64,000 nt of DNA from contig JAPOLY010000001.1 of NCBI GenBank assembly GCA_029976805.1, positions 57,240 to 121,239 on the forward strand. The letters are read 5' to 3'. The stretch is from a bacterium. Its GTDB lineage: Bacteria; Planctomycetota; UBA8108; UBA1146. The position numbers and the translations under genes are program-made. The stretch's first letter is position 1; each line of letters starts with the position of its first letter. The notes under the pieces were generated by a model, which was not told where the DNA came from, did no database searches, and saw only the letters and a program-made list of their open reading frames with translations. This document shows positions 1 through 64,000 of the stretch, one piece after another.

Positions 1-97
1 CCCACATCTCATCGTAAGGGTCGAATAGGACTCTGGCAACATTCTCGGCCCTCGATCTTTCCCGGAATCCGCTGTTTCAGGGCCAAAAACAAAAAAA

Positions 98-130
98 TGG
101 GTGGTGAGAGGAAAGCCTCTCACCACCCAT
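98..130 (-). terminator. Rho-independent terminator of the 168-3614 minus-strand gene
   Basis: Perfect 15-bp stem ATGGGTGGTGAGAGG-aaag-CCTCTCACCACCCAT with an A-run on the left (T-run on the minus strand). Confidence 0.9.
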
Positions 131-167
131 CAAGCGGACCTCATGAGATCCGATTCGCCGCTGTGGA

Positions 168-3100
168 TTAGCAGCCGTTGTAAGTGTCGCAGGTCAGACC
201 ATCGTCGGTCGGATCTTCGCCACAAACTGCCGGTCCCGGATCAGTCGGTGCAGGTCCACCGGAGAAGAGGGCAGCCAGACCGTAGATGGCGTCGGCGATG
301 TTGACGCCGCCGTCGTCGTTCTGGTCACAGCTGTCGGCACAACCACAGGGGGTACCACCGGAGAAGAGGGCTGCCAGCAGGAAGACCTCGTCCGCGATGT
401 TGAAACCACCGTCTTGGTTGGTATCACCACGCTTGAAGACGGGACCTCCGCCACCACCGCTCAGGAACTCAGCGTAGGCAAGAGACAGTGCAGACTGGTC
501 TCCACCGTAACCACCGATCTCCCAGGACTGAACCACAGTGTTACCACCGACGGTGGTCTCACTGGCGATACCGGTGTTGTACTGCGGAATCGCTGCGCCA
601 GTAGTGGGGTCGACAAGGGCGTCGTCAGAAGCCCAAATGACTCCAGCAGCGGCCACTCCGGCATCCGCACCGGCAAGGGTCAACTGGTCAGTCCAGTCGT
701 TGTCAGCCTGGTCCTGAGTGTAGGCCACGTCCTGGTTGGCACTCATGTCGAGTCCTGCACCAGAATCGAAACCGTCCATGGAGGTGAAGGTATCATCTCC
801 GTCACCGGTGTCGTAGGTGCCGTCATCGACACCGTCACGGCCGTCGAAGAGGGAGGCGACGTGGAGGAATCCGAAGTGATCTCCACCCTCGAAGTAAACG
901 CCTTTTCCGGCTTCACCGAGGAGGGCCAATTCGTCACCTTCAGCGGCGGTGATGCGGTAGTCGTTGGGGACCGTACCGGTCAGCGCCCAGATGTTGGCAA
1001 CGCCGGCATCGCTGGCACAGGGGTAATCGACCCAGCTACCGCGAACGATGGCAGCGTCGCGACCAGCACCGACGAGGGCGCTGAGAAGCAAATCGCCACT
1101 GTCGACAAGACCGACGTCTCCGCCAGTCTGAAGTCCCTCGACTGCGAAGATCAGATCGGTCTGACCTGCGTAGGTGAGCACGGAAACGCTGAGACCAACG
1201 GGGTTCGGACCACTGCCGCAATCGGTGACCACCTCGTACTGGTAGGTGCCGTCAGCCACGCCAAGATCGACGTAAGTGGCGTCAGCAGCACCCAGAGTGG
1301 CCACGGAGACACCGTCACGAAGGACCTCTTGAGAGGATGCATTCGGGTTCGGGGTCCAGTTGAGGGTCACGTCACCATTGGTGCAGTCAGCGGCACCGGT
1401 GAGGTTGGTCGCCGGAACGCAGTCATTAATGGTGTACTCAAGGGTTCCCACACCGGCAGCGTTGAAGGTACCAAGGCGGATCAGGTATTCCTGACCAGCA
1501 GTGGCAGCGAAGACAGTCTCCGCAAGGAACACGTTGCAGGCGGGGTTGTTGGTCGGGTTGGCACCCACATTGACGTCGTCACTGCAAGCCACGACCAGAG
1601 TCGGATCATCGAGCAGTGCGGCATCGTAGGTGTAGACGGCCAACATGGTGTCGGCACCGGCAATCACAGTATTCGGGCTGCAGGTGCTCACCAGCAGATC
1701 CCCGTCCACGGATGCGGTGTAACGAAGGAAGATGTCGTTGTTGATCTGGGTGATTCCGGTTCCGGGGTCACAAACAGCCAGATCGATCGGCACACCGGTT
1801 GTGGTGGTGTAAGGCGTCGCAATCTCCTGCTGGAAAGTTCCAACAGCAGCAACGGAAGCACCAGCGGGCCAGTTATTGGCCGGAGCAGTCTGCAGGGTGC
1901 AACCGGCAGAGTTGATCAGAGCACCGGTACCACCTGCTCCAGACCAAGAGGTGATCAGAACATCGAGGTCCTGATACTCCGGCTGGGGAAGGGTCAGGAA
2001 GGAAAGATCAGTAGAGGGCAAGGTGGCTTCGACATTGCCATCGATCTCGATGATCCAGGAAGCGGCTCCTCCGGCATCATCCCAAGTCAGGTTCCAAGAA
2101 GTATCTCCCACGTTCTGATCGCACTGGAGATTGGCGATTCCACCCGCAGATCCGCAGGTTCCTGCAACAGCAACGGAGTAACCGATATCCATGATGTAAC
2201 GGTTGTTGGGGAAACCAATTCCTGAAAGGGGGCTCGGTGAAGCGAGTCCACAAGCACCAGCAACGATGTAGCTGGTTCCAATCTCACCAGTGGCAGTAGC
2301 GTCAGTGAGTCCCATGTACCAGGAGTCTCCACCGTTGGCATTTCCATCGGGGGTGAAGATTTCCACAGCCAGATTTGCACTGGGGCCATAGGAAGTCATG
2401 CACTGAAGGGTGTTGGAGTTGGCGCCCAATCCATCAGGATCGACGACACCGGTTCCGAGAATGAAGTTGTAGATGTTGTCAGCAAGTTCAGGAACCTGGA
2501 ACTCTTCCTCGTACACCATCAGCATGGTGGTGTTACCGGGATCGGGGGTTTGTCCGACGTTGGTTCCGGCAAGGTAGGTGAAGTTCTGGGGGCCACCTCC
2601 ATTGAGGTCGATGATCAGACGGATACGAACCGGCTGGGTTCCACCTGCGAGCGCAGGGGTCGAAACGTTGACAGCAGTGGTCACACACTCGACGGTAATC
2701 TCGTCACTGACGCTGTAGCCGTTGACCAGATCGAAGGAACGCAGGTAAGAGTTGTCTGCATGAATACCACCGGCACCACAGGCGACACCGCCACCGAGCG
2801 GAAGAACCGTCGGGATCGGAATCATGGAGCCAACCACAGTTGACGGGCAGGGCTCGGCAATGAAAACGGTGCAGCAGATCTGAGCACTGGCAACACCAGC
2901 GACCACACCCTCAAGACAAATGACGGTCAGACCCGGGGGGAATCCGGTCAGAATGTCCGTTGCCGCTCCGGCAGTTCCATCAAAGGTACCGGTGAGGGTT
3001 CCGTTGAGGTAGTAGTTCACAGTGTCGTACTGATCCTGGTTTTCCCAGGTCAGAGTCGCGGTGTCGGTTGGCTCATCGTAAGCGCAAACCAAGTTTGCGG

Positions 3101-3614
3101 GTGCGATGGTGCCCAATGTGAAGGTGACGTCCATGTCTGTTGTTCCAACAGAAGCGGCGTCCCAACCACCGACACGAATGAAGTAGGTAACACCGGCGAA
3201 AACACCCGCACCTACGAGGTCGGATCCAAAGGCGGTGCATCCGGCTCCGTCACCGTTACAGCCGATCTCGATGAGACCAGTGCAACCTGCGGAGGCATCA
3301 TAAAGAATGATATCTGTATCAAGACCGCCTGGATTGACACAGGTACTCAGGTCGAGAAGACCATTGGCCGGAGCAGTCCAGCTGAACCAGACATCTGACT
3401 CAGTCGTTCCCAAAGCGGTGCCGGGGCAGGTCGCGCCTCCAGCGGGAATCGCAGTGCTGCTGGTTGCAGCGGTGTTGTCGATCGCCACCGTCACCGTACC
3501 CGGTGCGGTCAAGTTGATCGGCTGAGCATTGGCACATTCATCCGCTCCCTGTGCGCCAACGACGCCACAGGAGAGAATCATGAATGCAGCCACCAAAAAC
3601 GGTAGGTGTCTCAT
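168..3614 (-). CDS. Large secreted protein with PPC/fibronectin-like modules and C-terminal tandem dockerin-like repeats
   Basis: ORF 168..3803; likely start at ATG 3614 (MRHLPFLVAAFMILSCGVVGAQG signal peptide, preceded by AGGAAGGG). C-terminus [23 protein letters not shown]...QNDDGGVNIADAIYGLAALF. Confidence 0.85.
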   Translation of the reverse strand: MRHLPFLVAAFMILSCGVVGAQGADECANAQPINLTAPGTVTVAIDNTAATSSTAIPAGGATCPGTALGTTESDVWFSWTAPANGLLDLSTCVNPGGLDTDIILYDASAGCTGLIEIGCNGDGAGCTAFGSDLVGAGVFAGVTYFIRVGGWDAASVGTTDMDVTFTLGTIAPANLVCAYDEPTDTATLTWENQDQYDTVNYYLNGTLTGTFDGTAGAATDILTGFPPGLTVICLEGVVAGVASAQICCTVFIAEPCPSTVVGSMIPIPTVLPLGGGVACGAGGIHADNSYLRSFDLVNGYSVSDEITVECVTTAVNVSTPALAGGTQPVRIRLIIDLNGGGPQNFTYLAGTNVGQTPDPGNTTMLMVYEEEFQVPELADNIYNFILGTGVVDPDGLGANSNTLQCMTSYGPSANLAVEIFTPDGNANGGDSWYMGLTDATATGEIGTSYIVAGACGLASPSPLSGIGFPNNRYIMDIGYSVAVAGTCGSAGGIANLQCDQNVGDTSWNLTWDDAGGAASWIIEIDGNVEATLPSTDLSFLTLPQPEYQDLDVLITSWSGAGGTGALINSAGCTLQTAPANNWPAGASVAAVGTFQQEIATPYTTTTGVPIDLAVCDPGTGITQINNDIFLRYTASVDGDLLVSTCSPNTVIAGADTMLAVYTYDAALLDDPTLVVACSDDVNVGANPTNNPACNVFLAETVFAATAGQEYLIRLGTFNAAGVGTLEYTINDCVPATNLTGAADCTNGDVTLNWTPNPNASSQEVLRDGVSVATLGAADATYVDLGVADGTYQYEVVTDCGSGPNPVGLSVSVLTYAGQTDLIFAVEGLQTGGDVGLVDSGDLLLSALVGAGRDAAIVRGSWVDYPCASDAGVANIWALTGTVPNDYRITAAEGDELALLGEAGKGVYFEGGDHFGFLHVASLFDGRDGVDDGTYDTGDGDDTFTSMDGFDSGAGLDMSANQDVAYTQDQADNDWTDQLTLAGADAGVAAAGVIWASDDALVDPTTGAAIPQYNTGIASETTVGGNTVVQSWEIGGYGGDQSALSLAYAEFLSGGGGGPVFKRGDTNQDGGFNIADEVFLLAALFSGGTPCGCADSCDQNDDGGVNIADAIYGLAALFSGGPAPTDPGPAVCGEDPTDDGLTCDTYNGC

Positions 3615-3906
3615 AGGTGAAAACCCTTCCTGGTTAATGAATCCCTTTACCGGAATTCGGATATCCATTGCGAAAGTCAAAATTCCTCGCAGGAATAAAA
3701 ACAAATCCAAAGTTTCATGACAGAAGCACAAGCCCTGACGGACACCTGATGATCGGAGAGATTCCGATCTGTCAGACCACCTGAAAAGACCGCAAGTTGT
3801 CACAAAGTTACATTTAGCCCATTAACTTCAAATTTACCGGACATTCAGCACGGGTCAAGCACCCGCTCCGGTCTCAAAAAAGCCTTAATTAGTCTAGGGG
3901 AGTGTT

Positions 3907-5964
3907 TCAGGGACAATTTGCCGATTCGTCACAGGTCAGGAGAGTCGCTTTCGTGGGATCTTCTCCACAGGCTCCTTCCGGCTCAGGCAGGCTGGGAGAT
4001 CCTGGAACAAAGAGGTGTGAGAGCAGAAAGATGGCATCCGCCAGATTGACTCCTTCGTCGTCATTACAATCTGCAGAATCCCGACAATCGACCATGGCCG
4101 ACCCTGGAACAAAAAGTGACTCAAGAAGGAAAATGCCATCGGCAAGGTTGACCGAATCGTCACCGTTGATGTCTCCCCGGCGGAAGGGCGAGGCGATGAA
4201 GGACCCCTTGAAGGAGGCGATGAGATGAGTATCCGGGTATCCGAGATCTGAAAGTGGAACGGGAAGATCATTGCCACAGAACGGAGCCGAGAATCGGGTG
4301 GGATCGGACTCTCCGGAGTCGTTGGTTCCCAGAATCAGCAGATGGCCATTTGCCGTGCCATCAGGCAGATGAAATTCGACGACCACATTCATGCCGCAGG
4401 GAAGTTCCACAGGGTTGTCCAGAGTCAGGCACATGTGGGATGTCTCGAATGCGGGGACTTCGAAGGACTGTTCATGAATCAAATCCAGCAAAGAAGGATC
4501 GTTGATTCCGGACCCGGTCTGATCTTCATAAATCCGCAGGACGAGCGGCTGCACAGTAAAACCGGTCCCCGGATTGGAGTTTTCAATGCCGATGCGGATC
4601 GCCTCGAGATTCATGCCATTGCTGAGCTGAAAAGGGCTTTCACACGGGGAAAGTAGTCGCCATAACGATTGGGCCTGGTGACCGGTCGCGTCTCCACAAA
4701 AGGGTGTTCCCTGAGTGATGCTTTCTGTATCCACACTGTGACTGATCTCAACAGTTGCGGGATCACAACCGGGTGCCAACAGGTCGCAACTGACAGAGGG
4801 GGTCCAACTGTTGCCTGAAAATCCTTGCGCCTCAATGCGTACCAGGGAAGGAAGACTGGCTGTCACTCCAGCCCAACTTCCAGGATTTGCAGGCACGGTA
4901 TCGATCAGAATCCCATTTACGCGAATCTCAACGAAATCTGCAGAAGTGCTCGGATCCCATGAAGCAAGGAGGGTTCCGTCACTCAAGGAGGAGCAGGAAA
5001 ATCCGCTCAGTGCAGGAATCAGGGTTGGGCAATCATCGTGCCCCTCGACTACTGATATGGTGTTGCTTGAGTTGTCGACCACCCAATAGGAAGAGATACC
5101 GAATGGATCTGCAGTCGGTGCTGAAGCGGGTCGCGAACTCTCGACGCCATTGATAAAGAAACCGTGATTACTCAAATCGACCGGTGCCAGTGCGATGGAA
5201 CTTTGAGTGGATACGGAAGACAGGGTGGTGACGCGTCCAGCAAGATCATGCCCATGGGGAATGCTGAGCCGGTTGCAGTCGGCTCGAAACGCCAGACCGT
5301 TTCCGAGCCCGTTACCATCGGGGTGGTTCACTGAATTTCCAAGATAGGATCCATCGTTGATGGAGAGCAGGTCATAACGATCCGCAGTGATATCTGCTGC
5401 CCAGATGCCATCGGCTCCATCCCAGCACAGTCCACCAATGAATCCTCCGCCCTGAATATCCGCGATTCCGACGAGCAGGGGATCTGTTCCATCCGGATTG
5501 GAGCGCCAGATCTCATTGGGTCCAGGTGGGTTGATCACACCCCAGTAAAGCCATGTTCCATCGGTGGTCACACCGGTCACGGAGATCCCTGCAGGAGGAT
5601 TCAGAATCGGACCAATAGGGGCAAGGGTCAGGGCATCGTAGACCCAGCTCTCTGCACTGAAGAGTTCGGCGACGACCACGATGGGTTGAGCCCAGGGATT
5701 GTTGTCTGGCATGAAGCAGATGCCATAGGCACTGGTACCGGAAAGAGGGAAGGGCCCTGCCAGAAGATCCGCAGGATTCATCGGCGCTGTAGAAGTGGCC
5801 GAATTTCTGTCCTGTTCAAGCAATCCACGAGGAATCCCCTGGGCCACCACCTCCGAGGCGCTGAGCCAGAAAATCAGTATCGGAATCAGAACTGGAATCC
5901 GGGAGTGGATCCCCTTGCCCAAAATTCGGGCAGGAGTCATTCGTGGCATCTTCATCTTCCCCAT
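3907..5964 (-). CDS. Secreted protein with C-terminal tandem dockerin-like repeats
   Basis: ORF 3907..6027; several possible starts (5964/5955/5949/5940) before a hydrophobic signal segment (IPVLIPILIFWLSASEVVAQG). C-terminus RGDINGDDSVNLADGIFLLESLF...CNDDEGVNLADAIFLLSHLF. Confidence 0.8.
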   Translation of the reverse strand: MGKMKMPRMTPARILGKGIHSRIPVLIPILIFWLSASEVVAQGIPRGLLEQDRNSATSTAPMNPADLLAGPFPLSGTSAYGICFMPDNNPWAQPIVVVAELFSAESWVYDALTLAPIGPILNPPAGISVTGVTTDGTWLYWGVINPPGPNEIWRSNPDGTDPLLVGIADIQGGGFIGGLCWDGADGIWAADITADRYDLLSINDGSYLGNSVNHPDGNGLGNGLAFRADCNRLSIPHGHDLAGRVTTLSSVSTQSSIALAPVDLSNHGFFINGVESSRPASAPTADPFGISSYWVVDNSSNTISVVEGHDDCPTLIPALSGFSCSSLSDGTLLASWDPSTSADFVEIRVNGILIDTVPANPGSWAGVTASLPSLVRIEAQGFSGNSWTPSVSCDLLAPGCDPATVEISHSVDTESITQGTPFCGDATGHQAQSLWRLLSPCESPFQLSNGMNLEAIRIGIENSNPGTGFTVQPLVLRIYEDQTGSGINDPSLLDLIHEQSFEVPAFETSHMCLTLDNPVELPCGMNVVVEFHLPDGTANGHLLILGTNDSGESDPTRFSAPFCGNDLPVPLSDLGYPDTHLIASFKGSFIASPFRRGDINGDDSVNLADGIFLLESLFVPGSAMVDCRDSADCNDDEGVNLADAIFLLSHLFVPGSPSLPEPEGACGEDPTKATLLTCDESANCP

Positions 5965-6207
5965 CAAGGACAGTGATATAGGTTGCTCCTGTATACACAG
6001 AAGCGGGTTTTGGCCGCCCTTTGTCATATTTGTGCCCCCAAGATTAGCGGGGGGGGAAGTGGCAAGCGAGGGGTGAGGGACGCTTCTGGCACTTCTGTCA
6101 TGAATGACAGGTCTGACATTTGGGAATGTCGATCTTCAACGAGGATTCCTGAAATCGTCGTCTTTGGGACCAGATCGGGAATAACAGCATGGCCTTGACC
6201 TGGAAGA

Positions 6208-6246
6208 CAAAAAAAAGGGCCCCTCTGCGATTGCAGAGGGGCCCTT
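6208..6246 (-). terminator. Rho-independent terminator of the 6294-9572 gene
   Basis: AAAAAAAGGGCCCCTCTGC-gatt-GCAGAGGGGCCC; T-run on the minus strand. Confidence 0.9.
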
Positions 6247-6293
6247 CGCGAAACCTTCCCGAAAAGGAAAGGCTTCAGAACTTCCGGCCAGGC

Positions 6294-9200
6294 CTAGGGG
6301 CAGGGCGGGAAGGAAGCACAGTCGAGCGGATCAGTGTCGGTCGGATCGATTCCGCAGCTGGTCGGCGTCGGAGCAGGTCCGCCACTGAACAGGGCTGCAA
6401 GAGCGTAGATCGCGTCCGCAATGTTGATACCGCCGTCGTCGTTGGCGTCGCAGGAATCCAGACAGGTTCCAGCAGGGCCACCACTGAAGAGGGCTGCCAG
6501 CAGGAAGATGGAGTCAGCAATGTTGAATCCACCGTCAGCGTTGCAGTCACCACGGACAAACTCAGGAAGGGTCGGTCCGCCACCACCACCACCGAGGGCA
6601 GCAATGATATCGGCAGCCAACAGAACCTGATCGCCTCCGTAACCACCAAACTCCCAAGACTGGACGAGCACGTTACCGATCGGTGAGCCCGCAAGATCCT
6701 GGTTCTGGCTGTACGCTCCGGTGATGTAGGCACCGTTACCCTCTTGCCAGATGGCGCCGACATTCGGTCCACCTGCTTCAGGTCCGACAGTCAACTGGTC
6801 GGTCCAGTCGTTTCCTGCAGCGTCCTGGTTGTAAGGAACGTTTTGGATTCCACTGAAGTCCACACCGAGAAGTGTGTCCAGACCACTGACACTGAGGAAG
6901 GTGTCGTCACCATCCAGAGCGGAGAGAATGCCGTCATAGCCTTCGAAGGCTCCAATGGTGGGAGCGAAGCCCCACATGTCGCCACCCTCGAAGTAAACGC
7001 CGATTCCAGCTTCAACCCAAAGGGCCAGAGCATCGGAATCTGCAGTCGTCATGGGACCATCCTCGGGGAAGGTACCACTGCAGACCCAGACACGCTCGTA
7101 GGTGCCAATGACGTTACCCAGCTGGGAAGCCGGGAAGTCGACCACGGTCAGGAAGCTGATGCCGTTGGCGGTCAGGGCTGCCTCAAGAGCTGCAGAACTG
7201 TTGATTTGTCCGAGGTCAGATTCCGTCTTGAAGATGATGTCGGTCTCTCCGCCACTGGCGCAGGAGACATTGACAAAGACCGAAGCGGAAACGGCACTGC
7301 CGGAAGCACAGTTACCCGTCACGGTGTACTCGTAGGTACCGTTGCTGAGTGCAGTGGAATCGGTGTAGGAAGTGGTTCCTGCAGCGAGGCCAGCGGCCAG
7401 AACGACACCGTCACGAAGAACGTCGTAGGTATCGAATCCACCGTCGTCCCAAGTCAGGCTTGAGGTGCTGGTGGCACAGTCGTAGGTAGCAATGAAGTTG
7501 CTGATGGCCGTGGCACCACAGCTGACGCTGATGTCGAGGAAACCGGCACCCAGGGCACCGTTCCAACCACCGACCTGAACGTAGTAGCTTTCTCCGGAGA
7601 TCACGGGAATCTCGACGGAAGACATGAAGGCAGCGCCACCCGCGACATTGGTGCAATTGTCGTCACCGGAAGCGAGGCAGGTTGCACCCGCAGTCGGGCA
7701 ACCGGCAAGACCGTCGTAGACGATCAGAACAGTGTCGTCGTTGGATCCACCACCATCGCAGGTTTGAATCACAGCAGTACCGTCGGCAGTCGCGGTGTAG
7801 AGGAACCACACATCGTTGGTCATGTTGGCATCGCAGTCGATAGGGCCAGCAGTGGTAGAGACAGTGTTGTCCCAGGCAAAGTTGCCTTCACTCACCAGCT
7901 CAGCGTTGTCACAGGTATCGTTGGGAGCACCCGGACATGGGGCAGTGTTGACGCAATCGGGATCGAAGCAGTCAGTGAGGCCATCGAGATCGTTGTCGAT
8001 ACCGTCGGCACAGGAAACATCGTCTCCCTCGAAGCAGAGAGGTGCAGTTGCACAGTCCGGATCGGCACAGTCGGCGAGGGTGTCACCGTCATTGTCGATG
8101 CCGTCATCGCAGATTTCAGAACCGCAAGCGGGGTCTCCGCCGCAGTCTGCATCCAGGCAGTCAATGTCGCCATCAAGGTCGTCATCGACACCGTTGTCAC
8201 AAATCTCGCTACCCGAAGCACAGTTCAGGGTGAGCTCGTAAAGGCCCTGAGAACCACCGAAGCCATGGACGACAATGATGTACTCGACACCTGCCACCGA
8301 ATCCCAGAGGACGGTGGAAAGGAGGCCGGAAGAGCCTCCGGTGCAGTTGTCGTCGTTACCACCCACACAAATCGGAGTGGCGCAGTCGCCCTCGTAGACA
8401 CTGATCTTGGTGTCGTACTGTGCGGTGCCACTGCAAGTGGTGGCAATCGTCGTGAAGCCGGTTCCGGTGTGGGTGTAGTAAACCGCACCACCGGTTCCAT
8501 TGGAGGTAATGCACAGAGGCAGTGTGGAAGGTGTGGCCAGATTGGTGAATCCGGTCACCACGTCACCACACGAGATCGGAGTAGCCGTATCACACTCGTT
8601 ATTATCCGGAGCGAGGCAACCGGGGACTCCGACCGGGCAATCGGCCGTATCGATGCAGTCGATCAGGCCATCACCGTCGTTGTCGAGGCCGTCATCACAG
8701 ATTTCAAGACCACAGGGGCCAATACCACCGCAGTCGGCATCTGCACAGTCAATGGCGCCATCGCCATCGTTGTCGATTCCGTCACCACAGGTGGCAGCAT
8801 CACCCTCGAAGCAGAAGGGGTCACCGATGCAGTCGGTGTCGAAACAGTCGATGACACCGTCACCGTCGTTGTCGATGCCGTCATCGCAGATTTCGATTCC
8901 GCAAGGGGGAATTCCGGCGCAATCGATGTCCAGGCAGTCGATGGTGCCGTCACCGTCGTTGTCGAGACCATCGCCACAGGTGGCAGCGTCACCCTCGAAG
9001 CAGTTCGGTGCTCCCACGCAGTCCGGGTCAAAGCAATCGATCAGGCCATCGACATCGTTGTCGATTCCGTCGTCACAAATCTCAGCTGCAGGGAAGAAGA
9101 TGTTGAGTGCTCCGTCTCCTTCGGCACCATTCCAGCCGCCGACCTGAACGTAGTAGTTCTCACCGGCGATCACGGGAATCTGAACCTGAGACATGAAACC

Positions 9201-9572
9201 GGCTCCACCGGCGACGTTTTCGCACTCGTCGTCACCGGAAGCGAGGCATGCCGCTCCGGCAGTCGGGCAACCGGCCAGACCGTCATAGACGATCAGAACA
9301 GTGTCGTCATTGGTACCACCACCGAGACAAGTCTCGATCACGGCAGTGCCGGAGGCGGTGGGGGTGTAGAGGAACCACACGTCAGTGGTCATGTTTGCGT
9401 CGCAGTCATTGGGGCCTTCGATCAACGACCCGGTGTTGTCCCAGGGGAAAGAGCCCTCTCCGACAGCTTCAGCAGTCAGGCACTCATCATTGAGAGGCTG
9501 TGCCCCTGCATTACCCAGCGGAATCAGAGCCGAAATGGCCAGGATTGCCGCAAAAAATATGAAACGCTTCAT
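6294..9572 (-). CDS. Secreted protein with duplicated PPC-like domain, eight MopE-like metal-binding repeats and C-terminal dockerin-like repeats
   Basis: Signal peptide [25 protein letters not shown] with AAGGGAG RBS; repeats of the type [22 protein letters not shown]; C-terminus [23 protein letters not shown]... Confidence 0.88.
7925..8215 (-). repeat. MopE-like repeat cluster 2 (3 units)
   Basis: [17 protein letters not shown]..., [17 protein letters not shown]..., [17 protein letters not shown]... Confidence 0.8.
8605..9085 (-). repeat. MopE-like repeat cluster 1 (5 units)
   Basis: Alternating [10 protein letters not shown](G/V)DG... and ATCGDG(L/I)DNDGDG... units in the translated protein. 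Confidence 0.8.
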
Positions 9573-10404
9573 CTTTTGACTCCCTTTCAGAGGGGTTCCA
9601 AAATACCTTTAACTCAGTATCCCGAAAAAGCCGCTGGGTGGTTTCCAGCCGTTTTCCGGAATGATTTTCAAAAAGACGAATGTCCGAACAGCGGAATTGC
9701 CCGCGCCTTCGGCATTCAAATTTAATCCAAAATGTCTCTAACCAAGCCCTAGTAAAGCCCATGTGCATACCAGTTGGCCTGAATAGCGGAGGGCCACAAT
9801 GAAGTACCGGATCTGGGAAGATCCTGCACAATCAGGGCCGGGCCAATGCAGAACACAGATTTTCACGCTCCGCAGGATTCAAAATTCCCCTAAAAGACCG
9901 GGAATCAGTCGAACCCTAATATCGGAACTCGTCGATTGTACACATGATTTTCGGGCCTTGAGAGGGGGGAGTTGCAAAAAAATCGACTTAGTCAGTCCTG
10001 AATGGGTTGTTCAGGGCATGAATTAAAGGGTTGTCGACATTTAGGAGAGTACGGATCTGCCGATATGACCCCGATTGAGGCAACTCCGTTACTGTTGCCG
10101 ATACTCCCTTGATGCATCAGGGAGTGAATTGCCCCTCAACAGGGAAGGTCGGCATTGATTGCCGAAGTCGCAGCCAATTCCCAGTTTCTGAAAGCGATCC
10201 ACCTTTCCCTAGTACCGTCACTGCGCAGAGTTTCAGCGGGCGGGTTCCCTCGATTTTAACCCTGTACAGCCTTACCTTGTTGACCGAACAGGTGACAGGG
10301 CGAAGTGCAAGTCCTCCGGACGATCAGGAGACTGCTCCCACTGTCCAATCGGAATTCCACCTCGGGCCGATTTCCCGGAGTTGGTGTGAGAAAGGCTGAA
10401 GATC

Positions 10405-11931
10405 ATGGATCGCTCATTTCTGAAAACCCTGGGACTTCCTGAAAATCACTCGGGTGTCTTTTCTGATCAGTGGCTCGAGGGTGCTGGCGGGTCTTTGACC
10501 AGTCATTCACCGATCGACGGTTCTGCTCTCGGATCGGTGACTTGTGGGTCAATGGAAGATTACGAGGCCGTTGTTAAATCGACGCATCAGGCTTTTCTCG
10601 AGTGGCGCAACTGGCCTGCACCCCAGCGTGGTGAAGTGGTTCGGAGAATTGGTGAGGCGCTGAGAGACTACAAGCAGCCTTTGGGCGAGTTGGTTACTGC
10701 CGAGATGGGAAAGATTCTTCCGGAGGGACTCGGTGAGGTTCAGGAGATGATCGACATCGCAGATTTCTCCGTGGGACTGTCGAGGCAGTTGTACGGTTTG
10801 TCGATGCACTCCGAGAGACCCGGTCACCGCATGTATGAACAGTGGCATCCTTTGGGTGTGGTGGGCTGTATCACTGCATTCAACTTTCCTGTTGCCGTCT
10901 GGTCATGGAACGCCCTTGTCGCAGCGGTGTGTGGTGATGCGGTCATCTGGAAACCCTCTCCGGCGACCGCTTTGTGTGCTGTGGCGACGCATCGCATCGC
11001 TCAGGCAGTTCTCGATGACATGAAGGCTCCGCCGATTTTCGGTCTGATCGTCGGGGACGCAGATCCCGTCGGTGAGGCGATGATTGCCGATCGCCGATTG
11101 CCGCTGATCAGTGCCACCGGTTCTTGCCGAATGGGACGCAGGGTTGCCGAAGTAGTGGGACAGCGTCTGGGTCGCAGCCTTTTGGAGCTGGGTGGAAACA
11201 ACGGCATCATCGTCACCGAGAACGCAGACCTCGATCTGGTCACCCGGGCAGTTCTCTTTGGAGCCTGTGGAACCTCGGGTCAGCGTTGCACGACCACTCG
11301 ACGTCTCTTCATGCATGAGAGCATTGCCGATGAACTCGAATCGAGACTGCTGGATGCTTACCAGCAAGTCACCATCGGCAACCCGCTGGATGAAGGGGTG
11401 CTGATGGGGCCCCTGATCAATGAGCAGGCAGTGGACGGAATGCTCACTGCTCTCGAGCATGCGAAAGCCCAGGGCGGCGAGGTGATTTTGGGTGGGGATC
11501 GTCATCAAGGTGATGCACCGGCAGGGGGGCATTACGTTCAGCCGGCCCTCGTCCGCGCGAAGCATGACATGCCCATCGTTCACGAAGAAACTTTTGCACC
11601 TGTTCTTTACCTGATGCGCTATTCGGATCTGGACGAGGTCATCAGTTGGCACAATGAAGTTCCGCAGGGTCTTTCCAGTGCCATCTTTACCCGGGATGTT
11701 CAGGAATCTGAGAGATTCCTCTCTGCGGCGGGGTCTGACTGCGGTATTGCCAACGTCAATATCGGTACCAGCGGTGCAGAGATCGGTGGAGCATTCGGAG
11801 GAGAGAAGGACACCGGTGGTGGTCGCGAATCGGGATCCGACTCGTGGAAGGCCTACATGCGTCGCCAAACTTGCACCATCAACTATTCGAAAGAGTTGCC
11901 TCTGGCTCAGGGGATCCAGTTTGGCTCCTGA
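10405..11931 (+). CDS. Aldehyde dehydrogenase, ALDH7 / alpha-aminoadipate-semialdehyde dehydrogenase-like
   Basis: ITAFNFPVAVWSWN, KPSPATAL, LELGGNNGI, GQRCTTTRR, EETFAPVLY motifs; antiquitin-like N-terminus. Confidence 0.85.
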   Translation: MDRSFLKTLGLPENHSGVFSDQWLEGAGGSLTSHSPIDGSALGSVTCGSMEDYEAVVKSTHQAFLEWRNWPAPQRGEVVRRIGEALRDYKQPLGELVTAEMGKILPEGLGEVQEMIDIADFSVGLSRQLYGLSMHSERPGHRMYEQWHPLGVVGCITAFNFPVAVWSWNALVAAVCGDAVIWKPSPATALCAVATHRIAQAVLDDMKAPPIFGLIVGDADPVGEAMIADRRLPLISATGSCRMGRRVAEVVGQRLGRSLLELGGNNGIIVTENADLDLVTRAVLFGACGTSGQRCTTTRRLFMHESIADELESRLLDAYQQVTIGNPLDEGVLMGPLINEQAVDGMLTALEHAKAQGGEVILGGDRHQGDAPAGGHYVQPALVRAKHDMPIVHEETFAPVLYLMRYSDLDEVISWHNEVPQGLSSAIFTRDVQESERFLSAAGSDCGIANVNIGTSGAEIGGAFGGEKDTGGGRESGSDSWKAYMRRQTCTINYSKELPLAQGIQFGS

Positions 11932-11982
11932 TTCCTGAAACGAACCGGATAACCTGTGGCTTGAGGGGGGAGAAGAAGATCG

Positions 11983-12930
11983 ATGTTTGATCGCGGTGGT
12001 TTGAAGCTGGGAACCGTTGATGGCATCACCATCCGCATCCATTGGATTTTTCTCCTTTGGGGACTTTTTGAATGGATGACTCTCTCCCGCAGCGCACCGG
12101 GAACAGATGCTTCCGCGGGGGAATCTCTCGCTTCAGGAAGTACCGTGATCTACTACCTGGTTTTTCTGTTCGCCTCGGTATTCCTGCATGAAATGGGACA
12201 TTGCCGTGCGGCGAGAAGGGTCGGCGGGAATGCCAGTGAAGTGTTGCTGTGGCCCCTGGGTGGGCTGGCAACCGTGGATATCCCTGACAGACCTGCGAAC
12301 CATTTGGCAGTAGCGATCGGTGGGCCGGTCGTCAATCTGGTTCTGTGGCTGATTCTTTTGCCATTGGCCATCTTTACCGGAGATGGAGTGGGTTCTTTCT
12401 TCCTGCGCATGCCCGTTTCTGATCCGCTTTCCATCGCTGCGGCAGTCAATCTGGACCTGCTGATTTTCAACCTGCTTCCTGCTTTCCCCCTCGATGGGGG
12501 CAGGATTCTTCACTCCATCGTCTGGTCGCGTCAGGGTGAATGGAGAGCTCACAAAACCATGATCACTTCGGGCAGGGTCGTCTCCCTGGCACTCTTGCTG
12601 ATCTGGTTGACCGTGGATGGTGCGAGTGGTTTTTTGCTGGCGATGGCTCTCATGATTTTTGCCCAGAGTTATGTGATGTCCCGGGCGGACCGTGAAGATG
12701 AGAGTGAATGGTGGCAGGGATCTTCCGAGCCAAAGCAAAGTTGGTGGGAGCAGCAAAAGCAGCGATTCCAGGAGCAACAGGATCAGAAACAGGCTCTCGA
12801 GGAATCACGAAAGAGATCCCGGGTTGATGAGCTGCTTGGGAAAGTGTCTCGGGAGGGAATCGAATCCCTGACCCCTGAAGAAAGAAAGTTTCTGGAGCAA
12901 GTCAGTCGCGAGTACGACCAGCGGGACTGA
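11983..12930 (+). CDS. M50 family site-2-type membrane metalloprotease
   Basis: VFLHEMGHCRAARR (HExxH) and NLLPAFPLDGGRIL motifs plus TM segments. Confidence 0.88.
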   Translation: MFDRGGLKLGTVDGITIRIHWIFLLWGLFEWMTLSRSAPGTDASAGESLASGSTVIYYLVFLFASVFLHEMGHCRAARRVGGNASEVLLWPLGGLATVDIPDRPANHLAVAIGGPVVNLVLWLILLPLAIFTGDGVGSFFLRMPVSDPLSIAAAVNLDLLIFNLLPAFPLDGGRILHSIVWSRQGEWRAHKTMITSGRVVSLALLLIWLTVDGASGFLLAMALMIFAQSYVMSRADREDESEWWQGSSEPKQSWWEQQKQRFQEQQDQKQALEESRKRSRVDELLGKVSREGIESLTPEERKFLEQVSREYDQRD

Positions 12931-14728
12931 CCCGGGGCAACTCGGCATCCTGATGTTGCAGCCACTTTTGCACCTCTTCCGGATCGTGATGAAGATCTTC
13001 CAGTAAAGCGAGAATGGCTGTCCATTTGCCATCAAATCTCAGTTCACCCTGTGATCTGGCCAGTGCGAGCCACGATTCAGCAGCAACCTTGCCTGCAAGT
13101 CGGCCCCTTCTCGGAGGCTCGGCCCCTTCACCGCGTAGCCAACGCCACGCCGCTTCAGGAGATTGGGGAAGGTGCGGCAGGGAGATCTGATTCCACATGG
13201 GCAAGTCTGAAGCGATCGGTTGTTGATCTCCTCGGATTTCAAACCAGAGAGCCTGCGGTTGAACCTGATAGTTGCTGGCAAGGGAGTGTGAGAGTCCCTG
13301 AGGCAAGAAGACCAGCGGGCGCTGAAGGGTATTTAACTCCCGCAGGGTATCCAGAACATCTTCCTTTTTCGTATCAGTAGGCAGTCCGAGTCTGACGGGA
13401 AGAATTTCTCCCCGAGGATCGAGAAGCGTGACATCCGGACGAATCTTTTCGAGCCACTGAATTGCTTCCAGAGCAATCCCCTGATCTCTGCCCCCCGTTA
13501 CCACCAATGACTCAGAAGGAACGGTATTCAAAACAGAGATTCCCCATTGCCGTACCAATTCCGAGGAGGGTTTCCATAAGGGCGGGGTCACCAGAAAAGG
13601 AATCGTGGCGGAGATCAAGATCGAGCTCAGGGAAACGAGCAACTTTTTCGATGGTTGGAAACGTGCCAGTGATCGGTGTGCCAGTGTCAGGGTCCAGCTA
13701 CAAAAAATGGCCGCTGGAAGTGCACTGAAAAGCGAAAACGGATCCAGGTCAGCGACTTTGGTTGGATCGGCACCGGGAAGCGACGCGGGAGCGATGAAGG
13801 CTCCGCTGGTGATGATCACCAGCAACAGTGCAACGTCTCCGGGTCGACGGAGGAGGGCCCAGATCAATCCGGGAAGGGCGAATCCCGCAGCGATCAGACC
13901 CCATTCCCGTGTGGACAGGACCAGTACCTCTATGGAAGGGGTTGAGATTTGCTGAAGGGACATGAGCCAGCCTTCAGAAAAAGAGGTCCACGTATTCGAG
14001 AGAGTGGGAAGGGGAGCAGTGCCCTGCAGGACATGGCCCAGCAGCAAGGACGAAAAGAGACCGGTCAGCAGGCCCAAGAGGATTGCGATCCAGCCTCGCG
14101 AGCGAACTCCCCGAATTCCCCGATCGAAGAGCATGGTTGCGAGTGAATAGATCAAGACTGGCAACATCGCGGGACCCAGTGCGACTGCAATCCCAAAGGT
14201 GAGGCCGACAAAAAACACTCCTCGTCCCGCCTCCGCCCTGACCTGATCAGTCGTAGCCAGAAGGATGGCACCACTGAGAAACATGAGCGGCAATTCTCCA
14301 CCTTCGACAACAAGGCTGCAAAGGCCGGGGGAGAGACCGATGATCAAGGCAGTGGGAATCACGGTCGACCGCGAGGCGTCGAGTTGGCGCATCCAGCAAA
14401 CGAGAACCGCGAATGCCAAACAGACTTCAGTGATCTCCAGAAATTTTGCGGAGAATGCGACAGGGAAGAGCAGGGTCAGGAAGCTTAGTAACCCCGATTG
14501 AACTGAAGCAGCGACAGATTGTGAAGAATGGGACGTCCAGTAAGAGGCGATCAATTCAGCGGTCGGTGTGGTCTCTGGTCCCAGAGGAACCAGCAGCCAG
14601 TAAAAAATGGCCAAAAGGAAAAAGATCAAACCTCCCCGAGCGACTGCGATGCGACCCGCCGGCAAGGCAGTTTGACGCCAGGTCGAACCCTCGACGAGAG
14701 TCAATCTTTCCTGATCCGCAGACCTCAT
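12902..14728 (-). CDS. Polytopic membrane protein, possibly DUF2723/glycosyltransferase-like
   Basis: Start ATG 14728 overlaps the upstream ubiA-like stop (ATGA); many TM segments followed by a soluble C-terminal part. Confidence 0.65.
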   Translation of the reverse strand: MRSADQERLTLVEGSTWRQTALPAGRIAVARGGLIFFLLAIFYWLLVPLGPETTPTAELIASYWTSHSSQSVAASVQSGLLSFLTLLFPVAFSAKFLEITEVCLAFAVLVCWMRQLDASRSTVIPTALIIGLSPGLCSLVVEGGELPLMFLSGAILLATTDQVRAEAGRGVFFVGLTFGIAVALGPAMLPVLIYSLATMLFDRGIRGVRSRGWIAILLGLLTGLFSSLLLGHVLQGTAPLPTLSNTWTSFSEGWLMSLQQISTPSIEVLVLSTREWGLIAAGFALPGLIWALLRRPGDVALLLVIITSGAFIAPASLPGADPTKVADLDPFSLFSALPAAIFCSWTLTLAHRSLARFQPSKKLLVSLSSILISATIPFLVTPPLWKPSSELVRQWGISVLNTVPSESLVVTGGRDQGIALEAIQWLEKIRPDVTLLDPRGEILPVRLGLPTDTKKEDVLDTLRELNTLQRPLVFLPQGLSHSLASNYQVQPQALWFEIRGDQQPIASDLPMWNQISLPHLPQSPEAAWRWLRGEGAEPPRRGRLAGKVAAESWLALARSQGELRFDGKWTAILALLEDLHHDPEEVQKWLQHQDAELPRVSPAGRTRD

Positions 14729-15633
14729 AGGTATACTTCTACAGCCATGCACAGCATGAAGATGAAGCTGATGGCGATATTGAACTCGAGAAGAGCGTTC
14801 TCTATCCGCTTCAATTCTCGATACTCGGATCTGATGCGCAGGTGTCCGATACACAGAAGGGTAGCGGTCAGAAGAGTGGCGATAAGTACAGGCAGAGATC
14901 GATCCAGTTCAAGGTAAAGCAGTCCCATCAGGATGATCATTACCAAATGGAATGATCGTGAAATGATCAGGGATTTTGCGATCCCGAAACGTGCAGGAAT
15001 GCTATTGAGAGACTGTTCTTTATCCACTTCCACATCCTGACATGAATACACGATGTCGAATCCAGCACTCCAGAAAAGTACGGCGGTTCCAAGGAGCCAG
15101 GGTAAGGGATCTGCGAGGTCTCCGGTCAGAACCAGCCATGCACCCACAGGTGCCAGACCCAGTCCGATTCCGAGAACTGCATGACAAAGCCATGTCAGCC
15201 TCTTGGTGTAGGAATATCCGAGGACGACGAGCAGGACGATGGGTGAGAGGAGTAACGCCTGATCACCGATCCATGCGCAGGTTGCAACGAAACCGAAGAT
15301 GGAAATCACGGTTGCGGTCAATACCTGGCCCGCAGTTAGACGGCCCGCTGGAATAGAGCGATTCTCGGTTCTCGGGTTTTTCCCATCGATATCGCGATCA
15401 GCCCAGCGATTGAAAGACATGGCAGAGGTTCTTGCGAACGCGATAGCCAATACAACCTGAAGAAAAGGCGTCCAACCGGAAGCAAGAAGATGGGAATCCT
15501 GAAGCGAAACCGCAAGAAATGCGGCCCCGATGGCAAACGGCAAGGCAAACAGGGTATGGCTGATTTTGATCATCTCACCAAACTCAAAGAGTTGGTTGAG
15601 AAATCCTGCAGTCGCCTTGCTGTCGGGATTCAT
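14725..15633 (-). CDS. ubiA: UbiA-family prenyltransferase (UbiA/MqnP-like)
   Basis: NRWADRDIDGKNPRTENRSIPAGRL and DIVYSCQDVEVDKEQSLNSIPARFG motifs. Confidence 0.88.
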   Translation of the reverse strand: MNPDSKATAGFLNQLFEFGEMIKISHTLFALPFAIGAAFLAVSLQDSHLLASGWTPFLQVVLAIAFARTSAMSFNRWADRDIDGKNPRTENRSIPAGRLTAGQVLTATVISIFGFVATCAWIGDQALLLSPIVLLVVLGYSYTKRLTWLCHAVLGIGLGLAPVGAWLVLTGDLADPLPWLLGTAVLFWSAGFDIVYSCQDVEVDKEQSLNSIPARFGIAKSLIISRSFHLVMIILMGLLYLELDRSLPVLIATLLTATLLCIGHLRIRSEYRELKRIENALLEFNIAISFIFMLCMAVEVYL

Positions 15634-16247
15634 CGTTCGCTGCCCCAGCGGTGGAAGAGTTCATTATCCACGCCAAGATGATCAAGAATCCGACTGACGA
15701 CATAGTCGACCTGTTCGATCACACTGTCTCCCGGGTGTTGATAGAAAGTCAGTACCGGGGGCACGATGGTTGCTCCAGCCTTTGTCAGGGTCAGCATGTT
15801 TTGCAGATGGATCTGGTTCAGCGGTGCCTCCCGCGGACAGATAACCAGGGGTCTGCCTTCTTTGAGCATGACTTCAGCAGCACGCTTGATCAAATTGTCG
15901 GAGATACCATGAGCGACACTTGCCACTGTGGTCATGGCACAGGGGACGATCGCCATGCCGTCGATGGGGGCGGTGCCGCTGGCAAAGGGTGCGTAAAAGT
16001 TCTTTTCGCCCCATTCCGTGAGGTTTTCATGTTCCATATCTGCAAAAAGGGTTCGTGTTCCTGCTGGAATATTCATTTCATCATGTGTGACCAGTTTGCC
16101 TGTTTTGGAGGCGACGAGGTGCACAGCATTTCCTGATTCGAGAAGAAAACGCACCAGACGTTCAGCGATAATCGATCCACTCGCACCACTGACTCCGATA
16201 ACGAACTCGCGACGTTTTGCCTGAGGCTGGTTTTCACTGTTGCTCAT
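15630..16247 (-). CDS. ubiX: UbiX-family flavin prenyltransferase (UbiX/MqnM-like)
   Basis: GVSGASGSIIAERLVRFL, IVPCAMTTVASVAHGISDNLIKRAAEVMLKEGRPLVICPREAPL. Confidence 0.9.
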   Translation of the reverse strand: MSNSENQPQAKRREFVIGVSGASGSIIAERLVRFLLESGNAVHLVASKTGKLVTHDEMNIPAGTRTLFADMEHENLTEWGEKNFYAPFASGTAPIDGMAIVPCAMTTVASVAHGISDNLIKRAAEVMLKEGRPLVICPREAPLNQIHLQNMLTLTKAGATIVPPVLTFYQHPGDSVIEQVDYVVSRILDHLGVDNELFHRWGSER

Positions 16248-17143
16248 GATGGTTGATTCCTGTTCACGCTTTTCGAAGAAGTGGAGTCGGGTTCAAGGTC
16301 TGCTGATTCGGGGCATTGATCATGGAGTCCGCCTCCCGATTCGATCCATGCCCGGACCGCCTCAATACGATTTGACTGGTGGATTTCGAGATCCCTGCGA
16401 ATCGTCTCAAGGTCCCCGCGAATCCAGAATTTGCGGGTTTGTGGAGTCACTACCGTTTCAGATACTGATCCAATGAGCACTCCTGTGTATCGCAAGATGT
16501 TTGCGAGCGATTGAGCTGCACGTTGTTCGACAAGATCGAGGAAGACAGTGCTGCGGTCCATTGACCAACATAGATCTTCCTGGCCGAGGAGAAAAAGTTT
16601 TGGCTGAGGGTTCCGAATAGGGGCTTCGGATATTTTTTCGAGGAGATCCCCTGCCGGTGTCCCAGGCAGCATCACTTCAGCGAGACTCCTCATCACCCGG
16701 TCGCGCTGTTGGGTATGGTTTTCAATTTCAGGGTCGTCATCCTCAGCAGAAAGGCTCATGTCGATGGCGCGAATTGAAGACAGTGGAATCCAGCGGGAAT
16801 CGGTAGGGGTCACCAGTTCGATTCGATCGTCCTCAAGTCGAGTGCGAATTGTACGCCGGACTTTGAGACGTGTGGATTCGAGTGGACCCGTAAACTTGCG
16901 AGCATGGAAACCGAGCCCGGAGACGGACTCGATGATCTTGGTCGCCGCATCGTTGTCACCACCACGGAGTAACCAACCTCCGCAGTGCTTGAGTCGGTAG
17001 GTTTCGTCAAAGAGAACCCTGCCCAGTGCAGGTGCAAAAGTTTTTGCCAGCAATCCGGCGTCTGTATCGATACCCGGAGGGGCGACGACATGGTGTTGCC
17101 CCTGCGTATCGTGTTGTCCCTGTTTGTCTGATTCGTTGTTCAT
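16244..17143 (-). CDS. Hypothetical protein inside the quinone operon
   Basis: 299-aa ORF with 4-bp ATGA-type overlaps to both neighbours; no family recognised. Confidence 0.75.
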   Translation of the reverse strand: MNNESDKQGQHDTQGQHHVVAPPGIDTDAGLLAKTFAPALGRVLFDETYRLKHCGGWLLRGGDNDAATKIIESVSGLGFHARKFTGPLESTRLKVRRTIRTRLEDDRIELVTPTDSRWIPLSSIRAIDMSLSAEDDDPEIENHTQQRDRVMRSLAEVMLPGTPAGDLLEKISEAPIRNPQPKLFLLGQEDLCWSMDRSTVFLDLVEQRAAQSLANILRYTGVLIGSVSETVVTPQTRKFWIRGDLETIRRDLEIHQSNRIEAVRAWIESGGGLHDQCPESADLEPDSTSSKSVNRNQPS

Positions 17144-17940
17144 CCCTTAACCGCCTCATGGACCGCCACGTTTCCAGGGAACAGGGGTTTCCAACGAACC
17201 GCATGGAAGGGTGTCATCCGGATGATTTCTGCAAAGCGATCACCATCCGGCCAATCTTTGACCGATTCATCGAGATAACTGTAGGCCTTGACGCGGGAGC
17301 CGGAGAGGAGGTTTCCCAATGCAGGAAGAATCGTGCCCTGATACCAATCAGAAAATGGCCTCAACAGACGGTTCGTCATCGGTGTGAACTCGAGGATCAT
17401 CAAGCGGCCACCCGGTTTCAGAACCCTTGAAAGTTCCCTGAGGCCTGCCGGCAAATCGGAAACATTACGCATACCAAAGCCGACCATCGCACCGTCAAAA
17501 GTATTGTCCTTGAATGGCAGTCTCAGTGTGTCTGCCTGGACGAGACGTGGGCCTCTGGCTGACCCTGACTTGTTTCTCCTTTTTCGATCGCCATTGAGAA
17601 GCATCTGCATCGAAAAATCACTGCCGATGACTTCGACCTCCGGTTCTGCCTTGATTGCAGCCATCGAAAGGTCACCTGTTCCACAACAGGCATCGAGCAC
17701 TTTGTGACCGGGTTTCAATCTCAGGGATTGAACCGCTTTGTATCGCCACCAGATGTCGATGTTGAAGGACAGGATTCGGTTCAGAAGGTCATACCTCGGG
17801 GCGATCTCGTCGAAGAGACCTTGTATCTTTTTTCCCGGTTTGTCGAGAAAGGGGTGAGAGGTATCCGTAGCAAGGTCGGCGGACGCTGAGTCCGGAGCGT
17901 CGGAAGTTGAGGGAGCAGAGGAGGAGTCAGAAGTGTTCAT
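17140..17940 (-). CDS. ubiE: UbiE/MenG demethylmenaquinone methyltransferase
   Basis: VLDACCGTGDLSMAAIKAEPEVEVIGSDFSMQML; FDGAMVGFGMRNVSDLPAGLRELSRVLKPGGRLMILEFTP. Confidence 0.93.
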   Translation of the reverse strand: MNTSDSSSAPSTSDAPDSASADLATDTSHPFLDKPGKKIQGLFDEIAPRYDLLNRILSFNIDIWWRYKAVQSLRLKPGHKVLDACCGTGDLSMAAIKAEPEVEVIGSDFSMQMLLNGDRKRRNKSGSARGPRLVQADTLRLPFKDNTFDGAMVGFGMRNVSDLPAGLRELSRVLKPGGRLMILEFTPMTNRLLRPFSDWYQGTILPALGNLLSGSRVKAYSYLDESVKDWPDGDRFAEIIRMTPFHAVRWKPLFPGNVAVHEAVKG

Positions 17941-18201
17941 CGAAGCGGTTCTTCCTTCTCTGGTCGTCCACGAAAAAAATCTCGGATTTACTCTTCCGAA
18001 GACATTGAATCTCTCGGTGCTGCAAGATCACAGTTATCCATCTTGTGACTGAAGTCCCCTGCAGGCAAGCGGATGGGAGCTTGAGGAGCATGGTTGATGG
18101 CCGTTTTGGGTGTTAGATTGCTCTCTCTGCCGGCATGCGTTCCCGAGTGAATCGGCATTTGGGCAGATGGATGTTCGGCTTGGCAGCAACCGGGAGGTGT
18201 C

Positions 18202-19149
18202 ATGATTCCCAAAGTTCAAATCGTCAATGCTGGTGGTTCCAGAGAGACCCGGTTTGCCCCTCTCCCCCGGCTGTCGAAAGTGACCTCAGTCAGTCTTCTT
18301 TCGGCGATTTTTCTTTTGGTATTCTTTTTCACTGCAACGGATCTTCATGCCGTTTCAGATGAAGGGGAAGTGAAATGGAGCCGCCCGGGACAAGCACTGG
18401 ATCAATCGCTGGAGAATTTGTTTCCTGTGATCGTCGTACTTGCTTTGGAATCAGACGAGGAAACTGCGGACAAGGTGGCCAAAGTTCTCGAGGAATCCTC
18501 GGTGAAGAAATTATTGTCGGATGTGGTACTTCTCCGAGATAGATGGATCAAAACCGAGAAGGGTTGGCAATGGACGAAGTTGCCATCAAATCTGGACTCT
18601 GGACAACGCAAATCCGAGATCGCCTCACGCCAAATGCTGGAGCGACTGATCGTTGCCTCAGGAGGAAAAAGTGTGGTGGCGATTTTCGATCCGTATCTGC
18701 AAAAGGGAACGATGCTCACACCGTCAAAATTGAGGGCATCCAATGTTCGCAAGGCGATTCGCGCGACGACGAAAATTTGTGATGGATTTCGCCGTTCCAG
18801 GGAACTTGCAGGTAAGCTCCTCGATAAAGCACAAATGCAGGTTCAAGACATGCAAAATGCTTCAGCATTGAGAACCCTGGCCGGTCTTGAACGATTCAGA
18901 TTTCCAGACAATGAACCCCTGCTGAAGAGAAGGGCAAAGTTGCTGGAATTACTGGAGGAGCGTTGGAAAAAAGCCCGTTTCGAAGCGCGAGAAATGGAAA
19001 GATCCAATCGATTGGCCGCTGCAGCCGCCCGACTTGAGGAGATTCTCAAGGAGTTCCCCTATCCCGAGTGGGAAAAAGAAATCCGCGAAGACATCGGCAG
19101 GGTCTGGCGCCGTATACAGGGTCCCGGTGGAGGAACTCCCAACAGATGA
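18202..19149 (+). CDS. Hypothetical exported/membrane-anchored protein, upstream of and overlapping murQ
   Basis: Hydrophobic segment SLLSAIFLLVFFFTATDLHA; coiled-coil-like C-terminal part; stop overlaps the murQ start (ATGA at 19146). Confidence 0.7.
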   Translation: MIPKVQIVNAGGSRETRFAPLPRLSKVTSVSLLSAIFLLVFFFTATDLHAVSDEGEVKWSRPGQALDQSLENLFPVIVVLALESDEETADKVAKVLEESSVKKLLSDVVLLRDRWIKTEKGWQWTKLPSNLDSGQRKSEIASRQMLERLIVASGGKSVVAIFDPYLQKGTMLTPSKLRASNVRKAIRATTKICDGFRRSRELAGKLLDKAQMQVQDMQNASALRTLAGLERFRFPDNEPLLKRRAKLLELLEERWKKARFEAREMERSNRLAAAAARLEEILKEFPYPEWEKEIREDIGRVWRRIQGPGGGTPNR

Positions 19150-20111
19150 ACCACTCTCAAAATGACCCTGATTCTCCGACAGAGGAGGTGGATCCCGGTG
19201 CTTCGAAAATCAACAGTGCTGAGGCATGTTGGAATCATTTCGAAGAGCAGGAGTCGAAGGTGTTGGACGCCATCACTTCATGCCGGGAATCTGCACTGGA
19301 GGCTTCCCGTTGGTGGGCACAAACACTTGGCGGGACCGGTCGGATCATCGGTATGGGAGCCGGAACCAGTGGCCGCCTGATCCAATTGGAAATGGCCGAG
19401 TGGGGCCCCACTTTTTCCGTAGCAGAGGAGCGTCGTCGGGCGTTGATTGCGGGTGGGGTGGAGGCATTGACGCGTGCAGTGGAAGGTGCAGAGGATGATG
19501 GCCCGGCAGGTCGTTCTGCCATTCAGGACTGTGAAGTGAGTGAGTCCGATTTGGTCCTTGGAATCTCTGCCTCCGGAGCCGCTGCCTATGTCAGGGAAGG
19601 CCTGTTGGAAGCGGATCGAAGAGGCGCACGGGTGATGCTGATGACGAGCAATCCGCATAGCGACTGGTTTTCATCCGAACAGGGGCTGCGGCTTCTTCTC
19701 GAGACCGGATCGGAGGCCGTGGCGGGATCCACTCGTCTGGGCGCAGCCACTGCAACGCATCGTCTTCTTCACAGGATTTCGACGATGGGAGCATTGCGAC
19801 TTGGCTGGATCTATCGCGGCAGAATGATCCGGATGCAGGTCACCAATGAGAAACTCGGTCGACGGGCACAGGCGATTGTGTCTGACCTGACAAACCTGTC
19901 AAAAGATCGTGCAATTGAACTTATCTCAATGGCTGAAAACGACTTGCGACTTGCAATCGTGACCGGGTGGCTCTCCGGTAATCTGGATTTTGCCCGAGAG
20001 GTCTTAAATGCTGCGAATGGCCATGTAGGGGTCATTGAAGAACATTTGGAGTCGATCAAGGGGACTTCCCCGCCCCCTGAAGAACTTGCAGCCCTGTTGG
20101 GGAAGCCCTAA
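19146..20111 (+). CDS. murQ: N-acetylmuramic acid 6-phosphate etherase
   Basis: GMGAGTSGRLI, GGVEALTRAVEGAEDD, LGISASGAAAYV, GSTRLGAATATHRLLHRIST motifs. Confidence 0.92.
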   Translation: MNHSQNDPDSPTEEVDPGASKINSAEACWNHFEEQESKVLDAITSCRESALEASRWWAQTLGGTGRIIGMGAGTSGRLIQLEMAEWGPTFSVAEERRRALIAGGVEALTRAVEGAEDDGPAGRSAIQDCEVSESDLVLGISASGAAAYVREGLLEADRRGARVMLMTSNPHSDWFSSEQGLRLLLETGSEAVAGSTRLGAATATHRLLHRISTMGALRLGWIYRGRMIRMQVTNEKLGRRAQAIVSDLTNLSKDRAIELISMAENDLRLAIVTGWLSGNLDFAREVLNAANGHVGVIEEHLESIKGTSPPPEELAALLGKP

Positions 20112-20171
20112 TTTTCACACCTTGGGCAGATCAAGCCGCAGGCTCTGTCCATAGAAGATGAAGATGAGGTT

Positions 20172-20420
20172 TTGACCATGAATACCCAGACCCCCGACCA
20201 TTCCCCTATGGAGAAGTCCGAGAGTACCCAGCCGGAAAACCCGCTGCGTCAAAATGTCATCGATCCCCTGATGGAGAATGCCCGTTCGATTTCCGGGCGT
20301 GCGGCAAGCGAGTTTTCCCAGGGGGCGGAGTTGATTCGTGCAAAGGTGATCCAGTCCGCAGAGGACTTGAAAAAATCAACCTTTGCTGATCATGTCTGCA
20401 ATCCGCCAAAGATGCTCTGA
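20172..20420 (+). CDS. Small hypothetical protein
   Basis: 82-aa ORF with coding-like composition between murQ and tatD; start may be 20178. Confidence 0.45.
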   Translation: MTMNTQTPDHSPMEKSESTQPENPLRQNVIDPLMENARSISGRAASEFSQGAELIRAKVIQSAEDLKKSTFADHVCNPPKML

Positions 20421-20437
20421 TCCACTGAACGGGTGAA

Positions 20438-21235
20438 TCAGGAGCGGGTCATTCGGAACAACCTGCGACAATTCTCAGTCGTTCCCTCGAGCAGTTCACG
20501 CAGCCCCTGTCCCCTGACTTTCCCCAGAGTCTCGGCGGTGTGCAGGGCGAAAACGGGTTCATTTCTTTTCCCACGTACCTGTTGAGGTGCCAAAAAGGGA
20601 CTGTCTGTTTCCAGAAGCAATCGATCCGCTGGCACGATCTTCGCCGCCTCCCTGAGATCTTCCGCTTTGGGATAAGTCACATTTCCTGCAAAACTGATGT
20701 ACCAGCCCAACTCCAGAGCACGTCGGGCTTCTTCTACCGTGCCTCCGAAACAGTGAAAGACTCCGATCACGTCTCCGCCATCCTGTTCGATGACATCCAG
20801 TGTGTCTGACCAGGCTTCGCGGCAATGAATCACTACCGGAAGTTTGAGCTTGCGAGCCAACTTTAATTGGTCACGAAACGCACGGTCCTGAACTTCAGGA
20901 GTCACATCTTTCCAGTAGTAGTCGAGGCCGATTTCCCCGATGGCAACAACGTGGTCCCTGTTTTCCTCAAAGAGGGATTCGATTCCGGAAAGGGTTTTCA
21001 GGTAATCCTCTTCTTCGAGCTGGGAGTGGGTCGGATGCAGGCCGATCGCGGCGTGACAGAATCCGGGGTATTCCCTGGCGAGTTGAATGACCTTCTGACT
21101 GGTTTCAAGGTCGATCCCAATATTGATGATTCCGACAAATCCCGATTCTTTCGCTCTCGAGATCACTTCCTGTCGATCCTCATCAAAGCGGTCAAAGTAC
21201 AAATGAGCGTGGCTGTCGATCGCAGGAATCTTCAA
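20438..21235 (-). CDS. tatD: TatD-family metal-dependent hydrolase/DNase
   Basis: IDSHAHLYFDRFDEDRQEV, GEIGLDYYWK, LPVVIHCREAW, GVFHCFGG, LLLETDSPFLAP. TTG start at 21235 overlaps the upstream stop (TTGA). Confidence 0.9.
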   Translation of the reverse strand: MKIPAIDSHAHLYFDRFDEDRQEVISRAKESGFVGIINIGIDLETSQKVIQLAREYPGFCHAAIGLHPTHSQLEEEDYLKTLSGIESLFEENRDHVVAIGEIGLDYYWKDVTPEVQDRAFRDQLKLARKLKLPVVIHCREAWSDTLDVIEQDGGDVIGVFHCFGGTVEEARRALELGWYISFAGNVTYPKAEDLREAAKIVPADRLLLETDSPFLAPQQVRGKRNEPVFALHTAETLGKVRGQGLRELLEGTTENCRRLFRMTRS

Positions 21236-22494
21236 CGGTCCTCTTCTCTGCCAGAGTCCACACTGGAGTCTGGGGCACTGGAGTTGATCACTCTTCCGTC
21301 GATCCAGCATGCCTGCACGGAACCCTGAAGAGCCGCCTCAAGGGGCACTTCAGGGGCGCCGCTGTGACTTGGAATGGAAACTGCGACCAGATCGGCAGGG
21401 TCTCCCGGTTGCAAACGACCACTTCCCAAGAGTGAGCTATGGCCGTTTCGGGCCAGCCAGGATCGGGGATGAATGGTCACCATACGCCATAAGTCCACTG
21501 CGGGGATTTGTGGTGCCGCTTTTCGTGCGCTTCTCATCTCCTCCAGCATGGAGAGATGGCCCGCAGACAGGCGACCGTCAGTTCCGAGCAAAACCTCCAC
21601 ACCCATTCCGATGGCCGCCGGTGCGGGATGGGCAGGGCGACGGAAATAGTCGTGGGAGGATGGACACCAGACCAGTGCCAGATTGTTCGCCGCGATTTGC
21701 CGAAACTCATCTTCAGAGCAGTGATTACCGTGGATGATCAGTCCGGAAGAAGAGAGTGCGCCTTTGGCATCGAGATCGCTGATCCAGCTGTTGCCCAGAT
21801 TCCAATCAACGGGATCCGCGCCAAATCGATTGAGGAACTCTGCTCCAGGACCGGTTCCTTCCGTCAACAATTCCTGTTCCCACTCTGCTTCTGCGACATG
21901 GGTCGCCCAGAGGAGTTTTTTGTCCTCGCAACATTTCATGAGCTCTGTCATCACGTGGGGGTGCACCGTGTAGGGTGAATGGGGGGAGAGTGCACGAAGT
22001 TCCCGGGAGGGATCAGAAGTTTCACCCACAAAATCGTCGATGATTTCCGCAGGGGGTTTGTCTGCAGGAAACTTTGCTTCCAGTGAAATCATTTCCCGAA
22101 AGAGAACCCTTTTGAGGTCGGAATCCTGAAGTGCTTCGCAGGAGTGCCCGCGGGGATCGATATCAAAGACCGCAGTGGTACCGTTGCTCAGGGACTCTTC
22201 GATTCCGGTGACCGCTGCTTCGACCAAACCTTTATCACCGAGTTCCCTGCGCGCTTCGACGACCCCTTTCAGCCAATCTTCAAAACTGCCGGGAATCGTA
22301 TCGGCATCCCGTTCCAGGCTCAGGTCGAGATGGACATGGGAGTTCACCATGCCGCTGCTCAGGATCACCGCTCCCAGATCGAGGTCGCTTTCTCCGGGAG
22401 GAAGGATCTCTGAAATGTTTCCATTCTCGATCACCAATCTTCCCGGAGAGGGATTCTCTTCACCGGTGAACAGGTAATCAGCTGCGATTCGCAT
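21232..22494 (-). CDS. Amidohydrolase, aminodeoxyfutalosine-deaminase / nucleoside-deaminase-like
   Basis: SSGMVNSHVHLDLS, GSFEDWLKGVV, SPHSPYTVHP, THVAEAEWEQEL, LLGTDGRLSAGHLSMLEEMRSAR. Start uncertain (22494 or 22515). Confidence 0.75.
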   Translation of the reverse strand: MRIAADYLFTGEENPSPGRLVIENGNISEILPPGESDLDLGAVILSSGMVNSHVHLDLSLERDADTIPGSFEDWLKGVVEARRELGDKGLVEAAVTGIEESLSNGTTAVFDIDPRGHSCEALQDSDLKRVLFREMISLEAKFPADKPPAEIIDDFVGETSDPSRELRALSPHSPYTVHPHVMTELMKCCEDKKLLWATHVAEAEWEQELLTEGTGPGAEFLNRFGADPVDWNLGNSWISDLDAKGALSSSGLIIHGNHCSEDEFRQIAANNLALVWCPSSHDYFRRPAHPAPAAIGMGVEVLLGTDGRLSAGHLSMLEEMRSARKAAPQIPAVDLWRMVTIHPRSWLARNGHSSLLGSGRLQPGDPADLVAVSIPSHSGAPEVPLEAALQGSVQACWIDGRVINSSAPDSSVDSGREEDR

Positions 22495-22648
22495 CGGTTC
22501 TGTGGCCCTCTTCATGAATCCAGAGTGGGAGTCTGCTACAATGTCATGCAATCCAGTCGTCAGAATCGACTTCACGGGAGACTCCCGGACTGAACAATCG
22601 TTTTCAGTCTGGGGGATCAAAGTCGCCGCGACCAGCCTTCAGGAGTGT

Positions 22649-23041
22649 ATGTTGACAGATCAGTGCCGGATTTCGACCGCAAAGGGTTTACGGAGTTCGT
22701 CTATCGAGTTCAGTGGACGCGGACCGGGGATCGGTTTGATTCTGGGGGTCTTGTTGATTCTCTGTGCCGGTTGTTCCGGTTCCTCCCCAACAAGGGGAGC
22801 AGAAAATCCGCGGGGATCCCTGATTCCGCTGCAGCCCCGAACCACCAAGGTCATGAGCCTCAGGGGAGAGACTCTGGAGGATGTTGCCCATCGTACCGGT
22901 TTTGAGATCTCGGTTCTGGAAGGGCTCAATCCTTCACTGGTTGATGTCAGGTTGTCCACGGGTGTTGAAATACGCTGCCCTGTGGGCCAGCCTGGAATTC
23001 GCAGGGTCGAGCAACGGCCTTCGAAAGGGGCAAGAGATTGA
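22649..23041 (+). CDS. Putative lipoprotein with LysM-like domain
   Basis: LILGVLLILCAGCSG lipobox; MSLRGETLEDVAHRTGFEISVLEGLNP LysM-like; ORF 22502..23041, start uncertain. Confidence 0.6.
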   Translation: MLTDQCRISTAKGLRSSSIEFSGRGPGIGLILGVLLILCAGCSGSSPTRGAENPRGSLIPLQPRTTKVMSLRGETLEDVAHRTGFEISVLEGLNPSLVDVRLSTGVEIRCPVGQPGIRRVEQRPSKGARD

Positions 23042-24231
23042 ATGAGGAAAGCGCGGCAAGAGCTTCGGGCAGGGTCAGGTCTGAAGAACTGGAAAAAAGC
23101 CTTCTTGCACCCTACGCCATGTTCAGCAGTGACAGCCGGGGGCGTCAGCATCCTGAGGAAGCAGACGAGTACCGGACGATTTATCAGCACGACAGGGATC
23201 GCGTCATTCACTGCACGGCTTTTCGTCGACTTGAATACAAGACTCAGGTCTTTGCCAATCACCAGGGGGATCATTACCGAACCCGTCTGACCCATACCCT
23301 CGAGGTCGCCCAGGTTTCGAGAGCCGTCGCCCGTCGACTCGGCCTCAATGAAGATCTGGTTGAGACGATTGCTCTCGTTCACGATGTCGGCCACCCGCCC
23401 TTTGGCCATGCAGGTGAACGCGAACTTGCCCAGTTGATGTCGAATCATGGGGGCTTCAATCACAATCGACATGCCTTGAGGGTTGTCGATCTTCTCGAAT
23501 CCAGATATCCCGCATTCCCGGGACTCAATCTCTCCTGGGAAGTGCGTGAATCCATCGTCAAGCACTACGGACGTTTTGATGAACCTGAGCTGGACCAATT
23601 CCTGCCCGGCAAGCCACCCACATTGGAAGCGCAGTTGGCGGATATCGGTGATTCCCTCGCTTACGACAGTCACGATCTGGATGATGGCCTGCGATCAGGA
23701 GTGCTGGATCTCAGGGAGTTGTCAGAGATCGATCTGTTTCGGCGGGCGATGGAGAGGGTCAATGCCCTTCACGGTTCCGGTATCTCGAGTCGTGCACTGA
23801 TCGCCCGATGTGTCTCGGCGGTGATTTCCCAGCAAGTCAATGATCTGGTCCTGACCAGTCGTGAACGTCTGCAAAAGAATGCTGTCGGGGATGTTGAAGC
23901 GGTTCGCCAGCACGACGGGAACCTGATCGGTTTCTCCACGGCAATGTCTGCAGACAAGGCCCAACTTCAGGGATTTCTTCAGGAGAAACTCTATCGGGAT
24001 CCGTTTTGCGTGCGCATGTCCCAGAAGGGTCGTCGAATGGTGGCGGCACTTTTTGAAGAGTTTGTGCACGAACCGGCCCAATTGCCACCGGAGCATTTGG
24101 CCCGCTGTGCAGAGCTGGGTCGTGAACGTGCGGTCTGTGACTACATTGCCGGGATGACCGATCGTTATTGTGCGAAAGAGTATGAACGCCTGTTCCTTCC
24201 GAACAGCAGTGACCCCGGGAGAATGTCCTGA
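23038..24231 (+). CDS. dgt: Deoxyguanosinetriphosphate triphosphohydrolase-like HD protein
   Basis: CTAFRRLEYKTQVF, RTRLTHTLEVAQVSRAVARRLGLNEDLVETIALVHDVGHPPFGHAGE. Confidence 0.92.
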   Translation: MNEESAARASGRVRSEELEKSLLAPYAMFSSDSRGRQHPEEADEYRTIYQHDRDRVIHCTAFRRLEYKTQVFANHQGDHYRTRLTHTLEVAQVSRAVARRLGLNEDLVETIALVHDVGHPPFGHAGERELAQLMSNHGGFNHNRHALRVVDLLESRYPAFPGLNLSWEVRESIVKHYGRFDEPELDQFLPGKPPTLEAQLADIGDSLAYDSHDLDDGLRSGVLDLRELSEIDLFRRAMERVNALHGSGISSRALIARCVSAVISQQVNDLVLTSRERLQKNAVGDVEAVRQHDGNLIGFSTAMSADKAQLQGFLQEKLYRDPFCVRMSQKGRRMVAALFEEFVHEPAQLPPEHLARCAELGRERAVCDYIAGMTDRYCAKEYERLFLPNSSDPGRMS

Positions 24232-24923
24232 TGAAATATTGGGCGGTAGTGGTTGCGGCGGGGGATGGAACGCGTCTGGGCAGAAAGCTGAGAAAGGCGG
24301 CTGTCGAACTCAGCGGCAAGTCGCTGGTTTCCCATTCCGTCTCAGCAGTGTGTCAGCATCCCGACTGTTTGGGCGGCGTATTGGTGGTGCACCCTGAAGA
24401 TCAGCAGGTTGCCGGGGAGTGGTTGAGAAATGGCCTCGACAGGGAACTCCCCTTTCAGGTTGTCGCTGGAGGAGCCACCAGGCGGGAGAGTGTCCAGAAC
24501 GGTGTGGCCACTTTGACAGACAAGGCTCGGCCGGATGATCTGGTGGCGATTCATGACGGAGCCCGTCCACTCCTGCATCCACAGGATCTCCAGCGTGTCT
24601 TGGAAATGGCTCACGAGAATGGAGCGGCTCTCCTCGCGGAAGCGGTCACGGACACCCTTCACCGGGGAGATGACCAGGCTTCCTGGGACGGCTTCGTCGA
24701 CAGGGATCACCTGTGGCGCGCGCAGACTCCGCAGATCTTTCGATATTCGGGGTTGTCGGAGGCGCTCCGGAATAACGCAGGGGGCAAGACGGACGAGGTT
24801 GAGTGCGTGGTCGCTGCCGGGCAATCGGTCCAGTTTGTTCAGGCGGGGCACCTGAATCTCAAAATTACGACCCCGGCTGATCTTCATCTGGCCCAATTAC
24901 TTCTGGATTCCCGTCCCTCCTGA
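24231..24923 (+). CDS. ispD: 2-C-methyl-D-erythritol 4-phosphate cytidylyltransferase
   Basis: VVVAAGDGTRLGRKLRKA, GGATRRESVQNGV, IHDGARPLL, WRAQTPQIFRY. Confidence 0.9.
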   Translation: MKYWAVVVAAGDGTRLGRKLRKAAVELSGKSLVSHSVSAVCQHPDCLGGVLVVHPEDQQVAGEWLRNGLDRELPFQVVAGGATRRESVQNGVATLTDKARPDDLVAIHDGARPLLHPQDLQRVLEMAHENGAALLAEAVTDTLHRGDDQASWDGFVDRDHLWRAQTPQIFRYSGLSEALRNNAGGKTDEVECVVAAGQSVQFVQAGHLNLKITTPADLHLAQLLLDSRPS

Positions 24924-25167
24924 GGACTGACTTGAGGCATTTGGGGGTCCTGAAGGCGGTATGAATCATTTCCGGTCTTCTCTTCTCCTTGACGTCGGGG
25001 CCCATTTTGCTCAGACTCCTCATTGTTGCGATTGCGCAGCCTGAGATTTTCGAGTTTCGAAACATCCTGTTCCGATGCGGGTGGCTGCGTTTTCATCCAA
25101 GTCGTTCAAAAACAGCGGGGGGCTCCCGAGGGATCTCCCGGCATTTGCGGGGAAGGGGAATGACCCC

Positions 25168-26580
25168 ATGTTGAATCTTCTCAAAAGGACTCCTGCCATT
25201 CTTGGAGTTCTGATTGCTTCTGCTTGTGGAGTACTGGTCTCTTCCACTCCCGTGGATGCGCAGACTTCCATCGGCGGAGACGTCAAGCCCAAGCGTGCCC
25301 TGCGCCTGACCATCAGCGGAGACCTCTCCCTGAGTTTCGTCGATCGCAGTTCCAGCTTTGCGGATGCGGCTCTCGGTGACGGTGCCGGCGGTGCTGCTGC
25401 TCCTCTTGCCAGTTCGTGGGACCCTGCAGTCCGCGATGGGTTCTTCTTCGATCCGATCTTCCACCTCGACCTTGAGGCTGAAGTCTCGGAAGGCGTCGAT
25501 GCGAGCATTCGTATGGGAACTCCCTTCGATGCCCAGGAAAATCTTCGCAATGGTCGTCCTCCGCTGGGAATCCAGGAAGCCAAGATCAGTTGGGAAGGGG
25601 CGATGTACCCTGACCTTGACCTCGATCTGGGTGTCGTTCGCTACACTTTGGACCTCGCTGGTAACGGAAATCCGATGTTCCTCAGTCTCGGAAACTCCGA
25701 GAGTGCATTCGACAATCCCGGTGCAGGAGTTCTCGACTCCGGCATGCCCCAGTCCAGTTCTGCGGGTCGGGTCGATGCCCTGAATCCAGCTGGTGCAGTG
25801 GGTTACTACGATCTGGGAGAGAACTCCATCGACATTCTCATGTTCGATCTCTCTTCCCTGAACGACGAGTCCCTGTTTGGCTTCGTCTACAACATGCCGC
25901 TGAATACCGGTGACTACGAAGGCAGCATGTCCTTCACTTGGATCAATGCCAAGAATGACGGTGGATCCGATCTTTTCACCCTGGGTGGTGGTGCCCATGT
26001 TTCGGGTGCAGACGGCCTCAAGTTCTACGGTGAGATGTACATCCAGAATGGTGATTACGGATCCGGAACCGGATCGGGAACCATCGATCAGGACGCCCAT
26101 GCTTTCCTTGCCGGGGTTCGCTACGATCTTCCGGATATGGATGAAGAAGCTGCTCCGTGGATCGACGTCTCCTTCTGGGACTACTCCGGTGACAGTGATT
26201 CCACCGACAACTCCAATGGCAACTTCGTTTCCTACGAGTTCAACAACGATACGATCGTTCTTGAAGACTCTTACTACGGTCTCGACGTGGACACCAACTA
26301 TCGCGCGATCAAGATCAAGGGTGGCATGAACCTTTCTCCCGAGTGGTCGATCCAGGGCACCTTTGCTTACGCAACCCTGAACTCAAATGCCGGTGGAAAT
26401 GCCTCGAACCCCTCCAACAACAGCAAAAAGCTGGGTGACGAGTTCGACGTCCGTGCGACTTACCGTGCAACCGACTTCCTGACCTTCCACCTCAACGCCG
26501 GAACCTTGCAGAATGCCAAGGCTCTCGGTGTCGGTTCCGGAATTGAAGTCTTCTCGATGACTTCGGAAGTCCGCTTCTAG
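25168..26580 (+). CDS. Outer-membrane beta-barrel (porin-like) protein
   Basis: Signal peptide MLNLLKRTPAILGVLIASACGVLVSSTPVDAQ; alternating-strand repeats; C-terminal ...VFSMTSEVRF with terminal Phe. Confidence 0.72.
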   Translation: MLNLLKRTPAILGVLIASACGVLVSSTPVDAQTSIGGDVKPKRALRLTISGDLSLSFVDRSSSFADAALGDGAGGAAAPLASSWDPAVRDGFFFDPIFHLDLEAEVSEGVDASIRMGTPFDAQENLRNGRPPLGIQEAKISWEGAMYPDLDLDLGVVRYTLDLAGNGNPMFLSLGNSESAFDNPGAGVLDSGMPQSSSAGRVDALNPAGAVGYYDLGENSIDILMFDLSSLNDESLFGFVYNMPLNTGDYEGSMSFTWINAKNDGGSDLFTLGGGAHVSGADGLKFYGEMYIQNGDYGSGTGSGTIDQDAHAFLAGVRYDLPDMDEEAAPWIDVSFWDYSGDSDSTDNSNGNFVSYEFNNDTIVLEDSYYGLDVDTNYRAIKIKGGMNLSPEWSIQGTFAYATLNSNAGGNASNPSNNSKKLGDEFDVRATYRATDFLTFHLNAGTLQNAKALGVGSGIEVFSMTSEVRF

Positions 26581-26624
26581 ACGATTTCGTCAGTGATTTA
26601 ACCGACGACGTCAGTGAAACGACA

Positions 26625-26666
26625 AGTCAGCCCCCCGGGGATTTCCCCGGGGGGCTGACTTTTTTG
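26625..26666 (+). terminator. Rho-independent terminator after the porin-like gene
   Basis: GTCAGCCCCCCGGGG-atttc-CCCGGGGGGCTGAC followed by TTTTTT. Confidence 0.92.
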
Positions 26667-26799
26667 TGCGAACGGTGCTCGTTCGAATCGCCCCACCTCT
26701 CTCGGGAGCCATGTTGGACAACTCGCACGCCGATGATTCAGGGTCTACAATCTGCTTCAACGAAGCGGAGTTCATCCAAAGATCTTCAAATGGAGAATC

Positions 26800-27330
26800 A
26801 TGACAGAGATCGATCCATCCTCGTCCGCACAACCTGCAGGCTTGAGCCAACGATACGGAATCGGGACCGATAGACATCGATTGGAACCCGGAGAGGGTCT
26901 CATCCTTGCGGGGGTTCAGATCCCCTGCGAGTTGCAGGCTGTCGCACACTCGGATGGGGATGCCGTCCTTCATGCGGTGGCAGATGCCATCCTCGGGGCG
27001 GCCGGTGGTACTGATATCGGCGATCTGTTTGCAGACGACGATCCTCAGTGGAAGGGTCTCGATTCGTCCATCATCGTGGAGCGGGCATGCCAATGGTCTG
27101 CTGCACAGGGTTGGAAACCGGTTCAGGTGGATGTCGTCATTCATCTTGAGCGCCCCAAACTGGCGGATCATCGGGATGCGATGAAAGCATCCCTGGCTCG
27201 ACAGCTTTCGATCCCGGTGGATTGTGTTGGGCTCAAGGCGAAGACCGGTGAAAGTCTGGGGCCGGTCGGAGAAGGCCGGGCCATCGACACGATGGCCGTT
27301 GTTCAGTTGCATAGAGCGGGAGAAAAATGA
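26800..27330 (+). CDS. ispF: 2-C-methyl-D-erythritol 2,4-cyclodiphosphate synthase
   Basis: GIGTDRHRLEPGEGLILAGVQIP, AHSDGDAVLHAVADAILGAAGGTDIGDLF, GLKAKTGESLGPVGEGRAI. Confidence 0.93.
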   Translation: MTEIDPSSSAQPAGLSQRYGIGTDRHRLEPGEGLILAGVQIPCELQAVAHSDGDAVLHAVADAILGAAGGTDIGDLFADDDPQWKGLDSSIIVERACQWSAAQGWKPVQVDVVIHLERPKLADHRDAMKASLARQLSIPVDCVGLKAKTGESLGPVGEGRAIDTMAVVQLHRAGEK

Positions 27331-28763
27331 CCCTCAAATTGTGGAACACCATGGCGAACGCATTGGAAGAGTTTCAGCCGATTCAGGCGGGTGAGGCTCG
27401 CATGTACAACTGCGGGCCAACGGTTTACAGCGATCCGCATATCGGCAACTTTCGTTCTTTCCTGATGGCTGACCTTCTGCGGCGGGCACTCGATCAGCGC
27501 GGATTCAAAACGGTCCAGATCATGAATATCACCGACGTGGGGCACCTGACCACCGACGATGTGGCGGACGCTTCCGGTGAGGACAAGCTCGAAAAGAAGG
27601 CCCGGGAAGAAGGGCTCGATCCCTTCGAGATCGCCCGCACCTATGAAGACGTCTTCCACGAAAATGCGGAGCAGTTGCACCTGCGCAAGGCACATGAGTA
27701 TCCGCGTGCGACCGATCACATTCCCGAGATGATCGAAATGATCGGACAGCTGATCGAAAGAGGGCATGCCTACGAAGTGGAGGGGGTCGGAGTTTATTTC
27801 CGTGTGCACTCCTTTGACCAATACGGCTGCCTCTCAGGAAATACTTTGGATAATCTCGATTCCGGTTCACGAATTGCTGTCGATGAAAGAAAGGAATCTC
27901 CCCATGATTTCGCTCTTTGGAAAATCGACGAAAAACACCTGATGCAGTGGGACAGTCCCTGGGGCAGGGGGTTTCCCGGCTGGCACATTGAATGCTCTGC
28001 GATGAGCCACAAATACCTGGGTGGAACCTTTGATCTTCACACCGGTGGTGAAGACAACATTTTTCCGCACCATGAATGCGAGATCGCCCAGTCTGTGGGA
28101 TCAGGAGTGGGGGAGTTCGCAAAGGTTTGGGTCCATGCCCGACACCTGCTCGTCGATGGTGAAAAGATGTCGAAGAGCAAAGGCAACTTTTTCACCATCA
28201 ATGACCTCTTTGAGAAGGGGTATCAGGGATTTGAAATTCGCTACAGCCTGATCAACAGCCATTACCGTCAACCGATGAACTTTACCTTGCAGGGACTCGA
28301 AGGAGATTCGAAGGCGATTCAGCGCATTCGGACTCTCAGGGAGAGACTGGAGGAGAGGGCGACCGATTCCGGCGACGTTTCTGAAAGCCTGCAGCAAAAG
28401 TTGACGTCAGCGCAGGGTTCATTTGATGCCAGTATCGATGACGATCTCAATGTTTCCGGTGCCCTCGGAGTTCTTCATGAAACCGTGAGAGCTTTGGGTC
28501 GGGAAGAACCGGTGGGGGCGGATGCGGCCTCCGCTCTCGACTTTTTGCGTCACTGCGACGAGATCCTGGGGGTCATCTTTGTCGGTGAATCTTCCGGGGG
28601 AGATGAGTTATCGGAAGAACAGCAGGGTTGGATCGATAAACGGGAGCAGGCTCGCAAAGACAAGGATTGGGCTCTGGCCGATCAATTACGCGACCAATTG
28701 CTGGAGTCGGGTATCCAGATTGAGGATGGAGCCGGCGGAACCACCTGGTCGAGGGTCCGCTGA
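27327..28763 (+). CDS. cysS: Cysteinyl-tRNA synthetase
   Basis: MYNCGPTVYSDPHIGNFRSF, GFPGWHIECSAMS, HTGGEDNIFPHHECEIAQS, KMSKSKGNF. Confidence 0.96.
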   Translation: MTLKLWNTMANALEEFQPIQAGEARMYNCGPTVYSDPHIGNFRSFLMADLLRRALDQRGFKTVQIMNITDVGHLTTDDVADASGEDKLEKKAREEGLDPFEIARTYEDVFHENAEQLHLRKAHEYPRATDHIPEMIEMIGQLIERGHAYEVEGVGVYFRVHSFDQYGCLSGNTLDNLDSGSRIAVDERKESPHDFALWKIDEKHLMQWDSPWGRGFPGWHIECSAMSHKYLGGTFDLHTGGEDNIFPHHECEIAQSVGSGVGEFAKVWVHARHLLVDGEKMSKSKGNFFTINDLFEKGYQGFEIRYSLINSHYRQPMNFTLQGLEGDSKAIQRIRTLRERLEERATDSGDVSESLQQKLTSAQGSFDASIDDDLNVSGALGVLHETVRALGREEPVGADAASALDFLRHCDEILGVIFVGESSGGDELSEEQQGWIDKREQARKDKDWALADQLRDQLLESGIQIEDGAGGTTWSRVR

Positions 28764-28847
28764 AAACAGCGGAATTGGAAACGATCTTGTGGAGAGACTT
28801 GCAGGAAGCGTGACAGATCGATATCGTTCCCGTCGCGTGACTTTTGG

Positions 28848-28919
28848 GCTAGCGTAGCTCAGCGGTAGAGCTCCCGCCTTGTAAGCGGGTGGTCGTGGGT
28901 TCGACTCCCACCGCTAGCT
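28848..28919 (+). tRNA. tRNA-Thr(TGT)
   Basis: Cloverleaf gctagcg...cgctagc; anticodon loop CTTGTAA; GGTTCGACTCC T-arm. Confidence 0.95.
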
Positions 28920-28969
28920 TTCATAAACTACCCCTCTTGAAGGGGTTAGGGCCTTGGTGCCCGCTGTTT

Positions 28970-28992
28970 GCGATTTTCCGGCGGAAAATCGC
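28970..28992. other. Perfect stem-loop between tRNA-Thr and tRNA-Tyr
   Basis: GCGATTTTCC-ggc-GGAAAATCGC. Confidence 0.7.
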
Positions 28993-29164
28993 CCTGAAGC
29001 GTGACCGGAAGGTCGCTGCGCAGGTGGCTGTACTTGGGTGGCTGTACCCTGATGGCAGTTTTGCAGTGGCGACGGCCCTGGCGCAAGTGTCCTGAAATGG
29101 ACCTGAAGCCCGGTTTTGAGCAAGTTTGAGTGATTTTGACAGGAACAGGAAAACAGAGAGTTTG

Positions 29165-29245
29165 GGGGGTGTGCCCGAGTGGTTAAAGGGGCTTGGCTGT
29201 AACCCAAGTGCGTAAGCTACGTTGGTTCGAATCCAACCGCCCCCA
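29165..29245 (+). tRNA. tRNA-Tyr(GTA)
   Basis: Type II tRNA with long variable arm; anticodon loop CTGTAAC; GGGGGTG/CGCCCCC acceptor. Confidence 0.95.
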
Positions 29246-29585
29246 CTCTCTCTGTTCTCTTTTCCTCCAAAAACCCGGATTTGCTTGAAAGAACCGCCTG
29301 AAAGTCGTCTCATTGCAAACTTCGCTTCGCAGCGAATCTCCGCTGATTCGTCTTCGGGGATCGTGTCGGCAGTCGACAACTGCTTGCACGATGCGTGTTT
29401 GTGAAGTGTGAATCGTTTGACGCGGTGTGGATGAAGCACGGTGTTGAGCGATGTTGACGAGTGATGTTGCATTGCCGATTTGCTGGCGTGCCGCGTCTCG
29501 ATCTCTGTTCATGATCATGGATCTTGATGGAGGTCGTCGGCGTTTGCATGAGGGTTGGCGAAGCCGTTGAAGTGTGAAATTCAGT

Positions 29586-29659
29586 GCGGGTGTAGCTTAG
29601 TGGTAAAGCCCCAGCCTTCCAAGCTGGTCATGTGGGTTCGATTCCCATCACCCGCTCCA
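29586..29659 (+). tRNA. tRNA-Gly(TCC)
   Basis: Acceptor GCGGGTG/CACCCGC; anticodon loop CTTCCAA; CCA encoded. Confidence 0.95.
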
Positions 29660-29712
29660 AGTAATCAGGCGGGAGCGACCACAGGTTGCGACTGCGACGA
29701 GAAGAAATCAGG

Positions 29713-29788
29713 GCTGCTGTAGCTCAGCTGGTAGAGCACGTCCTTGGTAAGGACGAGGTCACGGGTTCAAGTCCCGTCAGCAGCTCCA
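29713..29788 (+). tRNA. tRNA-Thr(GGT)
   Basis: Acceptor GCTGCTG/CAGCAGC; anticodon loop TTGGTAA; CCA encoded. Confidence 0.95.
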
Positions 29789-29927
29789 GACAATCGAGCC
29801 CGCACATGGGTGCGGGGGTGAACTTAAAAGGAATACGCCGTAGCCGGGTCACGAGTGTGGCTGGGTGGGGCGGGTAAAGAGACCCTGGTGACCGTATCGC
29901 GGTCTGATAGGGCGAGGAGATTGGATC

Positions 29928-31112
29928 ATGGCGAAGGAAGTCTTCGTACGCGACAAGCCTCACTGCAACATTGGAACAATTGGTCACGTCGACCACGGAA
30001 AAACGACTTTGACTGCCGCGATCACGAACGTGCTCGCCGAGGCTGGCATGTCCGAGAAGAAGGCGTTCGACCAGATCGACAATGCCCCCGAGGAGAGGGA
30101 GCGTGGTATTACCATCGCGACCGCTCACGTGGAGTACCAGACCGAAGGTCGTCACTACGCTCACGTGGACTGTCCGGGCCACGCGGACTACGTCAAGAAC
30201 ATGATCACCGGTGCCGCCCAGATGGACGGCGCAATCCTGGTGGTTTCTGCTGCTGACGGTCCGATGCCCCAGACCCGCGAGCACATTCTTCTGGCTCGCC
30301 AGGTCGGCGTCCCGAAGATCGTGGTCTTCATGAACAAGGCCGACATGGTCGATGACGAAGAGCTTCTCGAGCTCGTCGAGATGGAGATCCGCGAGTTGCT
30401 GAGCAGCTACGAGTTCCCCGGTGATGACATTCCGATCATCAAGGGTTCCGCACTCAAGGCTCTCGAAGCACCGGGCAGCGATGCTGCAGCTCCGATTCTT
30501 GAGCTGATGAAGAACGTCGACGAGTACATCGACATTCCGGAGCGTGACTCCGAGAAGGATTTCCTCATGCCCGTGGAGGACGTGTTCTCCATCGAGGGAC
30601 GTGGAACCGTGGTGACCGGCCGTATCGAGCAGGGCATCGTCAAGACCGGCGACGAGATCGAAATCGTCGGAATCAAAGAGACCCAGACCACCACTTGCAC
30701 CGGAGTTGAGATGTTCCAGAAGACTCTCGACGAGGGTCAGGCCGGTGACAACGTCGGCGCTCTTCTTCGTGGAACCAAGAAGGACGAAGTGACCCGTGGT
30801 CAGGTGCTGGCCAAGCCCGGCAGCATCACTCCGCACACCAAGTTCGAGGCAGAGGTCTACATCCTCTCCAAGGACGAGGGTGGACGTCACTCTCCCTTCT
30901 TCAACGGTTACCGTCCCCAGTTCTACTTCCGGACCACTGACGTGACCGGAAACACTGAGGTGGTGGGCGCAGACATGTGCATGCCTGGTGACAATGCCAA
31001 GATCAACGTGACCTTGATTCAGCCCATCGCCATGGACGAGGGTCTCCGCTTCGCAATCCGCGAGGGCGGCAAGACCGTCGGTGCAGGCGTGGTGAGTAAA
31101 GTCATCGAGTAA
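29928..31112 (+). CDS. tuf: Elongation factor Tu
   Basis: [69 protein letters not shown]. Confidence 0.98.
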
Positions 31113-31138
31113 GTCCGGCTTTGCCGGTGAGTTTGACC

Positions 31139-31175
31139 GGGAACGCCGTGGTGCCTTTTGGGTACCGCGGCGTTC
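31139..31175. other. GC-rich stem-loop downstream of tuf (possible terminator or processing site, no clear T-run)
   Basis: GGAACGCCGTGGT...ACCGCGGCGTTCC inverted repeat with one G-T pair. Confidence 0.6.
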
Positions 31176-31235
31176 CTGCTCCCCAAGTCGCTCCAGCCGG
31201 AGTGAATCGGGAGCGAAGCGGATCTGCACGACAAG

Positions 31236-31312
31236 AGGGCAGTAGCTCCAATTGGTAGAGCAGCGGATTCCAAATCCGCGGGTTGGGGGTTCGAGTCCCT
31301 CCTGCCCTGCCA
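31236..31312 (+). tRNA. tRNA-Trp(CCA)
   Basis: Acceptor AGGGCAG/CTGCCCT; anticodon loop TTCCAAA; 3' GCCA encoded. Confidence 0.95.
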
Positions 31313-31453
31313 ACCTTTGTTGCAGAGATGCAGAGTGTGATCGAGTTTTGAAAAAGCCTGCCAGGCAGGTCCTCAGTCCACCCCGGTGGGCTGCGAATCT
31401 TGCCGCGTCGTTGAACCGATCGCTTCGGCGATCCAGAGAGAGGGTCAGAGTCG

Positions 31454-31879
31454 ATGAGTTTTCGTCTCTACAAGGAGGGACAGGGCAAATGGGCACGAGG
31501 TGCTCTTGCCGTGATTCTTTTTGGCGTAGGTCTCTTCGCCGCCGTCTCCACCGCAGACTGGCTGGAAGGCAACGGTTATGGAGATGGGGATCTGTTTACG
31601 ATTCCCGGGATCGAATTCGGCGTTCAGGCGCGGGCGATCTACACCATTCTCGTGCTGTTGCCGTTTTTGCTGGCGGGCATCTGGTACTACAACAAACCCA
31701 GTCTCAGTGACTTCCTGATCGAGACGGAAGCGGAGCTGGAAAACAAGGTGACCTGGCCCACCCGCGATGAGACCACACGCAACTCTTTGGTCGTGTGTGT
31801 GACTGCGGTCATTATTTTGGGCTGGATCATGATGGCAGACGGATTGCTTCGCACTGTTCAGGGAGTGGTCTACGGATGA
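31454..31879 (+). CDS. secE: Preprotein translocase subunit SecE
   Basis: ENKVTWPTRDETTRNSLVVCVTAVIILGWIMMADGLL; position between tRNA-Trp and nusG. Confidence 0.88.
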   Translation: MSFRLYKEGQGKWARGALAVILFGVGLFAAVSTADWLEGNGYGDGDLFTIPGIEFGVQARAIYTILVLLPFLLAGIWYYNKPSLSDFLIETEAELENKVTWPTRDETTRNSLVVCVTAVIILGWIMMADGLLRTVQGVVYG

Positions 31880-32655
31880 TCGACGATTTCACCGACCACG
31901 AAGAGACGATGCCCGAGGGCGAGGAGACGGTCGCTACCGGTGGTGCCGGTGAGACCGAATCCGAATCGGTGCAAGAGGATCTTGCTGCTGGCGGTGCTGA
32001 CGATGCGATCGAAGATTCGGCGGATTCAGCAGAATCAGCAGAAGTGGAAGATTCCACTCCCGCTGCGGTGATGTCCGGCATCATCAAGCCGGAGGAATCA
32101 GACGACGACGAGATGGCCCATGAGTGGTACGTCGTCAAGGTGGCCAATGGTCGGGAGGATACCCTCTCGCGCAAGGTCGAAAGAAAACTGGCCCTGAGCG
32201 GTCTCGACAAGTACGTGCGGAGCATTGCCGTTCCGAAACAGAAGGTGATCGAGATCAAAGAGGGCAAGAAGCGGGTTCGGGAACAGAAACTCTATCAGGG
32301 ATACTTCTTCATGGAGTGTCAGTTGGTGGACGAGATCTGGTACCTCCTGCGTGAAGTTCAGGGAGTGGGATCCTTCGTAGGTGGAAAAGCCGCCGACAAG
32401 CCGATGCCGATGACCCCTGAAGAAGTCAGAAAATTGAGAGACATGATGGAGCAGCGCGAAAGTGAAGCCGCTCCGGAACTGAAAATTGACGTCAAGAAAA
32501 ATGATTCCGTCAAGGTCAAGGATGGTCCGTTCGAAAACTTCGAGGGTGTCGTCGAGGAGGTTCAGCCGAAGACCGGCAAGCTCCGTGTGATGGTCACTAT
32601 TTTCGGACAGGACACACCGGTCGACCTGGAATACTGGCAAGTAGAGAAAACCTGA
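31876..32655 (+). CDS. nusG: Transcription termination/antitermination protein NusG with acidic N-terminal extension
   Basis: EWYVVKVANGREDTLSRKVERKLALSG, YQGYFFMECQL, GVGSFVG; ATG 31876 overlaps secE stop. Alternative start ATG 32113. Confidence 0.92.
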   Translation: MIDDFTDHEETMPEGEETVATGGAGETESESVQEDLAAGGADDAIEDSADSAESAEVEDSTPAAVMSGIIKPEESDDDEMAHEWYVVKVANGREDTLSRKVERKLALSGLDKYVRSIAVPKQKVIEIKEGKKRVREQKLYQGYFFMECQLVDEIWYLLREVQGVGSFVGGKAADKPMPMTPEEVRKLRDMMEQRESEAAPELKIDVKKNDSVKVKDGPFENFEGVVEEVQPKTGKLRVMVTIFGQDTPVDLEYWQVEKT

Positions 32656-32735
32656 TCTCGATTTTATCGAGATCCCAGCGGGAGGGCGGGGTGCATGTCA
32701 TGCCCCGTTCGTTGACCGCAGGATAGGCAGAGATC

Positions 32736-33161
32736 ATGGCAAAAGAAGTCACAGGGCTGATCAAATTGCAGGTCCCTGGCGGGCAGGCTACGCCGGCACC
32801 GCCGGTGGGTCCGGCGCTGGGTCAGCATGGTGTGAACATTGGTGAGTTTGTTCAGCGTTTCAATGCTGATACAGCCAGTCAGCAGGGATTGATTATTCCT
32901 GTTGTCATCACGGTCTATAACGACCGCACCTTTGATCTGACCTTCAAGTCTCCCCCCGCAGCAGTGCTGATCAAAAAAGCCATTGGCCTCGACAAGGGTG
33001 CCAATGATCCCGGACATGAGGTGGTGGCAAAGATCACCAGCGATCAGGTCCGTGAGATTGCGGAAACCAAGAAGAATGACCTCAACGCTGCTTCCCTGGA
33101 AGCGGCCATGCTGATGATTGCAGGAACTGCACGGAGCATGGGAATAGAGGTGGAGGACTAA
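32736..33161 (+). CDS. rplK: 50S ribosomal protein L11
   Basis: [37 protein letters not shown]. Confidence 0.97.
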
Positions 33162-33847
33162 TGCCCAAGTTGAGCAAGAGACACTCTGGCAACAAGTCCA
33201 AGGTGGATCGCCAAACGGAAATGCCTTTGGCAGAAGCAGTCAAGACGGTGATGGGTTTCCAGAAAGCCAAGTTTGACGAAACCGTCGAGGTGGCTGTTCG
33301 TTTGGGAATCGATCCGCGACAGGGTACCCAGAACATTCGGGGCGCCTTCTCCCTTCCCCACGGAATCGGCAAGACGGTTCGAGTGATCGCCTTCGTCGAT
33401 GGCCCTGCTGCTGACGAAGCGAAAGCCGCTGGAGCCGCAGAAGTGGGAGGCGAGGAACTCGCCGCCAAAATCGAGGGTGGCTGGTTCGACTTCGATGTCG
33501 CCATCGCTCACCCGTCGATGATGCGATTCGTCGGAAAATTGGGAAAGGTTCTTGGTCCCCAGGGCAAGATGCCGACCCCTAAATCCGGAACCGTGACGAC
33601 GGACGTCGTGACCGCAGTTCAGGAGTTCGTGGCAGGTAAGATCGAATTCCGTAATGACGCCGGTGGCATTGTTCATGCTCCGGTCGGTCGCCGCAGTTTC
33701 GAAGAGAATCAGTTGGTGGAAAACGTTCAGGCGTTCGTTTCCCACATCGAGAAGTTGCGCCCGACATCGATCAAGGGCGTCTACATGAAGAAAGTCTTTA
33801 TCAAGTCAACGATGTCGCCCGCTGTGGCGATTCAGTTGGCGCAGTAG
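33161..33847 (+). CDS. rplA: 50S ribosomal protein L1
   Basis: [52 protein letters not shown]. Confidence 0.96.
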
Positions 33848-33874
33848 GAGCCGCGAAGCTGGAAAGGAGGGCCC

Positions 33875-34405
33875 ATGGCCCGCAGGATGAAGGTGATGAT
33901 GACTCAGCAGTTGTCCAATCGCCTCGATGATTCCGGAGACGTGCTTCTGGTGGATTTCTCGGGATTGAATTCTTCCGAGGATTTCGGTGCGCGAAACAAA
34001 CTCCGTGAAGCGGGACTCAATATCAATGTCGTCAAAAACTCTCTCCTCAAGAGAGTGATGGACGAGAGTGGTCGTGAGTTCCCTGCTGAGACCTATTCCG
34101 GTCCCGTTGCCTTGATCAACGGAGACACGGATGCGATTACCGCAAGCAAGACGATTGCGGATATGCGCAAGGAACTGGGCAAGAAATTGCCGATCAAGGG
34201 AGGAGTCCTCGAGGGCTCCATTCTCGGACCCGAAGAAGCCGAGAAGTTGACGAAGATGCCAAGCGTTCAGGAAACGCAGGCAGCGGTCGTTTCCGCGATT
34301 GCCGGACCGCTGACTGGCCTGGTCGCCATTACTCAGAATCTGCTCACCGGGTTGCCCGGTGTTGTTCAGGCGATCGCTGACAAACAACGAGAAGAAGGGG
34401 AGTAG
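33875..34405 (+). CDS. rplJ: 50S ribosomal protein L10
   Basis: [44 protein letters not shown]; position. Confidence 0.93.
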
Positions 34406-34410
34406 CTGAC

Positions 34411-34833
34411 ATGTCGGATGAAGCTGCAACCGAAGAAAAGGCACCGCCGAGCGAAAAGGTCGGAGCCATCATGGAGAGCATCAAGGGCCTTAGCGTCATG
34501 GAGCTCGTCGAGCTGAAGGACGTCCTTGAGGACGAGTTTGGCGTCAGCGCCGCCGCCATGCCCATGGGCATGCCGATGATGGCTGCTGGTGGAGACGGTG
34601 GCGGAGACGCTGCCGAGGAGAAGACCGATTTCGACGTCGTCCTGACCGGCGACGGTGGCAAGAAGGTCCCCGTGATCAAGGCCGTCCGCGGCATCACTGG
34701 TCTGGGACTGAAAGAAGCCAAAGAGTTGGTCGAGTCCGCACCCAAGGCCGTCAAGGAAGGCGTTCCGAAGGAAGAGGCCGAGAAGCTCAAGGCCGAACTC
34801 GAAGAAGCCGGTGCTTCGGTCGAACTCAAGTAG
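34411..34833 (+). CDS. rplL: 50S ribosomal protein L7/L12
   Basis: [61 protein letters not shown]. Confidence 0.97.
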
Positions 34834-34873
34834 TGATCGCCAGTTCCAGGATTGCAAAGTTCTGAACACGTCG

Positions 34874-34896
34874 CCCATGAAGTGATTCTTCATGGG
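34874..34896 (+). promoter_or_regulatory. Stem-loop in rplL-rpoB spacer
   Basis: CCCATGAA-gtgattc-TTCATGGG. Confidence 0.65.
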
Positions 34897-34966
34897 ATAT
34901 CGGCGTTTATGGGTTATAGAGCAATTTTGGAAGTGTGTTAGCTGGGGAGCGTCCATGCGAGGGATG

Positions 34967-35042
34967 CCTCCCCGGGATTCGAAAGCCAGTGGTAGGCCCC
35001 GGGGGGAGTCCGGGTCTGGAAGGCTATCGAAAAGTCCCGGAC
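34967..35042 (+). promoter_or_regulatory. Two adjacent strong stem-loops upstream of rpoB
   Basis: CCTCCCCGGG...CCCCGGGGGGAG and GTCCGGG...CCCGGAC. Confidence 0.6.
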
Positions 35043-35212
35043 AGCCGTCAACGGGTTGTCCTAGCAGTCCATCTCGCTCGGAAACCCCTGGTTTCCGTCA
35101 TGAAGGTTTGCTGATCGAGGATGCATGGGTCGCATCCCCGGTCTCAGGGACTCGTGCGACTGACTTCACGAAGTATTTGTGATGGAAGCGCGCACGAAGG
35201 AAGCAGGTATCC

Positions 35213-38200
35213 ATGTCGCCTGAAGAAGCGATGGCCGTGGAGCACGGACCGAGACCAGCCAAGGTCTTTGGTAGTGGTCTGAGGGCTGTGCAAATTCCGA
35301 ATCTGATGGAGTTGCAGATCAATGCATACTCCCAGTTTCTGCAAAGGGATGTTCACTGGGCGGACCGGGACAACATTGGTCTCGAGTCGATCCTCCGTGA
35401 GATTTTCCCCATCAACAGTTACGACGAGTCGATCACCCTGACTTATCTGGGTTACGACCTCGGCAGTCCCCGTTACTCGGTCGATGAGTGCCGACAGCTC
35501 AAGCTGACCTACGGGGCCCCCTTCAAAATTCGCCTTCGCCTTGAGAAAGAGGGGGAGTCACTGGAGGAAGAGGTCTATCTCGGAGAGATTCCGCTGATGA
35601 TCGGTGGCGGTGAATTCATCGTCAACGGTTCCGAGCGCGTGATCGTCAGTCAGCTGCATCGCTCTCCCGGCGTGGACTTCAGCGAAGAGCTGCACACTGG
35701 CGACGTCAAGCTGCACTCGTGCCGGATTATTCCCGAGCGCGGATCCTGGGTCGAGTTCAACGTCACCAAAAAAGGTGCACTCTCGGTTCGGATCGACCAG
35801 AGCGGCAAGTTCCCTGCCTCGATGCTTCTGCGTGCCATGGACGAGGACTTTGGTTCCTCCACGGCTCTGCTTTCCATGTTCTATGAGCTGGAAACGGTCA
35901 AGGCAAAGACGGTCAAGGACATCGACAAGCTGATCGGAACAGAAGTCGACGGCGTGCGTACAGGCCGGGTGAGTGCCGAGGACATCCTCGACGCTGAAAC
36001 CGGCGAGGTTCTGCTCCACACCGGAGACGTCTTTACGGAAACCTTCCTCAACAGTTACTTCTCTGAGGACATGAACGCCAAGCGTGGTGGCAAGAGCAGT
36101 TTCAAGGTCTTGCCCGAGAGCTTTGACGACCTGTTCCTCAAAACGATTCGTGAAGACAACTCCATCGATCACGAAGACGCCCTGATCAAGATTTACACCC
36201 GCCTTCGCCCCGGCAACCCGCCACAGGTGGCCAAGGCCCGCGAGTTGTTCTTCGACAAATTCAAGAACGACGCCAAGTACCGTCTTGGCAAGGTCGGAAG
36301 ATTCCGCATCAACCGCAAATTCGGACTCGAGCTTCCGGAAGATGCCCAGGTGATTCAGAAGGAAGACATCCTCGAATCGATCTCCTACATCTTCAAGTTG
36401 CGCGATCGCCAGGGACAGTTGGACGATATCGACCATCTGGGTAACCGCCGTGTCAGAACCATCGAGGAACTGGCCGGGGACGAACTGCGCAAGGGCTTCC
36501 TGAAGCTCAAGCGTACCGTCCAGGAGCGGATGAGCATGATGGAGCCAGAGAACCTGACTCCCCGTTCTGTCATCAACTCGAAAACCATCTCCAGTGCCGT
36601 CGAGTTCTTCTTCGGTCGTGGTGAGCTTTCACAGGTGGTGGACCAGACCAACCCGCTTTCCCAGTTGACTCATGAGCGCCGTCTCAGTGCGTTGGGACCC
36701 GGTGGACTGAACCGGAAGCGTGCCGGCTTCGAAGTGCGAGACGTGCACATTTCCCACTATGGCAGGATCTGCCCGATCGAGACTCCCGAGGGAACCAACA
36801 TCGGTCTGATCTCCAGCCTCAGTGTGTTCGCCACCATCGACAAATACGGATTCCTGATTACGCCCTACTTCCCGGTGAAGAACGGTAAAGCTGATCTGTC
36901 CAAGACCGGGATCCGTTTCCTGCGTGCGGACGAAGAGGAAAACAAGTACCTCACTCCTGCGGACTCTCCGCTGGACGATACCGGCACGTTGATCGGTGAT
37001 CTGGTACTCGCTCGCTACAACGGTGAATTCATCATGGTGGAACCGGACAAGATCGAACTGATGGACGTTTCGTCCAAGCAGTTGATCGGTGTTTCGGCTG
37101 CCCTGATTCCTTTCCTCGAGCACGACGACGCAAACCGGGCCCTGATGGGATCGAACATGATGCGTCAGGCGGTGCCGTTGCTGCGCACCGATCCGCCACT
37201 GGTCGGAACCGGTATGGAAGAGCACGTCTCCAAATACTCGGGAATGGTGATGCGTGCGCCCAAGGATGGCACCGTGACCAGCGTCGATTCGACTCATATC
37301 GAGATCGACGGCGAGCGTCATGAGTTGCGCAAGTACCGCGGCCTCAACGAAAGAACCTGTCAGAACCAGCGCCCTTGTGTGATCCTCGATCAGAAGGTCA
37401 CCAAAGGGGATGTGATCGCTGACGGAGCGGCAACCGAGAATGGCATTCTGTCCCTCGGGCGTAACGTGCTCGTCGCCTTCATGTCATGGGACGGCTACAA
37501 CTTCGAGGATGCGATCATCGTCAGTGAGCAACTGGTTCGTGAGGATGTCTACACTTCGATTCACATCGATGAGTTTGAGATCGAAGTTCGCGAGACCAAA
37601 CTGGGTCGCGAAGAGTTTACCCGTGACATTCCCAACGTTTCCGAGCGCGTGCTCTCCAAGTTGGATGAGCGCGGAATCATCAAAACCGGAACCCAGGTGG
37701 TTCAGGGCGACATCCTTGTCGGCAAGGTGGTTCCCAAATCGAAGAGTGAGCTCTCTCCTGAGGAGAAGCTTCTTCACGCCATCTTTGGTCGTGCAGGTGA
37801 GGACGTCAAAAACGAATCCCTGACCGTTGGTTCGGGTGTCAAGGGCGTCGTCATCGGTTCGAAGAAGTTCTCCCGCAAAAATGAGATCACCCCGGAAGAT
37901 CGTCGTGAGATGAAGACGAAGATGGAGAAGCTGGAGACGGAAACGTACGACCAGATCATCTTCGAACTGGAATCTCTCCTGGGCGAAATTCGCGACGTCA
38001 CCGGCTCCTCTCCGAGGAACCCGGACACGGGTCGCGTCTTCAAGGCCGAGGAACTTTTCATGACGCGGAACGTGCACTCGGTCAAGATTGCACTTAACCC
38101 TGAGTTGTTCCTTGGATCTTCAGAGAGCAACAACCAGAAGATCAAGGATGCCCTCTTCCGTCGCTTCCAGAAGATGGAAGAACTGGAGGATTCCAGAAAC

Positions 38201-38977
38201 CGTGAGATCAACCGCATGACCCGTGGTGACGAACTTGCTCCGGGTGTCATTGAAATGGTCAAGGTTTGGGTCGCAACCAAGCGCAACCTTTCCGTCGGTG
38301 ACAAAATGGCGGGACGTCACGGTAACAAGGGTGTGATCTCGCGGATTCTTCCGTTGCAGGACCTGCCCTTCCTCGAAGACGGGCAAATGGTTGAGGTCAT
38401 CCTCAATCCGCTGGGTGTGCCTTCACGAATGAACCTCGGACAGATTCTCGAGACCCAGCTCGGTTGGGCTGCGGACAAACTGGGATACCGCGCGGTGACC
38501 CCCGTCTTCGACGGAGCCACCGAAGAAGAGATTCGTGACGAATTGACCAAGGCCGGACTGACCGACGACGGAAAGTCGGTGCTTTACGACGGCCGTACCG
38601 GTGAGCGTTTCGAGCAGAAGGTGACCGTTGGTCGCATGTACCTGCTCAAACTGCACCACCTGGTGGACGACAAGATTCATGCCCGAGCCACCGGGCCTTA
38701 CTCCCTCATTACGCAACAGCCGCTGGGAGGAAAGGCGAGGTTCGGAGGACAGAGATTCGGAGAGATGGAAGTGTGGGCGCTGGAAGCCTACGGTGCTGCA
38801 CACATCCTTCAGGAACTGCTGACGGCCAAGTCGGATGACGTCGACGGCAGGGCAAAAATCTACGAGTCGATGGTCAAGGGTGAAAACAGTCTGCAGGCAG
38901 GAACTCCTGTCTCCTTCGACGTTCTCACCAATGAGATCAAGGGCCTGGGTCTGAACCTCGAACTGGAAAAGAAGTGA
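35213..38977 (+). CDS. rpoB: RNA polymerase subunit beta
   Basis: [58 protein letters not shown]. Confidence 0.98.
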
Positions 38978-38981
38978 TCCA

Positions 38982-41900
38982 ATGATGGAACCCGTATACG
39001 ACAAGGTGAATGACTACGGAGCGGTCAACATCCGCCTCGCATCACCCACGGATATCCTCTCGTGGTCCCACGGAGAGGTGAAAAAGCCCGAGACCATCAA
39101 CTACCGGACCTACCGTCCGGAAAAAGATGGACTCTTCTGCGAGCGAATTTTCGGACCTGAAAAGGACTGGGAATGTGCCTGCGGAAAGTACAAGGGCATC
39201 AAGCACAAGGACATCATCTGTGACCGCTGTGGCGTCAAGGTGGCCCATTCCCGCGTCCGTCGCGAGCGCATGGGGCACATCAATCTCGCCGCACCCGTGG
39301 TTCACATTTGGTTCTTCAAGGCGATGCCATCCCGTCTGGGCAATCTGCTGGAACTGAAGACCACCCACCTCGAGCGGGTGATCTACTATCAGGACTACAT
39401 GGTTCTGGATCCGGGAGATACGCCTCTCAAGGAGAAGCAGCTTCTGAATGAAGAAGAGTACCGCTTCGCCCGCGAGAAGTACGGAGATGAGTTCGAGGCC
39501 GACATGGGAGCGGAAGCGATTCGCACCATGATTCGCAATCTTGATCTTCCTTCTCTCTTCGATGAGTTGAAGGAAGAGTACGAGACCACCCGTTCCAAGC
39601 AGAAGAAGGCAAGTTTGATTCGCCGTCTCGGAATTATCCGTACGGTGATCGAATCTGGCAACAAGCCGGAGTGGATGATTCTCGAAGCGGTTCCTGTGAT
39701 TCCGCCCGACCTTCGTCCTCTCGTTCTTCTGGAAAGCGGAAACTTTGCGACCAGTGATCTCAACGACCTTTACCGTCGTCTCATCAACCGCAACAACCGC
39801 TTGAAGAAGTTGCTCGATCTGAATGCACCTGAAGTGATCATTCGCAACGAGAAGCGAATGCTCCAGCATTCTGTTGATGCACTCTTTGACAACAACCGCT
39901 GCCGTCGTCCGGTTCTCGGTTCAAACAACCGTCCGCTCAAGTCCCTGACCGACATGATCAAGGGTAAGCAGGGACGTTTCCGTGAGAACCTCCTCGGTAA
40001 GCGTGTGGACTACTCCGCCCGTTCCGTGATTGCGGTTGGCCCGGAGTTGAAACTGCACCAGTGTGGATTGCCGAAGAAGATCGCTCTGGAGCTTTTCCAG
40101 CCCTTCATTATTCGCAGACTCAAGGAACTCGGTTATGCCGATACCATCAAGAGCGCGAAGAAGATGCTGGAGCGCAAGGACGATGAGGTTTGGGACATTC
40201 TTGAAGAAGTGACCCAGGGTCACCCTGTGATGCTGAACCGTGCGCCGACTCTTCACCGTATGGGAATCCAGGCTTTCGAGCCGGTATTGATCGAGGGTAA
40301 TGCAATCCTTGTTCACCCGCTGGTCTGCGAGGGTTTCAATGCGGACTTCGACGGTGACCAAATGGCCGTGCACCTGCCACTCTCCGTAGAAGCGCAGCTC
40401 GAAGCACAAAACCTGATGCTTTCGACCAACAACATCTTCTCGCCGGCACACGGTAACCCGATCATCGCACCTTCTCAGGATATCGTGATGGGTTGTTACT
40501 ACCTGACGGTCGCCAAGGAAGAAATGTTGGGGCACAACATCATTTTCTCGAGCCCTGAAGAGGTTCACACCGCACTCGGTGCCGGAAAGATTCACGGTCA
40601 TGCTCTGGCCAAGGTTCGCTTGCCGGAAGGCAAGGTGGTTTACAGCTCCTTCGGAAAAGTGGAATCACCAGACGAGTACGGCTTCTACCGGACGACGCCG
40701 AGTCGCATCATCTTTAATGATCTTCTCGATCATGAAGACATGCCGTTCTACAACTTCGCCCTCGCCAAGTCTGATCTGAAGTCGGTCATCGCTGACTGTT
40801 TCCGCATTCGTGGGCGCCGTGCCACCCTCAAGTTCCTTGATGACATGAAGGATCTGGGATTCAAGGCGGCCACCCGCTCCGGACTCTCCTTCAGCCTTGC
40901 TGACTTGAGAACCCCGGAACAGAAGCTCAATGAACTGGAGAAAACGCAGGGCCAGGTCGATCTGATTCAGCAGCGTCACCAGGATGGTGTGATCACCAAC
41001 GACGAGCGCAGTAGTCAGATCATCGACAAATGGACCCAAACCACCAACGTGGTCGGTGAGATGCTGATGCAGCGTCTCAAGGAAGACACTCGTCCAGGTG
41101 ATGAGTACGTCAATCCCATCTTCGTCATGGTGGATTCAGGCGCACGGGGATCCGTGACCCAGATCCGTCAGCTGGCGGGAATGCGCGGATTGATGGCGAA
41201 GCCCTCCGGTGAAATCATCGAGACTCCCATCAAGGCGTCTTTCCGTGAGGGACTGAAAGTTCTGGAGTACTTCTCCTCAACTCACGGTGCCCGTAAAGGT
41301 CTGGCTGATACTGCACTGAAGACCGCTGACTCCGGTTACCTGACCCGCAAACTTGCTGACGTCGCCCAGAATGTGGTCGTCAATGAGCTGGACTGCGGTA
41401 CTCGCAACGGGCTTTCCAAGAAGGCTCTCAAGCGTGGTGAAAAGGAAGCGATTCCGCTGGCCGCAAGGGTTCGCGGACGGACCTCCGTCACCGAAATCAA
41501 GGATCCGGTTTCTGGCGAAGTGGTCGTCGAGGCGGATGGCCTGATCACTCCGCAGATTGCAGACCGAATTCAGGATCTGGGGTACGAACGGATTCTCGTC
41601 CGCAGTCCCCTGACCTGCGACAGTCCTCTGGGAGTCTGTGCCAAGTGTTACGGCATGGACCTCTCCAGCGGTAAGCTGGTTGAGCAGGGTCTGGCAGTTG
41701 GAATCGTCGCGGCACAATCGATCGGTGAGCCGGGTACACAGCTGACGATGCGGACCTTCCACATCGGTGGTGTGGCCTCGAAGTCGGTTCAGGAATCTTC
41801 AGTCAAGGCGAACAATGCCGGTGAGATCGTCCTCAAAGAGGCCAATCACGTCGTCAACCAGGATGGCCAGGATGTGGTCATCAGCCGCCGTGGACTCTTG

Positions 41901-43367
41901 ACCATCGTCAAGGACGGCCGGGAACTGGAGAGTCACGAACTGAGTCTTGGAGCGATTCTTCACGTCAAAGAGGGAGCCGCAGTTCGCAAGGGAACCGCAC
42001 TCTTTGACTGGGATCCGCACTCCCAGTCGATCCTGACCGACGTTGTCGGTTACGCCAAATTTGAAGACATCGTTGAGGGTGCAACCCTGAACGTTGAGAT
42101 CGACCCGGTCTCGAATCAGGAGCGCAGAATCATCTCTGAGCACAGGGGTGAAATGCAGCCACAGATTCGGATCTGCAGTGACAAGGCAGGACAGGAAACC
42201 GTTGCCGCTTACCCCGTACCCGAGAAGGCGATGATCCAGATCGCAGACGGTGACAAGGTGGCCCCGGGTGACCTGTTGGCAAAATCTCCCCGTCAGACTT
42301 CCGGTACTCAGGACATCACCGGTGGACTGCCGCGAGTTACGGAGATTTTCGAGGTTCGCAAGCCGAAAAATCCGGCTGTGATCGCCGAGGTGGATGGAAT
42401 CGTCGAGTTCGGCGAGAAGAAACGCGGCAAGGTGATCATCAATGTGGTTACCGAGAATGGAGAGATCCATGAGCACGTGATCCCCTCCGGCAAGCACTAC
42501 CGCGTGACCAAAGATGACCAGGTGGTCCATGGTCAGCCTCTCACCGACGGTGACAAGGTCCCCAAGGATATCCTTCGTGTTGAGGGAGCTGAAGAAGTTC
42601 AGCGCTACCTTATCGAAGAGGTCCAGGGTGTTTACCTGTCCCAGAACGTGACCATCAATGACAAGCACATCGAAACCATCGTTTCCCAAATGATGCGCAA
42701 CGTGATGATCAGGGAAGCGGGTGACAGTGAGTTGCTGCCCGACACCGTGATCGACCGTCATCGCTTCCGCAAGATTTGCGAAGAGATGGCTGAGAACGGA
42801 ATGATGCCACCGACCGCCGAGCCGATGCTTCAGGGTATCACCAAGGCTGCGGTTCAGTCGGACAGCTTCATCTCCGCAGCCAGTTTCCAGGAGACGACGA
42901 AGGTTCTCACGGAAGCGGCACTCAGCGGCAAGAAGGATCGTCTCGTCGGTCTCAAGGAGAATGTGATCATGGGTCACATGATTCCGGCCGGTACCGGTTA
43001 CCGCAGTTACTTCGACAAGGGTGTTCGCCACCTCGGGGAGCCTCCCGTACCGGCAAAGCCCGAGTTGGAGTCTGTTCTGATCGGTGATCCGGCGACCACG
43101 GAGGAGGAGGGGGCTGAAAAGGCCGCTTCTGCAGATCCGTTGAGGGACTTCCTGATGGGTAATGATGTCAAGGTTGAGGCTCCCGAAGAGGCTGCTGAAA
43201 CGCCAGATACCTCAGAAATTGCTCAGGAGCCCGCTTCTGAGCCGGTTTTGAGAGATGACGAGATTCAGCCCCATCCGGATCTCCTGATCGGGGGAGAACC
43301 TTCTGTCCCCGAGGAGTCCGGCGAGGAAACTCCAAATTCGGAAGACGAAAACAATTCTGAGGGTTAG
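38982..43367 (+). CDS. rpoC: RNA polymerase subunit beta'
   Basis: [70 protein letters not shown]. Confidence 0.98.
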
Positions 43368-43511
43368 TATGAGGGGCCGCTCCGGGAATGAATCGGGGCG
43401 GCGAGTCGATTCCAGCGGCCAGTGAGAGCTGTTCAGGAATCCTTCGAGACCAGAAAAGGATGCACGAATCGATCGCGATGATCTGATCGCAGTGTCCTTG
43501 AAAGAGAATGA

Positions 43512-43883
43512 ATGCCAACGATCAATCAGTTGGTCCGCAAGGGCCGCAAAGACAAGTTGAAGAAGAGCAAGTCTCCGGTGTTGGACCGTTGTCCTCAGCG
43601 CCGTGGAGTTTGCCTCAAGGTCCACACCATGACTCCCAAGAAGCCGAACTCGGCATTGCGCAAGGTGGCTCGTGTCCGCCTGTCCAATGGCAAGGAAATC
43701 ACGGCTTACATCGGGGGTGAGGGACACAACCTCCAGGAGCACTCCATCGTGCTCGTCAGAGGAGGACGTGTGCGTGACCTTCCCGGGGTTCGTTACCACG
43801 TGGTTCGAGGCACCCTCGACTGCTCCGGTGTGGATGACCGGAAGCAGGGACGCTCCAAGTACGGCAAGAAAAACAAGAAGTAG
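43512..43883 (+). CDS. rpsL: 30S ribosomal protein S12
   Basis: [12 protein letters not shown]...[17 protein letters not shown]...[24 protein letters not shown]. Confidence 0.97.
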
Positions 43884-43897
43884 CGGGGTAGAGAATC

Positions 43898-44395
43898 TTG
43901 GCCAAGCGCAAGAACAAGGTCGTGAAGCAAAAGTTCCGTTCAACGCAGCGGTTCCAAAAACCCGACCCGAGGTACAACAGCATGGTGGTTACAAAGTTCA
44001 TCAACCGTCTCATGTGGGATGGCAAGAAAGCCATCGCCCGCGGCATTTTCTACGATGCCATGGACCTGCTCGGGAAAAAGGTCAGCGACGCAGAGCCGCT
44101 GGACATCTTCCTGACTGCGGTACAAAACGTCATGCCACAGGTAGAGGTTCGTTCCCGCCGAGTGGGTGGTGCCACTTATCAGGTTCCGGTGGAAGTCACT
44201 CGCCGTCGCGCACAGGCTTTGGCCCTGCGCACCATCGTCGAGACCTGCCGTGGACGCAGTGGAAAGCCAATGGCCGAGCGTCTCGCCGACGAGTTCGCCC
44301 AGGCATTCCGCAAAGAGGGTGCTTCCGTGACGTGGCGTGAAAACACCCACAAAATGGCTGAAGCGAACAAGCTTTTCGCCCACTACGCCTGGTAA
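43898..44395 (+). CDS. rpsG: 30S ribosomal protein S7 (TTG start)
   Basis: VVTKFINRLMWDGKKAIARGIFYDAMDLL...RVGGATYQVPVEVTRRRAQALALR. Confidence 0.96.
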   Translation: MAKRKNKVVKQKFRSTQRFQKPDPRYNSMVVTKFINRLMWDGKKAIARGIFYDAMDLLGKKVSDAEPLDIFLTAVQNVMPQVEVRSRRVGGATYQVPVEVTRRRAQALALRTIVETCRGRSGKPMAERLADEFAQAFRKEGASVTWRENTHKMAEANKLFAHYAW

Positions 44396-44437
44396 ACGAT
44401 TTTCGTCGTCGACCCGGCTCATTCGTTTTGTTGATCA

Positions 44438-44469
44438 AACCCCCGCACCTCCCGGTGCGGGGGTTTTTT
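44438..44469 (+). terminator. Rho-independent terminator between rpsG and the EF-G gene
   Basis: AACCCCCGCACC-tcc-CGGTGCGGGGGTTTTTT. Confidence 0.92.
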
Positions 44470-44623
44470 GTTCGACCGATACACATCTTCTTTCCGAGCC
44501 TCTGTCGTCGCATCCCTTGAGTAGGGGCCTGTCTTGAATGAGAATCCGCATCGGAAGAGAAGAATTGCGGCTTCTCACTCATTGCCGCAGCCTCACTGAC
44601 CAGCCAGCCAAATCGGAGCGAAA

Positions 44624-46699
44624 GTGTCGAGCCAGTCATCTGCCAGTCATCCCACACGCAACATTGGAATCATTGCGCATATCGATGCGGGGAAGACGAC
44701 CGTCTCTGAACGGTTCCTTTTTTACTCGGGCAAGGAATATCGCATGGGTGAGGTTCATGAGGGCAGTGCCCACATGGATTGGTTGGTGGAAGAGCAGGAG
44801 CGCGGGATCACCATCACCAGTGCCGCGACCAGTTTTCGCTGGTCCGATGCGGTACTCAATCTGATCGACACCCCTGGCCATGTTGATTTCACCGCAGAGG
44901 TCGAGCGCGCCCTTCGGGTTCTCGATGGAGCGGTGGGGGTTTTTTGTGGTGTTGCCGGTGTGCAGGCACAGTCAGAAACCGTATGGCGGCAGGCTGATCG
45001 CTACAACGTTCCCCGTATCGCTTTCATCAACAAGCTTGATCGAGTGGGGGCAGATTACTTTCGAGTCCTGGAAAATGTCAGTGATTCATTTTCTGTCGAT
45101 ACTCTTCCACTGAATATTCCTGTGGGAACAGAGTCTGATTTCAGAGCCGTCATCGATCTGGTGACGATGAAGCAGTACTCCTTTGACAGTGAGAGCCTTG
45201 GAGCCAAAGTTGTGGAGTCCGCTATCGATGCGGATCAGGAGGAGCTGGCTGAATTGTGGAGGGGGGAACTTCTCGACAAGGTCGCCGATCACGACGATGC
45301 CGTCATGGAACTGCACATGGAGGGTGAAGACGTTCCGGAGGATGTCCTCAGGGCTGCCATTCGCAAGGGGACTCTGGGAAGGGTGTGGGTTCCGGTTCTC
45401 GGTGGAAGTGCACTTTCCAACAAGGGGATTCAGCCGTTGCTGGATGCCGTGGTGCATTATCTCCCGGATCCCCTGGACGTTCCCACGGTCGAGGGGCAGG
45501 ACCCCAAGTCCGGCGATCCGATTCAGGTCCCATGTACGGGGGAAGACCCCTTCAGCGCACTCATCTTCAAAGTTCAGATCGACACCCATGGAGAGTTGCT
45601 CTACATGCGGGTCTATTCGGGAGCACTGGAAAAAGGCAAAACTGCCATGAACCCGCGCACGGGCAAGCGCGAACGCATCAATTCGATTCATCGCATGCAT
45701 GCCAACAGCCGGGAAAACCTCGAAAAAGCGGTGGCGGGGGACATCGTCGCCGTCACTGGCCCACGTTTCAGTGGAACCGGTGACACCCTTTGCGAGGCCA
45801 AGAAACAGGTCATGCTGGAGGAGCCGGTATTCCCGGAAACGGTGATCTCGATGGCCATCGAACCCCGTTCCGGTCAGGACCGGGATCGATTACAGGAGAT
45901 TCTCGGCAGGATTGAACGGGAAGACCCGACCTTCCGGACCGAGATCAATGAGGAGACTGGTCAGTTCGTCATGTCAGGAATGGGAGAGCTCCATCTCGAG
46001 GTGATTCGCAATCGTCTCGAGCGGGATTTCAAGGTCAATGCGAATATTGGCCAGCCTCGGGTGGCTTATCGACAAATGGTGTCGAAAGAAGCGACTTCGA
46101 GGGTCAAGGTCGAACGCCAATTGGGTGGAAAAGACCAATTTGGTGAGGTTTCCCTGACTTTGGTCCCACTACAGCCAGGAATAGACGAAGAAGAGTCGGT
46201 TCCAGTGGTTTGGGATGGGGGAGTTCCCCCCATTGCCCCGGAATGGGTTCAGGCGGTCCAGGGGACGGTGGAATCCTGCCTGAGCGGAGGAGGAAGCCTT
46301 GGATTTCCATTTATTCAGGTCCAGGCAAGGATCCAGCTTCCACCGATCACTCCGGAAACCACCGAGGCCGGTTTGGCAGTCGCAGCCCGCGAGGCCTTTG
46401 ATGAAGCCCATGAAAAGGCGGGAGACGTCCTTCTGGAGCCGTTGATGCAGTTTCAGGTCAGCACTCCGGAAGAGTATTTCGGTTCGATTCACCAGGATCT
46501 GGTGCGTCGCAGGGCTCAGATCGAGGATGTCGATCTGGTGCTCGATATCCGCAAAATCACCGGGAAAGTGCCTCTAGCGGAGGTATTCGGCTATACGACC
46601 GGTTTGAGATCCCTTTCACAAGGCCGTGCGGGCTTCTCGATGGAGCCGGTCGGCTTCGATTCGGCCCCTCCGGAGGTCGCGGAGAGATTCCGCTTCTGA
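44624..46699 (+). CDS. fusA: Elongation factor G-family GTPase (GTG start)
   Basis: NIGIIAHIDAGKTTVSERFLFYSG, EERGITITSAATSF-like switch, DTPGHVDFTAEVERALRVLDGAVGVF, FINKLDR. Confidence 0.93.
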   Translation: MSSQSSASHPTRNIGIIAHIDAGKTTVSERFLFYSGKEYRMGEVHEGSAHMDWLVEEQERGITITSAATSFRWSDAVLNLIDTPGHVDFTAEVERALRVLDGAVGVFCGVAGVQAQSETVWRQADRYNVPRIAFINKLDRVGADYFRVLENVSDSFSVDTLPLNIPVGTESDFRAVIDLVTMKQYSFDSESLGAKVVESAIDADQEELAELWRGELLDKVADHDDAVMELHMEGEDVPEDVLRAAIRKGTLGRVWVPVLGGSALSNKGIQPLLDAVVHYLPDPLDVPTVEGQDPKSGDPIQVPCTGEDPFSALIFKVQIDTHGELLYMRVYSGALEKGKTAMNPRTGKRERINSIHRMHANSRENLEKAVAGDIVAVTGPRFSGTGDTLCEAKKQVMLEEPVFPETVISMAIEPRSGQDRDRLQEILGRIEREDPTFRTEINEETGQFVMSGMGELHLEVIRNRLERDFKVNANIGQPRVAYRQMVSKEATSRVKVERQLGGKDQFGEVSLTLVPLQPGIDEEESVPVVWDGGVPPIAPEWVQAVQGTVESCLSGGGSLGFPFIQVQARIQLPPITPETTEAGLAVAAREAFDEAHEKAGDVLLEPLMQFQVSTPEEYFGSIHQDLVRRRAQIEDVDLVLDIRKITGKVPLAEVFGYTTGLRSLSQGRAGFSMEPVGFDSAPPEVAERFRF

Positions 46700-47439
46700 G
46701 GCGGCGACCGCGTACGGTTATCGGAGCACCTGCCGCCGGAACCCGCCCACCCGCGGTCTTGCCGTTTCTTGAGATTCTCTGGGGCAAAATTCTGCAAATT
46801 GCTCCGTCTTCGTTGACAGGGAATCTGAGGTTCTTAGAATCGTCGTTTCCCGTGTATGCAAACCGTGCTCCCGGGGCGATTTCCGTTCTTCTTCAGGTGG
46901 GTGTTTCCTGCCTTGGAAAAACGACCCGCACCCTTCGGTTTGCGATGCTTTAAGGCAGTGTTTGCCTTCAGGTTTTCACGGGCATGCGTGTAAGGATTGC
47001 GTGCCAGGAAACGGACTCCGAATCGGGGTTTTGTTTCAACGAGACTGGACCGGTTGCTGTCGTCTTGAACGTCGGCGGTGATTGAGGTCCGCAGCTCTTT
47101 GGCAGATCGGGATCGGTGCGTGCTTGGCACGACCCAATGATCCAGCGACCCGGGCAACCTGAGTCTTTGATTCAGGGTGCCTGTGACCCTCCGGGAAGTA
47201 CGCCCCCCGGAGGAGTCAGCGGTCGTGGTGATCATGGGTTGGACCCGCATGTGTGAACGGCCGGATGATTCTCTTCGGAGTTTTCTCCCGGGTTCACAAT
47301 CGGGTTTGCAGTGTGCAAGTCGCATCGCTCGTTCGAGGTGTTGCCACCTCCAGCATGACTGTCGGGCATGAACTGTAGTTTTGATGTTTTGCCATTTGAA
47401 ATGGTGCTGGAACTTGCTGGGGATGGAGAACAGACACCC

Positions 47440-47748
47440 ATGCCGAAAGACAAGATACGAATCCGAATGGAAGCCTACGACCACCAGGTTCTGGATGGTG
47501 CATCCGCTTCCATCGTGGACGCTGCCAAGAAGAGCGGCGCCCGCGTACACGGACCGATCCCACTTCCTACTCGAATCGAACGTTACACGGTTCTTCGTTC
47601 TCCGCACGTGAACAAGAAGTCCCGTGAGCAGTTCGAAATGCGCACCCACAAGCGCGTCATCGAGATCAGCGAGGCGAGCCCGAAAACAATGGATGCGTTG
47701 ACGAAGATCAGCATGCCTGCGGGTGTGAACATCAGGATCAAGATCTAG
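47440..47748 (+). CDS. rpsJ: 30S ribosomal protein S10
   Basis: [68 protein letters not shown]. Confidence 0.97.
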
Positions 47749-47756
47749 GAGGTCCC

Positions 47757-48389
47757 GTGGCTCGGAGAATCAGAAAGACGATCCTCGGGAAGAAGCTGGG
47801 AATGTCCCAAATGTTCGATGATTCGGGCAATTGGGTCCCGGTCACCCTCATCGAGGCTGGCCCCTGCACCGTATTGCAGGTGAAAAACAATGACAACGAT
47901 GGCTACGAGGCGGTCCAGATCGGATTCGATCCGACTCACAAGGATCCCGGCAAGCCGATGGGCGGTCACTTCGACAAGGTCGGAGTTCAGGCCCAAAGAT
48001 ACGTCCAGGAGATTCCGCCCATCGAGGGGCAGGATGTCGAACCGGGACAGGCCATCGATCTCTCCATTTTTGAGGGTGTCGAGATGGTCGACGTTCAGGG
48101 AACGAGCAAGGGAAAAGGCTTCGCCGGAACGGTCAAGCGCTGGAACCACAGCATCGGTCCCAAGAGTCACGGCTCGAAGAGCAAGCGTCAAATCGGATCG
48201 ACCGGAATGATGCAGGACCCGGGACGTGTGATCAAAGGCAAGAAGATGCCGGGTCAAATGGGTAGTGCGAAGGTGAAAGTCAGGAACCTGAAGGTGATCG
48301 AGGCCAACCCCGAGAAGAACCTGTTGGTTGTTCGCGGTGCGGTGCCCGGTGCCAATGGGACCTACCTGACAGTTGAGGAAAGTCTGTAA
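47757..48389 (+). CDS. rplC: 50S ribosomal protein L3 (GTG start)
   Basis: ILGKKLGMSQMFDDSGNWVPVTLIEAGPCTVLQVK; KGKGFAGTVKRWNHSIGPKSHGSK. Confidence 0.96.
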   Translation: MARRIRKTILGKKLGMSQMFDDSGNWVPVTLIEAGPCTVLQVKNNDNDGYEAVQIGFDPTHKDPGKPMGGHFDKVGVQAQRYVQEIPPIEGQDVEPGQAIDLSIFEGVEMVDVQGTSKGKGFAGTVKRWNHSIGPKSHGSKSKRQIGSTGMMQDPGRVIKGKKMPGQMGSAKVKVRNLKVIEANPEKNLLVVRGAVPGANGTYLTVEESL

Positions 48390-48432
48390 AGATCAGCAAG
48401 CCAGCGTGACTCCCTTCAGGGGATAACGGGGC

Positions 48433-49161
48433 GTGGACGGAATGGAACGAGCCGTGAGTACCGGACTCGAAAACAACAAGGAGCCGCAAGTGCTGGAGGC
48501 CGTAGAGGTCCCGCATCACGGAGCCGATGGAAATCATCAGGGCAGCAAGACCTTTACGCCCGGAGTTGTTTCCAACTACCCGAACATCCCTCTGATGAAA
48601 GAGGCTGTTCGCAGATACCAGGGACGCATGCGTCGGGGAACCGCCAGCACCAAGTCCCGTGGTGAAATTAATGGCTCACCGAGAAAGCCGTGGCGCCAGA
48701 AGGGTACGGGTCGTGCCCGTTCCGGAAGCAAGAAGTCGCCAATCTGGCGAGGGGGCGGAGTCGTTTTCGGCCCGCGTCCGCGCAGTTACGACTACGGCCT
48801 TTCCCGCAAGCAGCGTCGCCTGGCCACTCGCCACGCCCTGCTTTCCAAGATGATCGACGGCGAAGCCCTCATCATCGACAGCTTGCCGGTGGACAAGCCT
48901 TCCACCGCTGAATTCCGCAAGAGATTTGAGGCAGCCGGCCTCAACCGTTCCTACCTCGTCTGTCTGCCGACGGCGATGTCGGTCGAGGATCGCCGCAATG
49001 TGTGGCTTTCCTGCCGCAACCTGGAATCGGTGGAAGTGATGCCGGTGTCCGACCTGAATGCGCTTTCCCTGCTGCGCTGCAACAACCTGGTGATGACCGC
49101 CGATGCTTTCGACGAGATTCAGGGGATTGAAGCTCAGCACGTTGCCGGAGAGGGGAACTGA
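48433..49161 (+). CDS. rplD: 50S ribosomal protein L4 (start approximate)
   Basis: GTASTKSRGEINGSPRKPWRQKGTGRARSGSKKSPIWRGGGVVFGPRPRSY. Confidence 0.95.
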   Translation: MDGMERAVSTGLENNKEPQVLEAVEVPHHGADGNHQGSKTFTPGVVSNYPNIPLMKEAVRRYQGRMRRGTASTKSRGEINGSPRKPWRQKGTGRARSGSKKSPIWRGGGVVFGPRPRSYDYGLSRKQRRLATRHALLSKMIDGEALIIDSLPVDKPSTAEFRKRFEAAGLNRSYLVCLPTAMSVEDRRNVWLSCRNLESVEVMPVSDLNALSLLRCNNLVMTADAFDEIQGIEAQHVAGEGN

Positions 49162-49442
49162 TGAAGGATCCGCATACCATCATCCGCAAGCCGGTGATCA
49201 CTGAAAAGAGTACTTTTCAGGTTGAAGAGAACAACAGCTACATCTTCAAGGTGGCGCCCGATTCCAACAGGATCGAAATCAAGGCCGCCATCGAGCAGAT
49301 TTTTGATGTCAAGGTGAAGAAGGTGAACACCCTCAACCAGAACGGCAAGCGCCGTCGGGTCGGACGTTCCATCGGCTTCTCCAGTGGATACAAGAAGGCG
49401 ATGGTGACCCTCGAACCGGGGTTTGAAATCGACCTGATCTGA
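49161..49442 (+). CDS. rplW: 50S ribosomal protein L23
   Basis: IRKPVITEKSTFQVEENNSYIFKVAPDSNRIEIKAAIEQIFDVKVKKVNTLN. Confidence 0.95.
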   Translation: MKDPHTIIRKPVITEKSTFQVEENNSYIFKVAPDSNRIEIKAAIEQIFDVKVKKVNTLNQNGKRRRVGRSIGFSSGYKKAMVTLEPGFEIDLI

Positions 49443-49557
49443 TCGACCTTCCCGGGTGGACCGGGAGGCAAATTAGGGTGGGACTCCTGATACCCATGGG
49501 AGTCTGGCCGAGAAACTCGAGAGTCTGGCCACGGGGCTGGACAGTGAAAGGGACGAC

Positions 49558-50388
49558 ATGGGCGTCCGTAAATACAAGCCGACGTCTCCAGGGCGCAGGA
49601 ACGCTTCCGTCTCCGATTTTGCGGAGATCACAGCAACCCGTCCGGAGAAATCCCTATGCGAACCACTGCACAAAACCGGTGGCCGCAACAATCAGGGACA
49701 CATCACGACGCGGCACCGCGGCGGAGGCCACAAGAGGCTTTACCGTCGAATCGATTTCCTGCGAAACAAGGATGGTGTTCCGGCTCGCGTAGCGACCATC
49801 GAATACGATCCGAACCGCAGTGCCAGAATCGCCCTGTTGCACTACAGGGATGGTGAGAAGCGTTACATCCTTGCCCCGCGCAACCTGCAGGTGGGAACCA
49901 TGCTGATGTCCGGTCCGGGATCTGATCCCAAGCCCGGCAATGCCATGTCCCTGGCGGATATCCCCGTCGGTCTGGCCGTGCACAACATCGAGCTGGTCCC
50001 CGGTCGTGGAGCCAAGATGGTTCGATCCGCCGGTGGCAGCGCACAGTTGCTCGCCCGTGAAGGCAAGATCGCAACGTTGGCCCTTCCTTCCGGTGAAATC
50101 CGTCAGGTCAACTCCCAGTGCCGTGCCACGATTGGCACCGTCGGCAATGAGGATCACAGCCTGATCAAGTTGGGCAAGGCGGGCCGCAAGCGCTGGCTCG
50201 GTCGTCGCCCCAAAGTTCGTGGTACGGCCAAGAACCCCGTCGCCCACCCCATGGGTGGTGGTGAGGGAAGAACAGCGGGTGGACGTCACCCATGTTCAGC
50301 CACTGGACGTCTCTCCAAGGGTGGAAAGACGCGCCGCAGGGGCAAGGCCAGCAACAAGAGCATCGTGCGTCATCGGAAGAAGAAATAA
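49558..50388 (+). CDS. rplB: 50S ribosomal protein L2
   Basis: [59 protein letters not shown]. Confidence 0.97.
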
Positions 50389-50390
50389 CG

Positions 50391-50648
50391 ATGGGTAGAT
50401 CACTGAAAAAAGGACCCTACGTCGACCTCAAGTTGATGAAGAAGGTTCAGAAAAATATTGAGTCGGGATCCACCGAGCCGATCAAGACGTGGGCACGCGC
50501 CTGCACGATCAGTCCGGAGTTCATCGGTCAGACCTTCCTTGTCCACAACGGCAAGGAGTTCAAGCCGGTGCAGGTCACCGAAAACATGGTTGGGCACAAA
50601 CTCGGAGAGTTCAGTCTGACCCGCAAACTGGGTAGTCACGGCAAGTAA
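50391..50648 (+). CDS. rpsS: 30S ribosomal protein S19
   Basis: [19 protein letters not shown]...[31 protein letters not shown]. Confidence 0.96.
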
Positions 50649-50702
50649 AACAATGAAGCGGGTCTGCCCTGTTGGGCAACATGACCCGAAGGTGAGGAAC
50701 CG

Positions 50703-51050
50703 ATGGTAATGGAATACAGGGCGAGTCACAGATACGCCCGGATCACGGCGCGCAAGGCTCGCTACGTGATCGACCAGGTTCGCAGCATGCCAGTGGAAAG
50801 TGCATTGGACATGTTGAAGTTCAGCAATCGCCGGGCAGCACCGATGATCGCCAAGGTCATCAAGTCCGCATTGGCGAATGCCGTGCAAGAGGGTGGAGCC
50901 ACCCCTGAAAATCTGGTGGTGACGCAAGCCACCGTCAATGAGGGGCCGACGATGAAACGTTGGCGTCCACGCGCTCGCGGAATGGCCTATCCCATTCTCA
51001 AGCGCACCTCACATATCAACATCAGCCTCGGTGAAAAGAAGGGGCAGTAA
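50703..51050 (+). CDS. rplV: 50S ribosomal protein L22
   Basis: RYARITARKARYVIDQVRSMPVESALDMLKFSNRRAAPMIAKVIKSALANA; GPTMKRWRPRARG. Confidence 0.95.
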   Translation: MVMEYRASHRYARITARKARYVIDQVRSMPVESALDMLKFSNRRAAPMIAKVIKSALANAVQEGGATPENLVVTQATVNEGPTMKRWRPRARGMAYPILKRTSHINISLGEKKGQ

Positions 51051-51052
51051 CA

Positions 51053-51745
51053 ATGGGTCATAAAGTCAGACCAACGAGTCTTCGACTGGGAATCACCCGC
51101 AACTGGTCTTCCAGATGGTATGCCTCCAAAAAGGAGTTCAGCGACCAGCTGGTTCAGGATCAGCAGATCCGCAGCTTCGTCAAGCACGAGTTCTACTCGG
51201 CTGGAGTTCCTGAGATCGAGATCGAGCGCAGTGGTAACAAGTTGACCGTCCATCTTCACGCAGCCCGACCCGGAGTGGTGATCGGAAAGCGCGGAGTCAA
51301 GGTTGAGCAGCTCAAGGAAGATCTGGCACGCATCGTCGGATCTGAAACTGACGTCGATCTGCAGATTCTCGAAGTACAAAACCCGGACACCAATGCCCAA
51401 CTGGTCGCTGAAAGTATCGCTGATCAGTTGCGCAGAAGAATGCCTTTCCGTCGCATCATGAAGCAGACCATCCGCACGACCATGGAGTCCGGTGCCAAGG
51501 GTGTGAAGATCATGATCTCCGGCCGACTGGGTGGAGCGGAAATCGCACGGACTGAGCAAACCTCCGAAGGCAGCATTCCCCTTTCAACGATGCGGGCGGA
51601 TGTGGACTACGGATTCGCGGAGGCGAAGACGACCTACGGCATCATCGGCGTGAAGACCTGGATCTATCGCGGCGAGGTGATGCAGGGCAAGAATCGGAAA
51701 GGCGGCGGGCGCCATGGCAATGATGCCCAAGCGCGTCAAGCGTAG
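51053..51745 (+). CDS. rpsC: 30S ribosomal protein S3
   Basis: MGHKVRPTSLRLGITRNWSSRWYASK; GVVIGKRGVKVEQLKEDL; GVKIMISGRLGGAEIARTE. Confidence 0.96.
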   Translation: MGHKVRPTSLRLGITRNWSSRWYASKKEFSDQLVQDQQIRSFVKHEFYSAGVPEIEIERSGNKLTVHLHAARPGVVIGKRGVKVEQLKEDLARIVGSETDVDLQILEVQNPDTNAQLVAESIADQLRRRMPFRRIMKQTIRTTMESGAKGVKIMISGRLGGAEIARTEQTSEGSIPLSTMRADVDYGFAEAKTTYGIIGVKTWIYRGEVMQGKNRKGGGRHGNDAQARQA

Positions 51746-52133
51746 AAAAGTTCACCGTGGACGAGTCAAGGGCAATGCGACCCGTGGCAACTTCGTTCAC
51801 ATCGGTGAATTCGGAATCGTGGCCACCGAGGCCGGCTGGGTCACCGCCAGGCAGATTGAGGCGGGCCGTATCGCCTGTAACCGTGCATTGGCTGGTTCGG
51901 GAAAGGTCCACATTCGAATCTTCCCCGATAAGCCAGTGACTTCGACCCCCGCCGAAACCCGAATGGGTAAGGGTAAGGGTGAGCCGGAGTTCTGGGCCGC
52001 AGTCGTTCGTCCCGGTCAGGTTCTTTACGAAGTTCAGGGGGCTCCCGAAGCCACCGCAAGACTGGCTTTCAACCGCGTGGCTCACAAGCTCGCCATCGGT
52101 ACCCGCATGGTTCACAGGAGGCCGACGGTATGA
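51714..52133 (+). CDS. rplP: 50S ribosomal protein L16
   Basis: [51 protein letters not shown]. Confidence 0.96.
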
Positions 52134-52348
52134 ATGTCAAAGAAGTTCGCCAACTGCCTGACGAGGACCTGGTCCTCGAAATCAAGAAGCGTCACGAAAG
52201 CCTTTTTCAGATCCGGCTCAAGGCCGCCAATGAAGAAGTTCAGCGTGCTGGAGAGATCCGTGAAATGCGTCGCGACATTGCCCGCATGAAAACGGTTCTT
52301 CGTGAGAGAGCACTCGAAAAGACACGCTCTGCTGAGCAGGAGTCATAA
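52130..52348 (+). CDS. rpmC: 50S ribosomal protein L29
   Basis: [61 protein letters not shown]. Confidence 0.93.
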   Translation: MNVKEVRQLPDEDLVLEIKKRHESLFQIRLKAANEEVQRAGEIREMRRDIARMKTVLRERALEKTRSAEQES

Positions 52349-52686
52349 TGAGTAACGAGAACACTGAAAACACTGCGACCGAAAAGACAATCCGGACCAT
52401 CACCGGACTCGTCGTGAGCAGTTCGATGGACAAGACCCTTGTCATCAAGGTCGAGCGTCTGGTCCAGCACAAGAAGTATCGCAAGTTCATTCGCAAGCAC
52501 ACCAAGTACTATGCGCATGACGAAGCCAACGAAGCTGCGGAAGGGGATCTGGTCGAGATCGAACAGAGACGCCCTCTCTCCAAGCTCAAGCGCTGGGAGC
52601 TCAAGCGGATTGTTCGCATGGCCCCCCGCGATGGTGCGATTTCTCCTCAGGATACCGCCCGTGAGATCGAGGAGGATCAGTCATGA
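52348..52686 (+). CDS. rpsQ: 30S ribosomal protein S17
   Basis: [42 protein letters not shown]. Confidence 0.95.
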
Positions 52687-53051
52687 TCCAGATGCAGACC
52701 CAACTCGATGTCGCCGACAACAGTGGTGCCAAGAAGGTGATGTGCATCAAGGTTCTCGGTGGAAGCAAGCGCAAGTCCGCTGGAGTAGGCGACATTATTG
52801 TCTGCTCGGTGAAAAAGGCATTGCCTTCCAGTGAGATCAAACCGGGATCGGTGATTCGCGGAGTCATCGTCAGAACCAAGAAGACGATTCGTCGTCGCGA
52901 CGGTTCCTACGTGAAGTTTGACCGCAATGCATTGGTTGTGGTCGACAAGGACGGAAACCCCAAGGGCACCCGTATCTTCGGAGCGGTTGCCAGGGAACTT
53001 CGTCAGAAGAACTACATGAAAATTATCAGCCTTGCACCTGAAGTGGTCTGA
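52683..53051 (+). CDS. rplN: 50S ribosomal protein L14
   Basis: [46 protein letters not shown]. Confidence 0.97.
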
Positions 53052-53071
53052 GGCGAGAGAGAGGCAAGAAG

Positions 53072-53383
53072 ATGGCGCGGCTTAAAAGCGGAGACACCGT
53101 CGAGGTGATCAGCGGTGCCGAAAAAGGCAAGCGCGGCAAGGTGCTCAACGTGGATTTGGGCTCAGGACGGGTGACCGTTCAGGGCGTGAACATGGTCTAC
53201 AAGCATCTGCGCAAGAGCCAAAAGCATCCTCAGGGTGGTCGGATCCAGCTGGAATCCGGAGTTGATATCAGCAATGTCATGCTGATTGACCCGAAGGATG
53301 GCAAACCCACGAGGGTTCGCATGGAGATCGACGGCAATGGCAAGAAGGTGCGGGTTTCATCCCGCAGCGGAGAACCGGTCTGA
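53072..53383 (+). CDS. rplX: 50S ribosomal protein L24
   Basis: KSGDTVEVISGAEKGKRGKVLNVDLGSGRVTVQGVNMVYKHLRKSQ. Confidence 0.95.
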   Translation: MARLKSGDTVEVISGAEKGKRGKVLNVDLGSGRVTVQGVNMVYKHLRKSQKHPQGGRIQLESGVDISNVMLIDPKDGKPTRVRMEIDGNGKKVRVSSRSGEPV

Positions 53384-53404
53384 TCCGGAATCAGGAACAA
53401 GACA

Positions 53405-53947
53405 ATGGCAAGATTGAAAACACTCTACAACGACACGGTCGCCCCGAAGGTTCGGGAGCAGTTTGGAATCACCAACGTGATGCAGACTCCCCGCCTTGAG
53501 AAGATCGTTGTCAATCGCGGTGTCGGTAAAGCGCTGGAAAACAAGAAGCGTCTGACCGAAGCGGTAGGAGAACTGGCAAAGATCACTGGCCAGCAGCCCG
53601 TAGCAACCCAAGCCAAGAAGTCGATTGCAAACTTCAAGCTTCGGGAAGGTAACGGAGTTGGTTGCAAGGTGACACTTCGCGGCGAGCGAATGTATGAATT
53701 CCTGGATCGCCTGATTGCGGTTGTGTTTCCCAGGGTTCGCGACTTCCGCGGAGTTTCCTCCACTGCATTTGATGGTCGTGGCAACTACTCGATGGGACTG
53801 ACTGACCAGTTGGTATTCCCCGAGTTGAGAGCCGACGATGTGGAGTTCCTTCAGGGAATGAATATTTGCATTACTTTCAGTAACTCAGACGACGAGAAGT
53901 CCCAGTTCCTCCTGTCGGAGTTCGGCTTCCCGTTTAAGAAAAAGTGA
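53405..53947 (+). CDS. rplE: 50S ribosomal protein L5
   Basis: [65 protein letters not shown]. Confidence 0.96.
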
Positions 53948-53957
53948 GGTAGAGGCT

Positions 53958-54143
53958 TTGGCAAGAAAAGCCCTCATCAACAAGCAGAGATTAGAGCCCA
54001 AGTTTTCAACTCGGGCATACAACCGGTGTCGCCTTTGTGGGCGGCCACGTGCTTTCTACCGCAAGTTCGGTATCTGCCGGATCTGTTTCCGTAACCTTGC
54101 CTCCAGAGGTGAGATTCCGGGCGTCCGCAAGGCCAGCTGGTAG
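53958..54143 (+). CDS. rpsZ: 30S ribosomal protein S14, zinc-binding type (TTG start)
   Basis: 61 aa; [41 protein letters not shown] with two CxxC. Confidence 0.95.
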
Positions 54144-54209
54144 TTCGTACGTTTTTTTAATCCATGGCTGACCAGCGCGCGCGTCGCGCCAGGAGCGAAG
54201 GAGATCAGA

Positions 54210-54608
54210 GTGAGTATGACTGATCCTGTTGCGGATCTGCTGACACGCATCCGCAACGTTAATGTGCTGGGACGGAAATCTGTCAAAGCACCTTTCTCCC
54301 GTATCAAGGAACAAATCCTCAGTACGCTGAAGCGTGAAGGTTTCATCGAGGACTACCGGATTGAGGGCGATATTCCTTCCAAGGAACTCGTGGTCGATCT
54401 GAAGTATGGTCCTGAAGGTGAAACCGTGATCCGTCGCATCGACCGGGTCTCACGTCCCGGGTGCCGGGTTTACAGCACTGTGGCCGACCTCCCTGTCGTT
54501 CGTGACGGTCAGGGAATCATGGTCATTTCCACCTCCCATGGGATTCTCAGTGACAATGAAGCACGCCAGCAAAATGTCGGTGGCGAGCTGATCTGTCGGG
54601 TCTATTAG
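54210..54608 (+). CDS. rpsH: 30S ribosomal protein S8 (GTG start)
   Basis: MTDPVADLLTRIRNVNVLGRKSVKAPFSRIKEQILSTLKREGFI; ISTSHGILSDNEARQQNVGGELICRVY. Confidence 0.96.
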   Translation: MSMTDPVADLLTRIRNVNVLGRKSVKAPFSRIKEQILSTLKREGFIEDYRIEGDIPSKELVVDLKYGPEGETVIRRIDRVSRPGCRVYSTVADLPVVRDGQGIMVISTSHGILSDNEARQQNVGGELICRVY

Positions 54609-54619
54609 GGGGGGGCAAC

Positions 54620-55159
54620 ATGTCAAGACTGGGTAAAAAACCCTTGCCGATTCCCTCTGGTGTAACCGTCGACGTCAATGCAGACGCCGTCAACGTCAAG
54701 GGACCCAAGGGAGAACTGAGCTTACCGGTGCATCCGACGATTGAGTTGTCCGTCGCTGACGACGCTGTCACCGTCGGCCGCAAATCCGAGGATCGGATTG
54801 CCCGTGCCATGCACGGCACTTCGCGCCAGTTGCTTCAAAACATGATTTTGGGTGTGACTCAGGGTTTCACCAAGGAACTTGAGATCGTTGGAGTTGGATA
54901 CAACGCCAAGATCCAGGGATCCAAGTTGACCCTTGCTATTGGATTCTGTCACCCCGTCGACTTCGACATTCCCGAGGGAATCAATTGCGAGTGTCCTGAG
55001 AACACGCGCATTGTCATCTCCGGAATGGACAAGCAGGCGGTGGGGCAATTTGCTGCCAACATCCGCGCCGTTCGCAAGCCCGAGCCCTACAAGGGCAAGG
55101 GAATTCGTTACAAGGATGAAGTGGTTCGCCGCAAGCAAGCCAAGAGCTTCGGGGCATAG
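54620..55159 (+). CDS. rplF: 50S ribosomal protein L6
   Basis: MSRLGKKPLPIPSGVTVDVNADAVNVKGPKGELS; KGIRYKDEVVRRKQAKSFGA. Confidence 0.95.
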   Translation: MSRLGKKPLPIPSGVTVDVNADAVNVKGPKGELSLPVHPTIELSVADDAVTVGRKSEDRIARAMHGTSRQLLQNMILGVTQGFTKELEIVGVGYNAKIQGSKLTLAIGFCHPVDFDIPEGINCECPENTRIVISGMDKQAVGQFAANIRAVRKPEPYKGKGIRYKDEVVRRKQAKSFGA

Positions 55160-55173
55160 GGAGGTAAAGCACG

Positions 55174-55539
55174 ATGAAAGCCATCAAGAAAAAGACCGTG
55201 CGTCGCCTTCGCAGGAAGCGCCACATTCGGAAAAAAGTTTCTGGAACTGCCGACCGTCCCCGTTTGACGGTCTTCCGCAGTGCCAAGCATATCTACTGCC
55301 AGGTGATCGACGACTTCACTGGAGTCACCATCGCCAGTGCATCCACCCAGGTGAAAGAAATCAGCGACGCTGGTTCCACCGGAAACATCAAGGGTGCGGA
55401 AGCAGTCGGTGCACTTCTCGCCGGGCGTCTCAAGGAGAAAGGCATCGAAGCCGTCTCCTTTGATCGCAATGGCTACAAGTATCATGGGCGGATCGAGGCG
55501 TTGGCCGAGACTCTCCGCAAGGAAGGCATCAAGGTCTAA
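55174..55539 (+). CDS. rplR: 50S ribosomal protein L18
   Basis: [46 protein letters not shown]. Confidence 0.95.
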
Positions 55540-55541
55540 GC

Positions 55542-56261
55542 ATGTCTGAAGAAGAAAACAAGCCGGCAGAAGAAGCTGCAAAGCCTGCCGAGAACAACGA
55601 CGCTCCCGCTGCCAAAGCGGCAGCTCCCGCTTCTGACAGCGCACCTGCAACCGACAGTGCACCTGCCGATGGCGGTGGTCGCGGCGGTCGCGGAGGTAAT
55701 CGTCAGGGTGGTGATCGTGGTGGCCGTGGTGGTCGTGGTGGCCGTGGTGGTCGCGGCGGTCGGGGCCGTGGACGGGGTCGCGAGGAAGATGAAGGCCCAC
55801 GCCTTGAAGAGCGTGTGGTCAAGATCAATCGCGTGGCCGCTACCGTCAAAGGTGGACGCCGCATGTCTTTCAGTGCCCTCGTTGTCCTTGGTGACAAAAA
55901 AGGCAAGGTCGGCATCGGTTTCGGCAAGGCCAAGGAAGTGCAGAGCGCCCTGGAGAAAGCCTTCAAGGATGCCCGTGCCAACCTGGTGACCATCGAGACC
56001 AAGGGAACCACCATTCCCCACGAAGTCGTCGGTGTTTCCGGGACTGCCAAAGTGAAACTGATCCCGGCTTCCCCGGGTACAGGTGTTATCGCCGGTGCTG
56101 CGGGTCGTGCGGTTCTTGAATGCCTCGGTGTTCAGGACGTTCTCACCAAGCAGTATGGAAGCAACAATCCGTTGAACGTGGTGAAAGCGACCCTTGAAGG
56201 TCTCAGCCGCATGCGTTCGAAGGAGCAGGTTGCCAAGTTGAGGGGAGTCAATCTCGTATGA
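55542..56261 (+). CDS. rpsE: 30S ribosomal protein S5 with RGG-repeat N-terminal extension
   Basis: [87 protein letters not shown]. Confidence 0.96.
55672..55788 (+). repeat. Tandem ~9-bp repeat encoding (GGR)n in rpsE
   Basis: GGTGGCCGTGGTGGTCGTGGTGGCCGTGGTGGTCGCGGCGGTCGG... encoding [21 protein letters not shown]. Confidence 0.85.
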
Positions 56262-56704
56262 ACCTCTACGAACTGAACCATCGTTCCGATAAATACAAAA
56301 GCCGCAAGCGTGTGGGCCGTGGTCATGCTGCCGGAGGCGGTAAAACCGCAGGCCGGGGTATGAACGGTCAGCGTTCCCGCTCCGGTTTCAGCCGCAAAAG
56401 AGGATTTGAGGGGGGACAAACTCCGCTCTTCCAGCGTTTGCCCAAAAGAGGATTCAGCAACGTCAATTTCCGGGTTTCCTACGACATCATTAATGTCGGA
56501 GATTTGAACCTGGTGCCGGACGGGGTGGACACTGTGAATCTTGACCTTTTGGCCGATAATGGCCTGGTCAAAAAGAAGCATTCCCGCCTAAAAGTTCTCG
56601 GTTCCGGTACACTGGAAAAGAAGCTGGTCGTCGAAGCAGCACGTTTCAGCAAATCCGCACAGGCTCAAATTGAGAAGTGTGGTGGGGAAGCCAAGACTGT
56701 CTAG
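56258..56704 (+). CDS. rplO: 50S ribosomal protein L15
   Basis: [50 protein letters not shown]. Confidence 0.96.
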
Positions 56705-56712
56705 GGGAGTTC

Positions 56713-58050
56713 ATGTTCAAGGCCATCGGTACCATTCTTGCAATTCCGGATCTTCGGCAGAGGATTTTTTTCACTCTGATCGCATTGGCGATTTACCGCA
56801 TCGGATTTTTCATCTACCTCCCCGGGGTCGATGTCAATCTGATCAATTCGATGACCGAATCCCAAAATGAAACCAGCGGACTGCTGAGCTTTATCAGCAT
56901 GACGAGTCTGCTGACCGGTGGTGCCCTTTCCCAGGCCACCATCTTCTCCCTTGGAATCATGCCTTACATCAGTGCATCGATTATCTTTTCACTGATGACC
57001 AAGGTGTTCCCCAAGTTGGAGGAGTTGCAAAAAGAAGGTGAGTCTGGCCGCAAGGTCATCGCCCGCTGGACCCGTTACTCTGCAGTAGGCCTTTGCCTGA
57101 TCCAGTCGATGTTCGTCGTGTTCTGGGTCTCCAGTCCAGCCAGTGGTGGAGGGCAAGCCCTCTCTGCCGGTGGATTTGGTACCGGTCTTCTTCAGGTTCT
57201 CGTGTTGACTGCTGGAACCCTTTTCCTGATGTGGCTCGGTGAGAAGATTACCGAGAATGGAATCGGAAACGGAATCTCATTGATCATCATGGCGGGAATC
57301 GTTGCGATCATCCCGGCGAGTATCAATGACTTCTCCAGCCAATGGCAGTCCATGGACGTGGATGGACGACCCTTCTTCATTCTCAAATTGGTTTCTCTGT
57401 TGGTGCTCTTCTTTGTTGTGACCGCAGGAGTGGTGTTCATCACCAAGGGGCAGCGCAGGATTCCGATCCAGAATGCCCGCACCGTTCGTGGTACCGGAAG
57501 TCAGCGCCATTACATGCCGATCAAGGTCAACAGTGCCGGCGTGCTGCCCATCATCTTTGCCCAGTCATTGCTGATTATTCCAGGAGTCATCTTCAACTAC
57601 TTTGAGGGGACTCAGGGAGTGGCAGACCTGCTTGCAGCAGGAAGTTTCTGGTACTACGTCATCTACACGCTGATGATCGGTTTCTTTACCTACTTCTGGA
57701 CTTCCCTCTACTACAACCCGGTGGAGATGTCGGAAAACATGAAGGAGTACGGCTCTTTCATCCCAGGAATTCGACCGGGTCGCAGAACTGCAGAATACCT
57801 GCAGCAGGTTTTCTCGCGCATCACTCTTGCCGGTGCAGTATTCCTGGCAGTGATCGCGCTGATCCCGCAGATCATCACGGACAGCCTGAATGTCAACTTC
57901 TTCATCAGTGGCATGCTCGGCGGTACCGGTCTTCTGATCGTCGTCGGTGTTGCTCTGGACCTCGTCGACAAGATTGAGGCCCAACTGTTGGCGCGCCAAT
58001 ACGAGGGATTTGTATCCTCCAAGCGCAAGAAGTCCGGGGCAGGAGTCTAG
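56713..58050 (+). CDS. secY: Preprotein translocase subunit SecY
   Basis: ALAIYRIGFFIYLPGVDVN; LFSLGIMPYISASIIFSLMTKVFPKLEELQKEGESGRKVIARWTRY; ARQYEGFVSSKRKKS. Confidence 0.97.
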   Translation: MFKAIGTILAIPDLRQRIFFTLIALAIYRIGFFIYLPGVDVNLINSMTESQNETSGLLSFISMTSLLTGGALSQATIFSLGIMPYISASIIFSLMTKVFPKLEELQKEGESGRKVIARWTRYSAVGLCLIQSMFVVFWVSSPASGGGQALSAGGFGTGLLQVLVLTAGTLFLMWLGEKITENGIGNGISLIIMAGIVAIIPASINDFSSQWQSMDVDGRPFFILKLVSLLVLFFVVTAGVVFITKGQRRIPIQNARTVRGTGSQRHYMPIKVNSAGVLPIIFAQSLLIIPGVIFNYFEGTQGVADLLAAGSFWYYVIYTLMIGFFTYFWTSLYYNPVEMSENMKEYGSFIPGIRPGRRTAEYLQQVFSRITLAGAVFLAVIALIPQIITDSLNVNFFISGMLGGTGLLIVVGVALDLVDKIEAQLLARQYEGFVSSKRKKSGAGV

Positions 58051-58052
58051 TC

Positions 58053-58709
58053 ATGAGTCGCCTTGTTTTCCTCGGTCCTCCGGGAGTCGGCAAGGGGACT
58101 CAGGCCGCAGGCCTCGCCCAGGAGTTGGGGATTCCCCATATTTCTACCGGTGCCATCCTCCGTGAAGCTCTGGAGCAAGGGACGACCACCGGGCTTGAAG
58201 CCAAAAAGTTCATGGATGCCGGGGAATTGGTTCCCGATTCGGTGGTCCTGCAACTGGTCCGCGATCGACTTTCACAGGCCGATGCCCGAAGCGGCTGGCT
58301 TCTGGATGGCTACCCCAGAAATCTCGAACAGGGACAAGCCTTGCAGGGCTTGCTGGATGAGATGGGTGAGTCCCTCGAACACGTCATCTATTTTGAGTGC
58401 GCAGAGTCCGAGTTGGTTCGACGGCTGAGTGGCCGCCGTACCTGCAAGACATGTGGTGCAACCTTTCACGTCGAATACGCGCCGATTCCTGAAAAAGGTC
58501 AGTGCGAAGCGGGTGGTGAATGTGATATTCATCAGCGCAGTGACGATGCAGAAGAAGCCATCCTCAATCGACTCTCAGTCTATCAACGGGAAACCGGCCC
58601 TCTGGTCGAGCATTACAAAGGCCAGGATCAGTTGGTGATTCTGGATGGAGCTGCTCCCATCGATGAGGTTGGAACCGCGCTGCGTACCGCACTGAACCAG
58701 GCTGGCTGA
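58053..58709 (+). CDS. adk: Adenylate kinase
   Basis: FLGPPGVGKGTQAAGLAQELGIPHISTGAILREAL; LDGYPRNLEQGQAL; RLSGRRTCKTCGATFHVEYAP. Confidence 0.95.
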   Translation: MSRLVFLGPPGVGKGTQAAGLAQELGIPHISTGAILREALEQGTTTGLEAKKFMDAGELVPDSVVLQLVRDRLSQADARSGWLLDGYPRNLEQGQALQGLLDEMGESLEHVIYFECAESELVRRLSGRRTCKTCGATFHVEYAPIPEKGQCEAGGECDIHQRSDDAEEAILNRLSVYQRETGPLVEHYKGQDQLVILDGAAPIDEVGTALRTALNQAG

Positions 58710-58711
58710 GT

Positions 58712-59509
58712 TTGATTCAGTACAAATCTGCCCGCGAGATCGAATTGATGGCGGAAGCGGGAGGTATGGTTGCCCGCACTTTCCAGCGCATCGCCCCCAT
58801 GATTCAACCCGGAGTAAAGACCTCAGCGATCGACGAAGCGGTCAGGGACAGTATCTCCGAATTGGGAGGAACCCCTCTCTTTCTTGGCTACCACGGTTTT
58901 CCTGCCCACAGTTGTATTTCCGTCAATGAAGAAGTGGTTCACGGGATTCCCGGAGAACGCCAATTGAAGGACGGAGATCTGGTGTCCATCGACATCGGAA
59001 TCGGTGCTCAGGGGTTCTGTGGTGACTCCGCTCGCTCCTTTCTGGTCGGGGAAGCCTCTCCGGAGACGCAGGAGGTTTTGGCGGTCTGCCGCAAGGCCCT
59101 GGCCAATGGAATCGAGGGGGCATATCCGGGAAATACCCTCTGTGGGCTGATTTCCAGCATTGAGGAGGTCATCGAGGCCTCCGGAAGAGGGCTGGTGAAG
59201 GAATTCGTCGGTCACGGTATCGGCAGAAACATGCATGAGGAGCCGCAAGTCCCGAATTTCGTCTCCAATGACCTGAAAAAGCGTGATTTTGAGCTCCGGG
59301 AAGGCCTCGTTCTGGCCATCGAGCCGATGGTCAATGGCGGTGGAGGAGGGGTCAAAACCCTCAAGGATGGCTGGACGGTCGTGACCCGGGACGGCAGCGT
59401 TTCGGCCCATTGTGAGCATACGGTCGCAATTACGGCGGATGGGCCGCGGGTTTTGACCCTCGGACCGGGTGAATCTTGGCCACCTCTCCCTGGGGCAGTG
59501 GGGCAATAA
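58712..59509 (+). CDS. map: Methionine aminopeptidase type I (TTG start)
   Basis: SISELGGTPLFLGYHGFPAHSCISVNEEVVHGIPGERQLKDGDLVSIDIG; VGHGIGRNMHEEPQVPNF; AIEPMVNGGGGGV. Confidence 0.95.
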   Translation: MIQYKSAREIELMAEAGGMVARTFQRIAPMIQPGVKTSAIDEAVRDSISELGGTPLFLGYHGFPAHSCISVNEEVVHGIPGERQLKDGDLVSIDIGIGAQGFCGDSARSFLVGEASPETQEVLAVCRKALANGIEGAYPGNTLCGLISSIEEVIEASGRGLVKEFVGHGIGRNMHEEPQVPNFVSNDLKKRDFELREGLVLAIEPMVNGGGGGVKTLKDGWTVVTRDGSVSAHCEHTVAITADGPRVLTLGPGESWPPLPGAVGQ

Positions 59510-59575
59510 TCCTCCCCTCCGGGGCATGACATTATCGCCAATTCCCCGAAATCTTGTGGAATTCAGGGGATGCGG

Positions 59576-59605
59576 TTGACGCTCCCACGCCAGACTCGGT
59601 ATATT
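59576..59605 (+). promoter_or_regulatory. Candidate sigma-70 promoter for the alpha operon
   Basis: TTGACG - 18 nt - TATATT upstream of rpmJ. Confidence 0.55.
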
Positions 59606-59663
59606 CCTCGCTTCCCATTGTGTCATCCGGAGTGCAATTCGCCCCTCGGATTTCCCATGTTTT

Positions 59664-59682
59664 TGTCCGGAAAATCCGGACA
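59664..59682 (+). promoter_or_regulatory. Leader stem-loop upstream of rpmJ
   Basis: TGTCCGG-aaaat-CCGGACA. Confidence 0.55.
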
Positions 59683-59884
59683 AGTGTGGGAGTGTTCGGG
59701 GTTTTTTCCTTCCTGTGATTTTTTCAACAGGTTGGTGGAGGCCTTCTGCACGTCAGGCTTTTGTGACATTGGGGACTCGTGTACTCGTGACGTTTTGATT
59801 TGGCTGTGATGAATCCGCAACACGGTTGCGTGTTTCAATCAAGAGATCGGGAAGAGACCTGATCGATTTGGAGTAGGGGACACT

Positions 59885-60001
59885 ATGAAAGTCCGTGCGT
59901 CAGTTCGAAGGATCTGTGAGAACTGCAAGCTGATCCGTCGCAACGGAGTTCTTCGCATTATCTGCACCAACCCACGCCATAAACAGCGTCAAGGAAAATG
60001 A
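59885..60001 (+). CDS. rpmJ: 50S ribosomal protein L36 (too short for the supplied ORF track)
   Basis: [38 protein letters not shown] translated directly from the sequence. Confidence 0.96.
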
Positions 60002-60052
60002 TTTGTTCAACGTCCGCTGGACGTTGATAGGCAAGGAACAGGTTCTCAGGCG

Positions 60053-60421
60053 ATGCCAAGAATACAAGGTGTCGACATCCCGGCAAACAAGCGCGTCCAT
60101 GTGGCGTTGACTTACATTTACGGGATCGGTCCACATGTCGCTCAGGAGATTTGCAAGGCTTCCGGTGTACAACCGGAAATCAAGGCAAGGGATTTGAGCG
60201 AAGACGAAGTCAGTCGCATCACTACCGTGATTCAAAACTCTTTCATCGTTGAGGGAGAGTTGCGTCGTCAGGTGCAGCAAAACATCACGCGACTGAAAGA
60301 CATCGCCTGCTATCGCGGCATGCGTCATCGCCGCGGGCTGCCTGTTCGTGGTCAGAACACCCGCACGAATGCCAGGACTCGCAAGGGACCTGCGCGGACT
60401 GTGGCCAAGAAGAAGAAGTAG
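60053..60421 (+). CDS. rpsM: 30S ribosomal protein S13
   Basis: [61 protein letters not shown]. Confidence 0.96.
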
Positions 60422-60448
60422 TAATCCACCAGGATCGGAGACTTTGCG

Positions 60449-60829
60449 TTGGCGAAAGCAACGAAAAAGAAGGTTCGCAGAAACGTTTCCAGAGGAATCG
60501 TTCACATCAAGTCGACCTTCAATAACACGATCATTTCCATTTCCGACCCTGAGGGGAATGCCCTCATGAGTCAGAGTGGCGGTAGCGTCGGCTACAAGGG
60601 AAGTCGTAAATCGACCCCCTTTGCGGCCCAGAGAGCTGCTGAGAACTGCGCGGCGATGGCCAAGAAAATTGGCATGACCCAGGTAGACCTCAAGGTCAAG
60701 GGACCGGGTCCCGGACGTGAATCTGCCATCCGTGCGATTCAGTCGAGCGGCCTTGAAATCATCGCTATCGAAGACGTGACCCCCTTGCCCCATAACGGAT
60801 GCCGGCCGCGCAAGCGCCGGAGAGTCTGA
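60449..60829 (+). CDS. rpsK: 30S ribosomal protein S11 (TTG start)
   Basis: [46 protein letters not shown]. Confidence 0.96.
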
Positions 60830-60840
60830 GGAGGAGAATC

Positions 60841-61467
60841 ATGGCACGTACCCTCGGACCTAAATGTCGTCTTTGCCGCCGGGATGGAGAACGTCTCTAT
60901 CTCAAGGGGCAGCGCTGTCACACAGCAAAGTGTGCGGTGGCCAAGCGCGCATACCCCCCGGGAATGCACGGATTCCGCCGCGGCCGTCCTTCTGAATACG
61001 GAGTTCGTCTTCGTGAGAAGCAGAAGGCCAAGCGCATTTACGGCGTTCTCGAGCGCCAGTTCAGAAAGTACTTCGCTGAAGCCGATCGCCTGAAAGGCAA
61101 CACCGGTGCAAACCTGCTGATCCTTCTCGAAAGAAGGCTCGACAATGTGGTGTACCAGTTGGGCTTCGCTGACAGCCGTGCACAGGCACGACAGTTTGTG
61201 GCACACGGCCACGTGACGGTGAACGGCAAGAAGATCGATGCTTCTTCCCATCTGGTCAAAGTGGGTGACGTGGTCGCCCCGAAGACCCGGAAGAAGAGCG
61301 AGTCCCTGGCCAGAGAGAGGTTGGATGCTCTGCAGGGGAGAAGTGCCCCCGAGTGGCTGACTCTGGAAGCCAAGGAGTTGAAGGGCACGGTCAACCGTCT
61401 GCCCGCAAGAGAAGACGTCTCGATTCCGATTAACGAGGCGTACATTGTCGAGTTCAGTTCTCGATAG
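60841..61467 (+). CDS. rpsD: 30S ribosomal protein S4
   Basis: GPKCRLCRRDGERLYLKGQRC; RRLDNVVYQLGFADSRAQARQFVAHGHVTVNGKKID. Confidence 0.96.
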   Translation: MARTLGPKCRLCRRDGERLYLKGQRCHTAKCAVAKRAYPPGMHGFRRGRPSEYGVRLREKQKAKRIYGVLERQFRKYFAEADRLKGNTGANLLILLERRLDNVVYQLGFADSRAQARQFVAHGHVTVNGKKIDASSHLVKVGDVVAPKTRKKSESLARERLDALQGRSAPEWLTLEAKELKGTVNRLPAREDVSIPINEAYIVEFSSR

Positions 61468-61548
61468 AGAACCGAAGTCCTGAATTGAATGACTTGCCGG
61501 TGGGGGGCCCTCGAGCTCTGGCCGCCGTGTGAGAAGGGAGCCCTGTCC

Positions 61549-62538
61549 ATGTCGATGCGCGTACGCTGGCGTGAATTCGAATTGCCGAATCGGGTCGAGT
61601 GTGATGCTGAAACGAAGCATTCCGGTTACGGAAACTTCGTCATCGAACCCTTTGAAAAGGGTTACGGACACACCATTGGAAACAGTCTGCGTCGGGTCCT
61701 GCTCTCCTCCATCGAGGGTGCAGCACTGGTGCAGGTTCAAATTGAAGGTGTGGATCACGAGTTTTCGACCAAGGAAGGTGTCCTGGAGGACATCGCCCAC
61801 GTAGTACTGAATTTCAAACAGGTACTGGTCGAGCTTCGTGGTGTTCAGGAAGCGGAAATGACGATTCGCAAATCGGGCAAAGGCACGATCACTGCGGGCG
61901 ACATTGAGCACGGTGATGACGTGGTGATTCACAATCCGGATCAGGTGATTGCCACCTTGACATCGGATGTCGAGTTCCGTGCCGTCATGAAGGCCCGCAT
62001 TGGTCGCGGGTACGTGACTGCCGCTGAAAACTCAGAAGGGAAATCTGAAATCGGCCATATTTGGCTCGATTCGACCTTCTCTCCTGTGACACGGGTTCGC
62101 TACCACGTTGAAGCAACTCGTGTGGGTCAGCTGACCAACTACGACAAATTGATCCTCGAGGTCTGGACCAACGCCACGATCGATCCTGAAAGTGTGCTGG
62201 TTGAGGCTGGAAAGATCCTGCGCAAGCACCTGACGCCTGTCGTCAAGTACTTCGAGCTGGGATCCGAGGTGTTGCAGCCGCGTCTGCCCGAAATCACTCT
62301 TCCGGATGCGGAAGATGAAGAGTTGAGGGCGATGCTTGATATGCCGATTTCCCAGTTGGAGCTCTCGGTCAGGGCCTCGAATTGCCTTGAGTCGATGAAC
62401 ATTTCCACACTGAGGGAGTTGTTACGGATGCGTGAGGACGATCTTCTGCGGATCCGCAACTTCGGCCAGACCTCTCTGGACGAGTTGAAAGCCAAGTTGG
62501 TAGACATGAATCTTGAGCTGGGACAGGTCAACGGGTAA
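61549..62538 (+). CDS. rpoA: RNA polymerase subunit alpha
   Basis: FVIEPFEKGYGHTIGNSLRRVLLSSIEGAALVQVQIEGVDHEFSTKEGVLEDI; ELELSVRASNCLESMNISTLREL-like alphaCTD. Confidence 0.97.
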   Translation: MSMRVRWREFELPNRVECDAETKHSGYGNFVIEPFEKGYGHTIGNSLRRVLLSSIEGAALVQVQIEGVDHEFSTKEGVLEDIAHVVLNFKQVLVELRGVQEAEMTIRKSGKGTITAGDIEHGDDVVIHNPDQVIATLTSDVEFRAVMKARIGRGYVTAAENSEGKSEIGHIWLDSTFSPVTRVRYHVEATRVGQLTNYDKLILEVWTNATIDPESVLVEAGKILRKHLTPVVKYFELGSEVLQPRLPEITLPDAEDEELRAMLDMPISQLELSVRASNCLESMNISTLRELLRMREDDLLRIRNFGQTSLDELKAKLVDMNLELGQVNG

Positions 62539-62556
62539 GTCCCAGGGAGTTGAGCG

Positions 62557-63210
62557 ATGCGACATAGAGTTGCCGGGAAAAAACTGAACCGAAACAGTAG
62601 CCACCGTAAGGCTCTGAGCCGGAATCTGATACGTGCCATGATCATCGAGTGGAAGGGCAAGGGTCACATTGTGACCACTCGCTCCAAAGCCAAGTTCATT
62701 CAGCCAAAGGTTGAGAAGATGATCACACTGGCCAAAGAGAAAACAGTTCACAACATGCGCCGTGCGATGGCCGAGATCGGTGATCGTGATGTGGTGCAGG
62801 TGCTCTTTGATGAGATCGGTCCCTACTATCAGCAGAGACCGGGTGGGTACACTCGCATTCTTCGCATGGTGAAGCCGAGACTCGGAGATGCCGCCATCCG
62901 CGCCTATCTGGGATTCGTTCGTGAAGACGACGAGTATCCGGAGGGTGACCGCCGGGCCAAGGGAACGGCTGATTCAGCCGCCGCCGAACCTGCTGCGGTA
63001 GAGGAGTCTGCCGCTGCTGAGGAAGTGGCCGCCGAGCCAGTTTCTGAAGAGACTTCAGAAGACCAGACTCCGGAAACGGAGGCCTCGGCAGAGACCGAAG
63101 GCTCCGATTCTGAGCCCTCAGCTGAGGCGGAGTCTCCGACAGAGGAGGCTTCAGAGGAGGAAAGTGCTTCTGAAGAATCCGGGGAAAGCGACGATACAGC
63201 CAAGTCCTGA
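62557..63210 (+). CDS. rplQ: 50S ribosomal protein L17 with long acidic C-terminal extension
   Basis: MRHRVAGKKLNRNSSHRKALSRNLIRAMIIEWKGKGHIVTTRSKAKFIQPKVEKMITLAKE, then about 90 aa of E/A/S-rich tail. Confidence 0.95.
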   Translation: MRHRVAGKKLNRNSSHRKALSRNLIRAMIIEWKGKGHIVTTRSKAKFIQPKVEKMITLAKEKTVHNMRRAMAEIGDRDVVQVLFDEIGPYYQQRPGGYTRILRMVKPRLGDAAIRAYLGFVREDDEYPEGDRRAKGTADSAAAEPAAVEESAAAEEVAAEPVSEETSEDQTPETEASAETEGSDSEPSAEAESPTEEASEEESASEESGESDDTAKS

Positions 63211-63239
63211 AGATTCGGGGACTTTCATACTGAATACTG

Positions 63240-63273
63240 AACTCCGTCGGGTATGGCCCGGCGGAGTTTTTTT
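63240..63273 (+). terminator. Rho-independent terminator after rplQ
   Basis: AACTCCGTCGGG-tatgg-CCCGGCGGAGTTTTTTT. Confidence 0.9.
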
Positions 63274-63640
63274 GTTTCAGCTTTTTGGAAGATTCGCCTG
63301 GGGCCGGTGGCTTTACTCTGCACCCTCAGCGCCCACAACGGGCTGATACTGACACGGAGACTCCATTGAGGGGCGCACAGGAGCAATTGAGCTCTTCAGC
63401 CCAATTCAGAGCTGCGGCCCACGGAAATGCTGTTTATCGCCACTGGGGATACTGTATTCCCCCCCTCATCGTCTGTTTGTATAACCATCTTGAGGGTTCA
63501 CAAGCTCCCGGCAAGTTCCCCTCGGTCTCCAGTTTCATCCTTTTTAAAGTGGGTGATTTAGGCTATTAATCGTCGATTGGAGATATCTTTGAGTGGCTTA
63601 CCTGTCACAACTGACAAATGTGATGAATGTTTTTGTGCTG

Positions 63641-63772
63641 AATAAACAAACATGTCGGATCATGCTTGACATATTGACATGCCGATTGTTTGATTATCCG
63701 TGAAGACTGAAACAGAGGACTTATCCCTCTTCAGATTCGGTCTTCTTAGGCTTTGTTATTCATTTGTTTATT
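63641..63772. repeat. Nested inverted-repeat region upstream of the 63849 gene
   Basis: AATAAACAAA (63641-63650) with TTTGTTTATT (63763-63772); CAAACATGTCGG with CCGATTGTTTG; GAAGACTGAA...TTCGGTCTTC around 63702-63745. Confidence 0.6.
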
Positions 63773-63848
63773 ACTGCCCTGATGTCTGGTTCAGAGGGTG
63801 GTTAGAGGTGTGACCCCCATGAGGACTTTATTCCAGAGGGAGGAGATC

Positions 63849-64000
63849 ATGAATCTCTTCAAATCGTGTGCTCCCCTGAGCACGTTCACCATTTTTGTTT
63901 GTGCCATTCTGTGTACGAGTTTTGTCGTCGCAGGTGGTCAGTCGATGAATCTGAGTAATGCTTCCACTCAGGGAACTGCTTCCACAAGCATGAGCCTGAC
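63849..64000 (+). CDS. Start of a secreted protein, truncated by window end
   Basis: GGGAGGAGATC RBS then MNLFKSCAPLSTFTIFVCAILCTSFVVAGGQSMNLSNASTQGTASTSMSL. Confidence 0.65.
   Translation, partial: MNLFKSCAPLSTFTIFVCAILCTSFVVAGGQSMNLSNASTQGTASTSMSL

Follow-up and report, generated by a model that had tools for sequence, protein, structure and literature searches.

Secreted proteins in an uncultured marine class of Planctomycetota carry a dockerin tag, which most likely docks them onto cohesins encoded in the same genome. In this assembly, adaptors bearing both halves would extend the complex and lipoproteins would anchor it to the outer membrane, such that much of the secretome would be on display at the cell surface. 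Cohesin-dockerin pairs are best known from the digestion of cellulose by anaerobes. Here, such parts appear from the sequences to be the main means by which an entire class attaches its secreted proteins. The genome studied has approximately 119 tags and 76 matching cohesins, some of the latter lipid-anchored, and a large share of the proteins that the class secretes is probably fastened to its surface in this way. The tag and cohesin families, their counts, positions and architectures, the lipoboxes and the class-wide co-occurrence were computed, and from these we infer the binding of tags to cohesins, the location and orientation in the membrane, the pairing of cysteines and the form of the polymer. 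The full set of parts (tag, adaptor and lipid anchor) gives a likely function to the ending of more than 100 secreted proteins per genome. It also supplies protein pairs that lend themselves to direct testing, and designers of protein assemblies gain a dockerin with a cysteine tail.

Tagged proteins in the window and its genome

The window, which is the whole stretch of 64,000 nucleotides that was analysed, contains three neighbouring ORFs on the reverse strand. The original prediction held that each ends in a dockerin-like pair of Ca loops followed by a Cys tail, and all three tails were confirmed. ORF 1 (168..3803) encodes 1211 residues from a GTG codon and comprises a signal peptide, GBD_T9SS_assoc-type domains and a C-terminal tag at 171..431, in which two dockerin-type Ca loops precede the tail VCGEDPTDDGLTCDTYNGC. 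The true start of this ORF is likely the Met near 3614, upstream of the signal peptide, and not the GTG at 3803. ORF 2 (3907..6027, 706 aa) has a signal peptide, no confident Pfam domain and a C-terminal tag at 3910..4179, where two loops of the same type are followed by the tail ACGEDPTKATLLTCDESANCP. ORF 3 (6294..9572, 1092 aa) combines a signal peptide with eight acidic double-disulfide repeats (NF033662) and a C-terminal tag at 6297..6554, again composed of two dockerin-type Ca loops and the Cys tail. Each tag reaches its own stop codon, or ends within one to two residues of it. Pfam Dockerin_1 returns a sub-threshold match in ORF 2 (E 0.012) and none in ORFs 1 and 3, and thus standard annotation would overlook these tags. 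Over approximately 90 residues, tags 2 and 3 are 53% and 74% identical to tag 1, respectively, and 41 of 91 columns are invariant among the three. Cohesins are absent from ORFs 1, 2 and 3, all of which are tagged cargo. A fourth tagged ORF adjoins the window just beyond its left edge (contig C123:53832-54092 of the same assembly), making the array one of four genes.

The window's own assembly (G000; a MAG of 2.88 Mb, 91% complete) was searched in full with a profile of the three window tags. The assembly holds 119 copies of the tag, of which Pfam PF00404 sees only 36 at E ≤ 0.001. The likeness of the tags is far above chance, because the three-row profile recovers 116 copies besides its own members, mostly at E < 1e-11. 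Assuming roughly one gene per kb, tagged genes are estimated at about one in 20-25. When read frame by frame, 111 of the 118 assessable tags are C-terminal, most of them ending 0-1 aa short of the stop; the remaining copy is cut by a contig end and was left out of this count. The other seven are non-terminal, with at least three directly behind a signal peptide or the start of the protein (C68:22866, C33:9423, C101:11424). Accordingly, the placement at the extreme C-terminus that had been predicted describes most copies but is not strict. The further expectation that tagged proteins are exported was borne out: of the 105 tagged frames whose 5' end is complete, 97 begin in signal-peptide-like fashion, compared with 6 of 41 ORF proxies of the window, as called by a simple hydrophobicity test and not by SignalP (the lipobox calls given below are likewise heuristic).

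The tagged proteins are varied. Their Pfam families include peptidases (M4, M12B, S8, S9), the di-haem peroxidases CCP_MauG and DHOR, penicillin amidase, endonuclease I and multicopper oxidase, along with DUF1800, lectin, FG-GAP, HYR, P-domain, LTD and Ig-like repeats. Among the best 25 families per half, most are peptidases, di-haem enzymes or adhesin-like repeats, and a cellulase pattern was not seen. Runs of tandem cohesins in this genome do not exceed three, and a larger scaffoldin is absent. On the families listed, the system does not correspond to a cellulosome, defined by plant-polysaccharide hydrolases as cargo and a CBM-bearing scaffoldin.

The tag belongs to the dockerin family

The consensus of the tag reads RGDCNGDGSVDIADAIFLLAYLFGGG...TCLDAADVNDDGSLDIADAVYLLSYLFSGGPPPPAPFPNCGPDPTADGLDCDSYSGCP. 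It contains two tandem repeats of approximately 22 residues, each a Ca loop (DxNxDGxxxxxD) followed by a helix, in the manner of type I dockerins. Across the tags of the genome the Ca-ligand positions are 79-100% conserved and two Asp residues are invariant. Identity between the two repeats is 46%; such near two-fold symmetry is known from dockerins with dual binding modes. In a profile search of the PDB, dockerins were the top matches to the tag (2y3n, E 1.2e-6). The AlphaFold model of the tag places the dockerin helices at residues 13-24, 33-36 and 46-57 and leaves the tail uncertain, and the first 33 Foldseek matches to this model are all dockerins, at modest E-values (best 3.4e-3). The tag is a homologue of the dockerins and not merely their analogue.

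A linker Cys and the Cys of an LxC motif each occur in 97% of tags. The Cys of the CGxDPT motif and the last Cys are both present in 78 of 110 terminal tags and both missing from 24; eight tags have the last Cys only, and none has the first only. An optional extra pair, with one Cys in each Ca loop, is found together in 26 copies and as a single residue in three. The tail has low confidence in the AlphaFold model, and pairing was judged from the co-loss of Cys; on this pattern of co-occurrence and co-loss, the tag may hold up to three disulfides, with the linker Cys expected to pair with that of LxC and the CGxDPT Cys with the last one.

Cohesins and adaptors

Of 29 genomes sampled from the class, 28 contain Pfam Cohesin, for the most part as weak matches, and all four matches in the window's assembly sit within tagged proteins. 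Iteration from one such match yielded 74 domains in 45 tagged proteins, and a 34-row profile brought the number across the whole assembly to 76 domains of approximately 150 aa. PF00963 alone detects 6 of the 34 profile members, and most of the tag and cohesin system is hidden to Pfam alone. Against the PDB, the profile hits cohesins of known structure (4uyp, E 8.3e-7; 5lxv, E 2.1e-6). The AlphaFold model (pLDDT 96.2) is a jelly-roll of approximately 140-150 aa, and the 50 Foldseek matches listed for it are without exception cohesins or chains that contain one (best E 6e-8, TM 0.75).

Cohesins number one to three in each of the 45 tagged proteins that carry them, termed adaptors here, and are lacking from the other 74 of the 119. 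The usual adaptor is arranged as a signal peptide, one to three cohesins and a tag, with the last cohesin typically ending 5-12 aa ahead of the tag. Approximately 31 proteins consist of little besides these elements, and some have additional repeats between cohesin and tag. The cohesins of the genome are the putative binding partners of these tags, although cohesin and tag adjoin in many proteins, so that part of the pairings may form within one chain or serve a structural role. The tags of adaptors were also considered as a separate sequence class, in the manner of type I and type II dockerins, and proved hardly distinct from those of cargo: identity within groups exceeds that between groups by 0.8 percentage points, and permutations gave differences of up to 1.1.

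Candidate lipoprotein anchors

With contig-end fragments set aside, only three complete proteins of the genome have a cohesin and no tag, and all three are stalked with the cohesin at the C-terminus. The first (C159:19733) is a protein of 1002 aa with the lipobox LSGC and nine He_PIG matches, and the second (C159:22795) has 484 aa, the lipobox LGGC and three He_PIG matches. The third (C161:13712) has PKD repeats and runs off its contig at the N-terminus; a congener (G213) holds this type complete, as a protein of 2331 aa with the lipobox LAGC and approximately 25 PKD-like repeats ahead of its C-terminal cohesin. A second congener (G015) has the same three tag-less cohesin proteins and no others. 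Several further tag-less ORFs in G015, and one on contig C32 of G000, were discarded as contig-end truncations. The He_PIG lipoproteins form an adjacent pair beside a cohesin-plus-tag adaptor in G000, G015, G101 and G163. In G177, from a fourth genus, the short He_PIG lipoprotein and an adaptor are present with a much longer gene in between; the He_PIG pair is conserved in four genera. Of the 97 tagged proteins that begin with a signal peptide, about three have a credible lipobox.

In Escherichia coli, the lack of Asp after the lipid Cys predicts the outer membrane. None of the anchors has an Asp at this position, and by this rule they are predicted to reside in the outer membrane; that they face outward is likewise a rule-based guess. 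A stalk of 25 PKD repeats could reach well past this membrane. In architecture, the three tag-less lipoproteins fit what would be expected of a surface receptor.

The anchors also bear on another reading of the cohesin-like domain, in which it is a structural companion that stabilizes the tag, much like the X-modules of type II dockerins, and the tag has some other ligand such as a cell-surface polymer. The short spacing of last cohesin and tag is what such a companion would give. However, 74 tagged proteins manage without the domain, the anchors have cohesins with no tag to stabilize, and these anchor cohesins nest among the adaptor cohesins. Additionally, the Foldseek matches are to cohesins and not to X-modules. 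Taken together, a companion role is improbable, and docking of tag on cohesin is the preferred reading.

Distribution

A sample of 294 genomes was drawn evenly from the phylum, comprising 21 members of the class and 273 others. Matches to the tag profile are abundant in all 21 class members and those to the cohesin profile are abundant in the same 21, the counts in both cases being lower bounds. Beyond the class, 21 of the 273 genomes have 1-11 tag matches and four have a single cohesin match. First-look tag candidates range from 68 to 413 per class genome, part of which were scored. The contig scan used the three-row tag alignment, a 22-row one being too diverse for it. All relatives with a name are MAGs of Planctomycetota, and a number of these are marine (for example TMED53, MCMED-G47 and UBA1146). 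As the co-occurrence of tag and cohesin lies within one clade, it is read as a single evolutionary event.

A probable surface assembly

Under the docking reading, secreted proteins would cross the inner membrane by Sec, by virtue of their signal peptides, and then pass the outer membrane to dock by their tags onto cohesins outside. The tag would serve in this role from the C-terminus or, less often, from right behind the signal peptide. A first layer would be held by the lipoprotein anchors on their Ig-like (He_PIG) or PKD stalks, and the approximately 45 adaptors would lengthen or branch the assembly. The displayed part of the secretome, with its proteases, di-haem enzymes, DUF1800 proteins and adhesin-like proteins, would then represent a non-cellulosomal surface complex. 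Because adaptor tags barely differ from cargo tags and anchor cohesins nest among those of adaptors, the assembly is more probably branched or chain-like than strictly ordered in two levels. A more ambitious version is offered tentatively, as a possibility somewhat short of probable: this one kit would build the outer surface of the class, with lipoprotein stalks seeding adaptor chains that polymerize into a sheath. Roughly 5% of the proteome would plug onto this sheath, as a general means of displaying proteins that replaces anchoring by T9SS, sortase or S-layer.

The original prediction of an anchoring or assembly tag, dockerin-like in role, gains computational support from the C-terminal bias, the signal peptides and the presence in the same genome of the cohesin partner that it called for. 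Of the two comparisons it drew, that with dockerins stands on the PDB profile search, Foldseek and PF00404, but that with T9SS-type domains finds no support. One C-terminus common to many secreted proteins of a genome is a feature of T9SS C-terminal domains and of PEP-CTERM, and the strong C-terminal bias of the tag on very different N-terminal architectures resembles these families. On this basis, the tag might be a sorting signal recognized by dedicated machinery for secretion or transpeptidation (T9SS-like, PEP-CTERM/exosortase or sortase), with the cohesins unrelated. This is very unlikely: NCBIfam sorting models give no match to the tag, its fold is that of a dockerin, and the seven non-terminal tags, some at the N-terminus, do not suit a T9SS sorting domain. 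A PEP-CTERM or sortase tail, with its transmembrane stretch and basic end, is at odds with the strongly acidic tag ends; net charge is -6 or lower in 111 of 111 terminal tags (median -12), and within their last 40 aa the 17-residue hydropathy mean peaks at 1.69 (median 0.75), leaving no obvious membrane stretch. Equally hard to credit is a stable, Ca-binding and disulfide-closed cap that protects secreted proteins and has no specific partner, as it would account for near-invariant Ca ligands and Cys on highly varied proteins, but would leave unexplained the 76 cohesins, the lipoprotein anchors and their matched class-wide distribution.

Comparison with known systems

The C-terminal domains of T9SS and PEP-CTERM proteins differ from the tag in sequence and fold, are strictly terminal and are processed, and NCBIfam holds no model for the tag. 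One close likeness is to the type I dockerins (PF00404) and cohesins (PF00963) of clostridial cellulosomes, where tandem Ca-loop/helix repeats on secreted proteins meet a jelly-roll cohesin partner. Clostridial cellulosomes also have adaptors with both halves and surface anchoring proteins that bear cohesins. Unlike them, the system here has the extra CGxDPT..C..C tail with its putative disulfides and a mostly non-carbohydrase cargo, and its anchors are lipoproteins on He_PIG or PKD stalks, whereas those of clostridia are SLH or sortase proteins.

Among planctomycetes, an expansion of dockerins has been noted in kelp-associated members (PMC5264255), and for the Nemodlikiaceae of fresh water Andrei et al. 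(2019; PMC6461901) proposed the “planctosome”, a small complex of cohesins and dockerins that is not cellulolytic and includes peptidases and a single adaptor. Its proposed layout follows a similar logic, with peptidase cargo, an adaptor of cohesin plus dockerin and a proposed cohesin-bearing surface anchor (PMC6461901). It comprises few proteins and an anchor of LTD, P-domain and TSP, whereas the system here spans a whole class, with over 100 tags per genome next to 76 cohesins, and has the Cys tail and lipoprotein anchors. Another diderm outside the clostridia, Ca. Stygibacter (Cloacimonadota), has a cellulosome-like complex in which secreted peptidases and hydrolases carry C-terminal dockerins and a scaffoldin carries the cohesins (PMC8542988). 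That complex relies on one large scaffoldin with tandem cohesins, CBMs and a CTD anchor, in contrast to the many small adaptors and lipoprotein anchors described here. Reports of such lipoprotein anchors, of the Cys tail or of an extent across a whole class were not found in the open-access literature searched. Relative to these systems, what is new is the scale, the lipoprotein anchors, the adaptors with both halves and the Cys tail.

Domains and genomic setting of the tagged proteins

ORF 3 (window 6294-9572, minus strand) carries, amid its other secreted domains, eight copies of the acidic double-disulfide repeat (NCBIfam NF033662, E 1e-61), a name for which a literature search returned no paper using it. 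Comparison by eye points to a further domain common to ORF 3 and ORF 1 (168-3803), situated immediately upstream of the dockerin-type C-terminal tag. This domain includes TDLIFAVEG in ORF 1 and TDIIFKTES in ORF 3, contains a 13-residue sequence found in both, and received no Pfam name in the search of the window ORFs.

The array of tagged proteins adjoins a ribosomal and transcription gene region, with five tRNA genes, rpoB, EF-G and SecY situated at 28847-46699 and 56677-58050. Five window ORFs of 271-650 aa matched no Pfam family at E <= 1e-4 (12902-14854, minus; 18202-19149, plus; 22660-23673, minus; 46834-47649, minus; and 60739-61932, minus), and some of these may be non-genic.

Distribution of adaptors and cohesins

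Near-identical adaptor genes, encoding a signal peptide, cohesin and tag, occur in tandem clusters in the window's own genome (locus L073, contig C32) and in its congener G015 (C15:44306-53708 and C3:43033-49272). These clusters also interrupt the assemblies, at contig ends. Outside the tag- and cohesin-rich class, two genomes of family f35 in the same phylum each hold a single strong match to the cohesin profile (G092, E 8.5e-33; G196, E 4.2e-34). These lone matches may represent one component transferred beyond the class.
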